Under the pieces are notes generated by a model. That model saw only the letters and a list, made by a program, of their open reading frames with translations. It was not told where the DNA came from and made no database searches. From the IMG/VR virus record IMGVR_UViG_3300009418_003638, positions 1 to 36,666 of that record: a stretch of DNA of 36,666 nucleotides. The stretch is one strand, 5' to 3'. Each line of letters opens with the position of its first letter. Position 1 is the stretch's first letter. Position numbers and translations under genes: made by a program. The DNA comes from a virus. Of this stretch, positions 1 through 36,666 are shown piece after piece.

Positions 1-960
1 GGAACTTCCTCACTGTATGGAGGAACCAATGGAGACTTGGCTGACAATAGTGGTTCCTTTAATGATACCATAAGAAGTGCCTTCATTGGCAGTCAAGCAA
101 GTAAGACTGGAATCTATGCTTTAGACGACGAGTCTTTGAACATTTCAATGGCGTGTATACCTGGTATAAGTGATCAAATTCTCCAGAATACTCTCGTATC
201 CATTGCGGAAACCTCTCAAAATTTCATGGCTTTGGTGTCCCCTCCGAAAGGGCTTACCTCAGCGCAAGATGCGATTAACTGGACCAACGGAGTCTTCACT
301 GGAAGGACTGCTGCATTGAATAGTTCTTACGCTGCTGTGTACTGGCCTTGGGTCAAAATATTCGATGTCTTTAGCGCAGCCGATACATGGGTTGATCCTG
401 CGGCATTTGCCATAGGAGCCATGTGCGAAACAGACAGAATTGCAAACACGTGGTCTGCACCAGCAGGCCTTGTTAGAGGAAGACTAACGCGTCCTTTTGA
501 TGTCGAGGTATCCCTAAATCAGGGTGATCGAGATGCTCTTTACGGGGCTGGCGAATGCGTAAACCCAATTGTTAAGTTTGCTGGTGATGGAATTGTTATC
601 TGGGGGCAGAAAACTACCCAGAGGGCTTCCACAGCTCTTGACAGAGTTAATATAAGACGTATGATGATTATCATCCGCAAGATACTTTTGGCTTCAACGA
701 GACCTCTCGTGTTCGAGCCTAACGATCCTATTACTTGGAGTCGAGTCGTCAACATCGTACAACCTCTTCTTAATAATATCAAGAATGGGAGAGGGATCAC
801 CGAGTTTAGGGTCGTCTGTGATGAAACCACTAATACACCACTAAGGGTCGATAGAAATGAGATGTGGTGTAGAATCCTCATCAAACCCACAAAGACTGCA
901 GAAGTGTTTGTAATTGAATTGAACCTTACCAACCAGTCCGCTGATATTGGAACAACTTAA
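1..960 (+). CDS. Contractile tail sheath protein (5' partial)
   Basis: This is the C-terminal part of a phage tail sheath subunit, which polymerises around the tail tube and contracts to drive injection. The frame is open from base 1, so the N-terminus lies upstream; the TTG at 37 is only an internal codon. The 319 visible residues carry sheath-family signatures in the expected order: ALYGAGECVNPI, then VIWGQKTT, then a helix RRMMIIIRKIL, then FEPNDPITW, and a final beta-rich stretch. The tail tube gene follows 27 bases downstream, the usual sheath-tube order. The assignment rests on motif recognition and synteny and is strong. Domains specific to the missing N-terminus cannot be judged. Confidence 0.93.
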   Translation, partial: GTSSLYGGTNGDLADNSGSFNDTIRSAFIGSQASKTGIYALDDESLNISMACIPGISDQILQNTLVSIAETSQNFMALVSPPKGLTSAQDAINWTNGVFTGRTAALNSSYAAVYWPWVKIFDVFSAADTWVDPAAFAIGAMCETDRIANTWSAPAGLVRGRLTRPFDVEVSLNQGDRDALYGAGECVNPIVKFAGDGIVIWGQKTTQRASTALDRVNIRRMMIIIRKILLASTRPLVFEPNDPITWSRVVNIVQPLLNNIKNGRGITEFRVVCDETTNTPLRVDRNEMWCRILIKPTKTAEVFVIELNLTNQSADIGTT

Positions 961-987
961 ACTATATAGAATAGAGGACATTTACTA

Positions 988-1569
988 ATGGCTAGAGGAT
1001 ACTACGCAAATCAAACTGACAGAACTCTTAACATAGGAGATCTTCCGACTTTATCTGAAGGTCTTGAATCATACCGTGCTTTCCAATGGGAAGTAGAAAT
1101 CGCAATGCCTCCTGGTATGGAGGGAACCGATGATACTGTTTTAACTTTGGCAGCCAAACAAGTGACGAGTATTGGATTTACTTCCGAAGATATCATTGCC
1201 GATAGAGTCAACGACAAGTTTTACTACCCTGGAAAAGTTACTCCGGAAGAAGTTACTATTACTTTCGATAACTTGGTTAGAGGACAACTCGCGGAGACTT
1301 TGTTCAATTGGATGAGTACTGCATATGACCCTATCAACGGGGTTTTCACTCCCAACTTTACCCAAGGAGATCCCACAGGAGGATTTAAAACTCGTGTAAA
1401 GCTTTATCAACTTGATAATACGATGACCCCTGTTAAAATGATTTACTTGTATGGAGCATATCCAAAAGCTTGGAAAACGGCTGAATTTAATTATGGTACT
1501 AACGAGTTTCACACAGTGGAACTCATCCTTAGATTTGATTTTGCTGTACAATATGCCGGTACTGATTAA
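988..1569 (+). CDS. Tail tube protein (gp19-like)
   Basis: Forms the inner tail tube through which DNA passes. The 193-residue length and the pattern RAFQWEVEIAMP near the N-terminus, a central DKFYYPGK..PEEVTITFDN segment and a C-terminal AYPKAW..EFNYGTNEFHTVELILRFD strand pair are typical of the T4 gp19 tube family. An AGAGGA ribosome-binding site at about 974-979 precedes the ATG at 988. It follows the sheath gene directly, as in most myoviruses. A strong hairpin and a TATAATA element lie just after the stop, so transcription probably changes here. Confidence 0.92.
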   Translation: MARGYYANQTDRTLNIGDLPTLSEGLESYRAFQWEVEIAMPPGMEGTDDTVLTLAAKQVTSIGFTSEDIIADRVNDKFYYPGKVTPEEVTITFDNLVRGQLAETLFNWMSTAYDPINGVFTPNFTQGDPTGGFKTRVKLYQLDNTMTPVKMIYLYGAYPKAWKTAEFNYGTNEFHTVELILRFDFAVQYAGTD

Positions 1570-1584
1570 AAATTTAAAATAATT

Positions 1585-1595
1585 TACTATAATAG
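1585..1595 (+). promoter_or_regulatory. Putative late promoter, TACTATAATAG
   Basis: The sequence TACTATAATAG lies between the tube gene and the next gene. TATAAT (1588-1593 by the core) is followed after five bases by an ATG at 1599, the same spacing seen upstream of RecA (29712) and of the late sigma gene. No -35 hexamer is evident, as in T4-type late promoters. The element overlaps the left arm of a 12-bp hairpin. The call is inferred from recurrence only; TATAAT also occurs inside genes of this AT-rich DNA. Confidence 0.4.
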
Positions 1596-1624
1596 GGAAT
1601 GTCTCGTATGGAACATTCCCTATT
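1591..1624 (+). terminator. 12-bp perfect hairpin after tail tube gene
   Basis: The arms AATAGGGAATGT (1591-1602) and ACATTCCCTATT (1613-1624) are exact inverted repeats around a ten-base loop. The hairpin could end the sheath-tube transcript, but the bases after it (TATGTTTGAG) are only weakly U-rich. Because it starts inside a TATAATA element, it could instead be the protective 5' stem of a new transcript. Either reading is inference. Confidence 0.45.
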
Positions 1625-1640
1625 TATGTTTGAGGGCTAA
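1599..1640 (+). CDS. Possible 13-residue leader peptide
   Basis: An ATG five bases after the TATAAT core opens the frame MSRMEHSLFMFEG, which ends at TAA 1638-1640. That stop overlaps the ATG (1640) of the following large gene as TAATG, the classic arrangement for translational coupling. Its codons run through the hairpin, so ribosomes reading it would melt the stem. It is too short for any homology argument and may be chance. Confidence 0.2.
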   Translation: MSRMEHSLFMFEG

Positions 1641-4279
1641 TGCATATTCTTACAGATCTCCTAGATACCTACTCTAAACTTAGAAAGAGGAGGTATTCTC
1701 TGTCAGAAGCCCTCTTAGGAGAGCAAGGCGGTTCCAGGGAACTTTCTCTAAACAGAGAATTTCCAGAAGGGTCATACGAGGAGAAGGATTTACAAAGTTT
1801 GTTGCACACTGCAAAATCTCCTGCTACTGGTGGGATATCAGCTGACAATATCGGCCTCTCTCCTTTTATTGGGACATCAACTGAAGACCCTGGAATGGTG
1901 GCTTGGAGAGATTACCAAGGAAACAAGCACAGCGCTAGTCAAGATACCCTAATACAATACTTAGAGTTGAGGTTGAAGGATGAGGATGAAGCAGGTCTTG
2001 AAGCGGAAGATCTTGGAGCGGAAGACCCTGCTGTCATGGAAATGCCTGTCCTGCACCCGGAAGCTCAGAATATCCTCGGATTGGCACCCCGAATTGAAGA
2101 CTTAGCTAACGACCCAGCTCTCAATATACCAGATAAGGATGGTGACCTTAAGGAGAGGGCACGCCTCTTAGTTCAAGGTATAGCAGACAAAATCGAAAAT
2201 AGGATGACACCGGGAGTTACTCTATGGTCACAGCAGTTTGCTGGAATATATGAGCTCGAGGGTGAGGATTTCGGAGAAGAAGCTATAAAAGAATTCGTTG
2301 ATGACTTCGGTAGCTTCCTGTCCATTTTGTCAGATGCTGCTAAAAATGAAGGAGCTTGTTTCGAGGTGGGGGGTCGCCAGGAGAGAGAAAAGATTTTGAA
2401 TAGATTTTTCACTAGAGGAGGTACTGGTCAACAAAGTAAGCTTATGTATGGGTCTTTGACAAGCGATGCAGAAAAGCCCTTGATGTCTGCTGGTATTCAA
2501 ACAGAGAAGCTTAAAGACCACAGCAGCGTGAATCGTTATCAAGGTACTCATTTTACTGGTAGACTTCTGAGTTCCTCCCCTGGTGTAAAAGTGAGCAACC
2601 CTCTTTTTGATATTATAGATGCTGTGAGAAAGGTCAAGAAGTGTGATAGTGGAGAGCAGTTAATTTCGTCCACCGGTAGTGCAGGAGGATCTGACTGGCC
2701 TACTATAAGGTCACGAGTAGACGAGACAGCCCCTCTTATTGCAAATGCTTTCGTAGATTGGGTAGAGCTATCTCCCAGCCGGAAGAAAGAGAGATTGGGT
2801 GAGGAAATTACTGCAGCTCTTCGTCTCTCCATAGGAGCTATTGAATCCAGAACTAACAAGTTTATCGAGTTTGTTAGAGACGCACATGGATCCTTCGATG
2901 GGATTGAGAAAATGTATCCAGATGTTGTAGCGGATGCAGAGGAGTTTCTGGAGCATGCTTTTGGGGATAAGGTTCTAGAGGGTCTTGTTACGGACAAGGA
3001 TGTGAAGAAATTGGCTGTACTAACGGTAGCTTCTTATATGATACCAGAATTAGAGGTCGCTGCGGAGCTCCGTTCATTTCCTGGTTTTGTTGGGATGACT
3101 AATCAGTTTGGAGGAGTGACGCTAAACAAGCTTACAGGCTATGTAGATCCTAGTAGATTACCGCATGGTGGGAATGGATCTGAGAGAGCTGAAAAATTTA
3201 AAGGCGATAGCGCATTGGTATTTAAGGATAAAGCATCTGCAGAGAGATATTTACAAGGGAACGGTTCCACACACACTTCCTCGCGCCAACGTCTTTTCCA
3301 AGAAGATCCACAAACTGGTTACTACTTAATCCCACGTGAGCACAAAAATCCTGATCCGAGAAGAGGTGAGGCTCATGTGCAGTTTGGAAGAGACGCGATA
3401 AGTCCAAAGGGTCTCCACTCCCTAGCTTCGAATCAAGTTTTTGAGACTCATCTTAATGCTCTACAGGAAAAGAACGTAAGCCCACAAGATTTGAATAGAG
3501 TGCGGGCTGCTCGTCGGCGCTCGATATCAAATTCGGACAGGGTACGAAAAGCTCTTGCTTCTCCCGTAAAACCACCTGGAGTTGACCCTGCCGCGTACTT
3601 GAGGGACCCAAACACCTTGGACTCTCTTTTAGGAGATCTACAGGCAGCACGAGCAAACTGTACTTTTCCACAAAATGACCAAATAAGTGATGTGATAGAC
3701 CGTTTAGAGCGGTACCAACGTGATCCTAATGGCGATAAGCAAAGGAGGAATAAGGAGGGTTTATTCACTGAGACTTGGCATACTTTCAATCGTCTGAATG
3801 GAGACAAGCCAGCAAGCCCCAAAGAGATAGAGGCGGCTGCTGCCATGGATTTTCTTATGGGTGGAGCGTCTACTGCGGAGAAAATGATTAGTTTCAGAGT
3901 TGGATCAAGAGGAGATATGCTTATGATTCCTCAGAGTGTACTTTTTGATGACTTAGCCACTGAACTTACAACAGGTACTGGGATATATAACGCGAAAACA
4001 AACTCCGAAGGTATTGAAGTAGTAGCTGATCCTAAGGGATTCAAGATGTATAGAGGTGGTAGGGAGAGCGGGAAGAATATTGTAGAGGTACGTTACAGAG
4101 CACGAGGAGATGGAGGTCCTGGTTCCATGATGGAAGTCTCTGTAAGTCCCAGCGAAATGGTTAGAAGGAGCAAAGGACGCAGGGGAGGGTTAGGAGAATC
4201 GAGAAGTCTAGAAATTAAAGCCCTAATACGTGAAACCATCGTTGAAGTTTTCGAAGAAATGTTCATTCGGAAGGCTTAG
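1640..4279 (+). CDS. Large protein of unknown function, probable virion or assembly protein
   Basis: I do not recognise this 879-residue protein. Visible features: an N-terminal helix rich in basic residues (LLDTYSKLRKRRYSL), an acidic linker at about residues 113-132 (repeated E, D and A), long mixed alpha regions, and an amphipathic C-terminus (SLEIKALIRETIVEVFEEMF). There is no signal peptide, no clear membrane segment and no recognisable catalytic motif. Cysteines are few. It sits directly after sheath and tube genes on the same strand behind its own promoter-like element, so a structural, assembly or co-injected role is plausible; this is inference from position. The start at 1640 overlaps the stop of a possible leader peptide. 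Its last 57 bases overlap the end of a convergent nuclease gene. Confidence 0.75.
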   Translation: MHILTDLLDTYSKLRKRRYSLSEALLGEQGGSRELSLNREFPEGSYEEKDLQSLLHTAKSPATGGISADNIGLSPFIGTSTEDPGMVAWRDYQGNKHSASQDTLIQYLELRLKDEDEAGLEAEDLGAEDPAVMEMPVLHPEAQNILGLAPRIEDLANDPALNIPDKDGDLKERARLLVQGIADKIENRMTPGVTLWSQQFAGIYELEGEDFGEEAIKEFVDDFGSFLSILSDAAKNEGACFEVGGRQEREKILNRFFTRGGTGQQSKLMYGSLTSDAEKPLMSAGIQTEKLKDHSSVNRYQGTHFTGRLLSSSPGVKVSNPLFDIIDAVRKVKKCDSGEQLISSTGSAGGSDWPTIRSRVDETAPLIANAFVDWVELSPSRKKERLGEEITAALRLSIGAIESRTNKFIEFVRDAHGSFDGIEKMYPDVVADAEEFLEHAFGDKVLEGLVTDKDVKKLAVLTVASYMIPELEVAAELRSFPGFVGMTNQFGGVTLNKLTGYVDPSRLPHGGNGSERAEKFKGDSALVFKDKASAERYLQGNGSTHTSSRQRLFQEDPQTGYYLIPREHKNPDPRRGEAHVQFGRDAISPKGLHSLASNQVFETHLNALQEKNVSPQDLNRVRAARRRSISNSDRVRKALASPVKPPGVDPAAYLRDPNTLDSLLGDLQAARANCTFPQNDQISDVIDRLERYQRDPNGDKQRRNKEGLFTETWHTFNRLNGDKPASPKEIEAAAAMDFLMGGASTAEKMISFRVGSRGDMLMIPQSVLFDDLATELTTGTGIYNAKTNSEGIEVVADPKGFKMYRGGRESGKNIVEVRYRARGDGGPGSMMEVSVSPSEMVRRSKGRRGGLGESRSLEIKALIRETIVEVFEEMFIRKA

Positions 4280-4762
4280 AAAGTCCTCTAGAAGGTACAC
4301 ATAATACTTTTCCTGAATTCTCAGTTGTTCCTTAATAGGATGAGCTTTTTCGGTTATTACTATTTCCTTCTGTCTATCTTTTTTGTATATTAGGAGCCAT
4401 TCTCTGTTGGATGTCTTTGCATCCCTCTTAGCTTGCTCTATGAAAGAGTACAAATCACTCTTTTCTTTCCATATGTCTTCCAGCTTCACGTCATAGCCTT
4501 TCTTAGCCTCTATGACGAACTTAAATGATTCCGGAGTGATTAGATCCCCATGAACTTTCAAGTGCTCAGGGAGCGTGTGTGTGGTTCCAAAAGCACCGGA
4601 TCCAGGGGTTCTACAAAACTCCTTTGTGTTGAATCTTGAGTTCAGTTTCTTTGCAAGAGCTCTTTCAAAATTGTTTCCCTTTGCTCGGCTGTTTATGCGT
4701 GGTTTTTTGTAAAATTCGTTTTCCAAGTTTAATAGTTTATTTGGGTTCATTTTCTTATTCAT
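4223..4762 (-). CDS. PD-(D/E)XK nuclease, Holliday-junction-resolvase-like
   Basis: A 179-residue protein with the layout of archaeal Hjc-type and related phage resolvases. An N-terminal helix RAKGNNFERALAKKL supplies E33. A CRTPGSGAFG segment follows, then HGDLI with D73, then FKFVIEAKKGYD with the E85-x-K87 pair. The order E - GSG - D - ExK is the hallmark of the PD-(D/E)XK fold. Likely roles are resolving branched DNA before packaging (the job of gp49 in T4) or another structure-specific cut. It lies on the minus strand, tail to tail with the large structural gene. A second ATG 12 bases inside the frame (MNPN) is an alternative start. Fold confidence is high; exact substrate is inferred. 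Confidence 0.75.
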   Translation of the reverse strand: MNKKMNPNKLLNLENEFYKKPRINSRAKGNNFERALAKKLNSRFNTKEFCRTPGSGAFGTTHTLPEHLKVHGDLITPESFKFVIEAKKGYDVKLEDIWKEKSDLYSFIEQAKRDAKTSNREWLLIYKKDRQKEIVITEKAHPIKEQLRIQEKYYVYLLEDFLSLPNEHFFENFNDGFTY

Positions 4763-4766
4763 CAGC

Positions 4767-4777
4767 TTTAATAGTGC
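4767..4777 (+). promoter_or_regulatory. Putative late-type promoter, TTTAATAGTGC
   Basis: TTTAAT followed by AGTGC lies exactly five bases before the ATG at 4778, matching the TATAAT-N5-ATG spacing at 1599, 29712 and, on the other strand, 5778. It occupies most of the 15-base gap between two divergent genes. Support is spacing and resemblance only. Confidence 0.3.
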
Positions 4778-5119
4778 ATGGAAAGGATTCGCGTTCCTTT
4801 ATTTACTTTCGACCCTACAAAAATTAACTGGAATTTTAAACTTAAAAGGAGTAAGAGAAGATTGAAACTATACATTAAGATGACTAAAGCAGAGACTGAG
4901 CAGTGGGATGCCCTGCGTGAAGCTATTAAACCGCCAGAGTCCGATGACAGTGAATTTGCAAAAGTTTTGTTTTTTAAAGGTATTGAGTCCTTTATGACTC
5001 AGTTGACTGATCGTATCAATAGCATGACAGATGAAGAAAAAGAGAACATTCTTAAACAGAGTGGGCTCGATGCGTCTTCTCTTGATTTCTCTGGTACATC
5101 AGAGAGAATTGATGGCTGA
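4778..5119 (+). CDS. Small protein of unknown function
   Basis: A 113-residue frame that I do not recognise. The first 34 residues are basic and may not be translated. The compact part begins MTKAETEQWDAL (ATG at 4880) and is acidic and helical, with a tail SLDFSGTSERIDG. Three starts compete: ATG 4778, five bases after a TTTAAT element; TTG 4862, ten bases after AGGAG; and ATG 4880, with no obvious ribosome-binding site. The next gene starts inside its last codons (ATGGCTGA), so the two are probably co-translated. No function is claimed. Confidence 0.65.
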   Translation: MERIRVPLFTFDPTKINWNFKLKRSKRRLKLYIKMTKAETEQWDALREAIKPPESDDSEFAKVLFFKGIESFMTQLTDRINSMTDEEKENILKQSGLDASSLDFSGTSERIDG

Positions 5120-5444
5120 GAGACTCGTAGAAGAGCTCAGCAAAGAGACTCAGCTCAATAACCTAGTAAGAAAAAGGAAAGAGCAGGATTTTTGTCTCTT
5201 GTACTATAGCTTATGGGGTAAAGACTGTAACGAGATACTGAAAATCATAGAGGAGTGGAAGAAAGAGGAAGGATATGAAAGACTATATTTAATCAATAGT
5301 TGGGATCTCCCTCATGCGTTCACTGCATTTCATATTACGAGAGTTCCAAGCCTCGTGAAAACAACCAAGGGACGTATCCAGGTGATTGACTACTATCCAC
5401 GGATATATTCTTATTTCAAGTCTGGTATTCGTCAGGAGTCCTGA
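5112..5444 (+). CDS. Thioredoxin-fold protein with a GxxC active site
   Basis: A 110-residue protein starting at ATG 5112, which overlaps the upstream stop; the longer in-frame extension from 5031 would be read inside that gene and is rejected. The strand-helix FCLLYYSLWGKDCNEILKIIEEW matches the thioredoxin position of WCGPCK, but the first cysteine is glycine (GKDC). The later ITRVPSLV matches the conserved cis-proline loop, followed by a beta hairpin TKGRIQVIDYY. With one active-site cysteine it is unlikely to be a general dithiol reductant; it may act as a monothiol protein or a structural partner. Its 3' end overlaps the convergent sigma gene by 29 bases. Confidence 0.6.
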   Translation: MAERLVEELSKETQLNNLVRKRKEQDFCLLYYSLWGKDCNEILKIIEEWKKEEGYERLYLINSWDLPHAFTAFHITRVPSLVKTTKGRIQVIDYYPRIYSYFKSGIRQES

Positions 5445-5778
5445 GATTTTGATATTTTTGAATTTTTTCCGAGTATTTTTTATTTTTAGTGTACATCAAT
5501 TTTAAATTATTAACGAACACCGTGGTAAAATAATTGAACGCTGAGCCACTTTTAGGATTGAAATTTTTCAGAACTCGAAAAGCTAACATGAAGCATTCCT
5601 GTTTTGCATCATCCTGGTCTATTTTGAATTTGAAAGTATGGAGGATGTTTGTTATGAGAAGATCCAACTTGGTAACCAACTCGTCTTCGTATTTTTTAGG
5701 ATCCTCTAAATAATTTTTAATAGTTTTCTCAAAATCTTTATTGTTTAGATAATGAGTCTTTTTTTTAGATTTAACCAT
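5416..5778 (-). CDS. Late-transcription sigma factor, gp55-like
   Basis: A 120-residue protein with a sigma-70 region 2-like core: QDDAKQECFMLAFRVLKNFN, then PKSGSAFNYFTTVFVNNLK, then a basic stretch KNKKYSEKIQKY. The NFNPxSGxAFNYFT pattern is shared with gp55-like late sigma factors of T4-related phages, which direct host RNA polymerase to simple -10-only late promoters. It is shorter than T4 gp55 (185 residues) and lacks the other sigma regions, as expected for this class. It lies on the minus strand. Its start is preceded by CTATAATAAGAT, the motif that recurs before several phage genes, so it may be transcribed from the promoter type it recognises. That link is inference. Confidence 0.7.
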   Translation of the reverse strand: MVKSKKKTHYLNNKDFEKTIKNYLEDPKKYEDELVTKLDLLITNILHTFKFKIDQDDAKQECFMLAFRVLKNFNPKSGSAFNYFTTVFVNNLKLMYTKNKKYSEKIQKYQNLRTPDEYQT

Positions 5779-5790
5779 ATCTTATTATAG
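5779..5790 (-). promoter_or_regulatory. Near-palindromic promoter element between divergent start codons
   Basis: Only 12 bases separate the start codon of the late sigma gene (minus, 5778) from that of the exonuclease gene (plus, 5791). Read on the minus strand they are CTATAATAAGAT, with TATAAT five bases before the ATG. Together with flanking bases, the plus-strand reading ATCTTATTATAGAT is almost a palindrome, so the same DNA could serve both directions. No room exists for ribosome-binding sites, so leaderless starts are possible on either side. Confidence 0.4.
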
Positions 5791-6783
5791 ATGCAAGAAT
5801 TAGAAAATCTCTTTGATTCCTTTGAAAAGGAAGATAGTTCATCCAGTGTTTTCCGGTCCGATGTTGGACCTGAGAAGATTGTTTTTGTGCACGATTCGTA
5901 TACACATAGACGTGGGAGAGTTTACGAATTTTCAGATAAGGAGTTTGGTATTTTATCAAGTCTCCTTAAGAAAACTAAGCTCCCTATTGACTGTTACCAG
6001 TTTGTGGCAGCATTGAAGAGTTTTGATACCCGAGAAGAGGATGTCACTACTGAGGTTTTGACCGCTCATAGAAAGTATTTATCGGAGGATCTTGAAGCTA
6101 TTCAGCCAAGCCTAATAATACCGTTAGGAAACCTGGCTTTGAAAGCTGTTACCAAGAAATCCGGAATATTGTCTAAGCGCGGGAAGGAATTTGCAGTTGA
6201 ACTGGAATCTGGGGAAACAGTCCCTGTGGTACCTACTCTCCACCCTTTCTCTTTGTACGTAGAGCCAAAACTTAGATCCTTATTTGTACAGGATATTAAT
6301 AACGCATATAGCAAGTTTATACTAAAGGAGAACAAGTTTGATGGTTCTCCTTATGAACTCATAAACGGAGATATAGGGAAATTTGATGAGTTGATGGATG
6401 AAGCGGATGGGAGTGATGCCGTATCTTTTGATCTGGAGACTAATGGTCTTGATTTCAAGAAACATAAGATAATGACGATAGGCATTTCATATAAGGAAAA
6501 GCATGCTTTCGTATTCCCTATTTACCATGCGGAATGTGAGTTTTCTCCATCGGAACTTGCACACATAAGGAACCGAGTAAAATCTCTAATGAGAAATGAG
6601 AGAATAATAAAAATTGCACATAATCTGAAATTTGATTATAAATTTCTACGTTCGTGGGGGGTGGAAGAATTTAACAATATGGAGGACACGCAAATAATGC
6701 ACTCTCTGGTTGATGAGAACGTACCTCATGGTTTGATGGATCTTGTGAAACAATATTTTCCTAAAGAACTATTGAAATTTTAA
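5791..6783 (+). CDS. DNA polymerase I N-terminal part: UDG-like domain plus 3'-5' exonuclease
   Basis: A 330-residue protein with two domains. Residues about 25-175 resemble a family 4-type uracil-DNA glycosylase (IIPLGNLALKAV, then TLHPF), as found at the N-terminus of phage SPO1 polymerase; the usual GExPG motif is replaced by HDSYT, so glycosylase activity is doubtful. Residues about 205-325 are the DnaQ-like proofreading domain: Exo I VSFDLETNG (D214, E216) and Exo II IAHNLKFDYKFL (N278, D282). The protein stops after LMDLVKQYF, before the Exo III motif and before any polymerase domain; both lie in the gene at 7832. The gene between is unrelated. The stop overlaps the next ATG as TAATG. 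Confidence 0.85.
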   Translation: MQELENLFDSFEKEDSSSSVFRSDVGPEKIVFVHDSYTHRRGRVYEFSDKEFGILSSLLKKTKLPIDCYQFVAALKSFDTREEDVTTEVLTAHRKYLSEDLEAIQPSLIIPLGNLALKAVTKKSGILSKRGKEFAVELESGETVPVVPTLHPFSLYVEPKLRSLFVQDINNAYSKFILKENKFDGSPYELINGDIGKFDELMDEADGSDAVSFDLETNGLDFKKHKIMTIGISYKEKHAFVFPIYHAECEFSPSELAHIRNRVKSLMRNERIIKIAHNLKFDYKFLRSWGVEEFNNMEDTQIMHSLVDENVPHGLMDLVKQYFPKELLKF

Positions 6784-7838
6784 TGAAAGTATTAGTATTA
6801 GGGTGTGGGTTGATCGGGAGGACCATAGCGCAGGATCTAGCCAAGCGACATGATGTGACTGTTGCGGACAATACAGAGTCAGCTCTTGATTCTGTACCCG
6901 ACCTTGAAACTATTCTTTTTGATATTTCTGCCAAAGATTATTTAAAACGAACAGTTAAAAATTTTGATTTAGTTATTTGTGCTGTTCCCGGTTTTCTTGG
7001 GTTTGAAACCCTAAAGAGTATAATCGAGGCTGGAGTAAATGTTGTAGACATTTCTTTTTTTCCTGAAGATGCCCTATCCTTAAATGATCTAGCTGTTAAA
7101 AATGGTGTGACTGCTGTTGTTGATATGGGGATAGCTCCTGGATTAGATAACTTGATATTAGGACATCATGATTCTTTAATGAAGGTTGACTCTTTTGAGT
7201 GCTTGGTGGGGGGCCTGATGAAGGAGAAGTACACATACAAAGCCCCTTTTTCTCCGGCGGATGTCATTCAAGAATATATCAGACCAGCTCGTATGTTTGA
7301 AAATGGAAAAGTTGTTACTAAGAGAGCTCTGTCTGACCCTCAGCACGTTGTAATGAAGGATACAGTATTACAAGCGTTCAATACTGATGGCTTAAGGTCT
7401 TTATTGACTACGATGAAGCATATCCCAAATATGAGAGAAAAAACCTTACGGTACCCAGGACATAGGGAGCAGATGATATTTTTGCGTGATTCTGGATTTT
7501 TTACAAAGGAAAATTTAGAATCAACATCGAAGGTTTTATTTGACTCGTGGAAATTAACTCCCGAAGACGATGAGTTCACTTTTATGCGAGTAACTATTAA
7601 AGGAGGCACAGACCGTCATGTGTGGGAAATATATGACGAGACGGATCTTGTAACTAGAACTTCGTCTATGGCGCGCACGACTGGATATACATGTTGTGCA
7701 ATAGCAGAAGCTGTTCTTTCTGACAACGAATTCGGGTCGGGAATTCTTCCTGGAGAATTAATTGGTGGAAACCAGCGTATTTTTAGTCACGTTATTTCTT
7801 TCTTAGAAGAGAGAGGGGTTAAAGTCAGAAAATGCTAA
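6783..7838 (+). CDS. Saccharopine-dehydrogenase-like oxidoreductase
   Basis: A 351-residue NAD(P)-dependent enzyme of the saccharopine dehydrogenase / lysine 6-dehydrogenase / carboxynorspermidine synthase superfamily. It starts with a Rossmann strand and loop (VLVLGCGLIG, residues 4-12). The family hallmark VVDMGIAPGLDN follows near residues 113-125, then a FSPADVIQEYIRPAR segment typical of the catalytic domain. Family members act on amino-acid or polyamine intermediates; the exact substrate cannot be told. It sits between the two halves of the polymerase, overlapping the first by one base and the second by seven, so all three should be translated together. Nothing in the sequence looks degraded. 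The family call is firm; the biological role is unknown. Confidence 0.8.
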   Translation: MKVLVLGCGLIGRTIAQDLAKRHDVTVADNTESALDSVPDLETILFDISAKDYLKRTVKNFDLVICAVPGFLGFETLKSIIEAGVNVVDISFFPEDALSLNDLAVKNGVTAVVDMGIAPGLDNLILGHHDSLMKVDSFECLVGGLMKEKYTYKAPFSPADVIQEYIRPARMFENGKVVTKRALSDPQHVVMKDTVLQAFNTDGLRSLLTTMKHIPNMREKTLRYPGHREQMIFLRDSGFFTKENLESTSKVLFDSWKLTPEDDEFTFMRVTIKGGTDRHVWEIYDETDLVTRTSSMARTTGYTCCAIAEAVLSDNEFGSGILPGELIGGNQRIFSHVISFLEERGVKVRKC

Positions 7839-9349
7839 CAGTAACAAACGCCGAGACACATGACTGGGGGGATATGCCATTATCTGATATGGCGTTTGGC
7901 AATGCTATGGATTGTGATTTCACCTTGAGGAGTTGGGATATTCTATCCAAAGATATAAAAAAGCTTAACCTTGACCATGTGTATTATAAACTACTTAAGG
8001 ACATCGCTCTCATACTAGGAGATGTAGAGAACAGAGGAATCTCCATTGACAAGGAATATTTAGTTGTTCTTGAGGGAGTATTATCTAAACAGTTGAAGGC
8101 GTTAAAGGCTTCTTTGAGTGATATTTCCCCGGTTTCAGGGGTTAATCCCAATTCGACTGTTGACCTGGGGAAAGTCCTTTTCTCCGATGAAGGTTTTAAT
8201 ATAACTCCTTTAGAGTTTTCTGCCAAGACCAAAAAGCCAGCAATCACTGAGGAACACTTACAAACTATTAAAAGGAACAGCAAGAGTGCTGATGTCATCG
8301 AATTTATAAATTTGCTCTTAGAGTATAAGTCAAAGACTAAACAGTATAACACCTATGTAAAGGGAGTGGAAGCTGCGATAGAGTGGAACGAGGACGGTAA
8401 GATTTATTCTAATTATAATTTTGCCTCTACGGTTACTGGTAGACTAAGCTGCTCCTTGTATAGCGCTGGGGGTGGAATGCGTAAAGGTGTCTCTTTTCAT
8501 ACATTACCTAGACCAAGTGATGACGACGTAAACATTAGAAAACTTATGGTATCTGATCCGAATAAGGTCTTCATCGCTGCTGATTTTTCTGCCGCTGAAC
8601 TTCGTGTTTTGGCTCAGTGTTGTCGTGACAAGAGTCTAATACATGCATTTAAAACAGGACAGGATTTGCATAAGTACACAGCCTCTCTCATTTATGATAA
8701 ACCTATTAATGAAATAACCAAGGAGGAGAGACAAATCGCAAAGAGTGTTTCTTTTCTCATAGTTTACGGAGGAGGCCCTTCCAAGCTTGCCCAGCAAATT
8801 GGAAAAAGTATCGGATATGCTAAGGGAATTTTTTCTTCATATCAGACTTCTTTCCCTAAAGTTTTTGAGTGGATAAAGTTTGTGCATAAGTACATCCTAG
8901 AGAATAAGTGTGCGGTTAGTCTGTTTGGTCGTAGAAGAAATCTGTCTAATGTAGACAGCCCAGTCTCGAAGTACAAGTTTAGAGCTCTTCGTCAAGGGAT
9001 GAACTTTGTAATTCAGAGTTCTGCATCTGATATGATGCTTCACGCTTTAAAGAGACTGCAGTGCCGTTTAGATAAAGAAGGTCTCGATGCTCAAATTCTG
9101 GCTACTGTTCACGATAGTGTTGAAGTGCAATGTGATAAGGGTATCATTAAAGAAGTCGTGGAAATTCTGAAATATGAACTCACTAGGATTGATGATCTGG
9201 AGGAATATTATAATTTGAAATTTTTAGTTCCTTTTGAGGTTGATGTTGAAGTAGGTAATTCGTTTGGAGATTTAACTGAAGTAGTGTTCGATTCTCACGG
9301 TGTGGTAGATAACTATGACGAGATTTTAAATTATGTCGAGAACTCATAG
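7832..9349 (+). CDS. DNA polymerase I C-terminal part: Exo III segment and polymerase domain
   Basis: A 505-residue family A polymerase lacking an N-terminal exonuclease. Residues about 11-36 (DWGDMPLSDM..NAMDCDFTL) match the part of Pol I that carries the Exo III aspartate, so the proofreading site is shared with the separate protein encoded at 5791. Polymerase motifs are complete: motif A FIAADFSAAELR (D251), motif B RQIAKSVSFLIVYGGG (R300, K304, F308, Y312) and motif C TVHDSVEV (D428). F308 corresponds to E. coli Pol I F762. The start ATG overlaps the stop of the saccharopine-dehydrogenase-like gene as ATGCTAA; the end overlaps gp47. The replicative role is inferred, since no other polymerase is present in the window. 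Confidence 0.92.
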   Translation: MLTVTNAETHDWGDMPLSDMAFGNAMDCDFTLRSWDILSKDIKKLNLDHVYYKLLKDIALILGDVENRGISIDKEYLVVLEGVLSKQLKALKASLSDISPVSGVNPNSTVDLGKVLFSDEGFNITPLEFSAKTKKPAITEEHLQTIKRNSKSADVIEFINLLLEYKSKTKQYNTYVKGVEAAIEWNEDGKIYSNYNFASTVTGRLSCSLYSAGGGMRKGVSFHTLPRPSDDDVNIRKLMVSDPNKVFIAADFSAAELRVLAQCCRDKSLIHAFKTGQDLHKYTASLIYDKPINEITKEERQIAKSVSFLIVYGGGPSKLAQQIGKSIGYAKGIFSSYQTSFPKVFEWIKFVHKYILENKCAVSLFGRRRNLSNVDSPVSKYKFRALRQGMNFVIQSSASDMMLHALKRLQCRLDKEGLDAQILATVHDSVEVQCDKGIIKEVVEILKYELTRIDDLEEYYNLKFLVPFEVDVEVGNSFGDLTEVVFDSHGVVDNYDEILNYVENS

Positions 9350-10349
9350 AGCACTTCTCATTAGTGATACACACCTCAGGAGTGATTATGTTCCTGGGTT
9401 TTTAGATACCCAAGTAAAGACATTAACAAAAATTGTAAATGCTAAGCCCCCAGACACTCTTATAATGGGAGGTGATATCTTCCACAAGAGGAATCCTGGG
9501 GGAGAGGAACTATTAGCCCTCAGAAAATTTTTGAATTCTGTACGATGCAAGAACATCATAATTCTACGTGGGAACCATGATACGATTCACAAGGATGGTT
9601 CTTCTCATACAACACTGTCTCTGTTTTCTGACAAGGCAAAAATAATCATAGATACTGAGACTGTCTCAATAGGAGGTGTTTTCTTTGATTTTGTACCTCA
9701 CTACGAAGATGAAGAGAAAATTGTATGTGAAGTAAAGAAAGCAAAAAATCATCTTATAGGACATTTTGGTTTCGATGGGTGTGTATCAAATGGAGCATAC
9801 TCATACGAGTCACGTCTCAAGAGATGGCATTTCCCAAAAAACAAATACAGTTTTCTAGGGCATATTCACAGATCCAGGAGATATGATAACATATTCATTA
9901 TTGGAACCCAGTATTCTAATTCGTTTGGAGAAGCGAATGAGAAAAAATACTATACTGAACTTATGATAAGGGATGGGGATGTTAGACCTATACGAAAATC
10001 TGTGAATTTTGGGATCAGACATGTCATGTGTAACATTGACGATTTACCCTCTAAAGGAAAATCTCTAATTACTCCAGAATTTTTTACTATGTTGCGAGTC
10101 AAGCTCGACAGATTAGATGAATACGTGAAACGCCAAATACATGATAAAGTGATAGACGAGTATGATGTAGATTACTTAGAATTTTCATTTGAAGACCTAC
10201 TTCCAAAATTTATGTCTGACTACACGCCAGACAGGAAAATATTTACATTGGATGAGGGGGTTATAGAAAGTTACATAGACTCTAGGAATTCTGTTTTTAC
10301 TAAGGAGGATCTCATGAATTCTTTAAAAGAGATACGAGATGAAAATTAA
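9333..10349 (+). CDS. Recombination nuclease subunit gp47 (Mre11/SbcD-like)
   Basis: A 338-residue metallophosphoesterase, nearly the length of T4 gp47 (339). All phosphodiesterase motifs are present: SDTHL (D12, H14), GGDIFH (D48), RGNHD (N81, H82, D83), GHFG (H144) and GHIH (H177, H179). With gp46 it forms a Mre11-Rad50-type complex that resects DNA ends for recombination-dependent replication and breaks down host DNA. It overlaps the polymerase gene by 17 bases and gp46 by 11, consistent with co-translation of the complex. Confidence 0.93.
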   Translation: MSRTHRALLISDTHLRSDYVPGFLDTQVKTLTKIVNAKPPDTLIMGGDIFHKRNPGGEELLALRKFLNSVRCKNIIILRGNHDTIHKDGSSHTTLSLFSDKAKIIIDTETVSIGGVFFDFVPHYEDEEKIVCEVKKAKNHLIGHFGFDGCVSNGAYSYESRLKRWHFPKNKYSFLGHIHRSRRYDNIFIIGTQYSNSFGEANEKKYYTELMIRDGDVRPIRKSVNFGIRHVMCNIDDLPSKGKSLITPEFFTMLRVKLDRLDEYVKRQIHDKVIDEYDVDYLEFSFEDLLPKFMSDYTPDRKIFTLDEGVIESYIDSRNSVFTKEDLMNSLKEIRDEN

Positions 10350-11949
10350 CAAAGTGGTGGTTGAAAATTTTCTCTCCATCGGGAAAACTGAGTTGGATTT
10401 TGACAAATACAGTGGGCTTGTTCATGTCATAGGAAAGAACGAAGATACAAGACCTTTCTCTTCCAATGGCGCGGGTAAGAGTTCTATAGTAGAAGCTGTA
10501 GTTTTTGCTTTATTTGGAAAGACTATACGGAAGACTTCTGAAAAGAGTTTGATCAATACATTTACCACAGGCAAATGCAAAGTAACTCTTACCGTTAATG
10601 ATAATGTAGTAATAACTAGAACTAAAAAACCCCCTTCGCTAATTGTTAAAGTTGACGGAAAGAGTGTGACTAGAGAAGGAGTTTTGCAAACTCAGGAATA
10701 TCTGGAAGGGATTCTGAACACGGGTTATAATGTTTTTTTGGCATCTATAGTGTTTGGACAGCAAAACAATGTAAATTTCCTCTCATGTACGGCTGAGGAG
10801 AAGAGATCCATCATACAAAATTTTCTTAACATTACTGATCTCTTCAAGAACAGGTCTAGGATACGTTCGCTGAAGTCTAAATTTAATTCTGAAAAAAAGA
10901 TTGCCGCTACTTTACAGAGCGAATCTCTACAAAAGACCAATAGATTGAAAAGACGATTGAAGGGTTGTAGGGATGAGAAGGCACATGCAAAGGGGCTATT
11001 GACGAAGGAGAAACATGATTTCATTATGAAATATTCTCTTTCTGAGATACAGCAGTTGGAAGCTGCTAAAATTGATAAGGAACTTTCCATGAGAGATGTA
11101 CAAAATGAACTTTCCCATGTGACTGTCTCTATCAGCAAAGCTAAAAGCAATATTGAATTTTTTAGCGCCAACTCCATTTGTGAGCATTGTAGCAAACAAC
11201 CAGAAGCTATCTCTACAAAGAGAGAGGAAAATGAAAAGAGATTAGAAGTCTTGTACCAACAAAAAATTGATATAAGAAAAGAGTTAAAGAGACGCTATAA
11301 GGAATTTGATGATATGTTTATACCCATCTCGTCCTCTGACTATGAACTTGTGGAAATCTTAAAAACTACCGATATCAAAATAGCTCTAACTAATAGGTCT
11401 ATTCGTGAACAGCAGGCTCTGTCTAGAAAATACTCTAAGCAGATGGAGGAAGCTCAGAAGAAATATGACATCATGAAATTTTGGGAAGTTGCCTTTTCCG
11501 AACAAGGATTGGTCAAGTACATAATTAGGAATGTTCTGGATTATTTCAATGAAAGAGCCAATTATTATCTTAGTATTCTTTCAAATAATGCGTTCTCTAT
11601 TGAATTTGATGACAGCCTGATGGAAGAGATAAGATCTTCTGGTAGCACAATACATTTCGAGTCTTTGTCTGGAGGAGAGAAACAAAAATTTTCTATCTCT
11701 GTCATGATGGCTTTAAATGACCTGCTACTTCTTTCTGGTAAAGATGGGTCGAATATAATATTTTTTGATGAGGTCGGAGATTCTCTGGATAGGGGGGGAA
11801 TTAGAGGTTTATATGAGTTAATATCCAGTATATCTTCTAATAAAAAGTTGTTTTTGATAACCCATAATCCTTACTTGAATTCTTTAATAGAAGACGATGC
11901 AGAACGCTTATTCGTCAGAAAAAAGAATAATCTAACAACCTGCAAATAA
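10339..11949 (+). CDS. Recombination ATPase subunit gp46 (Rad50/SbcC-like)
   Basis: A 536-residue SMC-type ABC ATPase, close to T4 gp46 (560). The Walker A motif SSNGAGKSS is at residues 41-49. It is followed by coiled-coil halves that flank a zinc hook with CEHC (C281, C284). Then come the signature motif LSGGEKQ (from L443) and Walker B IIFFDEVGD (about 473-481). It powers and gates the gp47 nuclease. The coding overlap with gp47 and the matching sizes make the pair secure. Confidence 0.94.
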   Translation: MKINKVVVENFLSIGKTELDFDKYSGLVHVIGKNEDTRPFSSNGAGKSSIVEAVVFALFGKTIRKTSEKSLINTFTTGKCKVTLTVNDNVVITRTKKPPSLIVKVDGKSVTREGVLQTQEYLEGILNTGYNVFLASIVFGQQNNVNFLSCTAEEKRSIIQNFLNITDLFKNRSRIRSLKSKFNSEKKIAATLQSESLQKTNRLKRRLKGCRDEKAHAKGLLTKEKHDFIMKYSLSEIQQLEAAKIDKELSMRDVQNELSHVTVSISKAKSNIEFFSANSICEHCSKQPEAISTKREENEKRLEVLYQQKIDIRKELKRRYKEFDDMFIPISSSDYELVEILKTTDIKIALTNRSIREQQALSRKYSKQMEEAQKKYDIMKFWEVAFSEQGLVKYIIRNVLDYFNERANYYLSILSNNAFSIEFDDSLMEEIRSSGSTIHFESLSGGEKQKFSISVMMALNDLLLLSGKDGSNIIFFDEVGDSLDRGGIRGLYELISSISSNKKLFLITHNPYLNSLIEDDAERLFVRKKNNLTTCK

Positions 11950-11950
11950 T

Positions 11951-12220
11951 ATGAAAATTATACCATACCATAACCGAATTTTAGTTAAGAGACACATCGA
12001 GAAGGTGGAAGCCAAGTTTGGGATTATAATTCCTGATGAGGTTAAAGACAATCCTACGTGTGAAGGAGTCATAGAATCTGTAGGAGACGAAACTAGCGGG
12101 AAACTCAAAGAGGGTCAGAGGGTTCTTTTTGAAGAATTTAGTGGAAGAGAGATAGAGCTGGATGAAGATATATATCTCATCATAGCAGAGGATTCTGTAA
12201 TAGCGATAATGGAAGTATAG
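11951..12220 (+). CDS. Co-chaperonin GroES
   Basis: An 89-residue Cpn10-family protein: IIPYHNRILVKRHI at the N-terminus, a mobile loop with FGIIIPDEV that contacts GroEL, and GVIESVGDE followed by the EGQRVLFEEF strand. T4-like phages use gp31, and others a true GroES, to fold their capsid protein with host GroEL. This one reads as a bona fide GroES in sequence rather than a gp31-type analogue. No GroEL gene occurs in the window, so it would pair with the host chaperonin. It lies one base after gp46. Confidence 0.9.
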   Translation: MKIIPYHNRILVKRHIEKVEAKFGIIIPDEVKDNPTCEGVIESVGDETSGKLKEGQRVLFEEFSGREIELDEDIYLIIAEDSVIAIMEV

Positions 12221-12222
12221 TA

Positions 12223-14127
12223 ATGGCGTATGAGATAGTAAAGGACTCCCTGGGGGAAGCTATATTTCTAGAAAAATATGCTTATCCTGGTGAAACAACA
12301 TGGAAGGAATGCTCTAGAAGGGTTTCAAGAGCAGCCGCAGACCCAGAGCCACCAGACCAGAGAGAGAAGGTGGAGAAGAAATTTTTTGATTCTATCAACG
12401 CAGGAGATTTTGTCCCGGGAGGGAGGATACTATTTGGAGCTGGAAGAAGTAAACAAAATCTACTGAACTGTTATGTCCTAGACCCAGAAGACAATGTAGA
12501 GAGCATTGGCAAGACTATCAGTGACATGTATAAGATTTCTTGTGGAGGAGGAGGGATAGGATTTAATTTTTCTAAAATCCGTCCCCTAGGGTCTGACATA
12601 CAGAATATAAGATATTCCTCTCCAGGGTCTATCTCTGTCATGCGCATGATAAATGAGATTGGGAACCATGTTAGAGCTGGGAAAAATAGGAGAACAGCAC
12701 TAATGTCCATTCTAAATGTAACTCATCCTGATTTTCTAGAATTTCTTCACGTTAAGCTTGACCGCAAGGAATTAACGAACTTTAATGTGTCTGTTGCCAT
12801 AACCCGATCTTTCATAGAGGCAGTAGAAAATAATGATGAATGGTACTTCACTTTCGGTGGTCGTCATGAGCGGTATTATACTTATGAGTTGAACCGAAAA
12901 TCAGAGTTAGGGGATGATGTGGTGAGTGTGGTAGCTCAAAACGAAGAAGATTCGTATGGCATAGCCAAAATGCATCATCTCAAACATCATGCCGACCTTT
13001 TCCAGAACTCTACTAAGGTTACTTTGTTGGCTAGGGATATATGGAAGAGGATTATAGATAATGCGATAGAATCTGGAGAGCCTGGTATTTTCAATGTTGA
13101 TTTTGCGAATGAATACACTAATGTATCGTACTTTGAATATATGCCGTCTACTAATCCGTGTGGCGAAGAGGTTCTCCCTGCGTATGGAAATTGCTGTCTG
13201 GGGCATGTCAATTTGGCTAACATGGTTGATATTGATGGGGTCATCGATTGGAGGCGTCTTGCTCGTACAATCCGCTCTGGTGTGAGATTTCTTGACAACA
13301 TACTAACAACAAATCATTTTCCTATACCAGAGTGTGTTGAAGCTGGCACTCGGTCTAGGCGCATAGGGTTAGGAGTTACAGGCCTCCATTATTTTTTGAT
13401 AAAAGCAGGGTATCGTTATGGTTCGGAAGCGTGTCTAGAATTTTTAGAGCGCTTATTTGCAACAATAAGAAATGAGGCGTATAAAGCCTCCATGTACCTA
13501 GCAAAGGAGAAAGGTTCTTTTGAGGCATATGATTGGGGTCGCTTAAAGGGCGAGAAATTTTTAAAGACTCTTCCCTCTAGGATACGCTCCGACATTAAGA
13601 AAAATGGTATAAGAAATGCAATTCTTTTGACAGTAGCACCGACTGGAACTGTTAGCATGGTTATGGGTGTTTCTACTGGCATTGAGCCCATATTCTCCCC
13701 AGTCTATAAGAGAAGATGGAGAACAGGCACTGACGGTGTTTGGAATGAGTCTCTTGTTGTTGATTCATTATTTAAGGACTTGTATTTGAGAGGGAGAGAT
13801 ACTAAGCACGTTGTGGGTGCATACGAAGTAACCCCAGAAGAGCATATAAAAGTTCAGTCTGTTGTACAACAGTTTGTGGATTCAGCCGTGTCCAAAACCT
13901 GCAACCTACCAGCTAATTTTTCTCCTGATACTATATATGATGATCTGTTGACTTACGCAAATGACATGAAAGGGTTCACTTTCTACAAGGCTGGTTCTAG
14001 GGGTAATGAGCCATTGGAAGCTGTTGATTTGAAAACTTTAGATTTGGATCTGCTTTTTAAGAAGGACTCTATAGATGACACTACGTATTCTCTAGAAACG
14101 TGTAAATCAGGAGTGTGTGAGATATAA
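12223..14127 (+). CDS. nrdJ: Class II (adenosylcobalamin-dependent) ribonucleotide reductase
   Basis: A 634-residue RNR catalytic subunit that makes deoxynucleotides in one polypeptide with vitamin B12 as radical source. Landmarks: LLNCYVLDP (C83, one of the redox cysteines), CGGGGIGFN, NPCGEEVLP (N311, C313, E315 of the radical site), the partner cysteine at C324 or C325, RRIGLGVTGLH, PTGTVSMV (P473 onward) and GIEPIFSPVYKRR. The C-terminus ends CKSGVCEI, a shuttle cysteine pair for re-reduction. No small NrdB subunit or NrdD activase lies nearby, which fits class II. It needs host or environmental cobalamin. The next gene starts at its stop codon (TAATG). Confidence 0.93.
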   Translation: MAYEIVKDSLGEAIFLEKYAYPGETTWKECSRRVSRAAADPEPPDQREKVEKKFFDSINAGDFVPGGRILFGAGRSKQNLLNCYVLDPEDNVESIGKTISDMYKISCGGGGIGFNFSKIRPLGSDIQNIRYSSPGSISVMRMINEIGNHVRAGKNRRTALMSILNVTHPDFLEFLHVKLDRKELTNFNVSVAITRSFIEAVENNDEWYFTFGGRHERYYTYELNRKSELGDDVVSVVAQNEEDSYGIAKMHHLKHHADLFQNSTKVTLLARDIWKRIIDNAIESGEPGIFNVDFANEYTNVSYFEYMPSTNPCGEEVLPAYGNCCLGHVNLANMVDIDGVIDWRRLARTIRSGVRFLDNILTTNHFPIPECVEAGTRSRRIGLGVTGLHYFLIKAGYRYGSEACLEFLERLFATIRNEAYKASMYLAKEKGSFEAYDWGRLKGEKFLKTLPSRIRSDIKKNGIRNAILLTVAPTGTVSMVMGVSTGIEPIFSPVYKRRWRTGTDGVWNESLVVDSLFKDLYLRGRDTKHVVGAYEVTPEEHIKVQSVVQQFVDSAVSKTCNLPANFSPDTIYDDLLTYANDMKGFTFYKAGSRGNEPLEAVDLKTLDLDLLFKKDSIDDTTYSLETCKSGVCEI

Positions 14128-14603
14128 TGCCTTTTTACGAGTATCTGTGTGCTTCATGCAATCATATTGAAGATGTCATGTGTTCTATGTCTGACATGAA
14201 AAAGTGGGTAAAGTGCCCTGAGTGTGGGAAACGCGCTAAGAGACATATGAGTGATGGTTCTATAGCAGATTTCACGGTTGAGGGAGGGACTCCTACTTTC
14301 TACAGAAATCAGACGGATATAGAAAGAGATAACACATATAAAGCCCACAAATGGCATGATGAAGAGGTTAGAAACACCGCAGAGGCCATCAAGGGAAAGA
14401 CGGGTGTCTCTCCTTATAGTCAAATGAAGATAGACCATGAAGTGTTACGTAAGGCTGGTATTGCGAGAAAGGCTACTCCTGAAGAGGCGGAGAAAAAAAG
14501 GAAGAGAGCTATAGAGCTAAACAAGGATGCGGTATCCAAGCTGAAAGGCATCGAAAAGGAACACACCCTACGTGGCTCTGGTAATTCCGGACAGACTCCG
14601 TAA
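14127..14603 (+). CDS. FmdB-type zinc-ribbon protein
   Basis: A 158-residue protein that begins MPFYEYLCASC and has a second knuckle CPECGKRAKR, the FmdB-family zinc ribbon (CxxC...CxxC). The rest is basic and helical (EEAEKKRKRAIELNKDAVSKL) with no known domain. FmdB-like proteins are common in large phages, but their function is unproven; nucleic-acid or protein binding is likely. It is coupled to the RNR gene by a TAATG overlap. Confidence 0.8.
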   Translation: MPFYEYLCASCNHIEDVMCSMSDMKKWVKCPECGKRAKRHMSDGSIADFTVEGGTPTFYRNQTDIERDNTYKAHKWHDEEVRNTAEAIKGKTGVSPYSQMKIDHEVLRKAGIARKATPEEAEKKRKRAIELNKDAVSKLKGIEKEHTLRGSGNSGQTP

Positions 14604-14633
14604 AAAGGTTTGATTTAATGGTGATCTTTCCTC

Positions 14634-14641
14634 TTTAATAG
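14634..14641 (+). promoter_or_regulatory. Putative promoter, TTTAATAG
   Basis: The 44-base gap before the helicase gene ends in TTTAATAGGGTGAA followed by the ATG at 14648. The element resembles the TATAATAGGG element at 1588 but is placed eight bases from the start codon. There is no -35 box and no hairpin in the gap. Support is weak. Confidence 0.28.
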
Positions 14642-14647
14642 GGTGAA

Positions 14648-15928
14648 ATGGCATACGAATTAGCAGACAGCATTCAGCGTGGGATTATTTACTTAGCTAA
14701 ATCTGATCCTAATTTTTTGGTTCAGTCTATGCCTATGGTGAAGGCGGAGTATTTTGAATACCCGTCACACCAGAAGTTTTTTCAGATAATTGTGGACCAT
14801 TATCAGAAGTATAAAAAGCTCCCAGCGGATGATTTTATTTTGGAAGAGATTAAATCTATGAAATCACATAGTGAGCTTCTGTCTGATTTTAAAGAAGAGT
14901 TGGAGTTAATCAATACTCTCGATGAGAAATCTCTGAGTAATGAAGCTTATCTCTTAGACCTCGTTGAGAATTTTGCTCGTGAGCAAGCCATTACAAGTGC
15001 TATCGTATCTTCTGTTGGTCTTATAGAACAGAAGAAATATGACGATATTGAGGGTTTAGTTCGTGGAGCTTTGTCCGTCACCAGAAATCTCGACCTTGGT
15101 ATCAACTACTTTAATTCCTTTGACGACAGACTTTCCAAAGAGGAGAACGGAAAAGTCTATAAGTTTAGAACTATTTTTGAGTCTCTGAACGAATCCCTTG
15201 AAGGAGGCCTCGCGGCTAAGGAATTGGCTATGGTAGTAGCGCCTCCTGGTGTTGGGAAGTCTTTGTACCTCGCTAATCAAGCTGCTCGTTCTATACTTGA
15301 TGGTCATGATGTATTATACATCTCTTTGGAGATGTCAGAGGATAGGGTTGCGCAAAGATTGGATAGTATATTCACTCACGTAAAACAATCTGAATTAAAG
15401 TACCGCAGAGACATTGTTAAGGAGAGATTCAATAAGATTAAGAAGGCTAAACCAGACATGGGTTCCCTTATGATAAAAGAGTTTCCTACTAAAAGGGCTA
15501 CTGTTAATACCCTCAGATCCTTCCTCATCCAGCTTAGGAACGTAGAGGATTTTACACCGGATGTCATTATCATAGATTATCTAGAACTATTGACCACGGA
15601 TTCTTCTATGATGGAATATCAGGCGCAGGAAAGACTCGCTCAAGAACTCAGAGGCCTAGCGATTGAGCATAAGTGCCTTGTGTGGACAGCTACACAGACT
15701 AATAGGGAAGGTAAACGGGTTAGTTTAATCACCGACACAGAGCTTGCGGATTCATATGGAAAGACGCGAGTGTGTGACCTCGTATTCTCTGTAAATCAAA
15801 ACGAATTGGAGTTTGACAAAGGAGAAGCTAGAATATTCGTTATCAAGTCCAGAAATGGGAGATCTAGATACGTTATTCCGTCTGTTATGGACTATTCTAA
15901 ACTTATTATATCTCAAAAGATCAAATGA
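14648..15928 (+). CDS. Replicative DNA helicase, DnaB/gp41-like (SF4)
   Basis: A 426-residue hexameric helicase that unwinds DNA at the fork. An N-terminal helical domain of about 150 residues is followed by the RecA-like motor: Walker A APPGVGKS (ends K204-S205), LYISLEMSEDRVAQRL (motif H1a region), Walker B DVIIIDYLELL (D310) and TATQTNREG (motif H3). The C-terminus KSRNGRSRYVIP matches the arginine-finger region of the family. Length fits phage DnaB/gp41 proteins. No separate primase is visible in this window. The next gene overlaps its stop (ATGA). Confidence 0.92.
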   Translation: MAYELADSIQRGIIYLAKSDPNFLVQSMPMVKAEYFEYPSHQKFFQIIVDHYQKYKKLPADDFILEEIKSMKSHSELLSDFKEELELINTLDEKSLSNEAYLLDLVENFAREQAITSAIVSSVGLIEQKKYDDIEGLVRGALSVTRNLDLGINYFNSFDDRLSKEENGKVYKFRTIFESLNESLEGGLAAKELAMVVAPPGVGKSLYLANQAARSILDGHDVLYISLEMSEDRVAQRLDSIFTHVKQSELKYRRDIVKERFNKIKKAKPDMGSLMIKEFPTKRATVNTLRSFLIQLRNVEDFTPDVIIIDYLELLTTDSSMMEYQAQERLAQELRGLAIEHKCLVWTATQTNREGKRVSLITDTELADSYGKTRVCDLVFSVNQNELEFDKGEARIFVIKSRNGRSRYVIPSVMDYSKLIISQKIK

Positions 15929-16263
15929 CAAAATTGAAAAATCACTCACATCCAATGGTTGTTTACACGGGAATAAAGACCTTTACCATTAAACAGAAAA
16001 CTTTAGATAAAGAAAGTTTGTATGGCTGTGTTGAATTTCCCAAATCCTTGCTTACGATTGACCCAAACCAGTGTGTGGAAGACTATAAAGGAACTCTCCT
16101 TCATGAAATCTGCCACATTGGATGGGAATTATTCGGTCTTGGGGACGATGATGAGATGCCCCAAATAGGCAACGAGTATCTTACGACTGTTACATCCAAT
16201 ATGATACAAATGTTGGCAGCACTAAACCCTGAATTATTCAAATACATACTTACTCATGAATAG
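15925..16263 (+). CDS. Putative HExxH metallopeptidase-like protein
   Basis: A 112-residue protein with LLHEICHIGWELFGL, a zincin HExxH motif (H60, E61, H64), and a later glutamate in GNEYLTTV (about E84) that could complete the metal site. It is small and lacks a signal peptide, so it is likely cytoplasmic, like the minimal metallopeptidase-like proteins of other phages. The substrate is unknown. It is embedded between helicase and UvsY-like genes with four-base and eight-base overlaps, so it is expressed with the replication set. Confidence 0.65.
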   Translation: MTKLKNHSHPMVVYTGIKTFTIKQKTLDKESLYGCVEFPKSLLTIDPNQCVEDYKGTLLHEICHIGWELFGLGDDDEMPQIGNEYLTTVTSNMIQMLAALNPELFKYILTHE

Positions 16264-16702
16264 TGTAATAGAAACTTATAACAACTTAGAAAACAAGTAT
16301 TTGCAGATTTCCAAGGACTACTTGGAAATCTCAGAGGACAACATGGATGAAGCTTTACAAAAGCATACGGCTTTATATGCATTCTTTGGAGGTGTGTTAT
16401 CATATTCCAAGAAGGTTACTAACACGGCAGAGATGGTCTTTGAGTATGCAGAAGCTGAAATGAAGGAAAAGAGGAGGGAGGAGCTGGCAGGCACTTCAAA
16501 GAAACCTACAGAGGGAGCTTTAAACGCATACGTACTAACGGTACCTTCTCTTAGAGAACTCAAAGCAAAAGTGTTGAATGCTCAGCATAGATATAATCTG
16601 GCTAAAAACATTGTAACTTCCCTAGATCACCAGAAAGACATGTTGGTTCAGATGTCTGCGAATAAACGAGCAGAGATAAAAATGATTTCTGATTTAGGTT
16701 GA
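16256..16702 (+). CDS. Possible UvsY-like recombination mediator
   Basis: A 148-residue, almost wholly helical protein. The pattern is a helix-rich N-terminus, a central block EMKEKRREELAGTSKKPTEG, then LNAYVLTVPSLRELKAKV, and a final helix with LDHQKDMLVQMSANKR. This resembles the arrangement of UvsY-type mediators, which load the RecA/UvsX recombinase onto SSB-coated DNA. Its size, charge and position close to helicase and SSB genes agree. No motif is diagnostic by eye, so this is a moderate inference; a general helical DNA-associated protein is the alternative. Confidence 0.5.
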   Translation: MNSVIETYNNLENKYLQISKDYLEISEDNMDEALQKHTALYAFFGGVLSYSKKVTNTAEMVFEYAEAEMKEKRREELAGTSKKPTEGALNAYVLTVPSLRELKAKVLNAQHRYNLAKNIVTSLDHQKDMLVQMSANKRAEIKMISDLG

Positions 16703-16705
16703 TTA

Positions 16706-16715
16706 CTATATAATA
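16706..16715 (+). promoter_or_regulatory. Putative promoter, CTATATAATA
   Basis: CTATATAATA follows the UvsY-like gene and contains TATAAT at 16709-16714, six bases before the ATG at 16721. It fits the spacing of the other TATAATA elements in the window. There is no hairpin here. Evidence is the recurrence alone. Confidence 0.35.
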
Positions 16716-16720
16716 ATGAA

Positions 16721-16825
16721 ATGTGGAAGAGTATAGTAGCTCAATTAAATCGATCAATTTTAAGTAACTGGAAGTGGCTTTTCGCAGGGCTCTCTGGATT
16801 GGTTGTAGGCCGATTCTTCCTCTAG
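16721..16825 (+). CDS. 34-residue membrane peptide
   Basis: A short frame in the gap between two larger genes encodes a 34-residue peptide. It starts MWKSIVAQLNRS, an amphipathic stretch, and ends WLFAGLSGLVVGRFFL, a hydrophobic segment with GxxG and GxxxG spacing suited to helix packing in a membrane. It starts six bases after a TATAAT element. Possible roles are a small holin-like or membrane-targeting peptide, but nothing proves it is expressed. Confidence 0.4.
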   Translation: MWKSIVAQLNRSILSNWKWLFAGLSGLVVGRFFL

Positions 16826-16842
16826 CCTCAATTTTATAAATT

Positions 16843-17715
16843 ATGCCTGGACTTGTACCTGTTGTTAATTCTTCTTTTTCAAATTGGAATCTCTCTGGTG
16901 GAGGTGGTGATGGTTGGTGGACTAGTGGGATCTCCCCCGTTTCCAGTGTTTCTGGACTCTCTCCTACTGGTGTAAATACCTCGGGTCCCTGGTTTATTGA
17001 AGACCAGACAATGAGTATCTACTATGCACGAGTTCCAATATCTCAACGCGATACGCTTCCTAATAGAGACGTTACTTTGAGTTCTGTTGATACGTCAGCC
17101 TTAGGAAAGGTTGGTAACATCGGAGGTACTTTCGTTCTTGCCAGTGTTATTGGAAGATGTACAGGGACTGTTGTTAAATATGTTTTTGGTGGGCCATACA
17201 TACAACCCCAAAAATTTCAGCTAGACGCTAATGAAAAGGATTACCAAGGTGTATCGTACGGAAGTGTCTCTGCGGGAAATATGGGACCCGGAGGTAATAT
17301 TTCCACAAGTCAACCGTTTTATCAACGTCGTTTAGCAAGGGCTGGTGATGTAGACTATACAGAAAATTGTTTTAGGGGGTTTACTTATCAAATAGTCGAT
17401 AGCTACCCAGTTGGGACAGGTCAGACTATGTTTATGAATAGGCATAAAAAATGGATAGGATGGGGAAACCAGGGTAGTCTTACTACATTCCTTGGTGAGT
17501 GCGCCGGAATTGATTTTTACGATCCCGAGTTGGAGAGATCTGGTGCTTACAGTACGTCACAAGATTACCCAGTGGACGCACGAGTGTTTACAGATAGTTG
17601 TGGATCGAGATTGAGGGATGGCAGACTTTGGGATTTTAAACTTAAGGGTATTACCACAGACGGAGCCATTGTTGCCTTGACGCATTATGATGTTACCCGT
17701 CATGATTATAGTTAA
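16843..17715 (+). CDS. Glycine/serine-rich protein of unknown function, possibly virion-associated
   Basis: A 290-residue protein I do not recognise. The first 50 residues are rich in G, S, P and W (NLSGGGGDGWWTSG). The middle holds predicted beta strands with many glycines, and the C-terminus has YDPELERSG and DGRLWDFKLKG. There is no signal peptide or membrane segment. The look is that of a beta-rich structural or fibre-associated protein rather than an enzyme. It stands among replication genes and is bounded by its own upstream AT-rich element and a downstream hairpin, so it may be expressed separately (late). Function is not assigned. Confidence 0.7.
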   Translation: MPGLVPVVNSSFSNWNLSGGGGDGWWTSGISPVSSVSGLSPTGVNTSGPWFIEDQTMSIYYARVPISQRDTLPNRDVTLSSVDTSALGKVGNIGGTFVLASVIGRCTGTVVKYVFGGPYIQPQKFQLDANEKDYQGVSYGSVSAGNMGPGGNISTSQPFYQRRLARAGDVDYTENCFRGFTYQIVDSYPVGTGQTMFMNRHKKWIGWGNQGSLTTFLGECAGIDFYDPELERSGAYSTSQDYPVDARVFTDSCGSRLRDGRLWDFKLKGITTDGAIVALTHYDVTRHDYS

Positions 17716-17731
17716 AAAAACTATTAATTAG

Positions 17732-17742
17732 TACTATAATAA
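17732..17742 (+). promoter_or_regulatory. Putative promoter upstream of SSB, TACTATAATAA
   Basis: TACTATAATAA is identical over its first ten bases to the element at 1585. As there, it runs straight into the left arm of a 12-bp hairpin. No ATG follows at five bases here; the SSB start codon is 47 bases further on. It would give a transcript beginning with a stable stem. Confidence 0.4.
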
Positions 17743-17767
17743 GGGGGACAGATTTCTGTCCCCCTTA
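17740..17767 (+). terminator. 12-bp GC-rich hairpin between unknown gene and SSB
   Basis: TAAGGGGGACAG (17740-17751) and CTGTCCCCCTTA (17756-17767) pair perfectly around a four-base loop ATTT, followed by AAATTTTTAA. The strong stem and short U-rich tail suit a Rho-independent terminator for the upstream gene. Because the left arm follows a TATAATA element directly, it could instead be a 5' stabilising stem on the SSB messenger. Both functions may be combined. Confidence 0.55.
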
Positions 17768-17788
17768 AATTTTTAACTGTAAATTAAC

Positions 17789-18529
17789 ATGGTAAACTTA
17801 GACCAACTTAGAAAAAAATATGAACAAATTAATCGCACTAAATCGGACAACGATACCAGCGATTTTCTCAAAAAGTTTTTGATGATGAAAGAGGGTACGA
17901 CTGTAGTTCGTATCCTTCCTTCTAAATCCGAAGACGAAGATTTTTATGCAGAGACTGCCATCCATCGTATTGATGGCAGGAATCACCATTGTCCGCGTGT
18001 GAAAGGTAATGATTGTCCACTGTGTGATCTCAGCTACCAACTTTGGAATACCAAAGTGGACGAGAATCAAAATATTGCAAGACAAATTAAATCCAGTAAG
18101 CGTTTTTACATTAACGCCGTTGAACGAGATACGGGAGATGTCAAGATCCTTTCCATGGGAGTGAAACTTTTCAGTAAGATTTTAGACTGCTTCTTTGACG
18201 AAGATTACGGAGATATCACCGACGTTAAAGAGGGACATGATTTCAAAATCGTTAAGGATATCCAAGGTCAATGGCCTAATTATGATAAGTCTTCTCCAAA
18301 GCCCAAGAGATCTCCGGCTGGTTCTGCCCAGGAAATAGCTCAATGGTTCGACGAACTACACGATATCCATGGTTTGGTTAGAGTAGCCTCATATGAGGAT
18401 TTGAAGAAGATGGCTCTTAGCATTATCGGAGAGAGAGATTCTACAAATACACCCGACCCAATGCCCAAAGAAGACAGTGATGATGAGGGAGACTATCTAT
18501 CTCATCTGAAAGGGTTAGGGAATGGTTGA
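17789..18529 (+). CDS. Single-stranded DNA-binding protein, gp32-like
   Basis: A 246-residue SSB that coats single-stranded DNA during replication and recombination. The N-terminus MVNLDQLRKKYEQI resembles the cooperativity arm of gp32. The zinc site is HHCPRVKGNDCPLC (H67, C68, C76, C79), inside an OB-fold core, and the C-terminus is acidic (PKEDSDDEGDYL), the partner-binding tail of SSBs. It is shorter than T4 gp32 (301 residues), as in many marine relatives. It has its own upstream promoter-like element and hairpin, fitting high expression. The first glycosyltransferase gene starts inside its last codons. Confidence 0.88.
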   Translation: MVNLDQLRKKYEQINRTKSDNDTSDFLKKFLMMKEGTTVVRILPSKSEDEDFYAETAIHRIDGRNHHCPRVKGNDCPLCDLSYQLWNTKVDENQNIARQIKSSKRFYINAVERDTGDVKILSMGVKLFSKILDCFFDEDYGDITDVKEGHDFKIVKDIQGQWPNYDKSSPKPKRSPAGSAQEIAQWFDELHDIHGLVRVASYEDLKKMALSIIGERDSTNTPDPMPKEDSDDEGDYLSHLKGLGNG

Positions 18530-19703
18530 TGAGTCTAATGACGATAGCAGGAAACGCAAGCTTAAGATACTTGCGTTTCCTGCTAATACGGGTGGATGTA
18601 GCTACTATAGAATTATCATGCCAATGGATAAGTTGGCAGAGAAATTTCCAGACGATGTAGAAATTAGGTTTAATTTTAATCCTTTAAAATGGGATGAGGA
18701 TACTAGGCAACCACCCAAAGAAGAAGTAGAATATGAGGATTTGGATTGGGCAGATATCATGTTCACTCAGAATATCGCTAACTATGGTCCTCAGTATATG
18801 ATAGACCTCTTTAAGAAATGTAAGGAGAAAAATAAATTCATTCATTACGATACTGATGACCTTTTGACGGATTTATATGCGGGTCATCGCTTAGAAGGTG
18901 TGTATAAGGAACAACGTCTGGATGAGCTTACGAAGGTTCTATATCACAATGCAGATCTAGTCTCTGTTACACAAGGTAAATTTGCGCAGAGGGTCGCTCC
19001 GTTCGTGAGAGGGTGTTTATGTGTGATCAAAAATGCAATTGATCATGACCTCCCGTGTTGGAACTTTCCTAGAGTAAAAGCGCCGAAAAAAGTGTGTAGG
19101 GTTGGGTGGGTAGGAGGCATCCATCACGAGCAGGATGTGAAACAAATTCCTACCATAGCCATGGGAGTAAATTCAAAAGTAGGTGCAGAGAGAGTTCAAT
19201 GGGGGTTCTACGGGAGACCAACCCTGGCTCCGGAACAGAAACGAGACTGGCAACAAGATGTGTGGGATTCTTACGAACGTCTCTTGACAAGGGGGGTCAA
19301 ACATAGGAATACATTTGTTTTTCCTGCTGCACCATCTCATATGTACGGAGCTATGTACAGAACTATAGACATTTCTATAGCTCCTCTGGAGTGGAATAAT
19401 TTCAATGACTCTAAATCGGAGATTAAGGCTATGGAAGCGGGTAGATACGGTATACCACTAGTGGCCACTAACTGCGGATGCTATGATGAGATAATTGAAA
19501 ATGGAGTTACGGGGTATCTCATTGATAAAGATAATCCGAAGAGTGAGTGGGTTAATGTTTTGTCTCGCCTTATCAAAGATAAAAAGCATCGCGTGGAGTT
19601 GGGGAATAATTTGAAACTTTTAACAGATGAACGCTTTAATATTAACTCCCATATAGGTGAGAGGCTTAAGTTATACAGGAAACTATTAGATGCAAAAAAG
19701 TAA
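18522..19703 (+). CDS. Glycosyltransferase, GT-B fold (family 1/4-like)
   Basis: A 393-residue retaining-type GT-B enzyme. The N-terminal Rossmann half contains ILAFPANTGGCSYYRI and MFTQNIANYGPQYM. The C-terminal nucleotide-sugar half contains VGWVGGIHHEQDV, ISIAPLEWNNF and the family motif SEIKAMEAGRYGIPLVATNCG, then ENGVTGYLI. Donor and acceptor are unknown. It is the first of fourteen glycan genes, and its ATG overlaps the SSB stop by eight bases. A 16-bp perfect hairpin begins about 24 bases into the coding region and could limit read-through from SSB. Confidence 0.85.
   Translation: MVDESNDDSRKRKLKILAFPANTGGCSYYRIIMPMDKLAEKFPDDVEIRFNFNPLKWDEDTRQPPKEEVEYEDLDWADIMFTQNIANYGPQYMIDLFKKCKEKNKFIHYDTDDLLTDLYAGHRLEGVYKEQRLDELTKVLYHNADLVSVTQGKFAQRVAPFVRGCLCVIKNAIDHDLPCWNFPRVKAPKKVCRVGWVGGIHHEQDVKQIPTIAMGVNSKVGAERVQWGFYGRPTLAPEQKRDWQQDVWDSYERLLTRGVKHRNTFVFPAAPSHMYGAMYRTIDISIAPLEWNNFNDSKSEIKAMEAGRYGIPLVATNCGCYDEIIENGVTGYLIDKDNPKSEWVNVLSRLIKDKKHRVELGNNLKLLTDERFNINSHIGERLKLYRKLLDAKK
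18545..18585 (+). promoter_or_regulatory. 16-bp perfect hairpin at SSB/glycosyltransferase boundary
   Basis: TAGCAGGAAACGCAAG (18545-18560) and CTTGCGTTTCCTGCTA (18570-18585) are exact inverted repeats around a nine-base loop. The stem lies 15 bases past the SSB stop codon and within the first 22 codons of the next gene. There is no U-run after it, so it is not a classic terminator. It may act as a stability stem for the SSB messenger, a processing site or a brake on the glycan operon. Confidence 0.55.
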
Positions 19704-20523
19704 AATTAAAATTATTTCTGGATTCACAAATGCAGGGGGTTCCACGGTTGCTAATGTTAATTTATGTAACCTTTTTAATGAGAGGGGACTGGATTGTACT
19801 TTTTACGGTCCTGAGGCATGGCATCTAGACAAATGCAATGGGGATATTCTCAACTCACAGAATACAGCTGTAAATGAGGAAGGAGAAATTCTTCTCCTGC
19901 ACTATCTTAAGTTTCCTAGTCGGCCTACTGCTTCTAGAAAGGTTATCTTGACATGCCATGAGAAAGCTTTATTTCCCATTTCTTCCATACCCAGATTTTG
20001 GGACGATATTCATTTTGTTTCCGAACACCAGAAGAAATGGCACAGGGAGCCTGGTTTTATTATTCCAAATGTTGTCTCAAAATTAGAGCACAGCAAGAGG
20101 AAGCCTAAGAAAGTGGCTGGAATTATAGGAAGCATAGACAAGAATAAGAGAGTGCATGTCTCTATTAGAAAGGCTTTGGAGGAGGGTTATGAAGATATTT
20201 TGTTGTATGGGTTTATCAGTGATGAGATGTATTTTAACGCACTTGTTAAACCCTACGTAGATGAGGGTCTCGTCACTATGATGGGTCATGAAGATGATAA
20301 GCAGAAAATGTATGATTCCGTTACCAAGGTATTTCATTCTTCTCGCAGCGAAACTTTTAATTTTATAGTGCCCGAGTGTGAAATGACTGGAACTGAGTAC
20401 TGCGGGAGCGAATCTGCTAATCCTTTTTCCGATGAGAAAAATCTAAATATATCCTCTACACGTTATGAGATGACCAATGATGATATATTCGAGGCGTGGA
20501 TGAAATGTCTGGGAATCTCGTAA
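19690..20523 (+). CDS. Glycosyltransferase-like protein, GT-B fold
   Basis: A 277-residue protein that looks like a compact GT-B glycosyltransferase. It opens with IKIISGFTNAGGSTVANVNL, the glycine-rich loop of such enzymes. A mid region DIHFVSEHQKKW..IIPNVV follows, then VAGIIGSIDKNKRV and SRSETFNFIVPECEMTGTEY, the donor-binding half with its conserved glutamate. It is shorter than most family members. It overlaps the preceding gene by 14 bases and the next by 19. Donor and acceptor are unknown. Confidence 0.7.
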   Translation: MQKSKIKIISGFTNAGGSTVANVNLCNLFNERGLDCTFYGPEAWHLDKCNGDILNSQNTAVNEEGEILLLHYLKFPSRPTASRKVILTCHEKALFPISSIPRFWDDIHFVSEHQKKWHREPGFIIPNVVSKLEHSKRKPKKVAGIIGSIDKNKRVHVSIRKALEEGYEDILLYGFISDEMYFNALVKPYVDEGLVTMMGHEDDKQKMYDSVTKVFHSSRSETFNFIVPECEMTGTEYCGSESANPFSDEKNLNISSTRYEMTNDDIFEAWMKCLGIS

Positions 20524-21206
20524 CTATCTTATGCTCTAGTTACAACTCAATGGAGTGGGTTGAAGGGTACTGTGATGCAGTCAATTCTCAAATGTTGTCT
20601 GAGTTTGATCTTGTAGTTTGCGATGCAAATTCTGAGGATGGGTCACGTGAGTTTTTTAAAAATTATAAATTTAGAGAGGGGATCAATGTTATCTTCAGAG
20701 ATTACAAATCTCGTATAGGGGTTTATGATGCGTGGAATGGTGCTCTAGAGGAAACTAGAACTCCATATGTAATGAATGTAAATACGGATGACAGACTTTT
20801 TCCTGGCGCGTTGACCACTATGCTTGGATATGCAGTAACACGCCCTGATATTGATGTTTTTTACTCCAGGTGTTTAGTTACTGATGATAAAGATCATTCT
20901 AATATTGTTCAGTTGTACGACTGGCCTGAGTACTCGCATGAAAACATGCTAGGACAGTGTTTGTGTGGTCCTTTCCCCCTAGTAAAGAGGGATTCTTTGG
21001 TAAAGGCAGGAAAATTTAATCCTAAATATACCATATCGGGGGATTATGAAATGTGGCTAAGGATGTCCAAGAAAGGTTTCAGGTTCATGAAAGTTAAGGA
21101 ACCTATAGGAAGTTACTATTTCAATCCTACAGGAGTAAGTACTGACACATCTAGATTTGATGAGCACTTGAAGCAAGATATAGAAATTCGTGAGATGCAC
21201 AAATGA
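20505..21206 (+). CDS. Glycosyltransferase family 2 (GT-A)
   Basis: A 233-residue GT-A enzyme. It starts VTILCSSYNSMEWVEGY, then FDLVVCDANSEDGSREFF, the UDP-binding strand and loop of family 2, and then NVNTDDRLFPGAL with D95-D96 in the metal-binding position. SGDYEMWLRMSKKGFRF marks the acceptor-side catalytic region. I chose the ATG at 20505 over the in-frame GTG at 20496 because the family's first strand starts right after it. The gene is coupled to both neighbours by overlaps. Confidence 0.85.
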   Translation: MSGNLVTILCSSYNSMEWVEGYCDAVNSQMLSEFDLVVCDANSEDGSREFFKNYKFREGINVIFRDYKSRIGVYDAWNGALEETRTPYVMNVNTDDRLFPGALTTMLGYAVTRPDIDVFYSRCLVTDDKDHSNIVQLYDWPEYSHENMLGQCLCGPFPLVKRDSLVKAGKFNPKYTISGDYEMWLRMSKKGFRFMKVKEPIGSYYFNPTGVSTDTSRFDEHLKQDIEIREMHK

Positions 21207-22024
21207 TACCTGTGATAATGACAGAAAAGACTATACAATACAGTGAACATCTTAATGTCGCTGTAGAGCGTTCTAATTTTAAAAATCGTACCATTGTACT
21301 GGGAGACGAAGGTAACTTGCAGTGTGGTGCAGAGCATCACATGATGTCTGATTATTCATATAGAGCGAATAAGTTTGCGGAAGTGTATACACACCTAAAT
21401 TTCAATCCCGAGTGGATGGAGCTTTTGTGTTTTAAGAGATGGTTTGTAATACATGATTTCATGGAGAAACACGACATTGATGTTTGTTTTCACTGTGACA
21501 GTGATGTCTTGGTGTTTGTTGACGTCAATGAGGAGTATCATAGGTTTAAGCAATTTGAAATGACCTTGAGTGGACGTGTGAGTGGGCATACTGGGTTTTT
21601 TACTCGTAAGGGTCTTAAGAAATTTTGTGATTTCATGTTCAATGTGTATTCTGAACGTGGATATTTGTATGAGCTTTTTTGTACAATTTATGAGCTTAGG
21701 CAAAAGCACCAAGTACAGGGAGGAGTTTGTGATATGACTTTGCTAGGAGAGTATGCAAATCAGAATGCTCCAACTATTGGTGAAGTCTCTGTTGTTATGG
21801 AGGGCAGCGGTCTGTCGCCATTACCGTTTTTTGATCATCATTTACGCTGTGAGGAAGGAGATTTTGAAATGGTCAATGGGAAGAAAAATATATTTTTCTT
21901 AGACGGGCTTCCCTGGTGTAGGCAAGTTGCAGGACCTCGTGTTCCTTTTGCAACCATACACTTCCAAGGGGCCTTGATGAAGCCATTAATGAAGGAATTC
22001 AATAATAAGGCTCTCAAGACATGA
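21203..22024 (+). CDS. GT-A-type glycosyltransferase-like protein
   Basis: A 273-residue protein with FHCDSDVLVFVD (D99, D101), a DxD motif in a strand-loop setting typical of GT-A enzymes, preceded by FKRWFVIHDFMEKHDID. A late segment FFLDGLPWC and PFATIHFQG resembles the C-terminal metal-contacting part of this fold. I cannot place it in a numbered family. It lies in the four-base-overlap chain of glycosyltransferases, which supports the assignment. Confidence 0.65.
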   Translation: MIPVIMTEKTIQYSEHLNVAVERSNFKNRTIVLGDEGNLQCGAEHHMMSDYSYRANKFAEVYTHLNFNPEWMELLCFKRWFVIHDFMEKHDIDVCFHCDSDVLVFVDVNEEYHRFKQFEMTLSGRVSGHTGFFTRKGLKKFCDFMFNVYSERGYLYELFCTIYELRQKHQVQGGVCDMTLLGEYANQNAPTIGEVSVVMEGSGLSPLPFFDHHLRCEEGDFEMVNGKKNIFFLDGLPWCRQVAGPRVPFATIHFQGALMKPLMKEFNNKALKT

Positions 22025-22905
22025 TTTACATATCCTCTGTATTTGATAGAAATTACTTACACTACGGCATAGCATTGTTGGAATCTTTGAGATTCACATA
22101 CGGAAATGATTTTGAATTCCATTGTTTGTGCTTAGATGACAAGTCATTTGAGGTTATGAATGGAGTTTCTTCTCAGGCTATTCCATATGATATCAAAGAC
22201 TTAGAGAATTCTCATGAGGAGCTACTGGATGCAAAGATTACACGCCCGTACAATGAGTACTGCTGGACACTGGCTTCATGGTTCTCGAATCACCTTCTTG
22301 GCTCTGTAGATATTCCCCATATAATCTATATCGATTCTGACATCTGGTTCTTGTCAGACAGCAGAAGATTTTTTGAAGAATGTCTGGAAAAATCAGTCGG
22401 AATCCTAAGACACAGGCACATCTTAGAGGGGCACCCTGACGGTGGGTATAATGTGGGTGTTGTCTCATTTAGGAATGACGAAGTAGGGAAGAAGACTTTA
22501 GGGTGGTGGAAAGATTGTGTGTTGAAAAGGGAACCTCTGCACCTCGCCACGTGTGGGGATCAGAAATTCTTAGATGCTTTTCCAGATGTGGCTGGTAAAG
22601 GAAACATCAAGTTTGTAGATGAGAATTTTTCATATGGAGCGCCATGGACTTACAGGTTATATGGATGGGCAGACTACTTGCGAAGTGGAGATGTCCTGTG
22701 GGGGGGAGTTCTCCAACCACTAGTATTTGTACATTTTGCTAGGATACAGATTGATTATAAAACCAAAGAAGTAACTCCTGTAAGTGACCCAAGATTTTCA
22801 GTGCATACACTTAATGATGGAGTCTTCTCTATCCCAGAAGTTAGTTTGCTCTACCATCAGTATGCAGACAGACTCTTTAAAATAGACGATGAGTATAACC
22901 TATGA
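22021..22905 (+). CDS. Glycosyltransferase, family 8-like (GT-A)
   Basis: A 294-residue GT-A enzyme. It begins MIYISSVFDRNYLHYGIALLE, the start of the sugar-nucleotide fold. It then has PHIIYIDSDIWFL (D105, D107, DxD metal site), GYNVGVVSFRND and TCGDQKFLDAFP, matching the order seen in family 8-like transferases; a late VFVHFA contributes the final histidine. It overlaps the neighbouring genes by four bases on each side (ATGA). The acceptor is unknown. Confidence 0.75.
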   Translation: MIYISSVFDRNYLHYGIALLESLRFTYGNDFEFHCLCLDDKSFEVMNGVSSQAIPYDIKDLENSHEELLDAKITRPYNEYCWTLASWFSNHLLGSVDIPHIIYIDSDIWFLSDSRRFFEECLEKSVGILRHRHILEGHPDGGYNVGVVSFRNDEVGKKTLGWWKDCVLKREPLHLATCGDQKFLDAFPDVAGKGNIKFVDENFSYGAPWTYRLYGWADYLRSGDVLWGGVLQPLVFVHFARIQIDYKTKEVTPVSDPRFSVHTLNDGVFSIPEVSLLYHQYADRLFKIDDEYNL

Positions 22906-23795
22906 ACATTGCATTTGGAATGATTGTATTTGAAGGGGATTACGTCTTGAGACAGTCCCTGGAATCAGTATATCCTTTTGCTTCCCAAATATTGATTGCT
23001 GAGGGTCCCGTCAAGTACTGGCAAGAGCAGGGTAGGACTACGTCTACTGATTCTACGAATGATATACTAGAGAGTTTTCCGGACCCTGACAACAAAATTA
23101 AAATTGTTCATGGGCAGTTCGAAGGGAAGGATGATCAATGTAGGGCATATATGAAGTTCCTCGATAAAGATATTGACTACATCTGGAACCTAGATTCTGA
23201 CGAGGTATACAAGTCTGAAGATATAGAGAAGATAATTGAATTGCTGGAGAGGGAAAAGTATACGTCCGTTGGAGTTCAGAGTTGTTCATTTTATGGGGGT
23301 TTTACCAGTTACATCGGTGGGTTTGAGGAGAACGTAGATAACTTCCTAAGGATTTTCAAAGTGTACCCAGGCTGTACATGGGAGACCCATAGGCCTCCAA
23401 CTATAATAGCTCCGTCCGATGTCGTTACGCTCCCTAAAAAACATTTAGACAGTGACACACTCTGGGACAAGCACGGTGTCAGAATGTATCACTACTCGTA
23501 CGTATTTCCCACCCAAGTTAAGAACAAATTAGAATATTACAAGGAGAAGGTTAACAGGTACAATTGTCATCCAAATTATTTTAATGAGATTTACCTGCCA
23601 TGGATCACCGGAGATTCTGTAACAAGGATGAACGTTGAAAAATCATGGCGTGGTGTTCACGAATTCATTTCAAGAGATGACTCGTATACTAAATTTTTTG
23701 TTGGGGATCATCCAGAGCCTATTACTGCTTCCCTGACCGAACTTGAAAATAGAGTACAACATGAACTTAAATATTACACTGCGCGACAATCCTGA
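22902..23795 (+). CDS. Glycosyltransferase family 2-like
   Basis: A 297-residue GT-A protein. It has an N-terminal strand MNIAFGMIVFEGDYVLRQ and a FASQILIAEGP segment. WNLDSDEVYKSED (D98, D100, E101) is the DxD metal-binding motif with a neighbouring acidic residue, as in family 2 enzymes that act on surface glycans. The C-terminal part contains HYSYVFPTQVKNKLEYY. It is coupled by a four-base overlap upstream and a 35-base overlap downstream. Donor and acceptor are unknown. Confidence 0.72.
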   Translation: MNIAFGMIVFEGDYVLRQSLESVYPFASQILIAEGPVKYWQEQGRTTSTDSTNDILESFPDPDNKIKIVHGQFEGKDDQCRAYMKFLDKDIDYIWNLDSDEVYKSEDIEKIIELLEREKYTSVGVQSCSFYGGFTSYIGGFEENVDNFLRIFKVYPGCTWETHRPPTIIAPSDVVTLPKKHLDSDTLWDKHGVRMYHYSYVFPTQVKNKLEYYKEKVNRYNCHPNYFNEIYLPWITGDSVTRMNVEKSWRGVHEFISRDDSYTKFFVGDHPEPITASLTELENRVQHELKYYTARQS

Positions 23796-24690
23796 TCTAT
23801 ACGTAGATTACAAGAAGTGCCAAGAGTTCCTTGCAGATGTTAAGGATGAAGATTTTTCGTACCCTGAAGGCATCACGTATTTTCATGTCTACACAGAGGT
23901 CAGAACCCCCAAGGAGTTGATGGCTATAAAATCGTATGTGGCTACTCAGAACCTGGAGAAAACTAAACTTATCGTTTGGTCTGATTATGATATTTCTGAT
24001 CAGGAAAACATTCAACCTTACAAAGATGCTGTAGATTTCCGAGTATACAACTCTACGGAACTCGCTAAAGGGACTCCCCTAGAGTCTAGGCATGAATACC
24101 TAAACCCACAGGATGATGACAGACATTGGATGAGTAGCGGAATTATGAGATTCCTAGTCTTGTATAAGTTTGGGGGTATTTATTACGATATGGATATGGT
24201 ATTGTTGAGAGATTTTAAACCTCTTCTAGGAAGAAATTTTGCATACCAGTGGGGTTCATCAGTTGATTTCGGTAAAGAGAATGAATTTTCTGGAGACTGT
24301 CACGGACCATGTGCAGCCTTATTGGGAGCGAACAGAGGAGAGCAGTATATCGAAGATTGTATAGAGACTTTGTTGTCTACTCCCATCCGTCCTATGTCCA
24401 CCTGTTTTGATGAAGATATGATGGCTAAAGTTTATAGAAAGAATCCAGATTGTTTTACCATTTTCCCTTCTCCTTTTTTTAATACTGAATGGCTTATTAG
24501 CAAGACTGACAAGGCATTGGCTACGGAAGTTGAGGATTGCTGGTTTAGCATACCGCTGCGAGATGAAAAGAATCTATTCCTGGATTCTTTTGCCTGGCAC
24601 TGGCATAATTCATCTAATAAGAATAAAGATGTAATGGAAGGGTCCAAGTTTTATTTGCTTGAGCAGTTGACGGATAAAAGGTTAAGGTGA
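23761..24690 (+). CDS. Glycosyltransferase, family 32-like (Gly_transf_sug)
   Basis: A 309-residue enzyme with the strong motif YKFGGIYYDMDMVLL (D143, D145), the DxD signature of OCH1/MIPC-type family 32 transferases. A following NEFSGDCHGPCAALLGA and a C-terminal WHWHNSS (histidines late in the chain) fit the family. I chose ATG 23761 rather than the in-frame TTG 23743. It overlaps the previous gene by 35 bases and precedes the methyltransferase by seven bases. It is the last of seven consecutive glycosyltransferases. Confidence 0.82.
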   Translation: MNLNITLRDNPDLYVDYKKCQEFLADVKDEDFSYPEGITYFHVYTEVRTPKELMAIKSYVATQNLEKTKLIVWSDYDISDQENIQPYKDAVDFRVYNSTELAKGTPLESRHEYLNPQDDDRHWMSSGIMRFLVLYKFGGIYYDMDMVLLRDFKPLLGRNFAYQWGSSVDFGKENEFSGDCHGPCAALLGANRGEQYIEDCIETLLSTPIRPMSTCFDEDMMAKVYRKNPDCFTIFPSPFFNTEWLISKTDKALATEVEDCWFSIPLRDEKNLFLDSFAWHWHNSSNKNKDVMEGSKFYLLEQLTDKRLR

Positions 24691-24697
24691 GTAGAAA

Positions 24698-25300
24698 ATG
24701 AAGTACATAAATTCATGGAAAAATAAGAGGGTTTCTGAAAAACAACTCGAGCTTAATCTTGAGGAGTTGGACTATCGGTATCCGGAACACTGGAAGATAT
24801 TTATATCCACGGTTTTCCGTATGGATGTGAGCTCTGTGCTCGATATCGGATGCGGGGTTGGATCTTACAAAAAGTTGTGTTCTCGACATTTCTCCCGGCT
24901 TAAGTATACCGGCATGGATTACTCTGAAGAAGCTGTCAAGATAGCCAAGGAAAAGTGGGGGGATCATTTTTACCAGGGTGACTACAAAAACTTAACGAAG
25001 GAGGACGCAAAGAAATACGAGTTGCTACATGCTGGAGCACTCTTGGACGTACTTCCAGACGGAGATGAAGCATACGAGTTTCTGCTGAGTCTAGGGTTCA
25101 AGTACGTTATATTAGGAAGGGTTTTTCTGTGGGAAGAGTTATCATCGTCTTCGCTGTTTCACGGAGCCTACGGGGAAATTACCACGTATAAATTTAAACA
25201 TAACGTAGATAATCTTACTTTGATAGGGGATAAGCAGGGCTATGACCTTAAAATAACTGGAGATTTGAATGCGGCTACTGTTCTATTGGTGCGGAGATGA
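24698..25300 (+). CDS. SAM-dependent methyltransferase (class I)
   Basis: A 200-residue methyltransferase with the SAM-binding motif VLDIGCGVGSYKKL near residue 47, then YTGMDYSEEAVKIAKEKW (acidic residue of strand 2) and ELLHAGALLDVLPD (motif around strand 4). The target is probably a sugar or glycolipid intermediate, judging from its position between a family 32 glycosyltransferase and a sugar aminotransferase. This substrate is inference. It overlaps the next gene by four bases. Confidence 0.82.
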   Translation: MKYINSWKNKRVSEKQLELNLEELDYRYPEHWKIFISTVFRMDVSSVLDIGCGVGSYKKLCSRHFSRLKYTGMDYSEEAVKIAKEKWGDHFYQGDYKNLTKEDAKKYELLHAGALLDVLPDGDEAYEFLLSLGFKYVILGRVFLWEELSSSSLFHGAYGEITTYKFKHNVDNLTLIGDKQGYDLKITGDLNAATVLLVRR

Positions 25301-26283
25301 ATATGATAAATCTGTTTGAAATAGAACCTGTCAAGGTAGACACAGCCATGTTTAAGCATGTTCTACACGATCCTATAGTAGAAGAATTCGAGAGAGAATT
25401 TGCTGATTTTGTAGGGGCAAAGTACGCTTGTGGATTCTCCAGTGCCTCCATTGCTATTTCGATACTGTTGGAAAAATTTACTCATGCAAGTGAAACTGTA
25501 AAAATTCCTAGCATTATCCCCCCAGTTGTACCCAATGCCATCATCCACGCCAGAAGAGCCCTTAGTTTCTACGATAATATATCTTGGGTCGGTGGGAAAT
25601 ATCTTTTACACAAAACAAACTGGAATGGGCACCCCATGTCTATATTCGACTCTGCTCAACAGGTAACGAGAGATCAGTATGGTCAGTCTTGTTTTGGTCA
25701 GGATGTTATGATTTTTAGTTTCTATCCTACTAAGCCTGTGGGTGGTGTTGACGGAGGGATGGTTGTTACTGATGATGAACAGGTGTACAAAACTCTTAAA
25801 TCATGCGCCATGTATGGGATGGGGTATTCTAAAAATAGTTGGGATCGTGAAATTAGATTTCCAGGTTGGAAAGGATATCTGTCCTCTATACAGGCCTATG
25901 CTGCCAGGAAGAGTTTAAAGTCTTTGGATTCCAGGTACGCCAGGTTGGATGAAATTAGGGATAGGTACAGTAAGGAACTAGAACTCAATAGTTCCCTCGC
26001 TATAGATACTCCTAGCTACCATCTTTATAGAATAGGTGTTAATGATAATAAGGGATTTATTAAGCACATGAAAGATAATGGGGTGGTGTGTGGAATTCAT
26101 TATCATAATTTGGATGATCATCCTGTGTATGTCCCCTTTCAAAGGGAACCTACTGGTAAGGAATTTATTCTCTCCAAGTTTGCAGCCCATAGAACTGTCT
26201 CAATTCCGTTCCACCACAAGCTGTCGGTGGAAGATGAGGATTATATAATAGGATTGGTTAAGGAGTGGGAAGGTGCGTCTTAA
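25297..26283 (+). CDS. Sugar aminotransferase (DegT/DnrJ/EryC1 family)
   Basis: A 328-residue PLP enzyme of the family that aminates keto-deoxy sugars on nucleotide carriers. Features: FEREFADFVGAKYACGFSSASIAI near the N-terminus, SIFDSAQQVT, then FSFYPTKPVGGVDGGMVV with the PLP lysine at K147. The C-terminal part has GIHYHNLDDHPVY and AHRTVSIPFHHKLS, the usual closing motifs. Adjacent to the FdtA-like ketoisomerase, it suggests a 3-amino-3,6-dideoxyhexose such as those made by FdtA/FdtB or QdtA/QdtB. The N-terminus is somewhat short, but the family call is firm. Confidence 0.87.
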   Translation: MNMINLFEIEPVKVDTAMFKHVLHDPIVEEFEREFADFVGAKYACGFSSASIAISILLEKFTHASETVKIPSIIPPVVPNAIIHARRALSFYDNISWVGGKYLLHKTNWNGHPMSIFDSAQQVTRDQYGQSCFGQDVMIFSFYPTKPVGGVDGGMVVTDDEQVYKTLKSCAMYGMGYSKNSWDREIRFPGWKGYLSSIQAYAARKSLKSLDSRYARLDEIRDRYSKELELNSSLAIDTPSYHLYRIGVNDNKGFIKHMKDNGVVCGIHYHNLDDHPVYVPFQREPTGKEFILSKFAAHRTVSIPFHHKLSVEDEDYIIGLVKEWEGAS

Positions 26284-26647
26284 CGAATTTTTGGATCACA
26301 GAGGAGTCCTAAGGTCATTGGACTTTGACAGCGTAAGCTTTGACCCAAAACGAATCTTTGTTGTCTCAGACGTTCCTACAGGGGTGACGAGAGGAGGTCA
26401 TGCACATAAGACCACAACTCAGCTTCTTGTATGTTTAAGAGGGAGGATTAGCGTGGAAATTTATACAAGTCCTAAGTCATTGATGTCTAAAGAGATAAGA
26501 GCTGGGGAGAGCGTAGAGGTATCTCCGATGAACTGGGACAGCCAAACATTTTTAACCGAGGGCTCCGTGCTTTTGGTTTTATGTTCTACGGAGTTTTCCG
26601 AGAAAGATTATATACGAAGCTGGTCAGAATGGAAAGCCACCTTATAA
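26273..26647 (+). CDS. Sugar 3,4-ketoisomerase, FdtA/WxcM-like cupin
   Basis: A 124-residue cupin that matches the dTDP-4-keto-6-deoxyglucose 3,4-ketoisomerases. The active-site motif is RGGHAHKTTTQLL, with H43 and H45, followed by LRGRISVEIY, and the C-terminus FSEKDYIRSWSEW is the conserved end of the family. The start is GTG 26273, overlapping the aminotransferase gene by 11 bases. Such enzymes move the keto group from C4 to C3 so that the aminotransferase can act; the pairing of the two genes here supports this route. The exact stereochemistry cannot be told. Confidence 0.85.
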   Translation: MRLNEFLDHRGVLRSLDFDSVSFDPKRIFVVSDVPTGVTRGGHAHKTTTQLLVCLRGRISVEIYTSPKSLMSKEIRAGESVEVSPMNWDSQTFLTEGSVLLVLCSTEFSEKDYIRSWSEWKATL

Positions 26648-27432
26648 ACAAGATTTTTGAAGCTGGAGATGCAGCTGCAGTGGCAAAGATAGGGTTTTCT
26701 GAGTTGAAAGCTATCGACTCTTATATGCAGAAGACTTCTTTATCGGAGGGAGATCTTCATGATATTTTTGTCGTCGCAGGTGTTTTTCCCCCTACTGATA
26801 ATTCCTTGTCTAGATTTTGTGAGGTGTATTTAGAATCAATGCCTAATATAGATGTTTATGCTCGTTGGTTGGACGAACGAGAAAAGAACTTAATATTAAG
26901 TGTGTCGCCCGAATCATCTGCAGTGAACCTGCGTGACCTTGAGCCTTATTACTGGGATTCTCCATGGACTAAACATCTCAAAGATAGAAATGTCTTAGTT
27001 GTATCCCCTTTTGCAAGTTCTATAGAGTCCCAATACAAGAATAGGAAAGGATTATGGAGTGATCGGGATCTTCTCCCGGATTTTAATTTGGAGACTATCA
27101 GATGCCCCCTCTCCTGGTATATTTCTCCTAATGGTCTAGAGACTTGGGAGGATGGCTTGGAAGACTTGAAAGACAAAATGAACTCCAAGGTATTTGATGC
27201 ATGCCTGATTGGTGCAGGAGCGTGGTCATTGCCATTAACAGCTTATGCGAAATCTCTAGGGGCAACCTCTATTCATCTCGGTGGTAGCCTTCAAATTCTG
27301 TTTGGTATCAAAGGAGGTCGCTGGGATGAGCACGATGTAATTTCTAAGTTCTACAACGAAAGTTGGACAAGGCCCTCTGAAGGGGAGTCTCCCACGGGTA
27401 GATTTAGTGTAGAGAATGGATGTTATTGGTAA
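26629..27432 (+). CDS. Conserved glycan-locus protein of unknown function
   Basis: A 267-residue protein starting at ATG 26629; the upstream in-frame ATG 26581 lies deep in the previous gene and is less likely. The C-terminal half has FDACLIGAGAWSLPLTAYAKSL, then IHLGGSLQILFGIKGGRWD, and ends in an ENGCYW tail. This pattern recalls an uncharacterised family in bacterial polysaccharide loci that carries a glycine-rich FGIKGxRW motif. The N-terminal half is not recognisable. A role in building or modifying the sugar made by the neighbouring genes is inferred from context only. Confidence 0.55.
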   Translation: MESHLINKIFEAGDAAAVAKIGFSELKAIDSYMQKTSLSEGDLHDIFVVAGVFPPTDNSLSRFCEVYLESMPNIDVYARWLDEREKNLILSVSPESSAVNLRDLEPYYWDSPWTKHLKDRNVLVVSPFASSIESQYKNRKGLWSDRDLLPDFNLETIRCPLSWYISPNGLETWEDGLEDLKDKMNSKVFDACLIGAGAWSLPLTAYAKSLGATSIHLGGSLQILFGIKGGRWDEHDVISKFYNESWTRPSEGESPTGRFSVENGCYW

Positions 27433-28162
27433 AATGAAACCTATAGAAATTGGAAATGTTGATTTTAGTGTTGAGGACTTGAAAGAAAGTCTCTCTGAGT
27501 TTGCGGAATTGTTCCGACAGAGACCAATCCTGGACAATGCAGGCGGGATGGAAGCTCCTCAGGTGTTTGGGGCTTGGTTTATGTTAAAACATCTAAAGCC
27601 CAAATGTATAATTGAGAGTGGCGTGTGGTATGGACAGGGGACTTGGTTTTTTGAACAAGCTGCACCAGACGCTTCTATAATTTGTATTGAGCCCTCTCCG
27701 GATAGGATAAAGTATAAATCTCCCAGAGCTCAGTATTTGCCACATGATTTCAGTGTATATGACTGGAGTCCTTTTCCCCATAGTGAGACGGTGTGTTTCT
27801 TTGATGACCATCAGAATGCAATGGAAAGACTTTCAGTGGCTACGAAGTGGGGATTCCAGCATCTCATTTTTGAAGACAACTACCCCAGGAGCCAAGGGGA
27901 CTGTGTAAGCTTGAAGACAGTTTTGGAGAACGCTGGAGATGAGGCAGAAACTGCTAGGAAGTTTTTGGATGTCTATTATGAGTTTCCTCCCGTAGTTAAG
28001 GGTGATAAAACCCGATGGGGTGATGTTTGGACTGATGATGAATACCCCACTAAACCACCCCTTCTTGAAGAGAAATCAACCAGCATGGAAGATTTTTTTG
28101 AGGGGTATGAAAACTACACATGGATTTGCTATGCTAAGTTAAAAGAGAGCCCGAGCCTGTGA
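27416..28162 (+). CDS. SAM-dependent methyltransferase-like protein
   Basis: A 248-residue protein with KCIIESGVWYGQGTWFFEQ near residues 63-81, a glycine-rich SAM loop, then IICIEPSPDRIKY (acidic strand-2 residue) and LIFEDNYP, where an acidic residue could bind substrate. The pattern resembles cephalosporin-type (CmcI) and sugar O-methyltransferases. An ATG at 27434 is an alternative start. It overlaps the unknown glycan-locus gene by 17 bases and the sulfotransferase by four. Target unknown. Confidence 0.65.
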   Translation: MDVIGKMKPIEIGNVDFSVEDLKESLSEFAELFRQRPILDNAGGMEAPQVFGAWFMLKHLKPKCIIESGVWYGQGTWFFEQAAPDASIICIEPSPDRIKYKSPRAQYLPHDFSVYDWSPFPHSETVCFFDDHQNAMERLSVATKWGFQHLIFEDNYPRSQGDCVSLKTVLENAGDEAETARKFLDVYYEFPPVVKGDKTRWGDVWTDDEYPTKPPLLEEKSTSMEDFFEGYENYTWICYAKLKESPSL

Positions 28163-28686
28163 AAATTTTTGGTATAGGAATGTTTAAGACTGGCACCAAG
28201 AGTTTGGGTGAGGCGTTATCTATCCTGGGATATCGAACTAATGCAAACTTCTGGGCTGCCGTAGATAACAATTGGTATCCGTCTGAAGAGGAATACAGTG
28301 ATTCCCTGTTAGAGATATATGAAAGGGCTACTGAGTATGATGCCTTCTGTGACGCTCCATGGATGTTTGTATATAAGGAGCTGGACAAAGAATTTCCACA
28401 CAGTAAATTTATATTGACGACGAGAGACTATGAGGGTTTAGCTACTAGTGAATATAAAATGTGGAAGCGGAGTGGAGCTTCTATTTCGGAAGTCCCATCA
28501 AGACACAGATTTATTGAACGTATAAGAAACCATGACAGGTACGTCAGGGAATATTTTGAGGGTAGAGATGAAGATCTTTTAAACCTCAACATTTGTGAAG
28601 GCGAAGGATGGGAAAAATTATGCCCATTTTTAGGAGTAGAAGAGACTCCATCTCATCTTTTCCCCTACGAGAATAAAGGAGAATAA
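28159..28686 (+). CDS. Sulfotransferase-family protein
   Basis: A 175-residue P-loop sulfotransferase. The 5'-phosphosulfate loop is GMFKTGTKSLGEAL (residues 7-20), the 3'-phosphate loop is KFILTTRDYEG, and NICEGEGWEKLCPFLG closes the fold as in PAPS-dependent enzymes. DAFCDAPWMF lies between. It would move sulfate from PAPS to a glycan or lipid acceptor. The start is GTG 28159, overlapping the previous stop by four bases (GTGA). It is short for the family, but all cofactor motifs are present. Unusual in phages. Confidence 0.8.
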   Translation: MKIFGIGMFKTGTKSLGEALSILGYRTNANFWAAVDNNWYPSEEEYSDSLLEIYERATEYDAFCDAPWMFVYKELDKEFPHSKFILTTRDYEGLATSEYKMWKRSGASISEVPSRHRFIERIRNHDRYVREYFEGRDEDLLNLNICEGEGWEKLCPFLGVEETPSHLFPYENKGE

Positions 28687-28688
28687 AT

Positions 28689-29690
28689 ATGGTAAAACAA
28701 AAGAAAGCGTTAGTGTGTGGCGCCGGAGGATTCATAGGTAGTCATCTTGTAAGGAAACTAAAAAGGGAAGGTTATTGGGTTCGAGGTGTGGATATCAAGG
28801 AACCTGAACATTGGGAAACTCAAGCTGATGAATTTTTAAAAGTAGACTTACGCTGGCGACATGATTGCAAAGTGTCTCTCAGTCTGCCAAATGGAGAACA
28901 GGGAGAGTTTGACGAAGTTTATCAGCTGGCTGCTGACATGGGAGGGATGGGTTTCATTCATTCGGCTGAGTGCGATATCATGATTAATAATGCACTTATC
29001 AATATTAACATGGTTAGGGAGTTGACCATGCGAAACATAAAAAAATATTTCTACTCCTCTTCGGCTTGCGTGTACAGGGAGCAAGAACTAAACGAAGACA
29101 GACTCACAGAGGATGATGCCTATCCAGCTATGCCGCATAACGAGTATGGATGGGAGAAACTCTACTCCGAGCGACTTATATCTACTCTTGGAAGACACTC
29201 CGACACGGATGTTAAAATTGCAAGGTTTCAAAACTGCTACGGTCCCTACGGAACTTGGGAAGGGGGGAGAGAAAAAGCTCCCGCTGCCCTCTCTCGTAAA
29301 GTAGCAGAGACAGACAATGGCAAGATTGAAGTGTGGGGAGACGGCACCGCAATAAGAAATTTTATTTATGTTGATGATATGGTAGATGCTATTTATATGC
29401 TCACCCAGTCTACTATGGAAGGTCCTGTTAACATTGGTACGGATGAACTTATCACAGTCAATGGTCTTGTAGATTTGTTGGGCGATATCTCTGGAAAGAG
29501 TATCGAGCCAATACACGTGGATGGACCTGTGGGAGTTATAGGAAGGTACGAAACTTTCGACAGAATCACTTCGCTAGGATGGACTCCAAAATATTCTATG
29601 CGGGAAGGTTTAGAAATCACTTACAGATGGATAGCTGAGCAAGTTAGAGAAAGTGAGATGAAAAGTTCGATTACTGCCCCTTTCTTTTGA
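28689..29690 (+). CDS. GDP-mannose 3,5-epimerase-like NDP-sugar epimerase
   Basis: A 333-residue extended short-chain dehydrogenase. The NAD loop GAGGFIG is at residues 11-17. Motifs match plant-type GDP-mannose 3,5-epimerase closely: AADMGGMGFI, SSACVY (C127), NEYGWEKL (Y153, K157), PYGTWEGGREKAPAA (K196) and VWGDGTAIRNFIYVDD. The cysteine and lysine that epimerise C3 and C5 in that enzyme are both present. The product would be GDP-L-galactose or a related GDP-hexose used by a nearby transferase. A clear AAAGGAG site lies seven bases before its ATG. It ends the glycan island before the RecA promoter element. Confidence 0.83.
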   Translation: MVKQKKALVCGAGGFIGSHLVRKLKREGYWVRGVDIKEPEHWETQADEFLKVDLRWRHDCKVSLSLPNGEQGEFDEVYQLAADMGGMGFIHSAECDIMINNALININMVRELTMRNIKKYFYSSSACVYREQELNEDRLTEDDAYPAMPHNEYGWEKLYSERLISTLGRHSDTDVKIARFQNCYGPYGTWEGGREKAPAALSRKVAETDNGKIEVWGDGTAIRNFIYVDDMVDAIYMLTQSTMEGPVNIGTDELITVNGLVDLLGDISGKSIEPIHVDGPVGVIGRYETFDRITSLGWTPKYSMREGLEITYRWIAEQVRESEMKSSITAPFF

Positions 29691-29699
29691 ATTTTTAGT

Positions 29700-29710
29700 C
29701 TATAATAAGG
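29700..29710 (+). promoter_or_regulatory. Putative promoter upstream of RecA, CTATAATAAGG
   Basis: CTATAATAAGG lies directly before the RecA start codon, with five bases between TATAAT and ATG 29712. The same element, with the same spacing, precedes the late sigma gene on the other strand. A normal start site 6-7 bases after TATAAT would fall at the ATG, so the messenger may be leaderless. No -35 hexamer is evident. Confidence 0.45.
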
Positions 29711-29711
29711 T

Positions 29712-30686
29712 ATGGACAGTCTAATAAAAGATATATGTAGAGAATTAGAAGGAGCTTCCATGCTCTCTGAGGAGAGCCAGATCTTTGGGTTTGTGGATTC
29801 CGGGTCTTATGCTTTGAACAAGGTTATTTCCGGCGATTACATGGGAGGTTATCCGATAGGTTCAATTACAGAAATCTATGGAGAAAGCAGTACCGCTAAG
29901 ACGGTGTTTTTGACTCATGCTTTTATAGGTGCTCAAGCTAAAGGATACTACACTGTTATGGTAGACAATGAGCATGCTTATTCTCCTTCTTTTGCCGAGA
30001 AACTTGGCATAGACTCGACGAGATTAATATACTCGCAGCCAGAGTCATTGGAAGGTTGTTTCGGCTTCATTGAGAATTCCATTCTAGCCATTAGAGCTAA
30101 GGATGCCAACACTCCAATCCTGATTGGGTATGATTCCATCGGAACATCTCCAACCAAAAAAGAGATGGAGGAAGACTTTGGAAAAAATTCCGAGATGGGA
30201 GGTGCTCTCAGAGCTAAAGTTGCTGGACAGTGCTTGCGCAGAGTAAACCCATTATTGAGGAAACACAAAGCTGGTCTTCTCATTGTAAACCAAGTTAGAA
30301 GTAAGATAGGTATAATGTTTGGTGATCCAAGAACTCGTGCAGGTGGTGGCAAGGCTCTTCTGTATTACTGCGGAACATCCCTGGAAACCGCATCTGGAAA
30401 ATCTGATGTCATTTATGATAAGCTCAAAAATCCCTTGGGAATAACAGGTCATATAAAGGCTGTAAAGAATAAAATAACTAAGCCATTCCAGGAGTGTGAT
30501 TTTCAACTATTATATGATGATGGTCTTACCAAGGAATATGGTTTAACTTCGGCATTCGTAAAGGATGGGAGAGCCTCATCACCATCAAAAGGATGGTATT
30601 CTTTGGATGGGAAAACTAAACACCGCTCTTCTGACTTGGACTGTGTAATAGCTGAAAAATTAGAAAAAAATGGAATTACTTGCTAA
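29712..30686 (+). CDS. RecA/UvsX-like recombinase
   Basis: A 324-residue strand-exchange protein. The Walker A loop is GESSTAKT (K63, T64), with alanine where RecA has glycine. Then come VMVDNEHAYSPSFAEKLGID, with the catalytic glutamate, PILIGYDSIGT (Walker B strand), and LLIVNQVRSKIGIMFGDP..AGGGKAL, which matches RecA loops L1 and L2. The C-terminus is short and lacks the long acidic tail of RecA. It would pair homologous DNA during recombination-dependent replication with the gp46/47, SSB and UvsY-like proteins. Its last 17 bases overlap the next small gene. Confidence 0.9.
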   Translation: MDSLIKDICRELEGASMLSEESQIFGFVDSGSYALNKVISGDYMGGYPIGSITEIYGESSTAKTVFLTHAFIGAQAKGYYTVMVDNEHAYSPSFAEKLGIDSTRLIYSQPESLEGCFGFIENSILAIRAKDANTPILIGYDSIGTSPTKKEMEEDFGKNSEMGGALRAKVAGQCLRRVNPLLRKHKAGLLIVNQVRSKIGIMFGDPRTRAGGGKALLYYCGTSLETASGKSDVIYDKLKNPLGITGHIKAVKNKITKPFQECDFQLLYDDGLTKEYGLTSAFVKDGRASSPSKGWYSLDGKTKHRSSDLDCVIAEKLEKNGITC

Positions 30687-30864
30687 TGTATTGTGTTTGT
30701 TGGTTTTCGGGCCTCCAGCTTTATATGTTATTTTAGCTGTCATTAATTTTTTTCTTACTGATTTTGTTCCTCAGTCACATGAAAAAGAAAGTAGTAAGGG
30801 AGATGGTCTTCCACCACTAGCTCCATCTGACTCATATAAAATAGAAGATAACTTAGGATTTTGA
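30670..30864 (+). CDS. Small single-pass membrane protein of unknown function
   Basis: A 64-residue protein with one hydrophobic helix (LLANVLCLLVFGPPALYVILAVINFFL, in two parts around a PP) and a polar tail rich in K, S, D and P. There is no lipobox. The ATG overlaps the RecA end by 17 bases, and the next gene starts two bases after its stop. Size and layout fit a small phage inner-membrane protein; I claim no role. Confidence 0.55.
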   Translation: MELLANVLCLLVFGPPALYVILAVINFFLTDFVPQSHEKESSKGDGLPPLAPSDSYKIEDNLGF

Positions 30865-30865
30865 T

Positions 30866-31102
30866 GTGGTGCTGTGGGGAGTAACTGGAATCGCCAACGT
30901 AAGAGCATATTTTACCTCTACTTATAACGTGGTGGCACGTTTCATCAGAGACACAGAGAAAGATGACAAAAGGGATGTTTTCATGCACATATGTTCTACT
31001 TCTTCGAAGGAAACGGCAGAGAGAAAGGCTAAGAAAGCTTTAAAAGAACATGCCAACGTGGAAATTATTGAATATAAACCTCCCATCGAGGGATGCGAAT
31101 AG
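30866..31102 (+). CDS. Small protein of unknown function
   Basis: A 78-residue protein starting at GTG 30866. The ATG two bases earlier is in another frame with an early stop. It has a helix-strand look (VRAYFTSTYNVVARFIRD, then KETAERKAKKALKEH, then VEIIEYKPP) without known motifs. It stands in a row of small genes between RecA and the ClpA-like ATPase. Not recognised. Confidence 0.6.
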   Translation: MVLWGVTGIANVRAYFTSTYNVVARFIRDTEKDDKRDVFMHICSTSSKETAERKAKKALKEHANVEIIEYKPPIEGCE

Positions 31103-31104
31103 TA

Positions 31105-31110
31105 TATAAT
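31105..31110 (+). promoter_or_regulatory. Putative promoter TATAAT
   Basis: AGTATATAATATAG spans the stop of the preceding gene and the short gap before ATG 31122, with TATAAT eleven bases from the start codon. It is less well placed than the elements at 29700 and 5779. AT-rich chance is likely enough to keep this low. Confidence 0.25.
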
Positions 31111-31121
31111 ATAGATATATT

Positions 31122-31613
31122 ATGGATCTATTTCGCAATCATGAGACTCCTCTTTCCAAGAGATTGGATAGGGGGCATATTGAAGACTCCGAGTTTAAAG
31201 CATTTGTAGAAAAGGAGTTACGGACCAATCGTGGAAGATTTTTTGGCTATAGTGATGAGGCTGCAATTCAAGTTCTTAGAGAGGAATTTTCTGTATACAA
31301 GCATGCCACACCCTCCAAGAAAGGAGAAACAGAAGCTAAAAAATCTAAAATCCCTTCCTTCAAGAGTATCAGTATAGCTCTGAACACAGGGGATTATGGG
31401 TTGATTTTTACCACCCCTCAGTCAGATAGGATTTATGTTATAACTCGTGGGACGTGGGGTGGTAAATCAAAGGATAAAGTTGTAAAAGGTTTCGACTTGG
31501 GCACGCCCATGGATAAGATTAAGAAGTTTTCCAAGAGAACTAAGGTTAAGCATGGGGGCACCTCTTCACAAAGTCTCCCAGCTGAAGAGAGAACTCCCTC
31601 TATGAGGAAATAG
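31122..31613 (+). CDS. Protein of unknown function
   Basis: A 163-residue protein, not recognised. The N-terminal 55 residues are charged and helical (ALS-type heptads are absent), a linker of KKGETEAKKSK follows, and the middle (SISIALNTGDYGLIFTTPQ..RIYVITRGTWGG) suggests a small beta sheet. The C-terminus is basic. It may bind nucleic acid, but there is no motif to show this. It ends two bases before the next ATG. Confidence 0.6.
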   Translation: MDLFRNHETPLSKRLDRGHIEDSEFKAFVEKELRTNRGRFFGYSDEAAIQVLREEFSVYKHATPSKKGETEAKKSKIPSFKSISIALNTGDYGLIFTTPQSDRIYVITRGTWGGKSKDKVVKGFDLGTPMDKIKKFSKRTKVKHGGTSSQSLPAEERTPSMRK

Positions 31614-31615
31614 AT

Positions 31616-31849
31616 ATGAATATTCAAAGAAGAAGATTACTAGAGAATCAATTTAATAAATTTAAGAGACAGGGAAAAGCGCCTAACGTTGTAGACCATA
31701 AAATCCAAGCACAGTACGCTGAGTGGCTAAGAAATAATGGAGGAGTGGATCTCCTGATGGAACAGAAACCTGACGCAAAGAGAAACGCCAAAGTAGAGAG
31801 CAAAACGGCCAAGAAAAAAGCTTCCAAGAAAAAAGGACTTTTCGGCTGA
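31616..31849 (+). CDS. Small lysine-rich protein of unknown function
   Basis: A 77-residue protein with a helical N-terminus (RRRLLENQFNKFKRQGKAP) and a strongly basic tail ESKTAKKKASKKKGLFG. Such tails often bind DNA, RNA or membranes, but no family is recognisable. Its TGA shares bases with the next ATG (TGATG), so the two genes are coupled. Confidence 0.55.
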   Translation: MNIQRRRLLENQFNKFKRQGKAPNVVDHKIQAQYAEWLRNNGGVDLLMEQKPDAKRNAKVESKTAKKKASKKKGLFG

Positions 31850-32199
31850 TGGTTTCTAAATACATGCCCAAGAGACATTTCTTTTCTTCCCAGAGAATAC
31901 AGCTCACTGGAAAAGAAATTATAAAGGAGTGCATGGAGGATCGTGAGAGAGCATTAGCAGCTTTCAAGTATTTTAAGGATAGGGTGGATTCCGATCCTGC
32001 TGATGATAAATCTAAATCTGAAATGGTTAAGTGTTTAGAGCTTTCTATGGGTGCTAACGATAAGAAGGTAAAACTTTTGGATCTGATGGTAAAACTTGCT
32101 ATGCACAGAGACAAAATAAATCCTAAGAGTTCTAAAGGGGACTTGGTTGGGGAGCTTACTTTCGAAGATTTTACAAACGTCACGAAAGAAACTAAATAA
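31849..32199 (+). CDS. Small helical protein of unknown function
   Basis: A 116-residue, mainly helical protein: ERALAAFKYFKDRVDSDPADDKSKSEMVKCLEL, then KKVKLLDLMVKLAMHRDKI, and a terminal GELTFEDFTNVTKETK. It has no catalytic motif or membrane segment. It is coupled to the lysine-rich gene upstream (TGATG) and lies 12 bases before the ClpA-like gene. It could be an adaptor or DNA-associated protein, but nothing in the sequence decides this. Confidence 0.6.
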   Translation: MVSKYMPKRHFFSSQRIQLTGKEIIKECMEDRERALAAFKYFKDRVDSDPADDKSKSEMVKCLELSMGANDKKVKLLDLMVKLAMHRDKINPKSSKGDLVGELTFEDFTNVTKETK

Positions 32200-32211
32200 A
32201 AGTACTTTGAT

Positions 32212-33441
32212 ATGACTGCCATGAAAGGTGATCATTATATTGTATATTCTCAGCTTTTAGATTGCTTTCTAAAAGTGCGAAAGTTCGAAAACGAGGAGCT
32301 TGAATCAATTTTTAAGATTCTCGATACAAAGATTTCTAACCCATCATTTAAAATTTCTGATTTTTATGAGTTTGTTGTTGGCAAAAGTGTTGTAAACTAT
32401 AAAGAGCTACAGAAATCTCATGGAAGTTCTTCAGTCTTTATGGAGTCTTTGTATGAGGGGGTTACGGAAGCTTATCCCATGTTAACTGCGGAGTTTGCTT
32501 GTAAACATTTTAATAATATCGAGGTAGAGAAAAAACAAATTTCTCCTAAAAAATCCTATGATATGAAAGATCTCCTCAAGATAAAAAAGGGAATCGAATC
32601 TGAACTCATAGGGCAGAAAGAAGCCGTAAGCGCCGTCTTTGATACATTTAAACTTATTAATTCTGGGTTTGAATCGTTTTCTTCCATGTTCTTCATAGGT
32701 CCTACTGGAGTTGGGAAAACAGAGCTGGGAAAACTTATTGCAAAACACTATCTAAAGGATGATAATCGCCTGTTGAAAATTAATTGCGGGGAGTATTCTA
32801 ACCAACATGAATACGCTAAATTAATAGGAAGCCCACCCGGGTACGTAGGCTATAACGAAAAAGGAATTTTGTCTGACAAAGCTGCCGAATCTTCGCGGTG
32901 GGTTATTTTGTTTGATGAAATAGAGAAGGCTAGTGATAAATTACATAATCTGTTGTTAGGGCTTTTAGATGACGGAACATTATTTGATAGTCATGGTGTG
33001 ATGCTTGATTTTAGGGATTCTTTGTTTGTATTTACGAGTAATGTAGGGCTTAGAGACGTGGTTGGTAAAAAACTCGTGGGCTTCAATCACCAGATCGTTA
33101 GTTACGAAGAGGTGCGAGAAAATATAAGTGATTCTTTCAAGAGTGAGTTTGCCCCGGAGTTTATCAATCGCATAGATAACGTGATATTTTTCAATGCTTT
33201 GAAAGAGAAAGAAGTTGAGAAGATAATTCGTCTCAACCTTAAAAATCTCCCATTAAAGACTACAAAAAGACTTGTTAGTTATATACTTGAAGGTGGGTAT
33301 TCCGCAGAGTATGGTGCACGTAATATCAAAAGGTTTATAAAACAAAATGTTACCTTGAAGATCGCTGATAGGATTCTTGAGGGGGATGATAAGACTTTGT
33401 TTAAAGCGACATTTTTTAAGGGTGATTTACAAATTTCTTGA
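32212..33441 (+). CDS. ClpA-like AAA+ ATPase with a single ring module
   Basis: A 409-residue protein equivalent to the second ATPase module of ClpA/ClpB plus a new N-terminal region of about 125 residues. Motifs: Walker A GPTGVGKT (163-170), pore loop SPPGYVGYNEKG (Y211), Walker B VILFDEIEKA (D235, E236), sensor 1 FTSNVG, arginine finger in EFINRID (R320) and sensor 2 GARNIKRFI (R370). Between sensor 1 and the finger lies KKLVGFNHQ, matching the ClpA loop that carries IGL for binding ClpP. The protein could thus unfold substrates, perhaps feeding host ClpP. The N-terminal region may select substrates. ATG 32221 is an alternative start. Confidence 0.85.
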   Translation: MTAMKGDHYIVYSQLLDCFLKVRKFENEELESIFKILDTKISNPSFKISDFYEFVVGKSVVNYKELQKSHGSSSVFMESLYEGVTEAYPMLTAEFACKHFNNIEVEKKQISPKKSYDMKDLLKIKKGIESELIGQKEAVSAVFDTFKLINSGFESFSSMFFIGPTGVGKTELGKLIAKHYLKDDNRLLKINCGEYSNQHEYAKLIGSPPGYVGYNEKGILSDKAAESSRWVILFDEIEKASDKLHNLLLGLLDDGTLFDSHGVMLDFRDSLFVFTSNVGLRDVVGKKLVGFNHQIVSYEEVRENISDSFKSEFAPEFINRIDNVIFFNALKEKEVEKIIRLNLKNLPLKTTKRLVSYILEGGYSAEYGARNIKRFIKQNVTLKIADRILEGDDKTLFKATFFKGDLQIS

Positions 33442-33485
33442 ACATAAGCGAAATTGTAGACTTTAATTAGAAAGGAGTTTATGTT

Positions 33486-34214
33486 ATGAAAGCTGTTATT
33501 TTGGCTGGGGGTCTAGGTAGTCGTTTGTCTCCGCTGACAAGAGCGACCAATAAGCACCTGTTACCTGTTTATGATAAGCCGATGGTGTATTATCCTATAC
33601 AACTCATGGTAGACGCAGGCATACGTGATATTATGATTGTAACTGGTGGGGCGCATGCGGGTGATTTTATCCGTGTCCTTAGGAACGGTGAGGACTTTGG
33701 ACTCAGCAAATTGCATTACGCGTACCAGGATGGGGAGTCTGGAATTGCGGATGCACTATCAATGGCTGAGACTTTTGTAGGATCAGACAAGTGCGCAGTC
33801 GTTCTGGGTGATAATATAATTTCTGAGGACATCTCTAAGCACGTTAGGGAATTCGAGAACTCCTCGGGAGCTAGAATATTTACTAAGACGGTGGAAGACC
33901 CTGAAAGATTCGGGGTTGTCTCGTATGTATCCGGAACTGATGTGGTGGAAGATATTGTGGAGAAACCGGAGGTCCCTCCCTCCACAGATGCCGTCATAGG
34001 CTTGTATTTTTATGATAGCACCGTATTCAGTAAGATTAAGGGATTAACTCCTTCTGCGAGGGGGGAACTGGAAGTTACCGACATAAACAAGAAATACCTC
34101 ATGGAAGGGAAGTTGGCTGTACATAGAATACTTGGGACCTGGATAGACTGTGGAACATTTGAATCTCTTGCCAAAGCAACTAGCAAATTCCACCTGGACT
34201 CACAGTCTATTTGA
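33486..34214 (+). CDS. rmlA: Glucose-1-phosphate thymidylyltransferase (RmlA-like)
   Basis: A 242-residue nucleotidyltransferase of the short RmlA type, which makes dTDP-glucose from glucose-1-phosphate and dTTP. The N-terminus AVILAGGLGSRLSPLT is the nucleotide-binding loop. NKHLLPVYDKPMVYYP follows and is the classic sugar-phosphate signature, then VVLGDNI (metal site), a VEKP motif and GTWIDCGT near the end. An AAAGGAG site precedes the ATG. It would start the dTDP-sugar route used by the ketoisomerase and aminotransferase of the glycan island, from which it is separated by RecA and small genes. It is shorter than E. coli RmlA (about 290) but has all motifs. Confidence 0.88.
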   Translation: MKAVILAGGLGSRLSPLTRATNKHLLPVYDKPMVYYPIQLMVDAGIRDIMIVTGGAHAGDFIRVLRNGEDFGLSKLHYAYQDGESGIADALSMAETFVGSDKCAVVLGDNIISEDISKHVREFENSSGARIFTKTVEDPERFGVVSYVSGTDVVEDIVEKPEVPPSTDAVIGLYFYDSTVFSKIKGLTPSARGELEVTDINKKYLMEGKLAVHRILGTWIDCGTFESLAKATSKFHLDSQSI

Positions 34215-34217
34215 AAT

Positions 34218-34955
34218 ATGAATCTAAAAAATAAGAAGATATTGTTACTTGGTGGGAAAGGATCTCTGGGCACTGAGTTCACCTCTATTCTAAAAGCTGC
34301 AGGAGCCAGAGTTACAGCCCCAACCAAGAGGGAGCTAGATGTTTCGGACATATTAGCAGTTGTTGAAAGCGTAGAAGAACAGGAGTATGATCTGGTTATT
34401 CACTGCGCAGCATGGACGGATGTACCCAAGTGTGAAATTAAAAAATATCATAAGCAGGTTATTGAGACCAATATCTTAGGATGTTCCAACATCGCATACG
34501 CTACTGGAGAAAGGAATTCCGTAAAAACTGTTTATATCTCTACAGACTATGTGTATGCGTGTGTTAGTGGATCCTACACGGAGAAGCACGCCACTGCCCC
34601 GAAAACTTTTTATGGTTTCTCCAAGTTGGCTGGAGAGTCTTTTTTCGACTTAAAGAAGGATTTAATAGTACGTACCAGCTTCGCAAAAAGAGGGACATGG
34701 GGTCCTGGAAGGAATCAATATTCTGTGGCTTTCACCGATTCTTATACAACAAAAGACTGGGTAGATATTGTTGCCCCTTTGATAATAGACGCTGTCTGTC
34801 AAGAAAAAACAGGAATAATCAACGTAGGAACTACCCGCAAAAGTATCTATGAATTGGCTGCGCAAGAGTATCCCGAAGTGATTCCATCCTCCATAACAGA
34901 TGCTAAAGTTGCGTATGAATATCCGAAGGATTCTTCCCTAGAATCGTCTATATAA
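34218..34955 (+). CDS. RmlD-like NDP-sugar reductase/SDR
   Basis: A 245-residue extended short-chain dehydrogenase. The nucleotide loop is LLGGKGSLGTEF, then REL-DVSD, HCAAWTDVPKCE and YISTDYVYACVSGSYTEKH follow, as in dTDP-4-dehydrorhamnose reductase (RmlD). The catalytic YGFSKLAGE supplies Y and K. The C-terminus (YEYPKDSSLESS) matches the closing motif of that family. It directly follows RmlA, so a dTDP-sugar substrate is likely. It is shorter than RmlD (about 290) and may differ in specificity. Confidence 0.75.
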   Translation: MNLKNKKILLLGGKGSLGTEFTSILKAAGARVTAPTKRELDVSDILAVVESVEEQEYDLVIHCAAWTDVPKCEIKKYHKQVIETNILGCSNIAYATGERNSVKTVYISTDYVYACVSGSYTEKHATAPKTFYGFSKLAGESFFDLKKDLIVRTSFAKRGTWGPGRNQYSVAFTDSYTTKDWVDIVAPLIIDAVCQEKTGIINVGTTRKSIYELAAQEYPEVIPSSITDAKVAYEYPKDSSLESSI

Positions 34956-34979
34956 CGTATGAGGGAAGCTTCGTAGAAA

Positions 34980-35537
34980 ATGTCTGATTCTGTAATCAAT
35001 GTGTCGGGATCCGATCAAGCATACGCCGTTGATGCTATCAGACCAGGTGCAGGGACCGGTGATTACAGACAGGTAATTTGTGTAGGGGACTTCACTAACT
35101 CGGGAATAGAGGGCTCAGTAGCTTCTGTATCCACAAGTGCATTGTGCGTATCCGCCGTGGGTGAGAAGGAAAACGCCAATACAATGAGCTATGCAAGCTG
35201 GTCATTCAGTGGCGCCGGAGGCGCTCCTACCAGTAACTCAGTTATAATAGCTGCTCCAGGAGCCAATAAAGCGCTGCTTATTCAGGGATACCAAACAAAT
35301 CTTGTTGGCGCTGCTGCTGCCACTGATGGGTATGCCGTGTTGAGTGATGGGGATGACTCCGCCACCGGCAGGATATATGTTGCGGCTGTCGCGGCTGAGA
35401 CAACTATAAATCACTCAGTGACGTTGAAATACCCCATCCAGCTTACTACTAATACAGCTTTAAAAGCAACCACTACTGAAGCTGCCAACCACATTACGTT
35501 TTTTGGTACCGTTTTTTATACTACAGTCGATGTCTAA
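34980..35537 (+). CDS. Small-residue-rich protein of unknown function, possibly virion-associated
   Basis: A 185-residue protein rich in A, G, S, T and V with almost no charged clusters and predicted beta strands throughout (SVASVSTSALCVSAVG; NSVIIAAPGANKALLIQGYQ; INHSVTLKYPIQL). There is no signal peptide. This composition is common in capsid decoration or fibre proteins. It follows the RmlD-like gene after 24 bases and overlaps the following membrane gene by eight bases (ATGTCTAA). The structural role is inferred from composition only. Confidence 0.65.
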   Translation: MSDSVINVSGSDQAYAVDAIRPGAGTGDYRQVICVGDFTNSGIEGSVASVSTSALCVSAVGEKENANTMSYASWSFSGAGGAPTSNSVIIAAPGANKALLIQGYQTNLVGAAAATDGYAVLSDGDDSATGRIYVAAVAAETTINHSVTLKYPIQLTTNTALKATTTEAANHITFFGTVFYTTVDV

Positions 35538-35793
35538 TACAAAAGATAAAAAAATAAGTTATTTCGCTATGGTTGTACCTGTGGCTCTTTCTCTGCTAGC
35601 AATAGCCGTGTCCGCTGGTTACGCTAATGCCAGGATAGATGAGGCCTTTACACGTATTAGCAGACAGGAAGAGTCCCTGTACCCGGCTCTTGATAATCTT
35701 TTGCGTGATGTTAACGAAATTAAAATTAAGGTAGCTGAAACTGCTCGTGATGTGCAGTGGTTAAAGGAGCAACAAATTGATAATGGTAAGTAA
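35530..35793 (+). CDS. Inner-membrane protein with a coiled-coil tail
   Basis: An 87-residue protein starting at ATG 35530; the earlier in-frame ATG 35503 is inside the previous gene. After a basic start (MSNTKDKKISYF) comes one hydrophobic helix (AMVVPVALSLLAIAVSAGYA), then a heptad-like helix (LYPALDNLLRDVNEIKIKVAETARDV). This is the shape of an N-in single-pass membrane protein with an outer coiled coil, as in i-spanins or XhlA-like lysis proteins. Next to an exported protein it could be part of a lysis or envelope module; that is speculation. Confidence 0.6.
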   Translation: MSNTKDKKISYFAMVVPVALSLLAIAVSAGYANARIDEAFTRISRQEESLYPALDNLLRDVNEIKIKVAETARDVQWLKEQQIDNGK

Positions 35794-36145
35794 ACTTGTA
35801 CCTCTAATTTTGTTGTTGTTAGTGGCGTTAGCAAGTGTCCACATAGATTCTGATAAGGTACGCTATGGTAACATAAATTCTTTTGACGCAAGCCGCAATG
35901 ATAGAGTTGCGGTTGTTGATAGCAAAGAGGTTTACCTACACATACCAGCGTACCTACAAATTATTAGAGAGGGGGTGGAAAAGGGATCTGCCAGGTACGC
36001 TCAATTGATGGTGAGAGCTACTAACGATTATAAAAGAGTTTTGAGCAAGATTGGAAGATCCAGGTATGTTTTGATTGTGGAGAAAGGTGGGATTACGGAT
36101 TATCCAACCACTGATGCTACAGAATTGTGCATAAAAGCACTATAA
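35777..36145 (+). CDS. Exported protein resembling OmpH/TrbI-type domains
   Basis: A 122-residue protein with an N-terminal hydrophobic segment (LVPLILLLLVALASV) that reads as a signal peptide or anchor. The rest (RVAVVDSKEVYLHIPAYL, then a long helix, then SRYVLIVEKGGITDYPTTDATE) recalls small periplasmic OmpH/Skp-like or TrbI-like domains. The TTG at 35777 is seven bases after AAAGGAG and is preferred; ATG 35783 is the alternative. It has no lipobox cysteine, so it is not a typical o-spanin. It overlaps the membrane coiled-coil gene, suggesting joint action. Family assignment is tentative. Confidence 0.5.
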   Translation: MIMVSKLVPLILLLLVALASVHIDSDKVRYGNINSFDASRNDRVAVVDSKEVYLHIPAYLQIIREGVEKGSARYAQLMVRATNDYKRVLSKIGRSRYVLIVEKGGITDYPTTDATELCIKAL

Positions 36146-36146
36146 T
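36140..36146 (+). promoter_or_regulatory. Putative promoter of the tRNA, CTATAAT
   Basis: CTATAAT overlaps the stop codon of the preceding gene and lies seven bases before the first base of the tRNA, close to the spacing seen before RecA. A start 6-7 bases downstream would fall at the tRNA 5' end. Confidence 0.35.
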
Positions 36147-36153
36147 GTAATAG

Positions 36154-36231
36154 GGGAGCGTAGCTCAGTTTGGTTAGAGCATTCGCCTTATATGCGAACG
36201 GTCTCAGGTTCAAATCCTGGCGCTCCTACCA
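36154..36231 (+). tRNA. tRNA-Ile (anticodon UAU)
   Basis: A full cloverleaf can be drawn. The acceptor stem GGGAGCG pairs with CGCTCCT (first pair G-U). The D arm is GCTC..GAGC, and the anticodon stem TTCGC/GCGAA holds the loop CTTATAT. The T arm is TCAGG-TTCAAAT-CCTGG. The anticodon TAT reads AUA. The 3' CCA is encoded. AUA is frequent in the phage genes here, so the tRNA probably supports their translation. Confidence 0.93.
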
Positions 36232-36243
36232 CTAGATAATAGT

Positions 36244-36576
36244 ATGCAGATGAACCTAGAACTTTCGGGAAGAGCCATAAAGGAGCTAAAATATCTCTTG
36301 ATGTTAAAAGAGTTAGATGGCGACTTTGGCGTACGCATAGGCGTTAAGGGTGGGGGGTGTTCCGGATATACTTACAACTTAGAATTTGGACGCCGACACA
36401 AAGGAGATATAGAAATGAAACAAGATGGTATTCGCATCTTTACTGACCCTAAATCCGTCTTATACATAAATGGAACTACACTTAACTACACTGACGGTCT
36501 TCAAGGCAAAGGTTTTCATTTTGATAATCCGAATGCCACTAGTACCTGTGGGTGTGGGGAGTCTTTCAGCGTATGA
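36244..36576 (+). CDS. IscA/HesB-like iron-sulfur carrier
   Basis: A 110-residue A-type iron-sulfur carrier. The three conserved cysteines are present: GGGCSGYTYNLEF (one) and STCGCGESFSV (two) near the C-terminus. Such proteins hand Fe-S clusters to client enzymes. It follows the tRNA, and the next gene, a ferredoxin, starts within its stop codon (ATGA), so the pair is likely co-expressed. Phages of aquatic bacteria sometimes carry hesB-like genes. Confidence 0.9.
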   Translation: MQMNLELSGRAIKELKYLLMLKELDGDFGVRIGVKGGGCSGYTYNLEFGRRHKGDIEMKQDGIRIFTDPKSVLYINGTTLNYTDGLQGKGFHFDNPNATSTCGCGESFSV

Positions 36577-36666
36577 CATTTGTAATCCAAGAAGCGTGTG
36601 TAGGAGTTAAGGATTCTGCCTGTGTACAGGTGTGTCCTGTAGAGTGTATTTATGAGGTGAAACCAC
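36573..36666 (+). CDS. 7Fe/FdxA-type ferredoxin (3' partial)
   Basis: The frame starts at ATG 36573 in the stop of the IscA gene and runs off the window after 31 codons. The visible part, MTFVIQEAC then DSACVQVCPVECIYE, matches the N-terminus of FdxA-type ferredoxins, with C9, C17, C21 and C25 in the spacing of a 3Fe-4S/4Fe-4S pair. The second cluster motif would lie beyond the end. It carries electrons to an unknown partner; Fe-S assembly by the adjacent IscA is a fair guess. Confidence 0.8.
   Translation, partial: MTFVIQEACVGVKDSACVQVCPVECIYEVKP

Follow-up and report, generated by a model that had tools for sequence, protein, structure and literature searches.

The window analyzed here, a 36,666-bp virus sequence from an IMG/VR record, has the genes for the tail sheath and tail tube at the left, followed by a replication block. 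Three genes of this block, all on the plus strand and referred to as A, B, and C, are listed in Table 1 together with the features of their products; on the 3' side of C, the genes for SbcD-like and SbcC-like proteins, a ribonucleotide reductase, and a DnaB-type helicase follow. The positions of A, B, and C and of their two overlaps in the original prediction were all correct on recheck. No close isolate was found, the best phage matches to protein C being only ∼28 to 31% identical, and a DNA-level search gave a single 116-bp match, to a dehydrogenase gene in LR756504. A scan of bacterial and archaeal genomes retrieved only distant polymerases (20 to 27%), so neither a provirus nor a host could be identified.

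Table 1. Features of the A-B-C locus and its downstream neighbors (residue equivalents refer to E. coli PolA)
Feature	Coordinates	Strand	Description
Protein A	5791..6783	+	330 aa; N-terminal UDG-like domain, then 3'-5' exonuclease domain with only Exo I and Exo II
Exo I	6430..6438	+	D214 (6430-6432), equivalent to D355, and E216 (6436-6438), equivalent to E357; by alignment
Exo II	6634..6636	+	D282, equivalent to D424; by alignment
TAATG seam	6781..6785	+	1-nt overlap of the A stop with the next start; insertion point
Protein B	6783..7838	+	351 aa; saccharopine-dehydrogenase-like oxidoreductase; optional seam cargo
ATGCTAA	7832..7838	+	7-nt overlap of the B stop with the C start
Protein C	7832..9349	+	505 aa; Exo III segment and entire family A polymerase domain
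Gly23 of C	7898..7900	+	Position of the Exo III Tyr, Y497; by alignment
Exo III aspartate	7910..7912	+	D27 of C, equivalent to D501; fourth carboxylate, on the other chain; by alignment
Polymerase active-site span	8582..9115	+	D251, R300, K304, F308, Y312, H427, and D428 of C; by alignment
SbcD-like and SbcC-like genes	9333..11949	+	Next in the operon after C; phrog_100 and phrog_77

Proteins A and C are the halves of one family A (Pol I-type) DNA polymerase. In the Pfam scan, A matches the UDG superfamily (PF03167, residues 83 to 170) and, with a truncated match that covers positions 10 to 129 of 173, DNA_pol_A_exo1 (PF01612), and C contains a complete polymerase domain (PF00476). Alignment of A plus C with seven unsplit polymerases (E. 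coli PolA and six phage enzymes) places D214, E216, and D282 on the first protein and D27 on the second, which agrees with the predicted distribution of Exo I and Exo II on one chain and Exo III with the polymerase domain on the other. The last residue of A falls on E. coli position 473 and Met1 of C on position 474, so no residue is missing at the break; the end-to-end comparison proposed earlier thus finds nothing lost. In addition to PF00476, C has the residues that characterize family A polymerases, namely, counterparts of the catalytic D705 and D882 (D251 and D428), of the O-helix residues R754, K758, F762 (F/Y762 in the family; F308 here), and Y766, and of H881. The saccharopine-dehydrogenase-like gene recognized between the halves was likewise corroborated: its product, a putative enzyme, carries the NADP-binding and C-terminal saccharopine dehydrogenase domains (PF03435 and PF16653), and its closest solved relative by sequence is Pyrococcus PH1688 (3abi; E value of 5.8e-70).

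AF2 models of A and C, each built as a single chain, have pLDDT values of 81 and 84, respectively. Their low-confidence parts, the last 28 residues of A and the first 7 residues of C, are the segments expected to meet, a pattern that would be compatible with the need for a partner, short of demonstrating one. In Foldseek searches, C resembles the Bacillus (Bst) and Taq Pol I enzymes (TM of ∼0.75), and A retrieves both the Klenow exonuclease domain and UdgX or family-4 UDGs, such as Sulfolobus UDG4. The N-terminal domain of A has the UDG superfamily fold (target-normalized TM of ∼0.6 to UdgX and Sulfolobus UDG4) and scores far under the NCBIfam cutoffs for family 4 and UdgX.

Relatives of this locus, all on contigs that are metagenomic fragments, were drawn from IMG/VR, and removal of identical seams left 67 distinct A/C seams, some of them near-duplicates of one species. 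The break is at the same point in all 67. L001 and L006 are ∼100% identical and have the same A-B-C gene order. As the break is shared by these two and by 67 distinct seams from many samples, the sequencing or assembly error that had been named as a possible refutation is excluded. The dehydrogenase, originally viewed as part of the split, is dispensable for it: in L002 and L003, which are 87% identical, B is absent and A abuts C via TAATG; in L007, L008, and L019 (66%), no gene lies in the seam, which reads TAAAATG or TAGAATG; and the deepest lineage (L132 and L134; 32% for A and 46% for C) is split as well, again with nothing inserted at its TAATG. Since relatives as close as 87% lack the dehydrogenase and have abutting halves, this gene is not the cause of the split. 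In other lineages its place is taken by glutamine synthetase, ThyX, nucleases, or small genes, so the view that it belongs to the split is not supported either. In the tree of C proteins, 64 split rows are separated from 5 unsplit outgroups with support of 100/100. The divergences of A and C are correlated (r = 0.95), and the two genes, cargo aside, are kept together in all seams. Within this virus lineage, the split is thus ancient and has reached fixation.

D214, E216, and D282 are invariant in 38 A sequences, and D27 is invariant in 36 C proteins, the four carboxylates remaining unchanged at identities as low as 32% for A and 48% for C. The full carboxylate set of the DEDDy exonucleases (equivalents of D355, E357, D424, and D501) is therefore present, though spread over two chains. 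The Exo III tyrosine of these enzymes (Y497, in the YxxxD motif) is missing from every aligned split copy: its position is occupied by Gly in 36 of 36 split C proteins and by Tyr in all 7 unsplit polymerases. This replacement is a detail absent from the original prediction. In the Klenow enzyme, according to the passage of PMC9629493 that cites Derbyshire 1991, three aspartates hold the metals, and L361, F473, and Y497 have secondary roles; given that secondary role of Y497, the Tyr-to-Gly change may have reduced the exonuclease chemistry instead of abolishing it. The invariant loss of this tyrosine suggests altered or lower proofreading. In the comparison with L002, dN is 0.057 for the exonuclease half, where synonymous change is saturated, and 0.11 for the UDG half; the exonuclease half is under purifying selection, with a tighter constraint than that on the UDG half.

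A complete exonuclease domain elsewhere in the genome, which would have argued against this assignment, was not detected on 14 related contigs of 30 to 102 kb, which are fragments: PF01612 has one match per contig, namely, A itself, and RNase_T has no match above the cutoff. No second family A polymerase was found on these 14 contigs, where the extra weak matches correspond to the C1 part of the three-piece form described below, and no family B polymerase was found on 17 contigs. With the break located within the proofreading site, error correction would be built from two proteins or be weakened, so the earlier statement that proofreading must form in trans or is lost holds, with weakening as a further outcome.

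The geometry of the seam is conserved whichever gene comes next. The distance from the A stop to the next start is −4 to +1 nucleotides in 62 of the 67 seams, with cargo or without it; TAATG or a 4-nucleotide overlap accounts for 42 seams and a +1 spacing for 20 more. Most cargo genes also overlap the C start at their 3' ends. The natural reading of this arrangement would be termination-reinitiation.

The A/C seam is a variable slot for unrelated genes, including those for metabolic enzymes. The gap between A and C ranges from 2 to 3735 bp and exceeds 150 bp in 55 of 67 seams; spreads at five neighboring junctions, among which those of SbcD and SbcC were used as controls, are only 58 to 326 bp across relatives (sigma-like gene to A, 9 to 79 bp; C to SbcD, −14 to 44 bp; SbcD to SbcC, −8 to 132 bp; SbcC to ribonucleotide reductase, 26 to 352 bp; and resolvase to sigma, 652 to 825 bp). 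Clustering of the inserted open reading frames (ORFs) identified glutamine synthetase in 36 seams (the nearest solved structures are eukaryote-type enzymes), a 60- to 70-aa protein with no assigned function in 19, and, in 6 seams each, a dehydrogenase of the B type, ThyX (PF02511), and an 84- to 107-aa protein with no assigned function. A PD-(D/E)XK nuclease (PF20472) is found in five seams and another nuclease-like family, one that Pfam does not match, in two, which brings the relatives with PD-(D/E)XK-like nucleases in the seam to seven; the remaining cargo genes are singletons. Other seams contain small genes or nothing (12 of the 67). The L103 contig carries a nuclease in the seam and ThyX ∼18 kb away.

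By parsimony on the C tree, in which gains and losses are indistinguishable, the cargo state must have changed 19 times or more, with 11 of these changes for glutamine synthetase alone. The correlation between glutamine synthetase and polymerase divergences (r = 0.88) suggests that this gene has been mostly inherited and lost. The glutamine synthetase of L056, which is 57 to 60% identical to those of its sisters while its C protein is 85 to 87% identical, is a replacement. The dehydrogenase cargo, in turn, seems to have been exchanged laterally between the L004 and L060 lines: the two dehydrogenases are 89.5% identical with a dS of 0.33, whereas synonymous divergence of the respective A and C genes is saturated. 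Their similarity reaches 99 to 100% midway along the gene and declines to either side, as might be expected after gene conversion. In L079, an L004-type A is joined to an L060-type C within the identical dehydrogenase block, and this contig could reflect either true recombination or a chimeric assembly. Transposon ends were considered as flanks of B and rejected, as only short repeats, probably due to chance, are present there.

Taken together with the seam slot, these data are probably best explained if A and C are the two subunits of a phage replicative Pol I and complete its proofreading site in trans. Protein A would contribute three exonuclease carboxylates along with its UDG-like domain, and C the fourth carboxylate and the whole polymerase; both would be made from one operon through termination-reinitiation and would associate, finishing the exonuclease site. 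An ORF placed at TAATG would leave the coupling intact, so the seam accepts inserts and has turned into a slot for variable auxiliary genes, here the gene for the saccharopine-dehydrogenase-like enzyme. The physical association of A with C, the exonuclease activity, and the reinitiation are predicted from sequence. Split halves can reassemble in other phages: gp43A and gp43B of phage 25 copurify and polymerize DNA, and Aeh1 has an active NrdA although this enzyme is split (PMC2988022). It is also conceivable, although quite improbable as one joint claim, that proofreading is a detachable, tunable module. The exonuclease site would then exist only when A docks on C, Tyr-to-Gly would be the mark of an exonuclease remodeled to assemble from two chains, the seam gene would set the A:C ratio via coupling so that a cargo swap alters replication fidelity, and shared cargo would serve as a recombination patch for distant phages exchanging exonuclease and polymerase halves (L004/L060 and L079).

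Alternatively, proofreading could have been lost, with C being an exonuclease-deficient polymerase and A being retained, e.g., as a UDG-like subunit for DNA binding or processivity or as a stand-alone nuclease. The Gly at the Y497 position in all aligned split copies and the extra UDG-like domain of A would fit this view, which is nevertheless unlikely in light of the invariance of all four carboxylates despite the deep divergence, the lower dN of the exonuclease half, and the joint retention of A and C, and D27 is of no evident use to C by itself. A single chain could also be restored from the two halves, whether by frameshifting, trans-splicing of an intron, or a split intein, as the TAATG-abutting halves of some relatives might suggest. 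This is extremely improbable: in many relatives the halves are separated by one to four genes and up to 3.7 kb, the A-to-C frame relation varies among lineages, and no group I or group II intron matched at the Rfam gathering thresholds in 10 sources (the window and 9 relatives). A split intein in particular was rejected, as the end of A and the start of C fall on homologous residues, intein flanks are lacking, and the Pfam scan revealed no intein domain. The chance that the break is an artefact at 6781-6783 or 7832 is negligible, since the same break, with TAATG or near-TAATG geometry, recurs in the distinct seams from many samples; the possible chimerism of a single relative, L079, is all that was found in favor of this view.

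A further proposal, that a homing endonuclease or mobile intron made the split and today's cargo later filled the scar, bears on the origin of the arrangement and is compatible with the two-subunit explanation of its present function. Other phage genes have been split or occupied in this way (gp43 of phages 25 and 44RR and nrdA of Aeh1; PMC2988022), an HNH gene separates pieces of PolA in the SPO1-like phage SP8, and PD-(D/E)XK-like nucleases do occur in the seven seams mentioned above. However, no homing endonuclease was found in the window, none of the HNH, GIY-YIG, or LAGLIDADG type was identified in any seam, the Rfam search is again negative for introns, and the seam of the deepest lineage is empty, leaving such an origin possible but somewhat doubtful. 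A homing endonuclease as the current seam filler was rejected, as none was identified in the seams.

As the original prediction pointed out, split phage polymerases are already known. In the T4-like phages 25 and 44RR, gp43 is encoded by two adjacent genes, 43A and 43B, and the phage 25 halves are active (PMC2988022). This replicative polymerase resembles A/C in its two adjacent genes, but it belongs to family B, and its gap holds a seg homing endonuclease gene or an untranslated spacer instead of varied metabolic genes. In the OM43 phages MEP401 and MEP402, a family A polymerase is split around a gap gene, as in most related viral genomes (PMC10580990). These are also marine phage polymerases with a gene in the gap; however, the break lies within the polymerase domain, the exonuclease domain is on one protein, and the gap contains one small uncharacterized ORF. 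The PolB of MIJ3 is encoded by two genes with a gene between them, and protein splicing by a split intein, absent here, has been proposed for it (PMC6892783). In Aeh1, NrdA, a different, essential enzyme, is cut into two active parts by an intervening homing endonuclease gene, mobE (PMC2988022). The phage Pol I of the SPO1/Herelleviridae type and its unsplit kin (e.g., in Lysinibacillus phage LysYB1), with its UDG-like N terminus, has the same A-then-C order and ∼27 to 30% identity to A, but it is an unsplit single chain that retains the Exo III Tyr and has no cargo gene. No description of a fixed break separating Exo II from Exo III, of a universal Tyr-to-Gly change linked to it, or of a seam serving as a variable metabolic-gene slot was found in the open-access literature, and both the break site and the cargo slot appear to be new.

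The catalytic site of a replicative polymerase is thus spread over two gene products, an arrangement stable through a deep virus lineage, which makes it testable whether proofreading forms in trans and is tuned apart from polymerization. The seam is also a defined slot in a replication operon for loading and swapping auxiliary genes (glutamine synthetase, ThyX, dehydrogenase, and nucleases) and offers a handle on the entry of auxiliary metabolic genes into phage genomes and their movement among them. Unless the split is recognized, annotations will show a truncated exonuclease for A and, for C, a polymerase devoid of an exonuclease.

In one sublineage (L057 to L059, L061 to L063, and L129 to L131), C is itself further split after residue 157. 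The resulting C1 (157 aa) and C2 (371 aa), both confirmed by profile searches, are encoded by genes with an ATGA overlap, and in L129 the genes for A, C1, and C2 are consecutive, without cargo.

In relatives of the window (loci L057, L061, L063, L129, and L131), the gene C, which encodes the Exo III segment and polymerase domain, is itself cut after residue 157, a second polymerase fission, and the resulting C1 and C2 overlap by 4 bp (ATGA). Pol I in these loci consists of three pieces, A (carrying Exo I/II), C1, and C2, and the A/C1 seam holds cargo genes in some of them and none in others.

The ThyX family, one of the cargo types, alternates between places: it lies inside the seam in sister lineages of L103, whereas in the L103 contig (G005) it is found ∼18 kb away, near 88987. 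The largest cargo of any seam is a 659-aa protein of no known family (L095:3017-4996), which follows glutamine synthetase and ThyX.

In L079:600-3400, a 100% L004-type A and a 100% L060-type C share one contig, and the changeover falls in the dehydrogenase gene, where the sequences are identical over ∼300 bp; L079 could be either a recombinant or an assembly chimera. Among the annotated phage collection, the sole dehydrogenase match (48% identity) was LR756504.1 394122-395213, in the 636-kb genome of an uncultured phage, with no polymerase adjoining it in the stretch read.

The position of the minus-strand sigma-like gene is kept in relatives, and its product is a candidate late sigma factor. 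The two long gene runs, separated by RecA and ClpX-like AAA genes, suggest a phage-encoded glycan pathway.

Coordinates of the L129 polymerase pieces and of features in the window
Feature	Location	Strand	Remarks
C1 and C2, example L129	5001-5474 and 5471-6586		
Small protein, weak sigma-70 region 2 similarity	window 5416-5778	-	just upstream of A
GroES-like co-chaperonin gene (phrog_3188)	window 11951-12220		between SbcC and ribonucleotide reductase
Long gene runs	window 18522-29690 and 33486-34955		glycosyltransferase, methyltransferase, DegT-type aminotransferase, sulfotransferase, epimerase, nucleotidyltransferase
tRNA gene	window 36154-36228		right end; Rfam
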